From Elusimicrobiota bacterium (GTDB lineage: Bacteria > Elusimicrobiota > Elusimicrobia > Elusimicrobiales > UBA9959): a stretch of DNA of 36,534 nucleotides. A model generated the notes under the pieces. The model did not search any database, was not told where the DNA came from, and worked only from the letters and a program-made list of their open reading frames with translations. The stretch's first letter is position 1. Every line of letters begins with the position of its first letter. The position numbers and the translations under genes were made by a program. The stretch is taken from contig WOVA01000022.1 of NCBI GenBank assembly GCA_009773155.1, positions 1-36,534 on the forward strand, in the 5' to 3' direction. Positions 1 through 36,534 of this stretch are shown piece by piece.

Positions 1-2
1 AC

Positions 3-740
3 GTCCCGGATTATTCGGTCTTCAACCTCCCCTACTTAAAGCCCGAGGCCAAAGAAGCCCTGCGCGACAAGGGGATACTTGATATAACCAGGCTGCCCAG
101 GGACATCAGGCTTTCGTCCGCGGCGGCGGATATAGTGCGGGTAGCCAGCACCGGCAAGCCGATCATCGACAAAAAAGCGGTCAAAGCCTTCCTCGACGAC
201 CTCAAGTACCCGCTCTATCACCTGGACTTCGAGACCATAAACCCCGGCATCCCGCTGTTCGACGGCTACAGGCCATACCAGCAGGTCACCTTCCAGGCCT
301 CGCTGCATATAGAGCGCAAGCCCGGCGCCGTGCCCGAGCATTACGAATACCTGGCCGAGCCCGGCACGGATCCCCGCCGGCCGATGATAGACTTCCTGCT
401 CAAGCATATAGGCGCGGAAGGCACGCCGCTGGCCTATAACAAGAGCTTCGAGACCGGCAGGATACGGGAGCTGGCGGCTTTTTCGCCGGAGCACGCCCGG
501 AAGCTGGAAGCCCTGGCCGACCGGTTCGTGGACCTTATGAGCCCGTTCCGCTCAAGGCATGTCTTCCTGCCGGCCTTCCAGGGCAGCTATTCGATGAAGG
601 CGGTACTGCCCGCCCTTGTGCCGGACATGACCTACGCGGGAATGGCCGTAGCCAACGGCGACGACGCGCAGAACTGGACCGGCTTAATGTTGTTTAGGGG
701 GCCCTATGACAAAGACACCGATCAAACGCGCCCGGCATAA
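3..740 (+). CDS. DUF2779 family protein, C-terminal part, 3' end truncated
   Basis: The frame is open from the window edge, so the N-terminal half is missing. The sequence has the DUF2779 hallmarks: a LDFET motif (about bases 222-236), then GYRPYQQ/FQASLH, a YNKSFET motif (about 435-455) and ANGDDAQNW near the end. DUF2779 proteins resemble RNase H-fold (DEDD-type) exonucleases and many sit in defence or accessory loci; the exact substrate is not established. Family members usually continue after the 'TDxTR' stretch with a motif like YCxxDT that supplies the last acidic residue. Here the frame stops within three residues of that point and neither other frame continues the homology, so the product probably lacks one catalytic carboxylate. 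It may be a pseudogene or a recombination remnant. The family call is from remembered motifs. Confidence 0.75.
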   Translation, partial: VPDYSVFNLPYLKPEAKEALRDKGILDITRLPRDIRLSSAAADIVRVASTGKPIIDKKAVKAFLDDLKYPLYHLDFETINPGIPLFDGYRPYQQVTFQASLHIERKPGAVPEHYEYLAEPGTDPRRPMIDFLLKHIGAEGTPLAYNKSFETGRIRELAAFSPEHARKLEALADRFVDLMSPFRSRHVFLPAFQGSYSMKAVLPALVPDMTYAGMAVANGDDAQNWTGLMLFRGPYDKDTDQTRPA

Positions 741-1005
741 GTACCGCATCTGGAAGATAGAGTATTCCCCGACCAGGGAACACCCGACAGATGAATTTTA
801 CTTCGATATTAACACTGCGATAATAACAGCCTCTAAAAAATCAGCCCAGGCGATAGACGTCGGCATCCCCTGCATGTATTTCCCGCGATCGAACCAAGAA
901 GCGTCCGAATCAGCCGCCTTCCCGCGTCCCCCCGGTCTGGGTGGGACTACAGATCTTCACTCCGGGACTTATAACCCTCGATGTCCCCTTGAACTTCAGC
1001 GATGA
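706..1005 (+). CDS. Possible small ORF overlapping the DUF2779 end
   Basis: A 99-codon frame begins at an ATG preceded four bases upstream by AGGGGG, a plausible ribosome binding site, inside the last codons of the DUF2779 gene. The first ~65 residues (KYRIWKIEYSPTREHP, FYFDINTAIITAS) look protein-like. The rest is Pro/Gly-rich and lies antisense to the 910-1284 gene, so the true product may be shorter or absent. I recognise no family. It fills the 170-base gap that follows the DUF2779 truncation. Confidence 0.25.
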   Translation: MTKTPIKRARHKYRIWKIEYSPTREHPTDEFYFDINTAIITASKKSAQAIDVGIPCMYFPRSNQEASESAAFPRPPGLGGTTDLHSGTYNPRCPLELQR

Positions 1006-1284
1006 GGCGATGAGCGCTGTAATACCGGCGATACTATCGCTGCTACCGCCATGCCGCGCTTTTTCAGCGACAGCATGTAAGCCCCGCACGAATTCCTGAA
1101 GATTCTTTTCCCTCGATATTATGGAATCAAACGCCGCGTCCTGCATCCTGGTGCGCAGTATTGTTATCTGCCGATTCGCTTCATCACGCGTGGGGTCGTC
1201 AGTATCCAAGTCCCCACTGACTTGCTCATACTGTACGATCGCATCCCTGTATAATTGCCTGGGGGCCCTTTGTGGCGGCACCAT
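910..1284 (-). CDS. Hypothetical protein (124 aa), last gene of the XRE/PIN operon
   Basis: The product is mostly helical and charged in its first 80 residues (Arg/Asp/Glu-rich), with a small hydrophobic helix near residues 80-95 and a Gly/Thr-rich tail. No signal peptide or known domain is visible. Its ATG overlaps the stop of the preceding gene by one base (TAATG), which implies translational coupling, so its role is probably linked to that 207-residue protein and to the lipoprotein before it. I do not recognise a family. Confidence 0.5.
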   Translation of the reverse strand: MVPPQRAPRQLYRDAIVQYEQVSGDLDTDDPTRDEANRQITILRTRMQDAAFDSIISREKNLQEFVRGLHAVAEKARHGGSSDSIAGITALIASSLKFKGTSRVISPGVKICSPTQTGGTREGG

Positions 1285-1907
1285 TATTTGGCCTCCTGTA
1301 ATTTCAAGATGGCTTTACGCAAATCTCGCGCCTGCTTTATGAAAGAGTTGGTCGCGGCAAATTGAGCAGCGTTGATGGCGGCTGGAAGCGCCATAAACGC
1401 CTGCTTTGTTACCCCAAGAACATTCCGATACTCCTCGAAAACACTTATCTGAGCCAGGATTTTCCCTTCGACATAGTTGTAATTGATGACATTAAGCTCT
1501 GCTTGGTCCACCAGCAAGGTCATGGCTTCCATATCCGCTGAGGTCGGATCCGCTACGCTCCCGGTCGGTTGATATGTGATCTGCTTAACACCGCTCCGCC
1601 TCATCCGCGTTCTAATCTGGTTGTGCCGGGCGAGCAGGGCCTCAAGACCATCCGTAAGCCTGAATTCTTTTAACCGGCGCTGAAAACGGCTCCCGCAGGA
1701 ATCTACCTGTTTCCGGTATGGGTCTTGCGCCCGCTCAAGCTCCTGAATAAATATATCCTGTAGATCATCTGAGTCGGCGATCAAAACATCTAATATCCCC
1801 GTCAGCGGGCGTTGCGCTTCGAGGACCGCCCTCCTGAACTTTTTCTTTTTTACAGCATTCTCCACCAGGGCTATCCCCTGGGATATCACTTCGGTAAAAG
1901 GGGCCAC
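1284..1907 (-). CDS. Hypothetical helical protein (207 aa)
   Basis: All-helical, soluble-looking protein with a Lys-rich segment near residues 18-24 and an Ala-rich segment near 175-185; no catalytic motif is recognised. The start is uncertain. I use a GTG at 1907 because no ATG exists in frame, but the frame stays open upstream for about 25 codons, overlapping the end of the lipoprotein gene, and reads there as plausible protein (ITQLASIVKKVA). No strong ribosome binding site precedes the GTG. The stop overlaps the ATG of the next gene. It may be the cytoplasmic or periplasmic partner of the lipoprotein encoded just upstream. Confidence 0.5.
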   Translation of the reverse strand: MAPFTEVISQGIALVENAVKKKKFRRAVLEAQRPLTGILDVLIADSDDLQDIFIQELERAQDPYRKQVDSCGSRFQRRLKEFRLTDGLEALLARHNQIRTRMRRSGVKQITYQPTGSVADPTSADMEAMTLLVDQAELNVINYNYVEGKILAQISVFEEYRNVLGVTKQAFMALPAAINAAQFAATNSFIKQARDLRKAILKLQEAK

Positions 1908-1933
1908 TTTCTTTACTATGCTGGCCAGTTGGG

Positions 1934-2320
1934 TTATATTGAAGACAAGCCATGCTGAAGCTCCGAAATATCGGTTTTAAGGTCATCCGCGGAAGTCCCG
2001 GAGGCCAGACCTGACAACAGCCGATTGTAGCTTTCAATCATCTCTATTGCCGCAAGCCGAGCGGAAAGCGCGGCTCGCCGCGCCTCCAACTCCTTTAACC
2101 GTTCCGCGACAGACCCTTCTTTCTCCGGACGATCGGCGATATTTTCCGCGACATTATCCGCGCGTAAGTAGAGATCTTCGGCTCCGGTTTTTACGAAAGC
2201 GAAGCTCCGCTGATAGGCCGGGAACTCCGCGGTGGGGGCAGAAGCACATCCGGCCAGGCCGCCTAAAACCCAAAGCAGCCCAAAGAACCGGGCACATAGT
2301 TCGATATTTTTCCGCCGCAT
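1934..2320 (-). CDS. Small lipoprotein (128 aa)
   Basis: Residues 1-25 form a lipoprotein signal peptide: basic MRRKN start, a hydrophobic stretch and a lipobox LAGC with Cys25 as the predicted lipidated residue. The mature part is a helical coiled-coil-like segment (about residues 55-95, rich in Ala/Arg/Leu/Glu). It probably sits in the envelope as an anchor or spacer. The ATG is preceded by AGGAGAG, which overlaps the TAG stop of the PIN gene, so the two genes are coupled. The family is unknown. A lipoprotein attached to an XRE/ImmA plus PIN module is unusual. Confidence 0.7.
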   Translation of the reverse strand: MRRKNIELCARFFGLLWVLGGLAGCASAPTAEFPAYQRSFAFVKTGAEDLYLRADNVAENIADRPEKEGSVAERLKELEARRAALSARLAAIEMIESYNRLLSGLASGTSADDLKTDISELQHGLSSI

Positions 2321-2328
2321 AAACTCTC

Positions 2329-2799
2329 CTAGAAACTAAAGTTCTCGTTAATCTCTTTCAACTCGGCGCCTGTCAACAAACCCCGCTTCACCGCGATAGC
2401 CAGGATCGCGCCGGTGTCCAGCAGACTGGCGCCGCCCAACGCCGCCGCGACCTCCCTCTTGACCGCTCTGTCGTCGGTGGCGACCATCCATCCGCGTTTG
2501 CGCCCGACCGCCAGGCAGGCCGACTCACCCTCCCCGAATCTCCGCCGGTACGAGGCATAGAACCCGATCTCGGCCAGGTCCGTGATATCTATCTCCTTGA
2601 GCCAGCCGGCCCTTATGGCGCCCCGGAGCCTTTCCCTCTGCACTCTGCGGTGGATCTCCCCCACCACCTGGTCCGGAACATAAAAGTCATAACCTTTTAA
2701 TTCCGCCAACAGTCCGAGCCGGTTCATATTAAGGAGCGTGATCAGGATATTAGCGTCCAGCGCCACACGGATATTGCGTTCGCGTGCCGGCGGATTCAT
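2329..2799 (-). CDS. PIN-domain nuclease (VapC-like / DUF3368 type)
   Basis: The 156-residue protein has the PIN layout: a first strand ending in DAN (Asp15), an acidic residue in VVGEIH (Glu48), the GEGESA motif (Glu90/Glu92) and a TDDRA motif (Asp109/Asp110), which together form the Mg-dependent RNase site of the family. Known relatives cleave RNA, often as toxins. It lies 4 bp after the XRE/ImmA-IrrE gene, and its stop overlaps the ribosome binding site of a lipoprotein gene. PIN proteins next to XRE/ImmA-IrrE proteins recur in bacteria, and a toxin-antitoxin or stress-controlled RNase role is inferred. All expected acidic residues appear present. Confidence 0.8.
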   Translation of the reverse strand: MNPPARERNIRVALDANILITLLNMNRLGLLAELKGYDFYVPDQVVGEIHRRVQRERLRGAIRAGWLKEIDITDLAEIGFYASYRRRFGEGESACLAVGRKRGWMVATDDRAVKREVAAALGGASLLDTGAILAIAVKRGLLTGAELKEINENFSF

Positions 2800-2803
2800 A
2801 ATA

Positions 2804-4048
2804 TCAATTCACTTTCCCCTTCACGCCGCATTCAATGGCCTTAAGCAACTCCTTAAGCTCCGGTTCACCCACCCCTATCATAGCGAGCAGTTCCTTGAGC
2901 CTGCTGCGGGAGACCAATTCCTGGCAGAAGGCGTCCACCGCCAGGCAGAAAAAGCGCATATTGAAATCACGCGACCCGGACTTCTTCTCTGTTTCGGAAT
3001 CCGGAGCATCCACTTTAATGAGGCGCCTCAACGCCTTCGCCTCTTCGCTTTTGGACAGCAATTCCCGGCATTCATCTTTGCTGATGACGCCAAGATTCTG
3101 AAGCCGGTACACCGTCGCGTCCCAGCTCACCCCGTAGTGATGCTGCAGATGGACCACATCGTGCAGCCTGATGGAAATGGACGTAGCGGTACGCCGCTGC
3201 TCCGCCTCATGCGCCCCTTTCACGCCGCCTATCGCCAGATATGTTCTGGTGCCGCCGGTCTTGCCGATGCTTTCAAAGAATTCCACAACGCCGGCCTTCG
3301 GCAGCAGGAACGCCGCCGCGAAAGCGTTGGCGCGGACCTCCACCAGGTCCTTGCCCGCCCCCCCGCTGCTGACCAGCAGCGCTCTATCCCGGTCCACAAG
3401 GAGATGGCAATACTCATGCGCCAATGTAAAGGCGTGCCTGAAAGCGTGATGCCTGGGATTAGCCAGGATGGACATGCCCGTCTCTTCGTCGCACATGAAA
3501 ATGCCGGAAATATCGGTATCCATGGCGATGTCCAATATCCTGATGCCCTGGATCTCCAGGAGGCCGGCAATATCCCTGACCGGACGCCCGCCCAGCATCA
3601 ACCGCTGGCGCTCGCTCTCCGCTATTTCCTGCCCGGCCTTTATGGCCTCCCAGACGCTCGCCGGCTCCGGGAACTCGTACTTGACCGGGTGCCTGTATTT
3701 GGCGTCAAGCCCGAGCAGCTTCTCCAACTGGGTATACTCCCTCAGCAGTTTTATGACGGGTTCGAATATGGACCGGTCTACCCTGTTTTGCAGTTCTTCG
3801 GCGACCCTGAACCGGAGCGCCACCTTTTCCGCCTCATCCCCGGCGACCAAAAAGTCTTCCAGCCTTCGCCCGTATAACCCGGCGAGTTTTTCCAATTGCG
3901 TCGTATTTACCGGGCGCTTTCCGCCTTCGATGAGCGTGAGCGCCACCCGCGAGACCCCCAATTCCCTCGCGGCGGCCTCCTGGGTGATCTGCTTGGACTC
4001 CCTGGCGCTCTTGAGGCGCCGTCCCAGTTCTTTTCCCGTCAAAGTCAT
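2804..4048 (-). CDS. XRE-family HTH regulator fused to ImmA/IrrE metallopeptidase
   Basis: Residues 8-65 form a lambda-repressor-like HTH. The central region holds an ImmA/IrrE (COG2856) peptidase with the zinc motif HEYCH at 211-215 and the third ligand Glu in EVRANAFAAAFLLP (Glu237). Proteins of this architecture repress their own operon and are thought to be inactivated or activated by stress-triggered proteolysis. The C-terminal 130 residues are helical and unassigned. The ATG has a GGAGGG site. A canonical promoter with an overlapping perfect palindrome lies 32-69 bp upstream, which suggests autoregulation. It heads the operon with the PIN nuclease and the lipoprotein. At 414 aa it is of usual length. 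Confidence 0.88.
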   Translation of the reverse strand: MTLTGKELGRRLKSARESKQITQEAAARELGVSRVALTLIEGGKRPVNTTQLEKLAGLYGRRLEDFLVAGDEAEKVALRFRVAEELQNRVDRSIFEPVIKLLREYTQLEKLLGLDAKYRHPVKYEFPEPASVWEAIKAGQEIAESERQRLMLGGRPVRDIAGLLEIQGIRILDIAMDTDISGIFMCDEETGMSILANPRHHAFRHAFTLAHEYCHLLVDRDRALLVSSGGAGKDLVEVRANAFAAAFLLPKAGVVEFFESIGKTGGTRTYLAIGGVKGAHEAEQRRTATSISIRLHDVVHLQHHYGVSWDATVYRLQNLGVISKDECRELLSKSEEAKALRRLIKVDAPDSETEKKSGSRDFNMRFFCLAVDAFCQELVSRSRLKELLAMIGVGEPELKELLKAIECGVKGKVN

Positions 4049-4079
4049 TCCAGTCCCTCCATCCTGCGGTCTCTCCTAT

Positions 4080-4117
4080 AGCATAGCAGGCAGATACACT
4101 ATTGTCAATAGTTGACA
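4080..4117 (-). promoter_or_regulatory. Sigma-70 promoter with overlapping operator for the XRE/ImmA operon
   Basis: On the minus strand TTGACA (4108-4103) is separated by exactly 17 bp from TATGCT (4085-4080), upstream of the XRE gene. The -35 box is the right half of a perfect inverted repeat TGTCAA-CTA-TTGACA (4103-4117), a good size for an XRE dimer. Binding there would block RNA polymerase, so autorepression is inferred. Confidence 0.8.
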
Positions 4118-4188
4118 CATTTGTTACATCACCAGCGGAGCGCCATAGCTTTTGATAGGCATCCCGGACATCGCACCCCTTCACATAA

Positions 4189-4222
4189 AGGGTAAAGGAG
4201 GGGTGCGACAACGTAGTGTCGT
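4189..4222 (-). promoter_or_regulatory. Palindrome/-10 promoter module, copy 1 (divergent copy)
   Basis: Palindrome at 4205-4222, 10-bp spacer, then TACCCT (4189-4194) read on the minus strand. The arms are imperfect (outermost bases changed) compared with the other twelve copies. It points to the XRE/ImmA gene with a predicted leader of about 134 bases and lies upstream of that gene's own canonical promoter, so it is the weakest member. Confidence 0.5.
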
Positions 4223-4230
4223 ACCCCTCC
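4197..4230 (-). terminator. Hairpin downstream of the DUF4126 gene
   Basis: A 14-bp stem with one mismatch (GGAGGGGT..GACA / TGTC..ACCCCTCC) and a 6-base loop. On the minus strand it is followed by TTTACCC, not a long U-run. It could stop transcription from the DUF4126/Mrr operon. It coincides with promoter-module copy 1, so it may instead be an extended operator. Confidence 0.4.
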
Positions 4231-4279
4231 AGTAAATTTAATTCAGATTTCAGGCTCCGCCGGGAATAGAGCCCAGGTA

Positions 4280-4645
4280 TTATGGAACTTCCGCAACCGG
4301 CCTGGCCGCCAACTTTCGATAAACTTTCCTGCCGCCGAAGAAAATCCCCAGAAAAACCCCCGCCGCCATTAAAAGCGGCAAGAAGACCGCCAGCACCGCC
4401 ATTACCCCCGAAATCACCAGTTCCGCGACCGAAAGCACCGGATTCGCCATCCCCCCTGTGCCGACAGTAGAGGCCCCCCGGAGAACCGAGGTCATAAATT
4501 TAACCGCACCCGCGGCACCGCCCCCGGCAATAACCGCCAGGGACCAACGGAAGACCGGGTTCATATCAGTAAGCACGGCGGCTGTGACAAAAGCCCCGGC
4601 CAAAATAGCGATGGGCATCGCAATAACATCCAGAAGATTATCCAC
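4280..4645 (-). CDS. DUF4126 family membrane protein, N-terminally truncated
   Basis: Hydrophobic protein with the DUF4126 signatures: PIAILAGAFVTAAVLTD, an IAGGGAAGAVK stretch, a LLRGAST-like segment (VLRGASTVGTGG) and NPVLSVAE, then two C-terminal membrane helices. Family members are usually about 180-200 residues; this is 121 from a GTG at 4645. In frame upstream of that GTG the homology continues as KVLGYLIPAVDNLLD, running into the end of the Mrr gene in another frame, and then ceases, so about 60-70 N-terminal residues are gone. No convincing ribosome binding site precedes the GTG. The function of the family is unknown. Probably a remnant. Confidence 0.6.
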   Translation of the reverse strand: MDNLLDVIAMPIAILAGAFVTAAVLTDMNPVFRWSLAVIAGGGAAGAVKFMTSVLRGASTVGTGGMANPVLSVAELVISGVMAVLAVFLPLLMAAGVFLGIFFGGRKVYRKLAARPVAEVP

Positions 4646-4653
4646 GGCGGGGA

Positions 4654-5502
4654 TCAGGTACCCCAGAACTTTGAACCGGTAGTAGGCCCTCGATGGGCGG
4701 AACGCAGGACCAACTTAACGCCGCAATGCGGGCATACAGGATCCCCGTCCTTAACCAGCCTCTCCTGCGCCACCGGAGCCATGCGCATACCCGGCGGCAT
4801 ATATTTACGATTGCGCTCTTCTTCCGTAAGCGGCGGCGGCTCGGTCGGGATCAATGTCGCCCGGCTTTTAGCTGGAACTGCCGGCTTCTGAGCCGGAGCC
4901 TTAACTTCCGCTATCAATTTAGCAAGCTTCGGCCCATCTATAAGCTCTATCGGTTTATCCCTGACAAAATCGACGGCCGGCTGCGTAAAGTCGCCCGATG
5001 TTATCAGGACCGCGCCGCTCGCCGCGGCGTCCACCATGACGCCGTAAAGCTCCCGCGCGATCTTAACATCGATCTTGTAAGCCTTCCAGTGCTTACACTG
5101 TATCACTAGCTTTTCGCCGCTCTTATTTGCGATCAGATCGATCCCGCCATCCGGTGAGGCCCCACCGGCCTCGATGACAGAATATCCCTTGCGGCGATAG
5201 TACTCGCCGACTAAGAGCTCGAATTCTTTCCAGGTCATCGCCTTGACGCTATCAAACCCCTGGGCAGAATTAAAGAGTTTGCCCTTAATAAGAGCCATAA
5301 TGAACGAAAGCACCCCACCGATGGCAAAAACCAATGCAAAAAGTTTAGCTCCCAGCGAAAAGGCGGGACCGACAGGCAGAACTCCGGCCTTCATGTCCGT
5401 CAGAAAGAATGAGATTATGTAAAGGATTACCGCACCGCCGATACCGAACCACCACGGAAGTCCCGCTATCGACTCAAGCAGATTTTCATTTCTACGCGCC
5501 AT
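4654..5502 (-). CDS. Membrane-anchored Mrr-type restriction endonuclease domain protein, zinc finger cut short
   Basis: Two membrane helices (about residues 17-35 and 50-72) precede an Mrr_cat PD-(D/E)XK domain: WKEFE (about 91-95), GYSVIEAGG, SPDGGIDL with Asp122, and VIQCKHW with Gln135 and Lys137. The domain should cleave DNA, perhaps foreign or modified DNA at the membrane. The C-terminus carries a topoisomerase-type zinc finger half, CPHC (Cys257, Cys260) and LVLR...FWG, but stops at FWGT where relatives have FWGCsxxPxC. The second Cys pair is therefore missing. The start ATG lies one base after the stop of the broken upstream gene. Zinc binding is probably lost; the nuclease residues are intact. 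Confidence 0.82.
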   Translation of the reverse strand: MARRNENLLESIAGLPWWFGIGGAVILYIISFFLTDMKAGVLPVGPAFSLGAKLFALVFAIGGVLSFIMALIKGKLFNSAQGFDSVKAMTWKEFELLVGEYYRRKGYSVIEAGGASPDGGIDLIANKSGEKLVIQCKHWKAYKIDVKIARELYGVMVDAAASGAVLITSGDFTQPAVDFVRDKPIELIDGPKLAKLIAEVKAPAQKPAVPAKSRATLIPTEPPPLTEEERNRKYMPPGMRMAPVAQERLVKDGDPVCPHCGVKLVLRSAHRGPTTGSKFWGT

Positions 5503-5503
5503 A

Positions 5504-5842
5504 TCACTTTTTCGAGGGCTTAACGCTCTTGCTTTTCTGCCCCGGGATTACAGGGCTCTTCAGATCCACTCGCCACATGCCCATATCGCCGGAAAAACTC
5601 TGATTGCAGTGCCCCTCCATAAAATCACGCCCGGGGCACCAGTGGAGCGTGGCCTCGCCGCCCTCGCGCTCCCGCAGCTCGTAATGACCTTTTTCAACCT
5701 CGCGCCCCTCCCATACTTAGGGGGCAAATTCTGAATTTTCAAGACATTCAACCCGGATCTCGTCATCGAGAACCTTAACCTGGGCCGGCTGCGATCCAAG
5801 CCCGTCTATAAGGAACCAGGTTACCCGCGCATTGTAAACCAT
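5504..5842 (-). pseudogene. Small gene interrupted by an in-frame TAA
   Basis: From ATG 5842, with a GGGGGAG site 7 bases upstream, a 112-codon frame runs to TGA at 5504-5506, one base before the Mrr ATG. It is interrupted only by TAA at 5717-5719 (codon 42). Both halves are in the same frame and read like one protein: MVYNARVTWFLIDGLG... then, after the stop, VWEGREVEKGHYELRE, a TLHWCPGRDF segment and a Lys/Ser-rich tail. The family is unknown. A single nonsense change explains it; stop readthrough or a sequencing error are alternatives. The coupling with the Mrr gene says the two once worked together. Confidence 0.6.
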
Positions 5843-5902
5843 ATTTTACTCCCCCTTAAGATTCCCCGATTTAATTTTATCACATCCGACTATCCCAGAA
5901 TG

Positions 5903-8548
5903 CTAATAGGCAACCAGCACTTTGGCGGGGCGGCCGTTAAAAACGGGCGTCTGGCGGCGGCCGTGGAGGCGGCGGGCCATGTAGGAGACGTTCTCCGACA
6001 GGTATTCGTCCAGCTCGGCGGCGGTTATGGAGCGGTCGCCGTTCTTGTCGGCCTCGCCCTGCAGTCCCTTCAGGAAGAAATAGGTGAAAAGCGAATGCCT
6101 CTTCTCCGGGTACCAGGAGGAGATCTCGTCGGCCTTGGAGGAAGCGAAGACCTCGATCTTGCCCGAGCCCGGGACGACCGGCTCCACCCGCAGCGGGCTG
6201 GCCCGCGAGATCAGCGCGCCGCCGTCCGACTGGCCGCTGAAGCAGGTGTCCAGCACCACGCTGACGCGCCGGGCCGGCAGCCGGGCCAGGTTGTCGTAGA
6301 AAACCCCCAGCGGATAGCCGCCCAGCTTAACATAGTCGGGGTCGGCGTCCGAAGGGACCAGGTAGGCCTGCCTGCTGCGCACATCGGGCGCGCCGTGGCC
6401 GGTGTAATAGATAAAGACGTCCGATTTGCCTTTCTTGACATAGTCGGCCAGCTGTCCGGCGGGATTCTCGGAAGTGCCGAAAACCTTCTCCAGGTCCGCC
6501 TTGGTCGGGTCCTGCAGCAGGATGATATTTCCCTCGCGGTAACCCAGCGCGCGCACCAGGTATTCCCTGAACAGGCGCGCGTCGTTGAGCGCGTAGGCGA
6601 CGGAAGGGACATCCCGGTTCTTATAATTCTGAACGCCTATCACCACGGCCACGGCGTCGGGATTGCGGCCCCTGGCCGCGGGGATACTCAGCAGTTCCTC
6701 GCCGAAAGAAGGCATCTCCACCGGCTTGCGGTCGCCGGGCTTGCCTTTTATGTTCACCAGCTCCGTGCGCGGATAAGAGCGCTTCAGCTTGAGGTCCAGC
6801 GGCAGCTCGCGGCTGAACCGCGGACGGCTGTCGCTCACCACCAGCTTCACCGGCAGCTCATCGCTCCCCCTGTAATTTTTCTTGACGCTGAACGCCAGCT
6901 TGAGGTCCCGCCAGCCGCCGGGCTTTATATTGCCGCAATTAAAATCCGCCGCGCCCAGGAAAGTCAGGTCCGGCGAGCCGGAGACCGCCCGCACGCTTTC
7001 GCAGCGCGCCTCGCCGGCGCCCTTATTGACCAGCGTGACCGCCAGCTCAACCGATTCCCCCGGCTCTATCACGGTATTGCCGTTGCCGACCGAGAACTTC
7101 TCGGGCCTGTCCGGCTCGAAAGTGTCGTCCACCTCGATCTTCACCAGCCGCAGGTCCGGCGGCTCCAGCCGGCGGGTCTCGATGCGCACATCAAAGGGAT
7201 CCGGCGCGAAATCATTGGCCTCGCTTATACGCATACCGAATATAACCCCGCCGTCGCGCAGGTCCAGCCCGGTCCTTACGGGCACCGAATATTTCAGCTC
7301 CGCGCCGCCGTCCAGGTCGCCCAGGTCGTAGAACTTTTCGACGGCTATATCGGGGCTTTCGCGGCCCCGGCCGGCCTTAAGATACCAGCTCGAGACCGCC
7401 AGCTTCAGGCCGAAGGCCTTGCCGGCTCCCCGGGCGTTAGAGACGGTGAAAAAGAGATCCCCCTCCTCGTCGGCCTCCAGTATTTTATTGCCGGAATCGT
7501 CACGGAAGCCGACGCCGCTTACCGTCAGCAGGGGCGGCTTGGAGGGCATGATGAAAATATTCCGCGCGTCAGACTCGCCGCGGGAGGTTTTAACGCGAAA
7601 GCTGGCCGGGCCGGGCGCGATATCCCCCGGCAGCCGCACCGAGAGGCTCTCGTCGGCGAGCCTGGTCACCTCGCCGGGGACGCCGCTGAAGAGGACCGAC
7701 GTCACCGCCTCCCGGCTCCTGAAGCCGGAGCCGGATATTTCCAGTGTACTGCCCGGCGCCGGCTTTTCGGGGCCGAAAACGTAGATCCTGGGCCGCGCGT
7801 TCTCCCGCCTCTCATGGGCCGCCTCCCTCGCTTCCCTTACGGCGGGGAACCAGCCATCCCTGTCGCCTCTGCCGCCGAACCAGCCGCCGTAATACAAATC
7901 CACGCCGAGAAACCATGCATTATGCTTGTAGGCCGGGAATGAGATTTCGGCGCTTTCCACTCCCTTGGCCCTTATCGTCATATATCCCAGCTTGAGGTCC
8001 ATTATCTTGCCGAACGAATAGCCCAGGCCGAATTCATGGGAGGAAACGCCGCCTATGCTTAATTCAGAGGTGTAGTTATAGTCCGTCTGTTCATCGCGTA
8101 TGATACCCCAGGGACAGAGCGAGGCGTACAGGTAAAGAGCCCCTTGCGGGCTCTCGCCGCTTAGGCCCTGGGGCTTCCCGTTGTAGATGGGGCCTCCCAG
8201 GTAGGGGAGATAATAAAAGTCGAGGGAGAAAATCCGCCAGATATCCCAGCTGGAATCTGTTTTAGGGGGAGAAAAGGCCCACCAGGTGGAATATCCCCGC
8301 ACTGTATAGGGCTCCTTTGCATGGATGTACTCGATAGAAGTCCCCAGCCCGATGCGCGTCCGGTCGTCAAAGGCGGCAAAGGCGGCCCGAAGTTTATAGC
8401 CGTCGGGGTAACCCGCGGAAGCGGACGCCCCTAGATTGTAATGATGCCCGGTCCATTCCGCGCAAGCCCGGCCTTCAAAAGCGGCGACCGCGGAGAGCAG
8501 AACTCCCGCCGTCACAGCCCCGGTCATAAGCGCGCTTTTAGTCAGCAT
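5903..8548 (-). CDS. Secreted caspase-family (peptidase C14) protein with TIG and CARDB-like domains
   Basis: Residues 1-30 form a signal peptide. About 30-230 is rich in Tyr/Trp/Gly strands and could be a beta-sandwich or small barrel. About 250-340 is an IPT/TIG-like Ig fold (SGSGFRSREAVTSVLFSG). About 345-610 holds two CARDB-like repeats, each with an 'E-x-GE/D' acidic turn. The caspase-like domain (about 630-880) has the His-Cys dyad: His718 in YYTGHGAP and Cys769 in LDTCFSGQ. An EF-hand/dockerin-like loop DKNGDRSITAAEL follows, suggesting Ca binding. It should be an extracytoplasmic Cys peptidase. It is the last gene of an operon with two lipoproteins. The ATG has GGAGG at a long spacing of 12. 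Confidence 0.88.
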   Translation of the reverse strand: MLTKSALMTGAVTAGVLLSAVAAFEGRACAEWTGHHYNLGASASAGYPDGYKLRAAFAAFDDRTRIGLGTSIEYIHAKEPYTVRGYSTWWAFSPPKTDSSWDIWRIFSLDFYYLPYLGGPIYNGKPQGLSGESPQGALYLYASLCPWGIIRDEQTDYNYTSELSIGGVSSHEFGLGYSFGKIMDLKLGYMTIRAKGVESAEISFPAYKHNAWFLGVDLYYGGWFGGRGDRDGWFPAVREAREAAHERRENARPRIYVFGPEKPAPGSTLEISGSGFRSREAVTSVLFSGVPGEVTRLADESLSVRLPGDIAPGPASFRVKTSRGESDARNIFIMPSKPPLLTVSGVGFRDDSGNKILEADEEGDLFFTVSNARGAGKAFGLKLAVSSWYLKAGRGRESPDIAVEKFYDLGDLDGGAELKYSVPVRTGLDLRDGGVIFGMRISEANDFAPDPFDVRIETRRLEPPDLRLVKIEVDDTFEPDRPEKFSVGNGNTVIEPGESVELAVTLVNKGAGEARCESVRAVSGSPDLTFLGAADFNCGNIKPGGWRDLKLAFSVKKNYRGSDELPVKLVVSDSRPRFSRELPLDLKLKRSYPRTELVNIKGKPGDRKPVEMPSFGEELLSIPAARGRNPDAVAVVIGVQNYKNRDVPSVAYALNDARLFREYLVRALGYREGNIILLQDPTKADLEKVFGTSENPAGQLADYVKKGKSDVFIYYTGHGAPDVRSRQAYLVPSDADPDYVKLGGYPLGVFYDNLARLPARRVSVVLDTCFSGQSDGGALISRASPLRVEPVVPGSGKIEVFASSKADEISSWYPEKRHSLFTYFFLKGLQGEADKNGDRSITAAELDEYLSENVSYMARRLHGRRQTPVFNGRPAKVLVAY

Positions 8549-8602
8549 AGATCACCGCTGCCTCCGGCGGCCCCGGGTCGTCCCGGGGCCGCGCGCCCGC
8601 CG

Positions 8603-9238
8603 CTACTGCCCCTTCACCAGCTCCGCTATCCTGGCGCGCACGGACGATTCGCGCTTGCGCGCCTCGTCCAGGTCCTTCTGCAGGTCCTCCTGCACGCGCT
8701 TCACCTGCCCCTCGATGAAGTATTTCCGCAGTGTACCCTCGTCCTTAAGCCCCTGCATCGCCCATTTCTCGGCCGCGGCGCCGCTGTAGAGTATGCGCAC
8801 CCAGTAGCGGCCGGTCTTGTCGTCGACCAGTTCCTGCATCTGCCAGGGGCCGCGCAGCTGCGAGTCCACGATGCTTTTCTGCATCGTCTTCATCTCCTCT
8901 ATCGAGGAAGCCTCTTTGTAGTCGGACTTCCTGTACTCGCTCCAGTCGGCCATAGTGCGCTTCCAGACCGCCTCCACTACGGACTCCACCTTGCGCGCCA
9001 GGTCCGCCTGGGCCGAAGTGATGGCCGCCTCGCGCATCAGCGCGAAGTTGGAGCGCTTGTCCGACGTCCCTATCCCCGTGACGATCAGCCCGCCGGCCTC
9101 CTCGGCCAGCGCCTTGAAAGGCGTCGCCTCCGAGTAGCGCCCCTGCACCTCGTCGCGCACCACCTCGCTCCTGCTCCCTCCGCAGGCCGCAAGGGCCCCC
9201 AGCATCGCCGCCGCCGCAACTGCCATGATGGTTCTCAT
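8603..9238 (-). CDS. LPP20-like lipoprotein (211 aa)
   Basis: Signal peptide with lipobox LAAC (Cys19). The body has a GIGTS...REAAITSAQADLARKVESVVE segment, the recurring pattern of the LPP20/FlgP-like family (small alpha/beta domain where an Ala-rich helix follows a GxG turn). The C-terminal 50 residues are a charged coiled-coil-like helix. Members are outer-membrane or periplasmic lipoproteins of unclear function. The ATG is preceded by GGGAGG. It lies 9 bp after the DUF4384 lipoprotein gene and 54 bp before the caspase gene, so the three probably form one envelope complex. Confidence 0.75.
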   Translation of the reverse strand: MRTIMAVAAAAMLGALAACGGSRSEVVRDEVQGRYSEATPFKALAEEAGGLIVTGIGTSDKRSNFALMREAAITSAQADLARKVESVVEAVWKRTMADWSEYRKSDYKEASSIEEMKTMQKSIVDSQLRGPWQMQELVDDKTGRYWVRILYSGAAAEKWAMQGLKDEGTLRKYFIEGQVKRVQEDLQKDLDEARKRESSVRARIAELVKGQ

Positions 9239-9247
9239 AGTTCCTCC

Positions 9248-10207
9248 CTATTTCTTTCCTTTGATAGAATAAAACAGCACCAGCGCCGTCCAATCGGAGC
9301 GCTCAAAGAGCGCCAGCCTCTTCACAAGGTCCTTCAGGCCGCCCGCATCACCGCCGAACCCCTCCGGATCTGCCAGCGGGCGCCCCCTGGTGGCTATCAC
9401 GTGAAGTATTTCGGCCGACTCCGGCCGCCCCGCCGGCAGCGAGGCCGTCAGCCGGAAGTAGCGGTCCCCGGGGATCCCCAGAACCTCCCCCGCCCTCACG
9501 AAATTCTCCGGCGCGTGGCGGTTAGGGAACACCAGGCTCACCCCGCCGTCCTCGTCACAGTTGAGCAGCGTTATATAGGCGTCCCGGCTCAGGCGCAGCC
9601 GCAGCGCCACCTCGTCGCCGTCGAAATAGGCCGGCTTGTCCAGGTCCGCGCTCAGCCTGAAATCCGGGTCGGGCGGGCCTTTGAACCGCGCCTCGCCGCG
9701 TATTCTCACCGTGCAGCGGTGCGCGCCGCCGTCCAGAACGCAGACCGGCGGGCCGGCGCGCTCATAGGAAACCAGCGAATCGGACCAGACGTTTATATAC
9801 TTGCCGATGAACTGGTAACTGCCGCCGCCCGATTCCTGCATTATGTTCTGAAAGCCCGAATAGACGTTCACCCCGGCCTCCCGCGCCGCCCTGGCCAGCG
9901 CGTCCTCCTCCGCGCGCTTCTCGGCGTCGATGAGGCGCTCATACCGGGAGGCCCGCCCCTCGCCCTCTGCCTCGAACTTCAGCGAGCCCGCGCCGCCGGC
10001 GAAAGTCTTTACGGGCGACGGGACAGCCCCGGCGGCCGCCGCGCGATCGTCCGACAATTCCCGCTGCACGCCCTCGATGCGCGACTTTATCCCGTCCAGC
10101 TCCTCCACCGACACATGCCGGCGCCGCCCGCCCGCGCAGGCGGAGAGCGCAACCGCAAGCGCTGCCAGCACAACGGCCTTGAACTTGTATCGCCAGAGAC
10201 GGTCCAC
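9248..10207 (-). CDS. DUF4384-domain lipoprotein
   Basis: I choose the GTG at 10207 because GAGGGAGG lies 5 bases upstream and a lipoprotein signal peptide follows directly (lipobox LSAC, Cys24). Residues about 25-70 are a charged linker, about 70-190 an LPP20-like helical/beta region (ALARAAREAGVNVYSG), and about 195-300 a DUF4384 domain (ADLDKPAYFDGDEVALRLR, AYITLLNCDEDG, LVFPN). DUF4384 is known mostly attached to caspase-like or kinase-like signalling proteins, which matches the caspase gene two positions on. It is driven by promoter-module copy 2, with a predicted leader of 21 bases. Confidence 0.82.
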   Translation of the reverse strand: MDRLWRYKFKAVVLAALAVALSACAGGRRRHVSVEELDGIKSRIEGVQRELSDDRAAAAGAVPSPVKTFAGGAGSLKFEAEGEGRASRYERLIDAEKRAEEDALARAAREAGVNVYSGFQNIMQESGGGSYQFIGKYINVWSDSLVSYERAGPPVCVLDGGAHRCTVRIRGEARFKGPPDPDFRLSADLDKPAYFDGDEVALRLRLSRDAYITLLNCDEDGGVSLVFPNRHAPENFVRAGEVLGIPGDRYFRLTASLPAGRPESAEILHVIATRGRPLADPEGFGGDAGGLKDLVKRLALFERSDWTALVLFYSIKGKK

Positions 10208-10234
10208 CTTGCCTCCCTCATTCCCTACGCAAAT

Positions 10235-10268
10235 AGTGTAGAACACCGGCCCGACAGCGTGGTGTCGG
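10235..10268 (-). promoter_or_regulatory. Palindrome/-10 promoter module, copy 2
   Basis: Perfect arms (CCGACA/TGTCGG, 10251-10268), inner CCACGC, 10-bp spacer, TACACT (10235-10240). It points to the DUF4384-LPP20-caspase operon. The predicted +1 is near 10228, 21 bases before the GTG, leaving room for the GAGGGAGG site. Confidence 0.75.
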
Positions 10269-10277
10269 AGCGCTTTG

Positions 10278-10982
10278 TCATATCTTACCGTGCTCGCGCA
10301 ATGAGGTCAGATAGGACACCACTATTTTGTCCTGCTTCAGCCCGGGATTGCGCGCCACAAGCCGCAGCAGGTGCTTTATGCAGCGCGATTCCCCCGCGCT
10401 GTAATTTATCGCGTCCATATAGGCCTTGGCGGCCAGGTCCGTCTTCCCCATATGCTCATAAGCCACGCCGGCGTTCTTAAACGCGTTATAGGCCTTGGGC
10501 TCCTTCTCCATTGCCTTCTCCAGGACCTCCAGCGCCTCCTTAAAACAGCGCAGATAATTCAGGCAGAACCCCAGGTTGTTAAACCTGTAATAAGCCGCCT
10601 TCCGGTCTTCTATTTTAAAGTCGATCGCCGCCCGATACAGCCAGGCCGCCCCGACATAATCCCCCACGCTCTCGCAATAAGCGCCTTCGGCAACCAGGTG
10701 CCCTCCGGCCAGGTTCTCATATTTGGTCGATATAAGCAGCCGCATATCCCCGATAAACTGCTCCGCCAGTTCGCGGGTGAGCCTTTCCCGCTTAAGCGCT
10801 CTCTCGGCCCGCGAAAGGCCGGTCAGCGCCAGCAGCGCCGTCATAACGTCCGATATGCGCCCGGCCGATTTGAGAACCTCTACATAGTGCTCCCGGGGTT
10901 CCGGCGGAATGTCGGCCCGCAGATGTTCCGTCGGACCGATAAAAAGCTCCTCTTCCATATCTATTTCAGGCAAATTATTCAT
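10278..10982 (-). CDS. TPR-repeat protein (234 aa)
   Basis: The C-terminal half (about residues 95-205) has three tetratricopeptide-like helix pairs (EGAYCESVGDYVGAAWLYRAAI, the CFKEALEVLEKAM pair, and NAGVAYEHMGKTDLAAKAY). The N-terminal 90 residues are acidic and helical. It is cytoplasmic, with no signal peptide. It should act as a protein-protein scaffold. The ATG overlaps the stop of the single-span membrane protein gene (ATGA) and has GAGGAGGGG upstream. It is the last gene of a three-gene operon started by promoter-module copy 3. Confidence 0.78.
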   Translation of the reverse strand: MNNLPEIDMEEELFIGPTEHLRADIPPEPREHYVEVLKSAGRISDVMTALLALTGLSRAERALKRERLTRELAEQFIGDMRLLISTKYENLAGGHLVAEGAYCESVGDYVGAAWLYRAAIDFKIEDRKAAYYRFNNLGFCLNYLRCFKEALEVLEKAMEKEPKAYNAFKNAGVAYEHMGKTDLAAKAYMDAINYSAGESRCIKHLLRLVARNPGLKQDKIVVSYLTSLREHGKI

Positions 10983-11332
10983 ATTCCCCTCCTCAAATCC
11001 CGCAGGGCACTCTCATATATGCCGGTAAAAGTCTTCCAGTATTGCGCCTCGCTCATCCCGGGCTCCAGAGCCCGTTTTATGATATTGAAGATATTGGCCA
11101 GCACAAAGGCGACGGCGCCCAGGAGGATGGTCACGATCAATTCGCTCCTGGTGCCCCGGGCTTTCTCCGCGACCAGCAGTTCCGCGACGGACTTGTTTAT
11201 CCCCGTCACAAAACCATCAATGACGGGCTTGATCCAGAGCGCGTCCTCTGCCGGTTTAGTTTCCTGCCTGCCTCCCGGCGGCGTAGCGAGGCATTCCTCG
11301 TAATACCCTTTGAAAAGATTTTCTTCAGACAT
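10979..11332 (-). CDS. Single-span membrane protein (117 aa)
   Basis: One hydrophobic helix (about residues 64-86, IVTILLGAVAFVLANIF) lies between a 60-residue N-terminal region and a short charged C-terminal region. No domain is recognised. The ATG has GGGGGAG. The stop overlaps the TPR gene start, so the two products likely meet, with the TPR protein recruited to the membrane. The function is unknown. Confidence 0.65.
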   Translation of the reverse strand: MSEENLFKGYYEECLATPPGGRQETKPAEDALWIKPVIDGFVTGINKSVAELLVAEKARGTRSELIVTILLGAVAFVLANIFNIIKRALEPGMSEAQYWKTFTGIYESALRDLRRGI

Positions 11333-11355
11333 AATCTCCCCCGCCGCCGGCCGGC

Positions 11356-11613
11356 TCAGGCCTGTCCCCCGTCTCTCTTCCGGCGGACATGATCGATCAC
11401 GTCCTTTGCCACTTTTGCCAGCAGCCCGGCGACATAAACGGTATGCTGGTCGTCATTTTTCCCGATAGTTCCGCCGATCATATATCCGACGCCCTCCAGG
11501 AAATTGCGCTCCTTTTCCGTTACCTCCCCTACCACTTCCACCCGCAGGTTGCGGTCATGGGAAAGCTTCAGGTTCTTGAGGTAATTCTTCCTCATCTCCG
11601 GTTTTTCAGCCAT
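11356..11613 (-). CDS. Small basic hypothetical protein (85 aa)
   Basis: I choose the ATG at 11613, preceded by GGAAGGGGAGGGG; the frame is open further upstream but that part is not protein-like and precedes the predicted transcription start. The product is basic and mixed alpha/beta with a central GVGYMIGGTIG glycine-rich segment. No family is recognised. It is the first gene of the operon with the membrane and TPR genes. Promoter-module copy 3 gives a 20-base leader. Confidence 0.6.
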   Translation of the reverse strand: MAEKPEMRKNYLKNLKLSHDRNLRVEVVGEVTEKERNFLEGVGYMIGGTIGKNDDQHTVYVAGLLAKVAKDVIDHVRRKRDGGQA

Positions 11614-11639
11614 ATCCCCTCCCCTTCCTTCCAGCCAAC

Positions 11640-11673
11640 AGTGTAGAAGGTCCGCCCGACAGCGTGGTGTCGG
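11640..11673 (-). promoter_or_regulatory. Palindrome/-10 promoter module, copy 3
   Basis: Perfect arms at 11656-11673, inner CCACGC, 10-bp spacer, TACACT at 11640-11645. Predicted +1 near 11633, 20 bases upstream of the 85-residue protein's ATG. Confidence 0.75.
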
Positions 11674-11712
11674 CAGCCGCGCGACACACCCGCTCTCCCT
11701 AAACGCTTCACC

Positions 11713-11745
11713 ATATATATCCCCACACACCGGATATTTGTTTCA
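11713..11745. repeat. Imperfect direct repeat, left copy
   Basis: An atatat-cc-ccacaca-ccgg-t-ttgtt pattern that recurs with gaps at 12524-12556. The two copies flank the NYN gene and the 70-residue gene (11750-12430). They may be remnants of an insertion boundary or related regulatory tracts; the similarity is modest. Confidence 0.3.
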
Positions 11746-11749
11746 TGAC

Positions 11750-12208
11750 TCAAGCGAAGGAGTGCAGGCTTAGCCCGTGCCGCTCAACCATCTCTATCAG
11801 GCTGTCGGGGTTGATCACATGGGCGGAAAGCTTCCTGGCATTTGCGGCAAGCTCCCGGTCAAAGGTGAGCAACAATACCTGTCTCCGATCCCGCGAGGGC
11901 AACGCCGATATCCGGCGTATAATCATATCGTCCGAACTGCTGTAGCCTGAGCAGATACAAGTCAGCTTCCCTACGCCCGCCTCGAAGATGTCCCGCGGTT
12001 TCCCATCGAAATGCACCTCAACAGCGGAATTTAACCGGCTATTGAACTTCGTGAATTTAGGGCACCGCTTGATAAAGCGCTTAAGAACCGACACAAAGGC
12101 CGAGGAATTCGCCGTATCCCCGCGGTAGCGCTCTTTCCGCGCTTCCACAGGACTGAAGCCGTATATCTTGCGAACCAGGTTTGAACCGTCAATTACCAGG
12201 TATTTCAT
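11750..12208 (-). CDS. NYN/YacP-like PIN-fold nuclease (152 aa)
   Basis: The N-terminus reads YLVIDGSNLVRK (first Asp of the PIN-like site), then VEVHFDGKPRD, SGYSSSDDMIIRRI (acidic pair) and VLLLTFDRELAANARK (last Asp). This is the order in the YacP/NYN branch of PIN-fold RNases, which bind or cut RNA. It is short, about one domain, with no extra modules. The ATG is preceded by AAGGAAAA. It lies 9 bp after a 70-residue gene and probably shares its transcript. Base composition is less GC-rich than the neighbours, hinting at transfer. Confidence 0.7.
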   Translation of the reverse strand: MKYLVIDGSNLVRKIYGFSPVEARKERYRGDTANSSAFVSVLKRFIKRCPKFTKFNSRLNSAVEVHFDGKPRDIFEAGVGKLTCICSGYSSSDDMIIRRISALPSRDRRQVLLLTFDRELAANARKLSAHVINPDSLIEMVERHGLSLHSFA

Positions 12209-12217
12209 ATGTTTTCC

Positions 12218-12430
12218 TTATTTGGACCACTTAATTGCTATCTTGTTTATCCTCACATCCTGAGTGTATTTCCGAGCCGCCTCAAGCGCATCCTGCCGAA
12301 TCGGGCTAACCCCCACTGGTTTTGGCAGAATTGAGAAGTAGTGCTCCTTTTCCCTCTTAATCGCCTGCCCATTCTGATTCCAGTAAGCCCTGCTATTGTT
12401 GAACCTGTTCCACGCTTTGTGCCCCGCCAT
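12218..12430 (-). CDS. Small basic hypothetical protein (70 aa)
   Basis: I choose ATG 12430 (MAGHKAW) because GGAGG lies 5 bases upstream; a further in-frame ATG at 12442 overlaps that site. The protein is basic with several Trp and Asn residues and an Arg/Lys-rich middle. No domain is recognised; a nucleic-acid-binding partner of the adjacent NYN nuclease is possible but only inferred from position. AT content is higher than in the bulk of the window. Confidence 0.55.
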   Translation of the reverse strand: MAGHKAWNRFNNSRAYWNQNGQAIKREKEHYFSILPKPVGVSPIRQDALEAARKYTQDVRINKIAIKWSK

Positions 12431-12523
12431 ATCGTCCTCCAATCTTTCCGGTTCTTATGGACATATGCCCTGATATTCGACTTTTGTTACCGCTTTTTGC
12501 CTCTTTTCTAATTCGCCTCTTGA

Positions 12524-12556
12524 GTATATATGCCTCCACACATCCGGTTTGTTACC
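12524..12556. repeat. Imperfect direct repeat, right copy
   Basis: Partner of 11713-11745 (gtatatatgcctccacacat..ccgg..ttgtt). Together they bracket the NYN nuclease gene and the 70-residue gene. Confidence 0.3.
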
Positions 12557-12570
12557 CATAAAAACAGAAT

Positions 12571-12601
12571 CCCTCTGACAGCAGCAAAGACTGTCAGAGG
12601 G
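12571..12601 (-). terminator. Rho-independent-like terminator after the HEAT-repeat gene
   Basis: Perfect 11-bp stem CCCTCTGACAG / CTGTCAGAGGG with a 9-base loop, 27 bases after the HEAT gene stop. On the minus strand it is followed by ATTCTGTTTTT. The 5' part of the stem and the 3' T-run suit termination of minus-strand transcripts. Confidence 0.7.
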
Positions 12602-12627
12602 AAATCCAACGAAGACCGATTTAAGTA

Positions 12628-13107
12628 TTACTTTGAGTGGTTATTGTAGCCAGAATTTTCAATAGCAGCCTTTAAAGCCAACCTTATTTCATTGCTATCG
12701 TCTTCTAACGCTGCGGCAAGCGTCTTTTTCTCACTGGGGTCTTCAATTACAGCCAAGGCTAAAGCGGCACTTACGCGAACCTGGATATCTGAATCGTTAT
12801 CTACCGCAGACAACAGATTGGCGCAGGCGGTTGAATCCCCTACCTCAAACAATGCCTCTGCTGCGGCGCGTCTAACCACTGCACTTTTATCTGTACTAAG
12901 GATTTCCGACAAAAGCAAAACTATTGCAGGTTCTGCAGACGTACCACCAAAAGCTTCTAACAGCATGGCTCGCTTATGCTCATCCTTTTCTTTCCCGAGG
13001 AAAGAACGAATTTTCTCTAGGGCGCAAGCGTTCTTAACCTCTAACCCACCTTGTGTCTCTAGATTCCAATCTTTAAATTCTTTCGCCAACTCAATAAAAT
13101 CTGACAA
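12628..13107 (-). CDS. HEAT-repeat protein, N-terminus probably frameshifted
   Basis: The protein is made of about four helical HEAT repeats (for example VVRRAAAEALFEVGD and VRVSAALALAVIEDPS), a scaffold fold for protein or nucleic-acid binding. The start is problematic: the only in-frame start codon is a TTG at 13107 without a ribosome binding site, and the frame stays open upstream. A strong GGGAGG plus ATG at 13151, placed 34 bases after the predicted +1 of promoter-module copy 4, is one frame off. Adding one T to the T5 run (13125-13129) would join them as MSYTSLNLFYASHELLSDF. GC content is lower than in the neighbours. Confidence 0.7.
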   Translation of the reverse strand: MSDFIELAKEFKDWNLETQGGLEVKNACALEKIRSFLGKEKDEHKRAMLLEAFGGTSAEPAIVLLLSEILSTDKSAVVRRAAAEALFEVGDSTACANLLSAVDNDSDIQVRVSAALALAVIEDPSEKKTLAAALEDDSNEIRLALKAAIENSGYNNHSK

Positions 13108-13167
13108 TAACTCATGACTCGCATAAAAAGGTTTAGAGAAGTGTAAGACATCCAGACCTCCCTGACT

Positions 13168-14319
13168 TCATTGTCCGGTTTTCCTCTGAAGATCATACAA
13201 AGCTGAGCCGACAGCGTTGTGTCGGGGCGCCGGCGAAATTTTTTCCCAGCGGCTCTTGAACCACAGGGCGCACATCAGGTAGAGGAACTTGAAGTAGCGA
13301 TCCTCCCAGAGGTCCGGCAGAGATTCCGCCTTCCTGTACTGTGAACGGATAAAAGAGACGCTGGCGTCCAGTTTTTGATCAAAACCTTCAAAATCCCTGG
13401 CTTCGGCCTCGCCGTAGCCGCCGACATAGAAAAAATCCTTCCAGCCGGACTCCAGGTCGCCGGCTATGTTTTTCGCCAGCTCTTTCATCTGGGCGGGGTC
13501 CTCCAGCGCGAAAAGCGAGATAAGGTCCACATCCCTGGGGCGGCCGGCATAATCAGCGGCGTAAGAGGCCAGAGGACCGGCAAAAACGTCAGCCAGCCGG
13601 CGGGAATCCTCGTCGCCTAAAAAAACGGAAGAGCGCAGCAGAACCGAATTATAAATAAGCGCCAGCTGGCCGGCGTTAAGGCCGGGGCAGTCCGGAACGC
13701 CGAAAACAAAATCCTTGAATTCGGTCGCGGCGAAGTTATACTGATAACCGCCCTCGATGAAAGCCTCGCGCAGGTCTTCGCCGGGCCGGCCGGGCAGGGT
13801 CAGGAATTCTTTCCACAGCCGGAACTCCCCGCCGGACGGGAATTTCAGCTCATGCCTTCTAAGCGCGTTCAGGAGCGTCGCCCCGCGCTGGCCGCCGAAC
13901 GGGACAATTTCGCCGGAGGCCAGTTTTTTACGCAGAGAGCGGTATCCCGCAAGGCCCACATACCCGTCCATCGGAATATCGGGAACACGGCAGGCCAGGA
14001 AAGCTTCTACAGCGGGGGCATCAGCTACTGAGGTCATGAACTCTTTGATGGCGCTCTCCGGCGGGAGCGTCAATTGCGCTTCGCCGGGCAGGGCGCCGAG
14101 CGTACGCTCTACCCAGACACTGTACTCCCCCTCGAAATGCTGAGGCGCAAAGCAGAGCTCGAATAAAGGCTCCAGGGCGCATATAAAAAAAGCCAGCCTC
14201 TCATAGGAATAACCTTCGGGCGGACGGAAACGCCTGTTCTTCAGGTAAAACCTGGCGTTATTGACCGTGCGCCCGTGGAGTTTGTCCCAGGGTATGCCGT
14301 TGATAATTATCGCGCTCAT
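13168..14319 (-). CDS. Unknown protein, fifth gene of the MoxR/VWA-AddAB-like operon (383 aa)
   Basis: I do not recognise a family. The protein is soluble, mixed alpha/beta, rich in aromatic residues, with no signal peptide, membrane helix or obvious nucleotide-binding loop. Segments WDKLHGRTVNNARFYLKNRR (residues 11-30) and the Trp/Tyr-rich YFKFLYLMCALWFKSRW near residues 343-359 stand out. The ATG overlaps the stop of the AddA-like gene (ATGA), so it is part of the same complex or pathway. Its last codons contain promoter-module copy 4, which encodes the tail residues PRHNAVGSA; the native C-terminus may therefore have been extended or rewritten by that module. Confidence 0.7.
   Translation of the reverse strand: MSAIIINGIPWDKLHGRTVNNARFYLKNRRFRPPEGYSYERLAFFICALEPLFELCFAPQHFEGEYSVWVERTLGALPGEAQLTLPPESAIKEFMTSVADAPAVEAFLACRVPDIPMDGYVGLAGYRSLRKKLASGEIVPFGGQRGATLLNALRRHELKFPSGGEFRLWKEFLTLPGRPGEDLREAFIEGGYQYNFAATEFKDFVFGVPDCPGLNAGQLALIYNSVLLRSSVFLGDEDSRRLADVFAGPLASYAADYAGRPRDVDLISLFALEDPAQMKELAKNIAGDLESGWKDFFYVGGYGEAEARDFEGFDQKLDASVSFIRSQYRKAESLPDLWEDRYFKFLYLMCALWFKSRWEKISPAPRHNAVGSALYDLQRKTGQ
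13192..13225 (-). promoter_or_regulatory. Palindrome/-10 promoter module, copy 4 (inside upstream coding end)
   Basis: Perfect arms at 13208-13225, inner CAACGC, 10-bp spacer, TATGAT at 13192-13197. The whole module lies within the last 20 codons of the 383-residue gene and points to the HEAT gene. Predicted +1 near 13185. Confidence 0.72.
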
Positions 14320-17300
14320 CCGGCCTTTATACCTATCACCGCGCCTTCTATGGCGCGCGCCCCTTTAAGACGGCCCAGCAGGAGGATATACCGCTCTTTC
14401 TGTTTTTCACCCAGAGCGGTTTGTCCCTCCGACGAACCGAAGATAGTCTTATATTCAAGGACCGTGACCTTGGACTGATCCACCAGCACGCCGTCCACGA
14501 TACCGTTCAACAGGCGTTTCCCGTCGGCGCTTTTGCCCCAGACCCGCAGTTCCGGAAGGTTTTTGGCGCCGTAACTGAAGAGCGGCTGAAGCAGCGCCTT
14601 GTTCTCCGGTCTCAGCAGGATATCAGCGGCCAGCCGTCCGGCCTCGTCCAGGGAGACCGCAGGGGAATTGCGCACGACCGCGTCGTAAGCGTCCGGCCCG
14701 GGGGCCCGGAGCATCAATTCCGCTATTATTTGATGCACCCTGACACCCACATACATATTCATCGAGCCGCCGCCGACCAGCCGGGCCGCGCCGGCGCTTA
14801 TCTGGGGCGCGGCCGTCAGTTCGCCGAGATCTTTTATGTCCGTGCGCACACCCACAAGGCGGAAGGCGCCGGGCAGTTCAAGCCCCTCTCTTTCCGACAG
14901 CGAACGCAGTTCCGGCCGGCCCCCGATCCAAGGTCCGGTTTTAAGCAATTTCATTGAAATCTGTCCGGGCTTGCAAAGTCCTTTGATCATCCCCAACAAT
15001 CTAGGGGGCTCGGACTTTGATTTTGCACCGGAGGCGGTCAAGAAGCCCGGAGGCGTCCCGTTGTCGAGTATCATCAGATGTTTTTTTGTGCGCGTAAGAG
15101 CGACATAAAAGAGATTGGCTTTCTCCGCCTTAACCCGCTTGTAAGTACTGTTATAGAGCCGGCCCAGCCCCGGGTAGCGGCGGCCGTTTTCCATGCTTGC
15201 AGCAGGCAAACCGCCCAGATAAGGGAAATAGTCGATTTCTATTTCCTGCTTAGGTCCGGCCACCTTTCTAAACTCCGCGTGAAAAAGATGGGCGAATTCC
15301 TCCGGCGACTCTTTGCCGTCGGGGGCCGCTTTAAGCGTCTTATTGGAGTCCAGTATCAGTATGACCTTATCGTAAGTCAGTCCCTTTGAGGAATGGATGG
15401 TCACGGCTTCCGCGAAACCGAGCTTGTCCATGTCCACATCATAGGAGAGGCAGGACTCATAAGGGATCTTGGAGGCGCCCAGCGACTTCAGGACATCATC
15501 TCCCCCCTCGTCCCTGACACCGGAGATCTCGTGAAGGTAGAGGCCGGCCAGCGCGTGATTGAGCGAGCGCGCCGTATTCTCCGGGGAGAGCAGCGACTCC
15601 CTCCTGAAAAATACAGGCCACAGACCGGGAGCCGCCCCGTCATCTTCTCCAGAGCCGGGGCCCTTCAGCAATGAATATATCTTCTCGGCGGTCGAGGTCT
15701 CGCCGGCGCCGTAATAAAGCGACTGTATCTCTCCGTATACGGCCGCCGCCGCTTTTACAAAGGCTTCAGGCGACGATACCGCCGCGTCATTTATGTGCCG
15801 CGGCCAGAGCCCCTTCGCCAGTTCAAGACCTTTGCGGCTCAGCAGCAGGGCCGCGGCCGCCTTATGCCTGTCGGCGGAGGCGAAGCACCAGGTCAGGGTT
15901 TTAAGCAGATAATAGTCCGGGTCTATGTCCCCTATCTCGTCCTCGGTAAATTCGCTGTCCGACTTTCTGTCCTCGTCCACCTGCTCAAAAGGTTCGGACA
16001 TCCTGTACTGCAGTTCGTCCTTGAGCATGAGCGAAAGCTTGGAGTTACGGAAGGCGCTCCTTGAGCGGAAGATGACACCCGTACGCCCCGGCGTGCGGTT
16101 GATGAAATCCTTGACGGCGTCTTTATCCGCGTAAATATCATTTCGCTTGCTGATTATGCCGTATTCGACCTCCAACGGCGCCGTAGACGGCATCCAGTTC
16201 TTTCCGGGAGCGTCCGGGGGGCGTGAGAGCCGGTCGTCCTTCGCCTTATAATCGAAGAAGCTCACCGTCTCTGCCTCGCCCTCGTCGCCCGCAAGCAGGA
16301 AATTGTAATCCTCAGCGACTTTTTCGATGAGCCCGTTTATAAAGTCCAGCGTATTGGGATTCTTTATACGGTAGGAATCCAGGAGAGAGGTCCTTTTCCC
16401 CTGTTTTTCCGCCTCTTCGCACATCTTCAGGAACTCCTCGGGGAAGGCGTTGCGCCAGCGGTAAACGGACTGCTTGGCGTCCCCGACCAGAGTAGTCTTT
16501 ACAACGCACTTGTCGGCCAGGAAATAGCCTATCAGGGCGTTCATAAGGATATCGCAATCCTGGGCCTCGTCTATAAAAAGCCGCTTGAATCCGAACCCTT
16601 CGTCCTCAAGTCGCCGCAGGAAAGCGGACATGCCTTCCTCTTTCTGCGCCTTCATATCGCGGAGCAGCTTGACCACCAGGAAGACAAGCGAGTCGAAGTC
16701 GAAGATCCCGCGGCTGTACATATACGGGATATAAGTATGCTTGCCGATATGCGAAATGATGTTTTCAAGCACCGGGCGGGTCGCTCGCAGCAGCGGCACC
16801 GCCTTCTCAAGCGCGGCCGCCAGTTTTTCAGGCTCCCTGGACTTATTGGCCAGCCTGGCCAGTATCAGTTCCCTGGCCAGGTCTTCAATATCGCCCGGGA
16901 CCGCGGCCGCGGCGGCGGCAGCGCCGGCCGGGTCCAGCACTTCACCCAGGAAGAAAACCTTCTGGCCGTGCTTTATAATGAAATCCCGCAGACTTTTCCG
17001 GTCGCCGAGCAGATACAGGACCTTCAGCAGATCATAGGCGGGGTCGCCCTCTTTAAGGTTGAGCGTCAGGGCCAGGCTGCCCAGGTCCCAGTGCGAACGG
17101 AAGAAATCGCTGACGCAATTCTCCCAGACGCTGGAATTCTCATCGGTCGGGAACCGCGCGTCAGCGGGCAGGCCCAGTTCATAACGGAAGATCCGGGCCA
17201 GCTCAAAACAGAAGGAATGTACCGTATAAACCCGGGCTTCCGAACCGCCTATCGCTTCGCCGAAAGTCGAGACCTCCTTCGGCGCCGTCTCCTTGTAGAG

Positions 17301-17462
17301 CCGGGCTTTGATCTCTTCGGCCGCGGCGTTGGAGAAACTCAGAAAAACGGTATCCTTAAGGCAGGAAAAATCCCCGCTGCCGCCGGCCGGCTCAAGGCCG
17401 AGCGATACTATCTGATGCGTCTTGCCGGTACCGGCGGAAGCCTGCAGTATACACTTAAGCAT
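14316..17462 (-). CDS. AddA/RecB-like UvrD helicase with C-terminal PD-(D/E)XK nuclease
   Basis: A superfamily 1A helicase of 1048 residues. Walker A ASAGTGKT is at 8-15, DEAQD (motif II) at 298-302, GDAKQSVYRWR (motif III) near 327, VTIHSSKGLTYDKV (motif V) near 687 and FYVALTRTKKHL (motif VI) near 785. The RecB-family nuclease at the end has His910 (GVRVHQ), Asp990 (GIVDGV), Glu1003-x-Lys1005 (EYK) and a KQKERY segment near 1020. Together these predict ATP-driven 3'-5' DNA unwinding with DNA cutting, as in AddAB/RecBCD end processing. It is shorter than classical AddA (about 1200 aa). The ATG overlaps the AddB-like stop by 8 bases and uses GGAGG inside it. Confidence 0.9.
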   Translation of the reverse strand: MLKCILQASAGTGKTHQIVSLGLEPAGGSGDFSCLKDTVFLSFSNAAAEEIKARLYKETAPKEVSTFGEAIGGSEARVYTVHSFCFELARIFRYELGLPADARFPTDENSSVWENCVSDFFRSHWDLGSLALTLNLKEGDPAYDLLKVLYLLGDRKSLRDFIIKHGQKVFFLGEVLDPAGAAAAAAAVPGDIEDLARELILARLANKSREPEKLAAALEKAVPLLRATRPVLENIISHIGKHTYIPYMYSRGIFDFDSLVFLVVKLLRDMKAQKEEGMSAFLRRLEDEGFGFKRLFIDEAQDCDILMNALIGYFLADKCVVKTTLVGDAKQSVYRWRNAFPEEFLKMCEEAEKQGKRTSLLDSYRIKNPNTLDFINGLIEKVAEDYNFLLAGDEGEAETVSFFDYKAKDDRLSRPPDAPGKNWMPSTAPLEVEYGIISKRNDIYADKDAVKDFINRTPGRTGVIFRSRSAFRNSKLSLMLKDELQYRMSEPFEQVDEDRKSDSEFTEDEIGDIDPDYYLLKTLTWCFASADRHKAAAALLLSRKGLELAKGLWPRHINDAAVSSPEAFVKAAAAVYGEIQSLYYGAGETSTAEKIYSLLKGPGSGEDDGAAPGLWPVFFRRESLLSPENTARSLNHALAGLYLHEISGVRDEGGDDVLKSLGASKIPYESCLSYDVDMDKLGFAEAVTIHSSKGLTYDKVILILDSNKTLKAAPDGKESPEEFAHLFHAEFRKVAGPKQEIEIDYFPYLGGLPAASMENGRRYPGLGRLYNSTYKRVKAEKANLFYVALTRTKKHLMILDNGTPPGFLTASGAKSKSEPPRLLGMIKGLCKPGQISMKLLKTGPWIGGRPELRSLSEREGLELPGAFRLVGVRTDIKDLGELTAAPQISAGAARLVGGGSMNMYVGVRVHQIIAELMLRAPGPDAYDAVVRNSPAVSLDEAGRLAADILLRPENKALLQPLFSYGAKNLPELRVWGKSADGKRLLNGIVDGVLVDQSKVTVLEYKTIFGSSEGQTALGEKQKERYILLLGRLKGARAIEGAVIGIKAG

Positions 17463-20400
17463 TGCCGCCTCCTTTAAGACCGCCCAGGCTTATGAACCGG
17501 CACAAGTGGGTATTACAGTAAGAACAGTCGGGATTATACAGGGGCTCCGGATCGCCGGCCTCTTTCCGCGCCGCCGGGGAATAGTCCCAGTCAAGAGCGC
17601 CTAATTCTCCATTCGCCAGGAAACTGATAAAAGTCCCGGACGCCTTTTTCAATTCGACGGCCATGCCGCCGATATTTCCGCTGTTTTCGATGAAAAGATC
17701 TTTTTCTTCAACAGGAGCGTCCTTTTTAGTTTTCTTCTTCTTAGTGACGGCGCCTGGATCTATATTAGAAACACCGTCGAGCATTATATTGGCGCCGCTT
17801 ATACTGCCCAGCTTGCATTCCGGTAGTCCGTACCGCGCCGGTTCACTTGAGAGCATCAGGGCGTAAGCCGCCAATTGCAGCGTCTCGCCTGATCCCTGAC
17901 TGAAAACGGCCCCTCTTCCCGACCAGGACAGTTTAGGGATTTTTTTACCCGTCTTATAATCCCAGACATGGAGCATTGAGCCGGCCTTGCCGCTGATATC
18001 CAGCCGGTCCAGCCTGCCGCTCAATATGATCTTCACGCTTTCAGCTCCGTCGCCCGGGCCCAGCGGTATGGAGCCCAGATCCATCTCGCATTTAAGCTCG
18101 TTTTTAACGCTTTTCAGCCCGGGAAGCTTCGCCTGCCTCGCTGCCTCGTTCTCGGCGAAAACCTGGAATACCCGCCGGCTCTCGGCCTTGAACTCTTCCA
18201 GCGGCAGGTCCTGGAAAGTTTCCGGGTCCCGGCCCGAAGCCGCAAGAAGGCCGTCGAAGGCCTTGCAGACCGCGGCAAAGATCTTCTTTTTGTCGCCGGA
18301 ATAAAAATCCGGATCGGCCCCCGCCTTCTCGTAAACGGAATGCCAGAAGGAGCCCTTGGTCAGCGGGATCTGCGACTCGTGGTCTTTTTCCTCCCGTATA
18401 CCGGCCGCCGTCATAAAGATATTCACTATAAACTTCCTCGGGCAGTTTATAAAACCCGCGAAATCCCGTACTCCTATCTTTATTTCCAGCGGCAGGCCGT
18501 CTTTTCCCATGGGCGGGGGGTCATAATCCCTGTACTTCTTCTCCCTGAGCCGCAGAAGGGTCAGCAACGACAATTCCCCGGCCTTGGCCTGAAGGTCCGG
18601 CGGAGGCGCCGCGGGGGCGCTTTCAGCAGAGGCGGGCGCGGCTGCCGCCGGGCCGGCCGAGACGGAATAGGCCGCGTCGGGCGTCCTGGCCCCCTCGCCT
18701 TCGAACATCAGCTCATGTGCGGCGTAAAGCGAAGGCATAGCCCCGCCCTTATTATCGTCCAGACCGTAGAATTTCTTGACGGCGCGCACCAGGTTGGACA
18801 TACCGGCCATATCGCCGCCGATATTGTTGTAGCCGTAGGTAAGTGTGACGGACAAGCCGCCGCTTCGGCCGGCGGCAGCCAGCGCCTCGAACTTGCGGTA
18901 TATCTCCGCGCGCAGGCGCTCGGGATAAGTCACGGGCCTGCCGGCGGCGTCCGTAGCGGTAAGGCCTATGGCCGCGGCCAGTTTCTCCGGCACGGGCATT
19001 TTCTTGAGTTTGTCCGCCTCGCCGGTAAGGCCGCAGGCTATTATGTGGGCAGCCGAAGTGTTAAGCATGCGCTCAGGCGCCAGCACGGGCACTTTATAGG
19101 TCTCCCGTCTCTCTTCGCCAAGGGGATAATATTCGGTCTCGGCCATAAGGCTGAGCAGCGAAGAAGCCATAAGGGCAGGGTCCCGGTCCTCCTTCCGGCA
19201 GGCCTTCAGTGCCCTGTCGGCCCGCAGCGCCAGCCGCCCCATCGTCTTAACAAGTCCGGTCTCGCGGCACTCTTTCATCTCAAGTGAGACTGCCAGAAGG
19301 TCGGAGAAACCGCTGTCCCCGCCCAAATCGGGCAGCGCGGCCAGATTTTTCAGCTTCTTCCGCTCTTCCTCCGTCATAACTCCCGTGACTTCAGGATTTT
19401 CAAGGACTTTCCCTATCCAATGGACAGGCGACGGATTATCACGGTTTACGCTGGCCTTGTAGCCGGCCTCGAGTATAAGCTGGCGCACGGTGCGCCGGTC
19501 CCTGGAGCCGGGGATGATGATTTCCTGGTTCAGCCTGCCAGCCGAAAGCCTGAAAGCCGATACCGGCGAACTGAAAAGCTCCAGGTAATCCTCCGCCCTG
19601 GGCTCGAGGCCCAGGCTTATGCGCACCGCCGAGGCGTAAACCCGGAAGATACGCGAACCGCCGGCCGGTTCCGGCGCGGCCGCCTGCAGGCCGTAGCGGG
19701 TAAAGACCAGCGGCAGCACCGAAGCGGTCTCGCGCGAGAAACAGGCCACGGAGATCTCCCCCTCGGCCGCCGTCTTTTCGGAGAGCAGTTTCTTTATCTT
19801 CCAGCCGACATATTCCGCCTCGTCCAGACTGGTGATAAAGCCTTTAAGGTCCAGCCCGCCTTTGACCTCCGGCCTGAGGTCAGCGGAAGAAGTGAAGACC
19901 ACCGTATAACCGGCCGCCTTCAGCTTATCGGCCAGCGTCTGGAACAGCGGCTCCATGTCGGCCGCGTCCTCTACGGCTATGACGCGGGTCCCGTTGAACT
20001 CATCCGGTGAAACTTTAAGGGTCTCGGGCCGCTCCAAGGCCGACAGGAGCTCCTTATACGCCTCCAGAGGGCTGAAGAAGCAGGCCTCCTTGCGCTCGGC
20101 CGCGAAGGCGGCCACACGCTCATTGTAGAGGTCCAGCGCGGCGAAGATCTTTTTATAAATAAAATCGTCGAACCCTTCTTTCTTGCGCGCCTCGTCCAGC
20201 GCGGCCAGCTTTTCCTCTTCCGTAGCCAGGGCGATGAATTTCTTGAAGTCGGAAGCCAGGTTGCGAATCTTATGCTTCTCCTCGGGATAAGACCCGGGAT
20301 CAGAATAAGCCCCTATCTCGCTCAAGCCCCAGAGTATCTCGTAGAGCAGAAAGTCCAGGCCTTCGTCCGTATAAAGCGCCAGGTTCTCGCGCGGATAGTT

Positions 20401-20643
20401 GCCGTAGAGCAGCTCCCCCGCGAGATAGAAGAAGCCGGTCTTGTAGGTCTGCACATCCGGGGGCAGTATGGATTCTTTGCCCGAAGCGGCGGCGGCAGTT
20501 TCCCTGGCAAGGCAGAGCTCGGCCTGGGCGCGCCTGCCCTGGCTGTTCACCAGGTAAAGTACGCCGGAATAATCGTTCTGCAGGCTCGCCGGCGTGCCGG
20601 GAGCTTTTTTAGCCAGGTCATCGAACAGTTTTATATATTCCAT
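17455..20643 (-). CDS. AddB-like protein: inactive helicase fold, PD-(D/E)XK nuclease and Fe-S cysteines
   Basis: 1062 residues. No Walker A is seen near the N-terminus, so the helicase-like half is probably structural. A Pro/Ala-rich linker lies near 663-685. The C-terminal third is an AddB-type nuclease: Cys734 (INCPRKF), His768 (SFWHSVY), Asp879 (GRLDRLD), Asp895-x-Lys897 (WDYK), Gln923 (LQLAAY), and a final C-x2-C-x4-C group (Cys1040, 1043, 1048). In AddB one early and three late cysteines hold a 4Fe-4S cluster, and the same layout is present here. An insertion rich in Lys (near 968-975) precedes the last cysteines. It should pair with the AddA-like protein; the start is one base after the MoxR stop. 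Confidence 0.87.
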   Translation of the reverse strand: MEYIKLFDDLAKKAPGTPASLQNDYSGVLYLVNSQGRRAQAELCLARETAAAASGKESILPPDVQTYKTGFFYLAGELLYGNYPRENLALYTDEGLDFLLYEILWGLSEIGAYSDPGSYPEEKHKIRNLASDFKKFIALATEEEKLAALDEARKKEGFDDFIYKKIFAALDLYNERVAAFAAERKEACFFSPLEAYKELLSALERPETLKVSPDEFNGTRVIAVEDAADMEPLFQTLADKLKAAGYTVVFTSSADLRPEVKGGLDLKGFITSLDEAEYVGWKIKKLLSEKTAAEGEISVACFSRETASVLPLVFTRYGLQAAAPEPAGGSRIFRVYASAVRISLGLEPRAEDYLELFSSPVSAFRLSAGRLNQEIIIPGSRDRRTVRQLILEAGYKASVNRDNPSPVHWIGKVLENPEVTGVMTEEERKKLKNLAALPDLGGDSGFSDLLAVSLEMKECRETGLVKTMGRLALRADRALKACRKEDRDPALMASSLLSLMAETEYYPLGEERRETYKVPVLAPERMLNTSAAHIIACGLTGEADKLKKMPVPEKLAAAIGLTATDAAGRPVTYPERLRAEIYRKFEALAAAGRSGGLSVTLTYGYNNIGGDMAGMSNLVRAVKKFYGLDDNKGGAMPSLYAAHELMFEGEGARTPDAAYSVSAGPAAAAPASAESAPAAPPPDLQAKAGELSLLTLLRLREKKYRDYDPPPMGKDGLPLEIKIGVRDFAGFINCPRKFIVNIFMTAAGIREEKDHESQIPLTKGSFWHSVYEKAGADPDFYSGDKKKIFAAVCKAFDGLLAASGRDPETFQDLPLEEFKAESRRVFQVFAENEAARQAKLPGLKSVKNELKCEMDLGSIPLGPGDGAESVKIILSGRLDRLDISGKAGSMLHVWDYKTGKKIPKLSWSGRGAVFSQGSGETLQLAAYALMLSSEPARYGLPECKLGSISGANIMLDGVSNIDPGAVTKKKKTKKDAPVEEKDLFIENSGNIGGMAVELKKASGTFISFLANGELGALDWDYSPAARKEAGDPEPLYNPDCSYCNTHLCRFISLGGLKGGGNA

Positions 20644-20644
20644 A

Positions 20645-21769
20645 TCATCCCGCCGTTATCTGCTTAATAATTTCCGCCGCCTCTGTCTGCCCCGCTGCCA
20701 GCAGGGCCGCGGCCAGCCTGTCCAGCCGCTTGCCCTGCAGTCCGCTCAGATAAGCGGCCGGCAGCCTGAGAGCCGAAACTATGGCCGCCAGATTCTCCTG
20801 ATTGAGCTGATAGCCCTTCTGCAGGCCGTTCTCCACCCGCAGCAGGCCGGCGGGCACCTCCGGCGCGTCGGCGGGGCTGGGATCGTCCGCTATGCGCTTT
20901 ATCACGCTCAGCGCCTGATAGAAAGCGTCCTCAGCGGTCAGTGAATCGCCGGTATAGTAATGAAAGAATTCCACGCCGCGCCTGGCCCCGATAGTGCCCT
21001 TGGCCAGGGTCTCCACCATGCGCCGCTTCTCTTTCTTGTCCACGCCGGCGAGCTTCTCCAGCGTATAAAGCATATCGGAAAGGCGCTCCCAGCCGCGCGG
21101 CGTGGGCGCCTGCTTCTCGCCGTTGCGGAAAGCGTTAAAATCCACCAGCTTCTCTTCCGAGTCCATAAAAGATATGACCTTGGGGTGCAGTTTCTTCCCC
21201 CTCGCCCAGTCCAGCCACTGCTTGAGGTCGGTGACCAGCCGCACCTGCACCATGCGGGTCTTAACCGCCATAGAAAGCTCCTCCACCTGCGTGCCGTCCT
21301 CTTCAGGACCCAGGTTGCCGGCTGCCAGTATAATTGTCCGCGACCCCAGGTCGGCCGCGTCCGAAAAGGTCTCGCTGTCGGCCTTTTTCTCCAGGATGAC
21401 GTCCAGCGCCGCGTTTAGAACCTGCGGCATGGCCGTATTGAGCTCGTCGAAGAAGATGACCAGCCGCGAGCGCGTCGTCTTCTTGAAAAGCGAGATGGGC
21501 AGGAACTCCGTGTATTTCTGGTCGGCCCCCTGTTTGGGGAGACCGGACCAGTCGGTGGTGTCCATGCGCGAGAGATGCTTGACCCGCACCTCGTAATTGC
21601 GCCGCGGGTCCTCGGCGAACTCCTTTAGTATGGTGGTCTTCCCCACGCCGGGAGGGCCGTAGACCATCAGCGCCGGCGGATTGTCCATCGCCTCAAAAAG
21701 ACAGAGCAGCCGCTTGAGATCCTCGGGCGTAACCTCGGGAAGATGATCGTTAAACCTGTCAGGGCTCAT
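20645..21769 (-). CDS. MoxR-family AAA+ ATPase
   Basis: 374 residues with Walker A YGPPGVGKTT at 37-46, Walker B VIFFDEL at 104-110 and the MoxR-like sensor region (ILAAGNLGPEEDG, then MAVKTRMVQVRL). MoxR ATPases act as chaperones that remodel or load partners and are nearly always paired with a VWA protein, here encoded directly upstream with a 4-base ATGA overlap. The C-terminal 150 residues are helical. It is followed one base later by the AddB-like gene. The AAA+ domain may load or regulate the helicase-nuclease; that is inferred from the operon. All core ATPase residues are present. Confidence 0.9.
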   Translation of the reverse strand: MSPDRFNDHLPEVTPEDLKRLLCLFEAMDNPPALMVYGPPGVGKTTILKEFAEDPRRNYEVRVKHLSRMDTTDWSGLPKQGADQKYTEFLPISLFKKTTRSRLVIFFDELNTAMPQVLNAALDVILEKKADSETFSDAADLGSRTIILAAGNLGPEEDGTQVEELSMAVKTRMVQVRLVTDLKQWLDWARGKKLHPKVISFMDSEEKLVDFNAFRNGEKQAPTPRGWERLSDMLYTLEKLAGVDKKEKRRMVETLAKGTIGARRGVEFFHYYTGDSLTAEDAFYQALSVIKRIADDPSPADAPEVPAGLLRVENGLQKGYQLNQENLAAIVSALRLPAAYLSGLQGKRLDRLAAALLAAGQTEAAEIIKQITAG

Positions 21770-23247
21770 TTGCTGTCTCCTTGGGTGTAATAAGGATAAT
21801 TGGCTCCGTAATCGTCAGGGAAAACATTGCAGATGACGCCGCGCGGCGGCCGGGCGAAAGGCGCGCCCCGGCCCGTATAAAGCCAGATAAGCCGGCTGTG
21901 GAAAGGCGAGTACTTGGCCGCCGAGAGAAAGTCCTGCCGGGCGTCCAGGTCGGTCAGGAACAGCACCAGATCGGGCAGCGCCTGGCCGGAACCGGCGTTC
22001 TCTTTCCAGCGCTTCAGGGTCCAGTCGAAAGCGGCCCTATAATCGGTGCCGCCGCGGCCGCTTAATTTGCTGCCTTCGGCCAGCTCCCGCAGCGCCGCGG
22101 GGCTGTCTATGCCCTTTATGCCCCGCACATCGGTATCGGCCTCCAGCTGGAAGAACCGCGAGAAAGCCGCGCCCTGCATCTTGGTAAGCTGGCTGAAGGC
22201 GAAATAAAGCTCCTTTACCAGCCCGGAGAACTCCTTCTGCAGGTAATCCTTCATGCTGCCGGAGGTGTCCACGATAAACAGGACCTCGCCCGGCTGCTTC
22301 TTATAGATAACCCCGGGCCTGCGGCCGGGCTGCTTGCGGCCGGGCTTCTTCCAGGTATGAGTTTTCTGCTTCAGGCTTATCCGGCGCAGGTAGCGCTTGA
22401 GTATCTGCAGCAGATTATATCGCCTGGCCTCGCCGGTCTTCTGGGCGATGATATCCCCCAGTTCGGGCTCCACCATCGGGCCGGCCTGCTCCGCCTTCTC
22501 ATTGCGCTTGCGGGCCAGGTTCTCCAGTTTGTCGAAAAGGTCCTCCGCGGGCGCTTTAGGCGGGGACTTGGCCCTGGACAGGGGGTCAAAATCCGGCTCA
22601 TTGCGGTGATCGTCCACCCGCTGGCTGTCCTCCGCCGAGACATCCATCTCCAGCAGGTTGAAATAGACCACCAGGTCGCGCGCCCAGAGCCCGCCTATGT
22701 GGACTTCCCCCTCAGCCGGGGCGTCCACGGCTATCTTCTGCAGATAATCGCCCTTTCCCGCCTTGTCGATAAGGCCGTTGATACGCTCCGTCATCGACTT
22801 CCAGTTGCGCCAGCCCGGGTAGCGCGAGTGGATGAGATTGTCTATCACCATGTCCTGCGCCACATTCCACCTGGCATTCTCCGCGGCGCCGCGCGGCTGG
22901 GTGAAATGCCTCAGTTCGACATGCAGCACCTCGTGCCAGAGCAGACAGCCCAGTGTTTCGTAGAACAGCGCCGGGCTCCAGTCGCCGTTTTGGGCGCCCT
23001 TGTAAAGGGAGGTCAGGCGGTCGGGGTTAATGAATATTACAGGCCTGCCGTCCGGCAGGCCGATGGCCGCCAGGTTGCATTTCTCGTCATACTGCAACCC
23101 GCTCAGCTTAAGGAAATCCTCTACAAAAGGGAAGCGCGTGTGCAGGAAGTCCGCAAAGTCCCCGTCCTTCCTGAAATCATAGCGCTCCGCCGCGGGGTAT
23201 TTCCCCGTGAAGGCGAAAGCTTTCTGTATCAGTTCGTCACTGGTCAC
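21766..23247 (-). CDS. COG3864/DUF2201-type metallopeptidase-VWA protein
   Basis: The N-terminal half has a zincin-like HEVLH motif at 105-109 with His114 and an NVAQDMVIDNLI helix typical of COG3864. The middle (about 205-265) is charged and low-complexity. The C-terminal half is a VWA-like domain with MIDAS residues DTSGSM (327-332), Thr401 (GGTDY) and Asp433 (LTDLD). These proteins partner MoxR ATPases. The start is a GTG with GGGGGGATT upstream. It is the first gene of the five-gene operon, driven by promoter-module copy 5 with a 32-base leader. It could be the sensor or protease arm of the system; both metal sites look intact. Confidence 0.88.
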   Translation of the reverse strand: MTSDELIQKAFAFTGKYPAAERYDFRKDGDFADFLHTRFPFVEDFLKLSGLQYDEKCNLAAIGLPDGRPVIFINPDRLTSLYKGAQNGDWSPALFYETLGCLLWHEVLHVELRHFTQPRGAAENARWNVAQDMVIDNLIHSRYPGWRNWKSMTERINGLIDKAGKGDYLQKIAVDAPAEGEVHIGGLWARDLVVYFNLLEMDVSAEDSQRVDDHRNEPDFDPLSRAKSPPKAPAEDLFDKLENLARKRNEKAEQAGPMVEPELGDIIAQKTGEARRYNLLQILKRYLRRISLKQKTHTWKKPGRKQPGRRPGVIYKKQPGEVLFIVDTSGSMKDYLQKEFSGLVKELYFAFSQLTKMQGAAFSRFFQLEADTDVRGIKGIDSPAALRELAEGSKLSGRGGTDYRAAFDWTLKRWKENAGSGQALPDLVLFLTDLDARQDFLSAAKYSPFHSRLIWLYTGRGAPFARPPRGVICNVFPDDYGANYPYYTQGDSK

Positions 23248-23285
23248 GCCAATCCCCCCGAAAACCCCTATAACCCGTCCTGTAT

Positions 23286-23319
23286 ATCTTAAAAACCCGG
23301 GCCGACAGCGTTGTGTCGG
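23286..23319 (-). promoter_or_regulatory. Palindrome/-10 promoter module, copy 5
   Basis: Perfect arms at 23302-23319, inner CAACGC, 10-bp spacer, TAAGAT at 23286-23291. It points to the five-gene VWA-MoxR-AddB-AddA operon. Predicted +1 near 23279, 32 bases before the GTG. Confidence 0.78.
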
Positions 23320-23381
23320 TCAAAAATCGCCAAAGAGGAAAACCGATCTACTATCAGAAAATACGGCGCCAAAATCCCCGT

Positions 23382-24953
23382 TCATGAAAAATAGCGGTTA
23401 ATCTCGGATATCCGGCTATTCGCGGTTTTAAGAGCCGCAAAATCCTGAAGATCGCGCAGCCGGGTACGCTTGAAAGCCCTTATACCGTCAAGCCGTTCCC
23501 AAATCTTCTCCATATCCGGGGCTGAAATCGGGCTTTTGATTATTTTAAAAGCCATATCCGGGTCGCTTCTGCCTAAGACCGCCAGTTTGCCCTCAAAAGA
23601 CATACGGTATATCTTCCGTATGACATCCCGGTCCGTCTCCCCCGATTCATCGGCGCTGTCCTGTATCATGACCGAATTGCCTTCCGTCACATATTTCCCG
23701 CGGAGCTTCCCGGGGGCGTCTATATCTATGGATGTCATGACTTCGCCGATAATTTCGAGGTAGCCCAGACTCACGAGTTCACGCTCAAGGACGCTGTTCA
23801 GGTTGGAGTCGTCGCCGAATTTCGGCAGCCGTTTTATCCCGTGCTTATTAAATGTCGTGAGCATGGTCCCGATTTTTTCCGAAAGCTTATCTCCGTCCGG
23901 GAAGGTCTCGTTTATGAACCGCTCCTGTATCCCCATATCCGCTTTAAGCATATAGAGCGCGCAGACGGCTGGCAACCCGTCCCGCCCGGCCCGCCCGATT
24001 TCCTGCACATACTGGTCAAAAGAAGCCGGGATGCGGTAATGAACGACATAGCGTATGCCCGGAATATTAATACCCAGGCCAAAAGCGTTGGTGCAGAACA
24101 GGATTTCTATCTCTCCGCGCTTAAACTGTTCAAGTATGCGGCTTTTGTCGCCTGTCTTTCTGGCCGAATGAAAAAAATCGGCGGCGTAACCGAGCCTCTG
24201 ATATTTAGTAGCGAGCTTTTCGGCGGTCTCAATGCCGGTGGTATAAACCAGGCCCGGCCCCCGGTTCTCTTTTATAAAAAGCTGAAGGGCTCCGTCTTTA
24301 GCGTCTTTTGAGTCAAAATGCTGAACCCGTATGTCCAGATTATCGCGATGGGTCTTAAATCCGTGAAAAAGGTTCTTCTTCGATATTCCGAAAGCCTCCA
24401 TTATTTCTTCACGGGTTTTTGGGGAAGCAGTGGCGGTCTGGGCAAGAACAACCACGCCGGGGAGTTTCTTTATAAAACTATTAATCATCAGATAATCCGG
24501 CCTGAAGTCATGCCCCCAGTCGGTTACGCAATGGGCTTCGTCCACAACTATAAGCGCGGGCTTTTTCTTTGCGAATTCAAGCACCCCCATAAGGAACATA
24601 TCATCGGAGAGCCTTTCCGGAGACACATAGAGGATGTCAGTCTTCCCATCGATATAATTCCGCAGGGCCTGGCGCCGCCTTTCCGCGCTTTGCGCGCTGT
24701 TTATGCAGTCCGTCCTAAGCTTTGCCGCGTCGGCGGACCGCACCTGGTCCATCATCAGCGCGACCAGCGGGGAAATAACAATGGCGGGCTTCATCCCCAG
24801 ATGAACCGGCAGCTGAAAGCAAAGCGTCTTGCCGTATCCCGTAGGCATTATCGACAGCGTGCTTTCTCCCGCCAGCAGCGAACGCACGACCTCCTCCTGC
24901 CCCTTGCGGAAAGAGGTTATATGAGGGCAAAGGGAACACAATTCTTTCAGCAT
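23382..24953 (-). CDS. RecQ-like DEAH-box helicase without the RQC zinc cysteines
   Basis: I start at ATG 24953 because the RecQ fold begins there (LCPHITSFRKGQEEVVRSLL); open frame upstream belongs to the previous gene region. Motifs: PTGYGKT (37-43), DEAH (138-141) followed by the RecQ-specific CVTDWGHDFRPDY, LAQTATAS, and QEIGRAGRDG. Thus a 3'-5' superfamily 2 helicase of 523 residues. After the helicase core the usual four RQC cysteines and HRDC domain are not seen; instead there is a helical region with a winged-helix-like LPKFGDDSNLNSVLERELVS segment. It lies 7 bp after the preceding gene, probably co-translated. Confidence 0.88.
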   Translation of the reverse strand: MLKELCSLCPHITSFRKGQEEVVRSLLAGESTLSIMPTGYGKTLCFQLPVHLGMKPAIVISPLVALMMDQVRSADAAKLRTDCINSAQSAERRRQALRNYIDGKTDILYVSPERLSDDMFLMGVLEFAKKKPALIVVDEAHCVTDWGHDFRPDYLMINSFIKKLPGVVVLAQTATASPKTREEIMEAFGISKKNLFHGFKTHRDNLDIRVQHFDSKDAKDGALQLFIKENRGPGLVYTTGIETAEKLATKYQRLGYAADFFHSARKTGDKSRILEQFKRGEIEILFCTNAFGLGINIPGIRYVVHYRIPASFDQYVQEIGRAGRDGLPAVCALYMLKADMGIQERFINETFPDGDKLSEKIGTMLTTFNKHGIKRLPKFGDDSNLNSVLERELVSLGYLEIIGEVMTSIDIDAPGKLRGKYVTEGNSVMIQDSADESGETDRDVIRKIYRMSFEGKLAVLGRSDPDMAFKIIKSPISAPDMEKIWERLDGIRAFKRTRLRDLQDFAALKTANSRISEINRYFS

Positions 24954-24960
24954 AAGATCA

Positions 24961-25650
24961 TCAGTAGTAGTATTCCCTGTCGTTGTAGTAAAACTTGAGC
25001 AGCTCCTGGCAACGCGGCGTTTCATATTCGCACTGGTAATACCGGTCAAGGTAGTAATACTTAAACCTGTCGTTAAGCTTGAGTTTTTTACCAGTGCACC
25101 ATTTCTTGAAATGCGCGTATACCTCATCGCAATAAGAGATAAACTGCGAATATGGCATATGGCTGAGGACATCCTCAGGAACCCCGGTCATATCCATGCT
25201 CAGCATAAGCCCCCAGGAGCTCCGCTTGTTTTTTATGGGATATCCGGAAATAAAATATTTATGGAGAAGCTCGGTCAGTATGGAAGGTCCCAGCTTTTCC
25301 AGGATCCGGCCTTCGGTCAGCACTTCATCCGGGCCCATCTTACCTGATTCGGCGGCCTCGACCATGGCTTTTATCTTCCCGAAAATTTTGTCCGGGTCTT
25401 CTCCTTTTATTTTCCTGGGCAGCGAAGTGTGCTTAGCCTCGGATATGGCCCAATTCTCCTTTAGCAGATACCGGTCCCGGAAATAAGAGGCGTCGCGGAG
25501 CCCTTTAAGAACGTCCGAATAGCCTTTTTTAAGCGATTTCTGCATATCCATTATTTCGGCGTCCCACTCCCTGATTTCCGCCTGTGAGCAATCGCCGAAG
25601 TGCTCCTCAAACCGTTCGAACAGATTTTTTCTTATCTCATCAGCGTCCAT
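24961..25650 (-). CDS. Unknown protein coupled to the RecQ-like helicase (229 aa)
   Basis: I use ATG 25650 (MDADEIRKNLF), with GAGGAGGAG upstream. The same frame stays open to 25833 and reads plausibly (EKDTEKLKGYFRAIKAFSVPISEKEEES), so the site may just be three Glu codons and the gene may be longer, with its original start lost or overlapping the zinc-finger gene. The protein is helical and charged, with a very Tyr-rich C-terminus (KYYYLDRYYQ, ending YNDREYYY). No family is recognised. Its end lies 7 bp before the RecQ-like start, so a helicase partner role is inferred. Confidence 0.6.
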   Translation of the reverse strand: MDADEIRKNLFERFEEHFGDCSQAEIREWDAEIMDMQKSLKKGYSDVLKGLRDASYFRDRYLLKENWAISEAKHTSLPRKIKGEDPDKIFGKIKAMVEAAESGKMGPDEVLTEGRILEKLGPSILTELLHKYFISGYPIKNKRSSWGLMLSMDMTGVPEDVLSHMPYSQFISYCDEVYAHFKKWCTGKKLKLNDRFKYYYLDRYYQCEYETPRCQELLKFYYNDREYYY

Positions 25651-25757
25651 ACCCGACTCCTCCTCTTTTTCCGATATCGGCACTGAAAAAGCTTTTATGG
25701 CCCGGAAATAGCCTTTTAGTTTTTCCGTATCCTTTTCGCTTACTTCCAAAAGGGCGT

Positions 25758-25904
25758 TTATTGACCTTCTGGGTGTGCGATTGTATCCCACTCGGCTATT
25801 CGATCCTGATGTGCGCCGCGTATATGGACACAAAGGTTATAGGCCCTGCTAGCCACAACAGTTTCGCAGAACGGACATTCCCAGCCTTTTTCGTTTTGGC
25901 ACAT
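25758..25904 (-). CDS. 48-residue C2H2-type zinc-finger protein
   Basis: ATG 25904 is preceded by AGGAG at 7 bases. The 48-residue product has one classical-spaced finger: Cys10-x2-Cys13-x13-His27-x4-His32, with aromatic Tyr22 and Leu24 in the core positions (WECPFCETVV, RAYNLCVHIRGAH). The short tail is acidic. Prokaryotic single C2H2 fingers of the Ros/MucR type bind DNA; others bind protein. It lies between the methyltransferase and the RecQ-associated gene and overlaps the open frame upstream of the latter, so it may be a control protein of this cluster. Confidence 0.65.
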   Translation of the reverse strand: MCQNEKGWECPFCETVVASRAYNLCVHIRGAHQDRIAEWDTIAHPEGQ

Positions 25905-25963
25905 AAAAATGCTCCTGTTCGCAGGCATTTATCAAAGGGTCAACCACTGCCGAATGCAACACA

Positions 25964-26680
25964 CTAACGGGCCTTTTCCAATAGGAGATATTTTGACCCG
26001 GTCCCCAAAAAAACTTCCGACAAGTCTTTTTTAAGCCTAAAGCCATTCTTTTCCAACGCCATAAAGACCAATCTTTCATCCCAGTACTTAATCTCAAACT
26101 CGTCTGTACGCGTTATAGTCTTGCCCGATTCAATGATCGTGATACGTTCTTTATAGGAATATAAGTTTTCATTTTTCGGGACAACACTAATCTCGCGCCT
26201 TAAGTCACCGACACTTATACTATGCCCCTGAAATACTGCCCGGGAAGGTATGTCCAAAAACAGCAGTCCGCCGGGACACAAAGCCGCGGCTGCCGCAGCG
26301 ATTGAAGCGTCTAAAGTGGCCTCATCGCGCAGGTAAAGGATAACAGTAAAGACGCAGAGAGCTATGTCGAACTTCGCCACGGTTACAAAATCCTGCATGG
26401 AACAGGTCACAGTGGTTATTTTGGTGCCCCCAGGCTTGCCTTTAAGCTGGACGAGCATCTCGGGGCAGGGTTCAACCGCTGTCACGCTATATCCGAGTTC
26501 AGTCAGCGGAATAGACAACCGACCGGTACCGGCGCCGAAGTCCACAATGGATGCAGGCGGCGGAAGTTCCGTCTTTACTTGCCCTACGGTTAGCGATGTC
26601 AACCGCGTATAAACATTGCCATAGACCTGATTGTATGCCCGGTCATACACTTCTGCCCAGGAAGAGTGCGGCATCGGCAT
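25964..26680 (-). CDS. Class I SAM-dependent methyltransferase (238 aa)
   Basis: Rossmann-type methyltransferase: motif I VDFGAGTGRLS (46-56), acidic motif II residue in VTAVEPCPEML, then FDIALCVFTVILY (motif IV region) and a PGGLLFLDIPS (motif V) strand. It lacks DNA-methylase motifs such as NPPY, so small molecule or protein substrates are more likely. The N-terminus resembles small-molecule methyltransferases that begin SWAEVYDRAYN. AGAGAG precedes the ATG; a second ATG two codons on is possible. It is less GC-rich than flanking genes and lies 18 bp after an unknown gene. Confidence 0.82.
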   Translation of the reverse strand: MPMPHSSWAEVYDRAYNQVYGNVYTRLTSLTVGQVKTELPPPASIVDFGAGTGRLSIPLTELGYSVTAVEPCPEMLVQLKGKPGGTKITTVTCSMQDFVTVAKFDIALCVFTVILYLRDEATLDASIAAAAAALCPGGLLFLDIPSRAVFQGHSISVGDLRREISVVPKNENLYSYKERITIIESGKTITRTDEFEIKYWDERLVFMALEKNGFRLKKDLSEVFLGTGSKYLLLEKAR

Positions 26681-26698
26681 AGATATCTCTCTGTTCTG

Positions 26699-27268
26699 TC
26701 AGACCCGGCCGGACTTCCCCTGCGTCCACTCGGGCAACATATCGCGCTCAGCCTTCTCCAGGTAGTCAATTGGCAACCGAAAAAACAACGGTATTGTAGC
26801 CTGACCGCTACTGAGGAGTTCGCTCATGGTCTTGTAAGCATTGGAATCCGGCTTAACCATCCTGGATAATTGGCGCAGCCATTCGTCGGAAAGCCTCTTA
26901 AATTCTTCGCCCTCAAGCATCGGGGGTGTATACAGACACGTTATGACAAGGCCAATGTAACCGAGCCAGTCCGGGAAACGGCAGTTTTTCGCTATGCACT
27001 TTAAATCCGCCTCTGCGCAAATCTTTGCCAACCGCTTAACCTCTGCCTTGGAGTATTCTTTCGGAATCGGGCCATAGTTCGTTTGCGACTTGTTTATGAG
27101 CCAGTTAGTATCCGCGGGAGTCAGGCCTCTGGCCAAGTCTTTTAAAGCATGACGAAAGTGCAGCTGACCGCAGGTTGTGCAGGTTAAATTCCAGCACCAT
27201 CGCTCGCGAGCAGCGAGAACACAGAGGTCCTCAAAAGGGTTTCGTTGTAAACGGGAGAATCCATTCAT
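26699..27268 (-). CDS. Unknown Cys-rich N-terminal protein (189 aa)
   Basis: The N-terminus has NPFEDLCVLAARERWCWNLTCTTCGQLHFR, in which several cysteines (CxxxxxC..C..C) and a His could bind a metal. The middle is helical with two further Cys (LKCIAKNCRFPDW), and the C-terminus ends basic. No catalytic family is recognised. The ribosome binding site is weak. It lies between the repeat protein and the methyltransferase, all on one strand with short gaps, and shares their lower GC content, so the pair could have arrived together. Confidence 0.65.
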   Translation of the reverse strand: MNGFSRLQRNPFEDLCVLAARERWCWNLTCTTCGQLHFRHALKDLARGLTPADTNWLINKSQTNYGPIPKEYSKAEVKRLAKICAEADLKCIAKNCRFPDWLGYIGLVITCLYTPPMLEGEEFKRLSDEWLRQLSRMVKPDSNAYKTMSELLSSGQATIPLFFRLPIDYLEKAERDMLPEWTQGKSGRV

Positions 27269-27312
27269 GTCTTAGCTAATTTATTCCCACTGTAGTTAAT
27301 CGTACCAGAAAA

Positions 27313-27588
27313 TTACCGCACTTCAAACCAGGGCATGGCCTGGAGGCCTGCGGGGTGGAACTGCGTGGTGTAGACCTGGCCGCCGCGCATTCTGAAATAC
27401 GAGGTCGGTTTGAGGCCGTCCGGGTGATAGGGCGTGGGGTAGAACTCGTCGCCGCGGATGGTGAACCAGGGCATGGGCTGGAGGCCGGCCGGGTTGAAGG
27501 CGGTGGTGTATACTTCGCCGCCGCGGACTTCGAACCAGGGAGTGTTGCGCAGACCGTCGGGATGGAAGGATGTAGGGTAAAGTTTCAT
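27313..27588 (-). CDS. Small protein of four 23-residue repeats (91 aa)
   Basis: The whole protein is four tandem copies of a 23-residue unit with the pattern YPTxFHPDGL...PWFxxRGGE (starting near residues 3, 26, 49 and 72). Units alternate: 1 and 3 have YPT and HPDGL, 2 and 4 have YTT and (N/H)PAGLQxMPWF, so the array looks like a doubled 46-residue pair. Each unit would give two or three beta strands, so a small beta-solenoid or propeller-like fold is possible. No family name is recognised. Promoter-module copy 6 predicts transcription starting at the A of the ATG, a leaderless message, and no ribosome binding site is seen. Confidence 0.7.
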   Translation of the reverse strand: MKLYPTSFHPDGLRNTPWFEVRGGEVYTTAFNPAGLQPMPWFTIRGDEFYPTPYHPDGLKPTSYFRMRGGQVYTTQFHPAGLQAMPWFEVR

Positions 27589-27590
27589 GT

Positions 27591-29711
27591 TTAAATTGTA
27601 GAACGCCCTCCCGACAGCGTTGCGTCGGCTATATTTTCAACTTTAAACAACCCCAGGCGCATCAGGAGCCGGTCGGGGAGGCGCTCGAGGCGGGTGTTGT
27701 AGGCGGTGGCGGCGTCGAGCCAGATCTTGCGGGCGCCTGCGACGCGGTCCTCGGTCTCGGTTATCTTGTCCATCAGGTCGGCGACCACGGCCTGGCCTCC
27801 CAGGTCCGGGTAATTCTCGCGCAGGACTGCGGCCGTCTTCCCCCCGGTCGCGCCCAGGGCCTTATAGCCACGCAGGCTGCCCACCAGCTCCTGCACCTGC
27901 TTTTCATAGGCCAGCGCGCCGCGGGCGGCGTCGGCCAGGGCGTCCACCAGGTCGTGGCGGCGCTTGAGCTGCATGTCGATGAGCTTCCAGACCTGCCGGA
28001 CGCGATTGCGCAGGTAGATGAGGCCGTTGAAGGCCATCCAGAACCAGAACAGGAAGAAGAGCAGGGCGTAGGCCAGGGCGCAGACCAGCGTGAAGCCGGC
28101 CAGGCCGGGCAGCTCCTCCAGAAAGAAGAGGCGGGCCACGGGGGCCGCCAGCACGGCCAGCAGGCTTATGGCAGATAGCCACTTGATGGACGAGGAGTGC
28201 GAAGCCTTCTGCGCCTCGGCGTCGCTCAATGAAAGCATGTAGAAGGGCACATCCGGATGGCTGGCTATCTTAAAAAGGGCGGCGGCGCTTTCGCCAAGGC
28301 CGCGCAGGCGGCGGCCCAATACCAGCAGGAAATCATCCTGCTCCGGGTAGGCCTGGCCGAATACCGTGGCGGGGGCGTTCAGCGGTATGACGCTTTCGCT
28401 GAAGGTGCGGCGGTGGAGGGTGTTGGACACCTCTGGGGCGTCGGTGAAACCGGAGTAGAGCGGATCGTCGGGGCCGCAACTGTGATGGAAAGAAGAGGCG
28501 GTGTCGTATTCGGCGCCGTCTATCTCCATATTCACCCGGCCGGTATCATCCTCCAGCCAGAACGGCACCCGGTCGCCGCCGGAAGCTATCACCGTGCTGC
28601 CGCTTTCCTTTTTCTCGCGGGTCTTCTTCTTGCCGTCGGTGTCGATAAATTCTTCGATTATCGTGCGCTCCCAGTCCTCGCGGACTGACCAACTGTAGAG
28701 GACGCAGCGCTCGCGGCCCAGAGGGCTGGTAAGCGGGCGCAGGGCGCCTATGGCCCCGCGGACATGCACCCATCCTATAAAGATGTCGCCTATCGGCACT
28801 TTCGGCACGTCGGTTATAAAGCGGCGGCGGCGCCAGGAGAACATCGCGCCGGAGAGCAGCAGGGCCGCCAGACCGAAGGCGGCCGCGTCGACGGCGATAT
28901 ACTGGTCCAGCAGTATGAATTTGACCCAGGGGAAGATGACGCCCAGGGCGAACATGGCGCGCATGGCCGGGCCGGGCTTTTGGGGCAGCATGGGGTAACT
29001 GCCGTCGCCCTTGAGCTGGCGCCAGGCGTCCATCAGGTCGCGGCGCGAAAGACGCGGCTTGACCTCCTCGCGCATTCGCGCGGCGTAGGCGCTGCCCCGC
29101 ACGGCCGAGACCGTGTACCAGTAATAAGCCATGTGATAGCCGTATTGGCCGGCCAGGTAGATGTCGCCCAGGGCTTCCGCGGCCGCGCCCACACCCTGCT
29201 GCACCGCCTTTGCCAGCCAGTACTCGGCCTTGTCGCGGTCGCTCTTTACCCCCTCGCCGTTGTAATAATCCACCCCGACGGCGTACATGGCGGGGCCGTA
29301 ATTGCGCTCGGCCAGGCTGAGGCGCATGGCGAAGGATCGTTTTTTGTCGATAGTCCTGCCGCCGTAGCCGTATTTGTAGCTGTAGGAGATCAGGTAGGCG
29401 GCCTTGAGGTCGCCCTGCCGTGCCAGCTTGGCGAGTTTTGGATAAGATGCGGCGAAAAGCCTGTGCGCGGTCTCTTGCTCGTCAGGATATTCGGAGGCGC
29501 GGACCAGGAGATGGCCGTACCAGAACTGGGCGAAGGGGTCGCCGGTAGAGGCCAGGCGCTGCATTTCCTTGAAGGCCTCCGGGTCGGATGAGCCGGTCTC
29601 GAAATAGACCTTGAAGGTGCGGTCGAAACCGTCTTTTTCCTCCGTCGCGGCGGCCGGAGACCACAGCAGAAGAAAAAAGAACAGCGGGATTTGTTTGATC
29701 GCGGCCGTCAT
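27591..29711 (-). CDS. Sel1-repeat / GIDE-like / LemA fusion membrane protein
   Basis: I start at ATG 29711, where a signal peptide begins (IPLFFFLLLWSPAAA); frame further upstream is not protein-like and runs past the divergent promoters. About residues 50-220 hold Sel1-type repeats (AQFWYGHLL, PAMYAVGVDYYNGEGV, AEALGDIYLAGQYG). Membrane helices lie near 245-300. About 310-500 resembles the GIDE domain (LTSPLGRERCVLYSWSVRE, TGRVNMEIDGAEYD). Two more membrane helices near 530-575 precede a LemA-like helical domain (RRHDLVDALADAARGALAYEKQ). GIDE and LemA domains are known to co-occur in envelope-stress proteins; the Sel1 fusion is unusual. The last codons overlap promoter-module copy 6. Confidence 0.82.
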   Translation of the reverse strand: MTAAIKQIPLFFFLLLWSPAAATEEKDGFDRTFKVYFETGSSDPEAFKEMQRLASTGDPFAQFWYGHLLVRASEYPDEQETAHRLFAASYPKLAKLARQGDLKAAYLISYSYKYGYGGRTIDKKRSFAMRLSLAERNYGPAMYAVGVDYYNGEGVKSDRDKAEYWLAKAVQQGVGAAAEALGDIYLAGQYGYHMAYYWYTVSAVRGSAYAARMREEVKPRLSRRDLMDAWRQLKGDGSYPMLPQKPGPAMRAMFALGVIFPWVKFILLDQYIAVDAAAFGLAALLLSGAMFSWRRRRFITDVPKVPIGDIFIGWVHVRGAIGALRPLTSPLGRERCVLYSWSVREDWERTIIEEFIDTDGKKKTREKKESGSTVIASGGDRVPFWLEDDTGRVNMEIDGAEYDTASSFHHSCGPDDPLYSGFTDAPEVSNTLHRRTFSESVIPLNAPATVFGQAYPEQDDFLLVLGRRLRGLGESAAALFKIASHPDVPFYMLSLSDAEAQKASHSSSIKWLSAISLLAVLAAPVARLFFLEELPGLAGFTLVCALAYALLFFLFWFWMAFNGLIYLRNRVRQVWKLIDMQLKRRHDLVDALADAARGALAYEKQVQELVGSLRGYKALGATGGKTAAVLRENYPDLGGQAVVADLMDKITETEDRVAGARKIWLDAATAYNTRLERLPDRLLMRLGLFKVENIADATLSGGRSTI
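27595..27628 (-). promoter_or_regulatory. Palindrome/-10 promoter module, copy 6 (inside upstream coding end)
   Basis: Palindrome 27611-27628 (one arm base changed, GCGTCGG on the plus strand), inner CAACGC, 10-bp spacer, TACAAT at 27595-27600. It lies within the last codons of the Sel1-GIDE-LemA gene. Predicted +1 is 27588, the first base of the repeat-protein ATG. Confidence 0.72.
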
Positions 29712-29722
29712 AGGGTGATTAT

Positions 29723-29756
29723 AGGATAGAACAGGGCGCCGACAGCGTTGTGTCGG
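29723..29756 (-). promoter_or_regulatory. Palindrome/-10 promoter module, copy 7
   Basis: Perfect arms at 29739-29756, inner CAACGC, 10-bp spacer, TATCCT at 29723-29728; an ideal TATAAT follows at 29718-29723. The predicted start is 5 bases before, or exactly at, the ATG of the Sel1-GIDE-LemA gene, so that message is leaderless or nearly so. Confidence 0.72.
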
Positions 29757-29782
29757 GCGGTTTTGGCCACGGGAAAAAGCCT

Positions 29783-29812
29783 TTGGCGCCGGCGGATAAA
29801 ATCCTATATAAT
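29783..29812 (+). promoter_or_regulatory. Sigma-70-like promoter of the WYL gene
   Basis: TTGGCG (29783-29788), 18 bp, TATAAT (29807-29812), upstream of the WYL ATG at 29859. No palindrome module faces this gene, unlike its neighbours on both sides. Confidence 0.6.
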
Positions 29813-29858
29813 GTAGTTCTTCCATTGATTTCACTTCAGGCGGCGGCAAGGGGGCGGC

Positions 29859-30857
29859 ATGGCGAAAAAAAAGGCTATTTTCGGCAAGAAATCCAAGGGC
29901 AACAAGACCCGCGAGCGGCGCTATGAGTCGCACAAGTCGCAGATCGTAAAGCTTTTCATCATTCTTTCGCAGCGCGGCTATGTGCGCGTGAAGGACCTGG
30001 AGCGGGAGCTGGAGATAGGCGAGCGCAGCGCGCAGCGGCTGGTGCGGCCGCTTAAGGTGCAGGGCATGCTGGTAGAGGACGAGACCGACCGCGGCCGGCT
30101 GAACTTCAACCGCGACCATTACAGCTTCGCCAAGACGCATGTCAGCGACCAGGACGCCAGCACGCTGGCCTTCCTCTACAAGTTCTCAAAAGTGTTCGGC
30201 GGGCAGATAAGCGAGTCGGTGCTTAAATCGATAGACAAGTTCTTCGTGGTGGAGGGCGAGGAATACCCGTATTTCGTGATAACCTCGCGCGTGAACCAGC
30301 CTAATACGCAGATGCCCTTTTACAGCGACCTCTACGCCTCCATACAGCAGAAGAACAAGATAATGCTGACCTATGACTCGGCCGGCGCCGAAAAGACGGT
30401 CAAGGCCTGGCCGATAGCCTTCCTAATGAGCGACGGCATGTGGTACCTGTGCTACCTGCTGGAGCCGGAGGGCTCCAAGAAGCAGGAGATACGCACCATC
30501 CGCTACGGCCACATCAAGGCCGTGAAGGCCCTGCCTGACGAGACTTTTGTAAAGCCCGACTGGGTCAAGCCGGCGCTTAAAGAGGCGCGCAATATCTGGT
30601 TCAACGGCAACCGCTGCCAGAAGGTGGTGCTGGAGGCGGATAACTGCATAAAGGACTACTTCAAGCTGAGCGAGTATTTCCCGCTGCAGAAGATCGTCTC
30701 CGAGGGGCCCAAGAGCTTCCGCATAGAATTGACCATCTGCCACCCGCTGGAAGTGGTCCCCAACATCATGCGGTTCATCCCTTATATAAGGGTGATCGGC
30801 CCGTCTTCGCTGCGCGGCGAGGTGCGCGACAGGGTAAAGCAGTGGCTGACTGACTGA
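29859..30857 (+). CDS. HTH-WYL domain transcriptional regulator
   Basis: A Lys/Arg-rich start (about 1-30) precedes a winged HTH (about 30-90: GYVRVKDLERELEIGERSAQRLVRPL) and a WYL domain (about 150-235) with the core residues in DGMWYLCYLLEP and IRTIRYGHIKAVK. The C-terminal WCX-like region is about 250-330. WYL regulators such as BrxR, CapW and DriD bind inverted repeats and respond to nucleic-acid or nucleotide ligands in DNA damage and phage defence. GGGGG lies 5 bases before the ATG. It has its own sigma-70-like promoter and a terminator, and sits between module copies 7 and 8, so it is a candidate regulator of those palindromes. Confidence 0.88.
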   Translation: MAKKKAIFGKKSKGNKTRERRYESHKSQIVKLFIILSQRGYVRVKDLERELEIGERSAQRLVRPLKVQGMLVEDETDRGRLNFNRDHYSFAKTHVSDQDASTLAFLYKFSKVFGGQISESVLKSIDKFFVVEGEEYPYFVITSRVNQPNTQMPFYSDLYASIQQKNKIMLTYDSAGAEKTVKAWPIAFLMSDGMWYLCYLLEPEGSKKQEIRTIRYGHIKAVKALPDETFVKPDWVKPALKEARNIWFNGNRCQKVVLEADNCIKDYFKLSEYFPLQKIVSEGPKSFRIELTICHPLEVVPNIMRFIPYIRVIGPSSLRGEVRDRVKQWLTD

Positions 30858-30880
30858 GCGCGGCCCGTTTCCGCTCCTGG

Positions 30881-30911
30881 GCGCCGGGGACTCCCCCCGG
30901 CGCTTTTTTTT
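30881..30911 (+). terminator. Rho-independent terminator of the WYL gene
   Basis: GCGCCGGGG / CCCCGGCGC stem with a short ACTCC-type loop, followed by eight T. It lies 24 bases after the WYL stop and just before promoter-module copy 8, insulating the next gene. Confidence 0.88.
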
Positions 30912-30914
30912 ATC

Positions 30915-30948
30915 CCGACACAACGGTGTCGGGACGGGGGTTTATACT
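30915..30948 (+). promoter_or_regulatory. Palindrome/-10 promoter module, copy 8 (plus strand)
   Basis: Perfect arms at 30915-30932, inner CAACGG, 10-bp spacer, TATACT at 30943-30948. This copy is inverted relative to copies 1-7 and points to the plus-strand ClpX-like gene. Predicted +1 near 30955, 41 bases before the ATG. Confidence 0.78.
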
Positions 30949-30995
30949 ATCCGCACGGGGCGGGGACGGGGGAGCGAAGGGATGAGGGAGGAACT

Positions 30996-32666
30996 ATGAC
31001 CTATAAGACCAACCGCGAGTACCTGGCGGACATCATCAAGGTGCTGAAAAGCTACAAGAAGGTCCTCTTCGGCAGCGAAGAAGAGCAGCAGGTCATGCCG
31101 CTGCTAAAGCGGCCCGCGCCCAGGAAGCTGCCGCCGGCCGCAGCGGCGGCCGACAAGCCCGCCGCGGCGCCGCCGCCCCCCCGCTACCCGGCCTCGCCGG
31201 CGCTGGACGCGCTGCGCCGGATCTTTAACGACGGGGCCTCGTCCATGGAGGCGGGCGCGCCCATCGGCCTGGAGCTGCTGGCCCGCGAGCACAAGCTGGA
31301 CGAGCGCGAAAAGCTGCTGGTCTGCTACCTGCTCTACAAGGAGCTCGAGCGCGGCAGCCGGAGCATTTGCACACCGCTCAACTTCCTCTGCCGCCTTTAC
31401 GGCCTGGAGAGGCTGGAACTGGCCGGTCTTTTCATAGAGGAAGGCGTCATCTTCAAGTCCGGAGTTTTCACCATCGAGCGCGGCTACCGCGAGACCGCCA
31501 TCCGCCATGATTTCAACCTGCAGCAGCACTATATGACGCTGGTGCTGACCGGCAGGAAGCCGGCGGCCAAGGCCAGGCTTAAACGCGGCGCCGTGCTGCT
31601 GCCGTCGGAAGTCTACAAGAGGCTCGACAAGGTGGTGGTCTCGCAGGAGGAGGCCAAGCGCAAGCTAGCCTCGGTCTCTTACCAGCATCAGCTGCGGCCC
31701 ATCGGCAAGCCGCGCAAGGGGATAGCGCCGCGGCTCAATACGCTGCTCATCGGGCCGACCGGCTGCGGCAAGACGCACCTGGTGCGCACGCTGGCGGAGG
31801 CGCTGAGCGCGCCGGTGGTCTTCTGCGACGCCACACAGTACACCGAGACCGGCTATGTCGGCGCCTGCGTGGAGGACATGCTCTGGCAGCTCTACGTCAA
31901 GGCCGGCAGGGATTACGACCGGATGCGCCGCGGCATCGTCTTTATCGACGAATTCGACAAGCTGGCCGCGCGCGACGTGGGCGGGCAGCACAACAGCCAG
32001 CGCGACGTCAGCGGGCTGTCGGTGCAGCAGGAGCTGCTCAAGCTGCTGGAGGGCGAGACGGTCGTGTACGAAAAAAGGATGGGCTTCGGCAGCGAAACCT
32101 TCCACTTCCCGGTGCGCGGCGTGCTGTTCATCCTGGCCGGGGCCTTCGTCGGGCTTGAGAAAGTGGTCAAGGAACGGCTGAAGCGCAGGCGGACGATAGG
32201 GTTCAACGGCGCGGAGGAGGACGGACCCGGCAGGAAGCGGCTGCTCTCCAAGGTCTGCGTGCAGGACATGGTGGCTTACGGCATGACGCCGGAGCTGATG
32301 GGCCGCATACCCAACCTGGTGGCGCTCGACGAGCTGGAGGTGCCGGAGCTGGCCGGGATACTGCGCAACGACGAGATCAGCCTGCTGGCCCATTACCGCG
32401 AGTTCTTCCGCGAGCGCGGCATGGAGGTGGACATCCCCGAGTCCTTCATCCTGGACGTGGCGGAGCGGGCCAAGGAGCGCGGCCTGGGCGCGCGGGGCCT
32501 TAACGCCTTCATCGAGGCCTGCTTCAGCGAGCTGATCTTTGAGCAGGGGCGGCTGATGGCGGGCGGCGGGGCCGGGACCGTGGCCGGCGGCGGCTCCGTA
32601 GGCTCCGCCCGTGTGAACATCGCCGAGTTCTTCGGCCCGGACAGGATCGACCGGCTGCTGGGGTAG
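30996..32666 (+). CDS. ClpX-like AAA+ unfoldase with a non-standard N-terminus
   Basis: The AAA+ module follows ClpX closely: Walker A GPTGCGKT (253-260), YTETGYVGACVEDML (compare ClpX LTEAGYVGEDVENIL), Walker B FIDEFDK (316-322), SVQQELLKLLEGE, an IGF tripeptide at 401-403 where ClpX has its ClpP-docking loop, and ELMGRIPNLVALDEL. The ClpX zinc-binding domain is absent. In its place are about 200 residues with a Pro/Ala-rich linker (about 36-66) and a helical domain (67-185). It should unfold proteins and may feed ClpP, with altered substrate choice. RBS GAGGGAGGA precedes the ATG; promoter-module copy 8 drives it. It is 556 residues, longer than ClpX (about 420). Confidence 0.88.
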   Translation: MTYKTNREYLADIIKVLKSYKKVLFGSEEEQQVMPLLKRPAPRKLPPAAAAADKPAAAPPPPRYPASPALDALRRIFNDGASSMEAGAPIGLELLAREHKLDEREKLLVCYLLYKELERGSRSICTPLNFLCRLYGLERLELAGLFIEEGVIFKSGVFTIERGYRETAIRHDFNLQQHYMTLVLTGRKPAAKARLKRGAVLLPSEVYKRLDKVVVSQEEAKRKLASVSYQHQLRPIGKPRKGIAPRLNTLLIGPTGCGKTHLVRTLAEALSAPVVFCDATQYTETGYVGACVEDMLWQLYVKAGRDYDRMRRGIVFIDEFDKLAARDVGGQHNSQRDVSGLSVQQELLKLLEGETVVYEKRMGFGSETFHFPVRGVLFILAGAFVGLEKVVKERLKRRRTIGFNGAEEDGPGRKRLLSKVCVQDMVAYGMTPELMGRIPNLVALDELEVPELAGILRNDEISLLAHYREFFRERGMEVDIPESFILDVAERAKERGLGARGLNAFIEACFSELIFEQGRLMAGGGAGTVAGGGSVGSARVNIAEFFGPDRIDRLLG

Positions 32667-32684
32667 GGGCCTCGTATATATCGT

Positions 32685-33116
32685 ATGACTATCACAAACA
32701 GGGCGGTCTCGCGCGATGGGAAATACAGCCTTATCTATGGCAGCGGCTGCGTGGTGCAGGTGGTGGAGGTAGAAACAGGGGACAGCGTGCTATGGCTCTA
32801 CGATAATTACGCCGCCTGGATACGCAAGGCCGTATTCAGCCGGGATATGCGGCGCATCCTCTGCCTGAACGACGACGGCAGCGTAGGCGTATGGACCATG
32901 CCGCCGCGTAAATGGCGGGACGACTTCTGCGCCAGGGATATAGTGGAGTACCTGAGCTACACTTTCTGCTGCCGCGACGCCTTTCTTATGAGGCGCGCCG
33001 GCTGGCGGTACGAACCCAAAGACGAACTGCCCTGCGTTAGAAGGCCGTACGCGGCGGGAGATGTTTGGAGCCCGGGGCGGCCGGCGGCTAGATCTCCAGC
33101 GAGCCGCCGTTTTTGA
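32685..33116 (+). CDS. Short WD40-like protein (143 aa)
   Basis: The first 85 residues look like two WD40-type blades (NRAVSRDGKYSLIYGSG, VVEVETGDSVLWLY, AVFSRDMRRILCLNDDGSVGVWTM). The remainder is Cys/Arg-rich, and the last ~10 codons lie antisense to the end of the beta-CASP nuclease gene, so the true C-terminus may be degenerate. A full propeller needs about seven blades; this is a fragment or a subunit that oligomerises. It is 18 bp after the ClpX-like gene, so it may be an adaptor for it. The ribosome binding site is weak. Confidence 0.6.
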   Translation: MTITNRAVSRDGKYSLIYGSGCVVQVVEVETGDSVLWLYDNYAAWIRKAVFSRDMRRILCLNDDGSVGVWTMPPRKWRDDFCARDIVEYLSYTFCCRDAFLMRRAGWRYEPKDELPCVRRPYAAGDVWSPGRPAARSPASRRF

Positions 33117-34392
33117 GGACCGTGACCCGGTCGCCGAAGGCCCAGGCGAAGTTCCCGGGGTGCTCGGTATGCACCGGCAGGACGCGCCGCGGCTTCCTGG
33201 CCTCGACCACCTTGCGGATAGCCGAAAAATACGCGTGGCCCGAGGCGTGGATGAGGAACTCCGGCAGGCCCTTCGCTTTAAAGAACCGCAAAGCTTCCTC
33301 GAAGGCGGCCTCCACCCGGTAGCCGTTCCACATCGAATAGACGAACATCGCCCCGCTGAAATCACGGATGTGCTTGTTGATCCAGCCCGTCGACGAAGTC
33401 CGCACGGGGATTATCGCCCGCCCTATGTTGGCGTTGAGCGCTTCCCAGCTTACCAGGTGCGGCTTCATCGCCTCGCAGATCTCCCGGTACCTGGGCATGC
33501 CCGCTATCTTGCCGGTCGCGCTGGTATTTATGATCTTCAGGTATTTCTTGCCGATCCCGGGGATTTGCAGCGGCCGCCCGCTCTTGCGCGGCACCAGGCG
33601 CTGCAGCAGTTCCAGCACCAGCACGATGTAGCCGTCGAGCACCAGGAACCGGCCCTGCTTCTCGGCGATGCCGCCCAGGCTGCTCAGCAGGTCCACGTTC
33701 TGGCCCGAGCACATGACATAAAGGGCCCCGTCCCGGCCGGCGACGAGCGACTCGATATCGCGCATGACGTCGGGCTCGCTGGGGCCGCTGGGAATGGCCG
33801 CCTGCGTCCCCTCGGTTATCAGGAGATCGACCTTGCCCATATCGGCGGACAGGAACTCTTCAAAAGCCCGCTTTTTATTGCCGTGCTCGCGGAAGTCGCC
33901 CGTATAAACGACCCGCCGGCCGTCCGCCTCTATCAGAAAGCCGAACGACTCGGAAGCGGAATGGTCCATCAGGTAAGGCGTCAGCTTAAAAGCGCCGGCC
34001 ATGAAAGGCTCGCCCTTGCGGTAATGCCTGATCGTCGCGTCCAGGTCCTTCCCGCCGCGGGGGATCTGCGCCGTCAGCCGGATGAGCTCTTCCATGGCGG
34101 CGGTCATATAGACCGGGACGGCGGGGCTGATCTTTTTGGCGAATAGCCCGCCGTAATGGTCCTGGTGCGTGTGCGAGATAATGATCCCGTCCAGCGGCGC
34201 GGGGGCGGGTTCGTAAAGCCCGGGGATGTCCAGGATGGTTTCCTCCGGCGTGGCCTGCACGCTTTTGCGCGTCGCCGAATCTATTTTAGGCAGCGGGGCG
34301 CCGTAGTCCAGCAAAATGCGCGACTCCCCGGACTGCAGTTCTATGCAGTTGCCGCCAATCTCCCCCGCCCCGCGATGTACAGTTATCTTCAT
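33088..34392 (-). CDS. Metallo-beta-lactamase/beta-CASP nuclease (RNase J-like)
   Basis: 434 residues. The MBL motifs are HTHQDH (74-79), a DHSA segment and YTGDFREHG; the beta-CASP region follows, with conserved HASGHA and PVHTEHPGNF near the C-terminus. RNase J/CPSF73 relatives are Zn-dependent RNA endo- and 5' exonucleases; some act on DNA. Compared with RNase J (about 550 aa) it lacks the C-terminal extension. The N-terminal VHRGAGEIGGNCIEL is typical. Promoter-module copy 9 is upstream with a 56-base leader. Active-site residues look complete. Confidence 0.87.
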   Translation of the reverse strand: MKITVHRGAGEIGGNCIELQSGESRILLDYGAPLPKIDSATRKSVQATPEETILDIPGLYEPAPAPLDGIIISHTHQDHYGGLFAKKISPAVPVYMTAAMEELIRLTAQIPRGGKDLDATIRHYRKGEPFMAGAFKLTPYLMDHSASESFGFLIEADGRRVVYTGDFREHGNKKRAFEEFLSADMGKVDLLITEGTQAAIPSGPSEPDVMRDIESLVAGRDGALYVMCSGQNVDLLSSLGGIAEKQGRFLVLDGYIVLVLELLQRLVPRKSGRPLQIPGIGKKYLKIINTSATGKIAGMPRYREICEAMKPHLVSWEALNANIGRAIIPVRTSSTGWINKHIRDFSGAMFVYSMWNGYRVEAAFEEALRFFKAKGLPEFLIHASGHAYFSAIRKVVEARKPRRVLPVHTEHPGNFAWAFGDRVTVLKNGGSLEI

Positions 34393-34454
34393 ATCAAATC
34401 CCCTGAACGCCCATATCCTTTTGCCCTGCCCCGCACAAGATCCCCCACTCAGAA

Positions 34455-34488
34455 AGTGTAGAAGGTCCGTACGACAACGTGGTGTCGG
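34455..34488 (-). promoter_or_regulatory. Palindrome/-10 promoter module, copy 9
   Basis: Palindrome 34471-34488 with one outer base changed, inner CCACGT, 10-bp spacer, TACACT at 34455-34460. Points to the beta-CASP nuclease gene; predicted +1 near 34448. Confidence 0.72.
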
Positions 34489-34571
34489 CCCCTCAAAACC
34501 GCCCTCAGGCCCAGTCCTTGTCCTCCGCCAACAACCGCGACCTTGCGGGATAGGGGGAAGACGCGATGCCT

Positions 34572-34937
34572 TTAGACAATCTCCCGTTCCAGAACATACC
34601 AGAAGCTAGGAACTTCCTTGCTGAGACATCTGCCGTAAACTAAAATCCTGGAGTATCCGGGGCCAAGAAGTCCAGAATTTCGGAAGTCAATAATATATTT
34701 ATGTACCCCATGATCATGTTCATAATTGTAAATCCCTTCAGCAAAACCAAAATCGGAAAAGTCTTTTTGTACTTTAAAAGCGCCAGTCCATTTTTTTGTA
34801 GGCCCGGCATAAGAAGCAATAGAGAACCACCTGTCATCTATAAATTTAATCACTATTTTTTCGTCCGGCCCTTTTGCGTTTAATTCGCCCTTATCCATTA
34901 TTTTGTATTTGCCAGCGATAGCAGTCGAATATGTCAT
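34572..34937 (-). CDS. Hypothetical AT-rich gene product (121 aa)
   Basis: I choose ATG 34937 because AAGGGGGA precedes it by 6-7 bases; an ATG at 34958 coincides with the predicted +1. The protein is mainly beta-strand-like with alternating hydrophobic and charged residues (EKIVIKFIDDRWFSIASYAG, YIIDFRNSGLL), suggesting a small beta-barrel. It has no signal peptide. The gene is distinctly AT-richer than its neighbours and uses more A/T-ending codons, so recent acquisition is likely. No family is recognised. Confidence 0.6.
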   Translation of the reverse strand: MTYSTAIAGKYKIMDKGELNAKGPDEKIVIKFIDDRWFSIASYAGPTKKWTGAFKVQKDFSDFGFAEGIYNYEHDHGVHKYIIDFRNSGLLGPGYSRILVYGRCLSKEVPSFWYVLEREIV

Positions 34938-34964
34938 ATATTCCCCCTTGTCTTCCATGCCGAT

Positions 34965-34998
34965 AGAGTAGAAGGTCCGCCCGACAGCGTTGTGTCGG
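34965..34998 (-). promoter_or_regulatory. Palindrome/-10 promoter module, copy 10
   Basis: Perfect arms at 34981-34998, inner CAACGC, 10-bp spacer, TACTCT at 34965-34970. Predicted +1 is 34958, 21 bases before the chosen ATG of the 121-residue gene. It starts 4 bases before the stop codon region of the 35002-35445 gene. Confidence 0.75.
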
Positions 34999-35001
34999 GC
35001 C

Positions 35002-35445
35002 TTACGAGTTGCACGCCCGAAGAAATCGCCAGATTCCCTCTGTCGACATGGTCTTAAACCAGTTTTCCGGCTTCGTCTTTTTTATCGACCCGAGAAAGAG
35101 AATCTGGCCACAGCCGCTCATGTCCGTTATGAGCCACTCGATCAGTTCCCCCTGGTAGCTCTTGTAAAAAAACTTCCGCCCTTTGCGGTGCCGCAAGATC
35201 GGCCGGTCCCAGTACCAGATTATTTCAAGTTGCTCCTCCTTGTGCAGGGCATCGATGAAATTTTCCCAGAATTTAGGGAAAGGCCTCTCGCGGTTGCTCC
35301 TTTCCGCGTCCACTTCCTTGGATTGCGGATGGACCAGAAAGGGTTCGACCGGCGGAGGGACTTCATCCTTACTGCGGATGCTGTGCATCAAACTCCCCAC
35401 CACCCCCATCAGGAACCCGAGTTTCCCTTCAGGCAAATTATCCAT
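35002..35445 (-). CDS. Hypothetical protein (147 aa)
   Basis: ATG 35445 is used because GGAGG lies 5 bases upstream; the upstream in-frame ATG at 35463 overlaps the -10 box. The product begins with a short hydrophobic stretch (GFLMGVVGSLMHS) and has a Trp/Lys-rich C-terminal half (FWENFIDAL, IIWYWDRP, KKTKPENWFK). No family is recognised. It has its own promoter-module copy (11), like its small neighbour, so each small gene here is separately expressed. Confidence 0.6.
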   Translation of the reverse strand: MDNLPEGKLGFLMGVVGSLMHSIRSKDEVPPPVEPFLVHPQSKEVDAERSNRERPFPKFWENFIDALHKEEQLEIIWYWDRPILRHRKGRKFFYKSYQGELIEWLITDMSGCGQILFLGSIKKTKPENWFKTMSTEGIWRFLRACNS

Positions 35446-35463
35446 AGACGCCTCCGTACCCAT

Positions 35464-35497
35464 AGTGTAAAAGGCGCCCCCGACACCGTGGTGTCGG
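35464..35497 (-). promoter_or_regulatory. Palindrome/-10 promoter module, copy 11
   Basis: Perfect arms at 35480-35497, inner CCACGG, 10-bp spacer, TACACT at 35464-35469. Predicted +1 near 35457, 12 bases before ATG 35445. Confidence 0.75.
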
Positions 35498-35522
35498 ACG
35501 GGGCGGCCTTCATAGGGGAGGG

Positions 35523-36332
35523 TCAAACGAAAAGTTCGCTGATCGTCTTGAAAGTGTCGGGGGAGTAATCGTAGCCGGACATCTTATCCCGCTCGGTGCC
35601 GGGGCCATGGAAATCAAAACCTGCGGTGATGAAAAGGCCGTAGTGGGCAGCCATTTCCAGGTATTTCCTGACAGCCGCCTCGTCATGGGCAGGGTAGTAG
35701 ACCTCAAGCCCTTCAAGGCCGGCGTCCTTCAAGGATTCCAAATCCAGCCGACCGCCTACGCTGTAAGGATGCGCCAACACTGCCTTGCCGCCTGCCGCCC
35801 GTATCGCCTTTATAACCGCAGCCGCGGGAAGGTCCGGCCGTTCAGCATAAGCCGGGCGCCCAGGCGCCAGGTAAAGCTTATCCGCCTGGCCGCGGCTGGA
35901 GGCGAAGCCTTTATCCCGCATGACGGCGCCCAACTGATAAAACGACGGCGGGCAGCCACCGCGCCAGGGCAATTCCTCAAAAGTGACGTCCACCCCCATC
36001 CGCGACAAAAAACCAACCGCCTTCTTTACCCTGTCCACCTTGGCCTGGCGGATATCGGCCAGCATTTTATTGAGCCCCGGATCGGCCGGGGCTATGCCGT
36101 AGCCCAGGATGTGCATGTATTCATGCTCGGCCGCGCCTATCTCCACCCCGTAGCAGTACTTTATGCCGCGCTCTTTCAGGGCCGGCTCCATCTCCGGCCA
36201 GCCGCCTACGGCGTCATGATCGGTCAGCGAGAAATAAGAAATCCCCGCCCGAGCCGCCTCCGCCGCCAGCTCCGCCGGCTTCAGCGTGCCGTCCGAATAG
36301 GAAGAATGGTTATGGAGATTTATCAATGTCAT
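35523..36332 (-). CDS. PHP-domain metal-dependent phosphoesterase (TrpH/RNase AM-like)
   Basis: 269 residues from ATG 36332, chosen over an in-frame TTG at 36341 because that lies before the predicted +1 (36337). PHP motifs: NLHNHSSYSDG (His7, His9, Asp14), SLTDHD (Asp38-Asp40), YGVEIG (Glu), HILGYG, VLAHPYS (His) and TAGFDFHG near the end. Members such as YciV/RNase AM remove 5' nucleotides from RNA or dephosphorylate pAp. All nine metal-ligand positions appear conserved. The leader is only about 5 bases, so translation is nearly leaderless. Confidence 0.87.
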   Translation of the reverse strand: MTLINLHNHSSYSDGTLKPAELAAEAARAGISYFSLTDHDAVGGWPEMEPALKERGIKYCYGVEIGAAEHEYMHILGYGIAPADPGLNKMLADIRQAKVDRVKKAVGFLSRMGVDVTFEELPWRGGCPPSFYQLGAVMRDKGFASSRGQADKLYLAPGRPAYAERPDLPAAAVIKAIRAAGGKAVLAHPYSVGGRLDLESLKDAGLEGLEVYYPAHDEAAVRKYLEMAAHYGLFITAGFDFHGPGTERDKMSGYDYSPDTFKTISELFV

Positions 36333-36343
36333 GATACGCAAAT

Positions 36344-36377
36344 ATCATACCAATGTTGGCCGACAGCGTGGTGTCGG
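36344..36377 (-). promoter_or_regulatory. Palindrome/-10 promoter module, copy 12
   Basis: Perfect arms at 36360-36377, inner CCACGC, 10-bp spacer, TATGAT at 36344-36349. Points to the PHP gene. Back to back with copy 13, with 17 bp between the palindromes. Confidence 0.78.
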
Positions 36378-36394
36378 CCCCCCTCCAAAACCTC

Positions 36395-36428
36395 CCGACA
36401 CCACGCTGTCGCACCCCCCCGCTACAAT
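36395..36428 (+). promoter_or_regulatory. Palindrome/-10 promoter module, copy 13 (plus strand)
   Basis: Palindrome 36395-36412 (last base changed), inner CCACGC, 10-bp spacer of mostly C, TACAAT at 36423-36428. Points to the plus-strand gene at the window edge; predicted +1 near 36435. A second TATAAT at 36453-36458 may be an extra -10. Confidence 0.72.
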
Positions 36429-36474
36429 ATCTTCAGCCGCCAGCGCCATTGCTATAATCTCAAAGGGGGACGAT

Positions 36475-36534
36475 ATGCCCGAAGCCGTCAAAGCCAGGAA
36501 AAAGATCTCCAAATCCCAGTACACCCGCGGCCTG
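36475..36534 (+). CDS. Start of a probable DUF2779 family protein (cut by window)
   Basis: Only the first 20 residues are present (MPEAVKARKKISKSQYTRGL), preceded by AAAGGGGGA. DUF2779 proteins typically start with a similar K-hydroxyl-SKSxYxxGLQCPKxLWL segment, so this is probably a second DUF2779 gene, oriented like the truncated one at the left edge. The call rests on very little sequence. Confidence 0.5.
   Translation, partial: MPEAVKARKKISKSQYTRGL

Follow-up and report, generated by a model that had tools for sequence, protein, structure and literature searches.

Homologues of caspases in bacteria have mostly been treated as proteases of cell death or stress that act in the cytoplasm. 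The locus described here can be set beside the orthocaspases, metacaspases and paracaspases of peptidase family C14, the type IX sortase PorU with PorV, the LPP20/FlgP/FlgT envelope lipoproteins, and the caspase/CHAT conflict systems linked to diversity-generating retroelements (DGRs). In the parts of the papers available here, these conflict systems are mostly predicted to be cytosolic, are often linked to NTPases, and belong to multicellular bacteria (PMC7159879, PMC10907252, PMC7517822). In the part of the literature that was accessible, DUF4384 is the C-terminal domain of one group of alphaproteobacterial pseudo-orthocaspases, which have a trypsin-like domain as well. A literature search for retroelements together with DUF4384 found no paper.

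I analyzed an Elusimicrobiota contig, WOVA01000022.1, over a stretch of 36,534 nucleotides (the window). With a probability of about 0.5, the locus in question is an extracytoplasmic caspase-type protease unit that is tethered to the envelope, possibly regulated by calcium, and part of a widespread recognition module.

Results

Layout of the locus

Three genes lie in the same direction on the minus strand, from position 10207 to position 5903. The original prediction of an operon of caspase, DUF4384 and LPP20-like genes had placed it correctly at 5903-10207. Genes were called mechanically as the longest ORF with an ATG, GTG or TTG start, and export signals were scored by a hydrophobicity and lipobox rule. 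The first gene encodes a DUF4384 lipoprotein of 319 residues (9248-10207). Its open frame extends to 10246, and the start was assigned to the GTG at 10207 because a purine-rich GGGAGG lies a few bases upstream and the lipobox LSAC results. The second gene encodes a small lipoprotein of 211 residues (8603-9238; lipobox LAAC), and the third the caspase protein of 881 residues (5903-8548), identified by its ORF, a profile match and a model. The gap preceding the caspase gene contains a GC-rich hairpin with an 11-pair stem and no T run (8565-8595); its z score against shuffles is -1.68, which is within composition and not significant. A promoter and terminator scan gave no clear excess above shuffles. 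The two lipoproteins are probably co-transcribed with the caspase.

The DUF4384 lipoprotein matches PF14326 with an E value of 4e-16 (59.2 bits against a cut-off of 27). By profile and model, a putative LPP20/FlgT-like region precedes the DUF4384 Ig-like domain. The profile of its family has a weak match to 9hmf_C, a putative lipoprotein, at positions 4-112 of the profile (E 7e-4), and the structural matches of the Ig part of the model are middling (best Z 9.3). The small lipoprotein, which had been called LPP20-like, has no Pfam family and no match to LPP20 (PF02169) up to an E value of 0.1. A syntenic homologue (L022:6131-6538) scores above the LPP20 cut-off, and the group of the small lipoprotein aligns weakly with this LPP20-containing syntenic group (hhalign probability 85%). 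Thus, the label holds as a weak likeness and not as membership. Orthologs of the small lipoprotein in L024 and L031 are 58-68% identical, and a search of solved structures with its alignment found nothing below an E value of 0.1.

The caspase protein

The C14 caspase domain occupies residues 633-872 (5933-6652) and scores 48.9 bits with PF00656, for which the cut-off is 21.4 (E 8.6e-13). The predicted model has the caspase-hemoglobinase fold and superposes on metacaspase 4 with a Z score of 22.7 and an rmsd of 2.3 over 212 aligned residues. As claimed before, the catalytic dyad is intact: His718 (6395-6397) and Cys769 (6242-6244) do not vary across the 38 aligned sequences, which include the window protein, and 74 of the best 80 of 374 relatives have a match to the dyad motif. 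Of the aligned sequences, 37 of 38 have Asp656 and all 38 have Asp767; in metacaspases, the basic S1 pocket is lined by the equivalent aspartates. The enzyme probably prefers Arg or Lys at P1.

The caspase domain is preceded by a series of beta domains. A TIG domain (residues 253-322, 7583-7792) lies just below the cut-off of PF01833 (E 4e-4, 20.7 against 20.9). Two Ig-like or CARDB-like domains follow (residues 338-595, 6764-7537), which are confidently modeled as beta structure; residues 411-575 partially match NCBIfam TIGR03900 with an E value of 1e-12, below its cut-off. No Pfam match to CARDB was obtained for the window's caspase protein, while the ortholog in L024 is above the CARDB cut-off. 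The original description of TIG and CARDB-like modules is thus borderline for the former and supported through an ortholog for the latter. Integrins lead the whole-protein Foldseek list and were read as generic Ig or beta matches; the VIA comparison of the model covers essentially the caspase domain only. A hydrophobic helix is predicted at the N-terminus (residues 4-29), by which the protein is likely exported.

An EF-hand-type loop lies in the C-terminal half of the caspase domain, between two predicted helices (residues 834-845, 6014-6049). Its sequence, D834-x-N836-x-D838-x-S840-x-T842-x-x-E845, has the canonical 1,3,5,7,9,12 spacing. The strict pattern is kept in 65 of the best 80 of 374 relatives, against 0.3 expected after shuffling. 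The loop, already pointed out in the original prediction, is thus strongly conserved, and the caspase is possibly regulated by calcium.

The N-terminal domain and the PorV question

Residues 31-235 (7844-8458) form an N-terminal domain for which a putative outer-membrane barrel is a guess from a low-confidence model with a marginal strand pattern. Among 247 genomes, its homologues were found only in G008 and G073. A PorV identity was rejected for this domain (hhalign probability 0.2%, no PorV profile match). Four related Elusimicrobia have a caspase fused to a PorV/PorQ-family barrel, with 81-94 bits against a cut-off of 90: L021 and L032 are over the cut-off, L023 is at it, and L022 is below it. 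All four have FlgD_ig or T9SS-tail proteins near the caspase.

These fusions raise the possibility of a maturation protease analogous to the PorU/PorV sortase, in which a barrel-attached clan CD peptidase trims or anchors secreted proteins with FlgD_ig or T9SS-type tails. FlgD_ig is matched 10 times in the genome of the window, but none of these genes adjoins the caspase, and the N-terminal domain does not match PorV. Most caspase relatives also lack a barrel, and SprA_N, sought as a mark of a full T9SS, was over its cut-off in 0 of 61 genomes, although no control genome matched either. Such a sortase analogue is unlikely for this locus. For the envelope-tethered protease unit, a barrel would matter as an anchor. 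The original suggestion of a surface or periplasmic protease stands as far as the envelope is concerned; a surface position is doubtful, since a domain that follows a barrel in the chain would usually lie on the periplasmic side.

Linkage of caspase and DUF4384

The loci compared here are the best 80 of 374 caspase relatives; many contigs are short, several loci share an assembly, as L046/L082 and L048/L052 do, and the caspase ORFs of L054 and L084 end early. At 39 of these best 80 loci, from many phyla, the caspase gene has a DUF4384 gene no more than 7 kb away, on the same strand in 39 of 39 cases. By chance, about 0.7 would be expected; this estimate covers 42 of the 80 loci and uses 85 DUF4384 matches in 40 of their genomes. 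Across 247 genomes of the phylum, C14 occurs in 43, DUF4384 in 40 and both in 35 among the matches listed (Fisher p 2e-29). Collapsing to genera reduced the effect of kinship and gave 22, 21 and 17 of 76 among the matches listed (p 3e-9). The phylum counts should be read as minima, since the caspases that another search found in G020 and G036 are not among these matches.

The linkage is not universal. Thirty loci have at least 5 kb on each side; 15 of them lack DUF4384, and 11 lack both DUF4384 and an FGE-type gene. DUF4384 also occurs apart from caspases, with no caspase within 12 kb in 20 of the 40 DUF4384 genomes among the matches listed. The exact triplet proposed for a search, DUF4384-LPP20-C14, is rarer than the pair: of 61 genomes, 3 have close relatives of the small lipoprotein, and 2 (G000 and G008) have all three genes, including a lipoprotein of the window's type. 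In G005 and G016, a divergent LPP20-like lipoprotein takes its place in an otherwise similar triplet. It had also been stated that DUF4384 is often fused to caspases and is separate here. The model of the DUF4384 protein gave no match to the caspase ORFs of the best 80 of 374 loci, and DUF4384 is a separate gene wherever it is near a caspase (39 of 80). At these loci, DUF4384 is thus usually encoded by a gene of its own.

The caspase protein is predicted to be an envelope protease rather than a cytoplasmic one because the linkage is conserved, export is likely and the catalytic residues are intact.

Lectins and retroelements in the relatives

A gene for an FGE-type C-type lectin is present in 34 of the best 80 of 374 loci, and 52 of the 80 have a DUF4384 or FGE partner. 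FGE is in frame with the caspase in G005, G016 and G030. Ten of the same best 80 loci have a reverse transcriptase. Template and variable repeats with all mismatches at template A were found in 8 of these 10 loci and in 0 of the 70 loci without a reverse transcriptase, and these repeats lie at the 3′ end of the lectin gene. Judged from their sequences, these eight loci are DGRs adjoining a caspase that is predicted to be exported; they come from Deltaproteobacteria, Nitrospirae and one Methylococcales MAG. The window itself has no reverse transcriptase, repeat pair or FGE lectin in a repeat scan and in Pfam scans of its 29 ORFs. One weak FGE match lies on another contig of the genome. FGE as the window's own sensor, and the assignment of the window copy to a DGR-associated recognition system, were therefore rejected. 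The occurrence of relatives in many phyla, some beside a retroelement that scrambles the lectin, suggests a recognition-triggered protease outside the cytoplasm.

A caspase fold beside retroelement-diversified lectins also recalls conflict systems, as far as the available parts of the papers describe them (PMC7159879, PMC10907252). The protease might be a death or toxin-like effector that damages its own or a neighbor's envelope upon infection or contact, in the style of abortive conflict but outside the cytoplasm. The patchy distribution of C14 (43 of 247 genomes among the matches listed) would fit this, but PADLOC matched a generic caspase only, the caspase has no neighboring NTPase switch, and the EACC1-associated caspase model (NF047832) is far under its cut-off (74.7 against 140 bits). 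An effector of this kind is improbable. It is just as hard to believe in an ordinary secreted nutrient or remodeling peptidase whose lipoprotein neighbors are co-transcribed by happenstance: canonical soluble forms of 565 residues occur in many phyla and the window has no identified sensor, but DUF4384 and FGE linkage is strong across phyla.

Discussion

In the favored reading, that of an envelope-tethered protease unit, the caspase would be exported and then probably tethered at the outer membrane via its putative N-terminal barrel. The TIG and the two Ig-like domains would carry the protease at the periplasmic face, where the DUF4384 and LPP20-like lipoproteins may be its envelope partners or regulators, perhaps in a complex. 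The wider module would comprise an exported caspase and a DUF4384 protein, often with an exported FGE/C-type-lectin protein. A ligand would be bound by the lectin or, in the window, by the N-terminal/TIG region or the lipoproteins. Ligand binding together with Ca2+ at the EF-hand loop would turn on the protease, which would cut envelope proteins, probably after Arg or Lys, presumably to the benefit of the cell.

A broader scheme may be put forward as a tentative proposal. DUF4384 envelope proteins might couple exported, calcium-gated caspases to C-type-lectin receptors that are likewise exported and in some bacteria hypermutated by retroelements. In the Elusimicrobial branch, outer-membrane barrels fused to the caspase might take over from the lectin or act in addition to it; they would be either of the PorV type or of the type of the window's N-terminal domain. 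If this is true, a conserved branch of exported caspases would give DUF4384 a context, and retroelement-diversified lectins would gain an output enzyme. Recognition-triggered proteolysis outside the bacterial cytoplasm would then become testable.

The window protein shares the predicted fold, the His/Cys dyad and the conserved S1-type aspartates with orthocaspases, metacaspases and paracaspases. It differs from them in its likely export, its Ig stalk and putative barrel, its pairing with a DUF4384 lipoprotein, and the position of its EF-hand loop. Like PorU with PorV, the four fusion relatives combine a clan CD cysteine peptidase with a PorV-family outer-membrane barrel; however, the peptidase is C14 and not C25, the barrel is fused, and the window protein itself does not match PorV. 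The DUF4384 lipoprotein family has a weak LPP20/FlgT-type likeness to the LPP20/FlgP/FlgT envelope lipoproteins, and the syntenic small lipoprotein contains LPP20, whereas the window's lipoprotein joins this region to DUF4384 and no flagellar context was seen around it. The DGR-linked conflict systems share with the window's relatives, not with the window copy, a caspase-type protease and a retroelement-diversified C-type lectin. In contrast to those mostly cytosolic systems, the caspase, the lectin and the DUF4384 protein of these relatives all appear to be exported.

A probably exported caspase encoded with a DUF4384 lipoprotein

The window, an entire contig of a 2.76-Mb genome, carries three consecutive genes on the minus strand. 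A DUF4384 lipoprotein (PF14326, E 4e-16) is encoded from a GTG at 10207 to a stop at 9248. Nine bases further lies the gene of a small lipoprotein that matches no Pfam family (9238-8603). After a 54-base gap holding a GC-rich hairpin, there follows the gene of a probably exported caspase protein of 881 residues (8548-5903). The observation of the original prediction, a caspase gene beside a DUF4384 lipoprotein gene, was confirmed. The genome has a single C14 match. The nearest named relative, at locus L039 of an Elusimicrobia MAG, is 49% identical along the protein.

The caspase protein begins with a hydrophobic helix (residues 4-29) and an unassigned aromatic-rich domain (residues 31-235). 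Next come a TIG domain and two Ig-like domains that match TIGR03900 in part, and the caspase domain forms the C-terminus. The predicted model of the caspase domain superposes on plant metacaspase 4 over 212 residues (Z 22.7, rmsd 2.3). All 38 aligned sequences keep the catalytic residues His718 and Cys769, and Asp656 and Asp767, the equivalents of the metacaspase S1 pocket residues, are also conserved. Together, these residues suggest cleavage after Arg or Lys. In other lineages, a frequent form of about 565 residues consists of a signal peptide, an Ig/CARDB-like part, and the caspase. Other N-terminal parts are two DUF6273 domains (locus L029:9331-12426) and WD40 repeats (locus L085:8312-10876, adjoined by a DUF4384 gene).

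Residues 834-845 (D-x-N-x-D-x-S-x-T-x-x-E), flanked by two helices in the predicted model, are spaced exactly as in an EF-hand loop. Of 80 relatives, 65 carry a strict pattern within their last 95 residues, against 0.285 expected after shuffling. Pfam EF-hand_1 matches this site in one Elusimicrobial relative, below the cut-off (E 5e-4). Thus, the EF-hand-like loop, at first only a hint of calcium control, is a putative calcium site conserved across the group.

Other genes are also present in the window. Just downstream of the caspase (2804-5502) are an XRE and ImmA/IrrE-like protein (RmrA-like in PADLOC), a DUF4126 membrane protein, and an Mrr-type nuclease with N-terminal hydrophobic segments. 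The minus-strand run at 13168-25833 (UvrD-type helicase, PD-(D/E)XK protein, AAA ATPase, DUF2201 VWA-like protein, and DEAD-box helicase) is possibly a repair or defence cluster. An 849-residue protein (27591-30140) matches LemA, GIDE-like, and Sel1.

Linkage of the caspase and DUF4384 genes

Species-representative genomes were scanned, yielding 374 relatives, and the best 80 loci were kept. These come from Elusimicrobia, Deltaproteobacteria (Syntrophaceae and others), Nitrospirae, Cloacimonadota, WOR-3, Bacteroidota, Calditrichaeota, and more. In 39 of these best 80, a DUF4384-type protein is encoded within 7 kb, always on the same strand. About 0.7 such neighbours would be expected by chance, given 85 DUF4384 matches over about 158 Mb (summed sizes) in the 40 genomes behind 42 of the 80 loci. 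Among 247 genomes of the phylum, 43 have C14, 40 have DUF4384, and 35 have both (Fisher 2e-29; 3e-9 when collapsed to genera). At least 20 of the 40 DUF4384 genomes have a C14 match within 12 kb, and 18 of these 20 share the strand. Of the 61 nearest genomes, 12 were matched by the full-length caspase query and 11 by the DUF4384 protein; 10 genomes belong to both sets. In three relatives, a small ORF transcribed divergently just upstream of the DUF4384 gene (L021:3315-3677, L022:4675-5034, and L031:1155-1502) looks from its sequence like an XRE-type regulator.

Lectins and retroelements in relatives

A neighbour family that includes FGE-sulfatase proteins (SUMF1/C-type-lectin fold), Pfam-confirmed on two members, occurs in 34/80 loci. 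DUF4384 and FGE occur together in 22/80 loci, and either one in 52/80. In three Elusimicrobial genomes, an FGE domain is in frame with the caspase. An HRDC-domain neighbour, assigned from one tested member, occurs in 5 loci.

A reverse transcriptase is encoded in 10/80 loci (RVT_1 over the cut-off in 2/2 tested). Eight of the ten have a repeat pair of 92-149 bases with 13-23 mismatches; all of these fall on adenines in the template copy, and the variable copy lies at the 3′ terminus of the FGE gene. The same test was negative in all 70 loci without a reverse transcriptase and in the window. These adenine-specific pairs are diversity-generating retroelements (DGRs). The eight loci (L042, L043, L046, L048, L052, L054, L068, and L082) come from six assemblies, since L046 and L082 share one and L048 and L052 another; in each, the gene of an apparently exported FGE protein lies beside those of an apparently exported caspase and a DUF4384 protein. 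By a simple rule, all eight targeted FGE proteins have an export signal or lipobox. The original interpretation, a surface or periplasmic protease complex, held in part but did not reach far enough. The window locus belongs to a wider group of exported caspases with DUF4384, within which it has neither lectin nor DGR.

Outer-membrane barrels and the N-terminal domain

In four relatives from the window's own family (G002, G020, G035, and G036), a PorV/PorQ-family domain precedes the caspase (81-94 bits, cut-off 90), and a FlgD_ig-tailed protein is encoded nearby. These four caspases fused to such a barrel, near FlgD_ig/T9SS-tail proteins, lie at L021:11411-14467, L022:8767-11946, L023:8843-12157, and L032:9478-12549. 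The PorV family is present in 61/61 nearest genomes (G000-G060), and in this Elusimicrobial family it is strongly expanded at 5-34 matches per genome, with 16 in the window's genome. Many are in frames of 500-640 residues, suggesting fusions.

A PorV identity of the window's own N-terminal domain was rejected, as its alignment to PorV gave no match. Its resemblance to a barrel is of marginal significance. In a distant relative (G073; L122:6527-8821), the same domain, followed by TIG and Ig, ends in a CsgG/LpoB-like domain instead of the caspase. From these two features, it is read as a putative envelope platform on which the output domain may vary. Domains that follow an outer-membrane barrel in the chain usually face the periplasm, as in OmpA, which makes a tethered protease in the periplasm likelier than one at the surface.

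A possible sensor-effector unit

The reading with the best support is an envelope protease in which a recognition part would trigger the caspase. This reading fits the conserved pairing with DUF4384 and the repeated pairing with a lectin that is hypermutated in some lineages. Since no lectin lies nearby in the window, the sensor there would be a lipoprotein or the N-terminal/TIG part of the caspase protein itself. Three readings chiefly compete with this one: a maturation protease resembling PorU, a death effector acting in the envelope, and an ordinary secreted peptidase.

In the open-access literature, no paper was found on DGRs with DUF4384 or with peptidase C14; an exported module may be described beyond it. 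In passages of four papers (PMC7159879, PMC10907252, PMC7517822, and PMC6426788), DUF4384 is reported alongside kinases and in a single group of pseudo-orthocaspases, and caspase-type domains with DGR-diversified lectins belong mainly to predicted cytosolic systems, one DGR target in PMC10907252 being predicted to be secreted. In contrast to these mainly cytosolic systems, the caspases of the window's group and their DGR-targeted FGE proteins are predicted to be exported.

What the first reader, a model, noticed from the sequence alone, without database searches (positions are those of the whole stretch)
13168..23247. Five-gene operon joining a MoxR/VWA pair to an AddAB-like helicase-nuclease
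VWA-metallopeptidase, MoxR ATPase, AddB-like, AddA-like and an unknown protein are joined by overlaps of 8 bases or fewer or 1-base gaps, over 10 kb, with one module promoter in front. MoxR-VWA pairs and AddAB are each known, but I do not know this combination. Motifs for ATPase, helicase, two nucleases, an Fe-S cluster, a zinc peptidase and a MIDAS site all look intact. An AAA+/VWA switch controlling DNA-end degradation would suit defence or regulated recombination.
Basis: partly seen in the sequence, partly recalled or inferred. Interest (0 to 1): 0.88.

Follow-up and report, generated by a model that had tools for sequence, protein, structure and literature searches.

The report
AddAB-like enzyme with MoxR–VWA protease module
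A five-gene bacterial module that joins a DNA-end helicase–nuclease to an AAA+ motor and a metalloprotease-like VWA protein recurs as a unit in five rare, very distant genomes in addition to the housekeeping repair enzyme, and is most likely an undescribed defence system against invading DNA.

Summary
Five genes (VWA–zincin, MoxR, AddB-like, AddA-like, unknown) overlap or nearly touch over 10 kb and have intact motifs, behind one promoter module. The key question was whether the combination is chance, and it is not. The set recurs in G013 (MoxR to unknown; contig ends in MoxR), G316 (all five, MoxR split between two contigs), a deltaproteobacterial MAG (all five, same order) and, rearranged, G242; a fragment is in G321. 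Proteins are 13–56% identical to the window's and local GC is 28–75%. It is rare: about 5 of 341 genomes of the phylum and 1 of 195 in the other. The genome also has its own AddA and AddB, and the module's AddA forms a separate clade (100/100). In G013 it abuts a type III-B CRISPR operon. No family library or searched paper describes it. In G242 both nuclease activities are gone, but helicase motor, Fe–S cysteines, MoxR, MIDAS and HExxH remain. That points to DNA-end sensing coupled to a protein-acting MoxR/VWA/protease arm. Function is inferred, not shown.

The parts
21766..23247 (-). VWA protein with N-terminal DUF2201-type zincin-like metallopeptidase domain (HEVLHVELRH) and C-terminal VWA/MIDAS (DTSGS...TD)
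   Evidence: relatives in L051, L050, L026 (29-39% identity)
20645..21769 (-). MoxR-type AAA+ ATPase, most conserved member (56% to G013, 47% to G341)
17455..20643 (-). AddB-like subunit: no Walker A, PD-(D/E)XK nuclease, four Fe-S cysteines
14316..17462 (-). AddA-like subunit: SF1 UvrD/AddA helicase plus C-terminal RecB-type nuclease; separate clade from housekeeping AddA
13168..14319 (-). Fifth protein of unknown fold, predicted mostly helical, conserved C-terminal DLWxDxxF motif; found only with the module
23302..23319 (-). Palindromic half of the promoter module in front of the operon (CCGACACAACGCTGTCGG)
23286..23291 (-). -10-like hexamer TAAGAT, 11 nt after the palindrome core
   Evidence: fixed spacing in 13 copies in the window
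13208..13225 (-). Second copy of the promoter module, inside the 3' end of the fifth gene, in front of the HEAT-repeat gene; suggests that gene is its own unit
12570..12602 (-). Strong terminator-like hairpin (13 pairs plus T tail) downstream of the HEAT-repeat gene
23382..24953 (-). Upstream RecQ/DpdF-like helicase gene (start probably ATG at 24953); not conserved next to the module elsewhere, so a neighbour and not a part

Best explanation
This is a horizontally moving five-gene anti-invader module. Proposed mechanism: (1) The AddB-like subunit, through its Fe-S domain, together with the AddA-like helicase, loads on free double-stranded DNA ends (linear phage or plasmid DNA, or replication-broken invader DNA) and translocates; in most members it also degrades both strands. 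(2) The MoxR ring and the VWA-zincin act on proteins: the VWA (MIDAS) arm docks on a client, MoxR remodels it with ATP, and the zincin domain cuts it. The client is either a protein that caps or blocks the DNA end, or a host or phage protein that is cut once the translocating complex signals an invader. (3) The fifth, helical protein is the dedicated bridge between the two halves. Shown: gene content and order, intact motifs, separate clade, rarity, presence beside a housekeeping AddAB, and a natural member without nuclease. Inferred: the defence role, protease activity, the coupling, and the bridge.
For: The module recurs as a unit in five loci from two phyla (window, G013, G316, G341, G242), plus a fragment in G321, including the 8-nt AddB/AddA overlap in three of them. 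The fifth gene and AddB were found in the same genomes out of 341. All four genomes with this MoxR subfamily (above 200 bits) carry the module; the four lower-scoring MoxR-VWA pairs inspected lack AddAB. Housekeeping AddA is present in 24 of 25 genomes of the family, and own AddB is on another contig. The system AddA forms one clade, 100/100. Defence setting: type III-B operon (Cas6, Cas10, Cmr3-6, CARF, Cas1, Cas4) on the same strand 29 nt after the fifth gene in G013. G242 keeps helicase motifs, all four Fe-S cysteines, HExxH and MIDAS but lacks the AddA nuclease domain and the AddB catalytic residues. [quoted passage not shown] vWA fused to peptidase effectors in MoxR-vWA counter-invader systems: PMC12839542.
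Against: Only one locus of five has an unmistakable defence neighbour; G316 and G341 lie among ordinary genes in the stretches seen. The nuclease-less case rests on one MAG locus. Protease activity is inferred from motifs only, and both structure models were too poor to use. No plasmid or phage copies were found, so mobility is inferred from sporadic distribution alone. MoxR/VWA pairs are often maturation chaperones.
Confidence: 0.5

Rival explanations
1. Maturation-chaperone reading: MoxR and VWA assemble or insert the metal cofactor (Fe-S) of the AddB-like subunit or assemble the complex, as NorQ/NorD, CbbQ/CbbO and RavA/ViaA do for their clients; the zincin-like domain is structural. AddAB is then the sole effector, simple exonuclease defence or recombination.
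For: MoxR-VWA pairs are typically maturation factors (PMC13036017, PMC9976466). All four Fe-S cysteines are kept even in the nuclease-less member.
Against: The housekeeping AddB in the same genome also carries a CxxC...C Fe-S motif and has no such helper adjacent. The HExxHxxxxH motif is kept in all complete members. In G242 there is no nuclease left to mature, though the helicase could still need help.
Confidence: 0.22
2. Switch reading of the first reader: MoxR/VWA opens or closes the nuclease of AddAB, so that host DNA is spared and foreign ends are degraded.
For: Tight operon and conserved co-occurrence. Four of five loci have a nuclease-competent AddB, and the complete AddA copies with it keep their nuclease motifs.
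Against: G242 keeps MoxR, VWA and the fifth protein without nuclease active sites.
Confidence: 0.15
3. Specialised DNA repair or recombination complex of the host or of a mobile element (for example removal of proteins crosslinked to DNA ends, SPRTN-like), with no role against invaders.
For: AddAB is classically a repair enzyme; a DNA-end-linked metalloprotease suits DNA-protein crosslink repair (inference).
Against: Very sporadic (about 1.5% of genomes in the phylum) and next to type III-B CRISPR in one genome; housekeeping AddA is nearly universal in the family.
Confidence: 0.12
4. Chance or annotation artefact: unrelated neighbours.
For: Each part alone is common.
Against: Same set in five loci at 13-56% identity and 28-75% GC.
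Confidence: 0.01

Closest known systems
AddAB (RexAB) helicase-nuclease
   Same: AddA SF1 helicase plus RecB nuclease; AddB with inactive helicase part, PD-(D/E)XK nuclease and four-cysteine Fe-S site; best solved relative is the AddA subunit 3u44
   Different: Distant (69.7 bits against a 707.65-bit equivalog cut-off for addA_Gpos); separate clade beside the housekeeping copy; always with MoxR, VWA-zincin and a fifth protein where the contig allows; one member has no nuclease
MoxR-vWA ternary conflict systems (Kaur et al. 2020, PMC7159879; PMC12839542)
   Same: MoxR AAA+ with a vWA protein carrying a peptidase domain, coupled to effectors, proposed counter-invader role
   Different: No VMAP, beta-propeller or iSTAND component recognised; effector partner is an AddAB-type pair, which those texts do not mention
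Phage MoxR / metallopeptidase-vWA pair (jumbo phages group 2.2, PMC7824862; N4-like gp24/gp25)
   Same: Same two-gene architecture: PHROG 1297 and 1314 match the window pair; LUZ7 gp24/gp25 carry GKS, HEIGHIVRLH and DLSGS
   Different: In phages proposed for virion assembly; no AddAB or fifth protein in the LUZ7 neighbourhood seen
vWA-MoxR-VMAP systems near type III CRISPR (Altae-Tran 2023, PMC10910872)
   Same: MoxR-vWA modules beside type III CRISPR loci
   Different: Those are VMAP-type; the AddB-like protein named in that paper belongs to a separate, non-MoxR repeat-array system
TerY-P triad-linked DNA-processing systems (described in PMC11090510)
   Same: A VWA-centred regulatory unit attached to DNA restriction/processing enzymes
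   Different: Uses kinase and phosphatase partners, not MoxR
Gabija
   Same: UvrD-family helicase; GajB profiles match AddA weakly to moderately
   Different: No GajA (OLD/TOPRIM); AddA-type with its own nuclease and AddB partner

Membership tests
AddAB helicase-nuclease | AddA SF1 helicase motifs I-VI intact | tested here: met
AddAB helicase-nuclease | AddA C-terminal RecB-type nuclease active site | tested here: met
   Window: D990, EYK1003-1005, Q1021; absent in G242
AddAB helicase-nuclease | AddB nuclease plus four-cysteine Fe-S site | tested here: met
   nuclease residues lost in G242, cysteines kept
AddAB helicase-nuclease | Passes curated AddA/AddB equivalog cut-offs | tested here: not met
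   addA_Gpos 69.7 of 707.65 bits; no AddB model hit
AddAB helicase-nuclease | Chi recognition and resection for RecA | not testable with these tools
   -
MoxR-vWA ternary conflict systems | MoxR AAA+ ATPase plus vWA with MIDAS | tested here: met
MoxR-vWA ternary conflict systems | Third component (VMAP, beta-propeller, FtsH-type or iSTAND) | tested here: inconclusive
   Fifth protein matches no Pfam, NCBIfam, PADLOC or PHROG family; model too poor
Phage metallopeptidase-vWA/MoxR pair | HExxH N-terminal domain fused to vWA, adjacent MoxR | tested here: met
Gabija | GajA OLD/TOPRIM nuclease next to the helicase | tested here: not met
   No such gene among the scanned neighbours in the window
Type III CRISPR ancillary module | Consistent linkage to cas10 loci | tested here: not met
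   Only G013 of five loci

The most novel reading that the evidence does not exclude
A categorically new defence logic: an AddAB-type translocase is used as a DNA-end sensor, nuclease being optional, that fires or guides a MoxR-driven VWA metalloprotease. Protein cleavage, not DNA degradation, would be the conserved output. One possible form is stripping terminal or end-protecting proteins from phage DNA.
Probability: 0.22. Interest if true: 0.88.

Novelty: new variant of a known kind. Interest (0 to 1): 0.67.

Why it matters
Helicase-nucleases of the RecBCD/AddAB kind are the classic barrier to linear foreign DNA, and MoxR-vWA modules are predicted conflict-system switches with largely unknown clients. 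A conserved module that ties the two together, with a naturally nuclease-less member, gives a direct handle on what MoxR/VWA/metallopeptidase pairs (also present in N4-like and jumbo phages) act upon. It also suggests a metalloprotease coupled to DNA-end processing in bacterial immunity.

Tried and rejected
Housekeeping AddAB: rejected, because own AddA (C62) and AddB (C67) are present elsewhere and AddA is near-universal in the family.

RecQ-like helicase upstream and HEAT-repeat gene downstream as sixth parts: rejected. Neither is next to the module in other loci, and the HEAT gene has its own promoter module.

Weak AddB hits in the second phylum (L028-L034): generic PD-(D/E)XK/AddB matches without MoxR.

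Viral, plasmid and phage searches for AddB, and plasmid or viral searches for the fifth protein, VWA or MoxR: nothing closely related. MoxR gave only generic matches.

Structure of the fifth protein (pLDDT 59, no Foldseek match below E 0.28) and of VWA (pLDDT 48): unusable.

Island-specific regulon idea: exact CCGACA-N6-TGTCGG arms cluster on this contig (9 of 12 in the genome), but relatives carry the element genome-wide and the gene next to own AddA has a variant. It is therefore a family-wide promoter type, not proof of an island regulon.

Papers naming MoxR with AddA or AddB in one system: none found.

Full report
Observation. The window is contig C47 of a 2.76-Mb metagenome-assembled genome in the same family as a record titled Elusimicrobium minutum TT109_36_37. 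On the - strand five genes follow each other: VWA-zincin 23247-21766, MoxR 21769-20645, AddB-like 20643-17455, AddA-like 17462-14316, unknown 14319-13168. Junctions are 4-nt overlap, 1-nt gap, 8-nt overlap and 4-nt overlap. Pfam assigns UvrD-helicase, PDDEXK_1, AAA and DUF2201_N domains; the VWA-like DUF2201 match falls just under its cut-off; the fifth protein matches nothing in Pfam, PADLOC, NCBIfam, PHROGs or PDB sequences.

Promoter. A plain sigma-70 scan finds no site in the 134-nt gap before VWA. However, a recurring module lies there: CGACAnnACGnTGTCG, exactly 11 nt, then TAnnnT. It occurs 13 times in the window against none in shuffled sequence. It sits in front of VWA, inside the end of the fifth gene in front of the HEAT-repeat gene, and before other genes on both strands with matching orientation. 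It marks the five genes as one unit, separate from the upstream RecQ-like gene and the downstream HEAT gene.

Is it a system? The AddB profile of the window and G013 finds 4 of 341 genomes in the phylum. The fifth-protein profile finds three of the same four genomes and no others; the fourth, G321, has only a 4.4-kb contig holding AddB and AddA. G013 carries MoxR-AddB-AddA-unknown in the same order; its contig ends in MoxR. G316 carries VWA-MoxR on one contig end and MoxR-AddB-AddA-unknown on another; its AddA reading frame is interrupted. A deltaproteobacterial MAG (VGSZ01000007.1, G341) carries VWA-MoxR-AddB-AddA-unknown in exactly the window's order; the VWA is cut by the contig end. A MoxR profile over the phylum then revealed G242, where the order is unknown-VWA-MoxR-AddB-AddA. 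Identities to the window proteins run from 13% (fifth protein, G242) to 56% (MoxR, G013), and local GC from 28% to 75%. All four genomes with MoxR scores above 200 bits have the module. Four lower-scoring MoxR-VWA pairs inspected (G009, G019, G188, G160) have no AddAB. In the second phylum, G341 is the only true case among 195 genomes.

Not the housekeeping enzyme. The genome has an AddA on C62 next to a CcrM-like methylase and DnaE, and an AddB on C67. That AddA is found in 24 of 25 genomes of the family, including G013. In a tree the six system AddA proteins are one side of a branch (100/100), apart from all housekeeping AddA proteins. Branches are long, so the order inside the clade is unsure.

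Context. In G013 the module is followed on the same strand, after 29 nt, by a CARF gene and a type III-B operon (Cas6, Cas10/Cmr2, Cmr3, Cmr4, Cmr5, Cmr6), with Cas1 and Cas4 further on. In the window the surroundings include a RecQ/DpdF-like helicase, an Mrr-type nuclease, a caspase-like protein, an XRE-M78 regulator and a methyltransferase with weak PADLOC resemblance. This suggests an island, but several of those genes may be ordinary. G316 and G341 show no obvious defence neighbours in the stretches read.

How it may work. The AddB Fe-S cluster is needed for AddAB to bind broken DNA (Yeeles et al. 2009, cited in PMC4824097), and the four cysteines are invariant in all five complete AddB proteins. 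AddB lacks a Walker A motif in every member, so AddA is the only helicase motor. The informative member is G242. Its AddA stops after helicase motif VI with nothing similar in the following frames, and its AddB has lost the GRxDRxD and DYK residues. The helicase motifs, Fe-S cysteines, MoxR motifs, HEMLHIVLKH and DVSAS are kept. If that locus is functional, the conserved output is not DNA cleavage. I therefore prefer a model in which the AddAB-type pair senses and travels from a DNA end, and the MoxR ring with the VWA-zincin acts on proteins there or fires as an effector, with the fifth protein as the bridge. This is inference. MoxR-VWA pairs elsewhere remodel or load metal into clients (NorQD, PMC13036017), which is the main rival.

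Known relatives. MoxR-vWA ternary conflict systems carry peptidase effectors on the vWA protein (PMC7159879, PMC12839542), but AddB does not occur in those texts. Jumbo phages carry a MoxR/vWA pair with an N-terminal metallopeptidase, proposed for virion assembly (PMC7824862). The window pair matches the corresponding PHROGs 1297 and 1314, and the N4-like LUZ7 pair carries the same motifs. No paper in the searched library names MoxR together with VWA and AddA, and the only one naming MoxR and AddB uses AddB for a different system.

Limits. Several loci are cut by contig ends, and none comes from a finished genome. The genome-wide scan over bacteria used only two short MoxR peptides, so the true spread is unknown. 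Both structure models were poor. Defence, proteolysis and coupling are untested.

Noticed in passing
window 4205, 10251, 11656, 13208, 23302, 27611, 29739, 30915, 34471, 34981, 35480, 36360, 36395: Promoter module CGACAnnACGnTGTCG-N11-TAnnnT with a palindrome in place of a -35 box; exact CCGACA-N6-TGTCGG arms occur 12 times in the genome, 9 of them on this contig, while relatives (G006, G011, G031, G036) carry about a dozen spread over their genomes. A family-wide promoter or operator class whose binding protein is unknown.
   Followed up: partly
window 2804-4048: XRE-HTH fused to an ImmA/IrrE-type M78 peptidase (RmrA and capH/capP-like in PADLOC), with a variant of the promoter module at 4205: a candidate stress-responsive regulator.
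   Followed up: no
L013/L016 (G013:C27): Type III-B CRISPR locus with a CARF protein, Cas6, Cas1, Cas4 and a beta-CASP metallo-beta-lactamase fused to an APE2256-type CARF domain.
   Followed up: no
L050:11190-13697 and 8429-11173 (G242): Natural nuclease-less AddA (ends after helicase motif VI) and catalytically degenerate AddB that keeps its four Fe-S cysteines.
   Followed up: partly
L050:13724-17014 (G242): Directly downstream of the module, 26 nt on: a DnaJ-type zinc-finger repeat protein, then a Ser/Thr kinase with an N-terminal zinc ribbon (seen by eye); the VWA there matches vWA-TerF-like.
   Followed up: no
window 23382-25833: RecQ/DpdF-like helicase (start probably 24953) preceded at 24961-25833 by a protein without Pfam or PADLOC match; possibly a separate two-gene unit of lower GC.
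   Followed up: no
window 27591-30140: A promoter module at 29739 lies inside the longest reading frame of the LemA/GIDE/Sel1 gene, so its true start is probably downstream of it.
   Followed up: no
window 5903-8548: Caspase-like (C14) protein with Ig/TIG-like domains next to DUF4384 and TPR genes.
   Followed up: no
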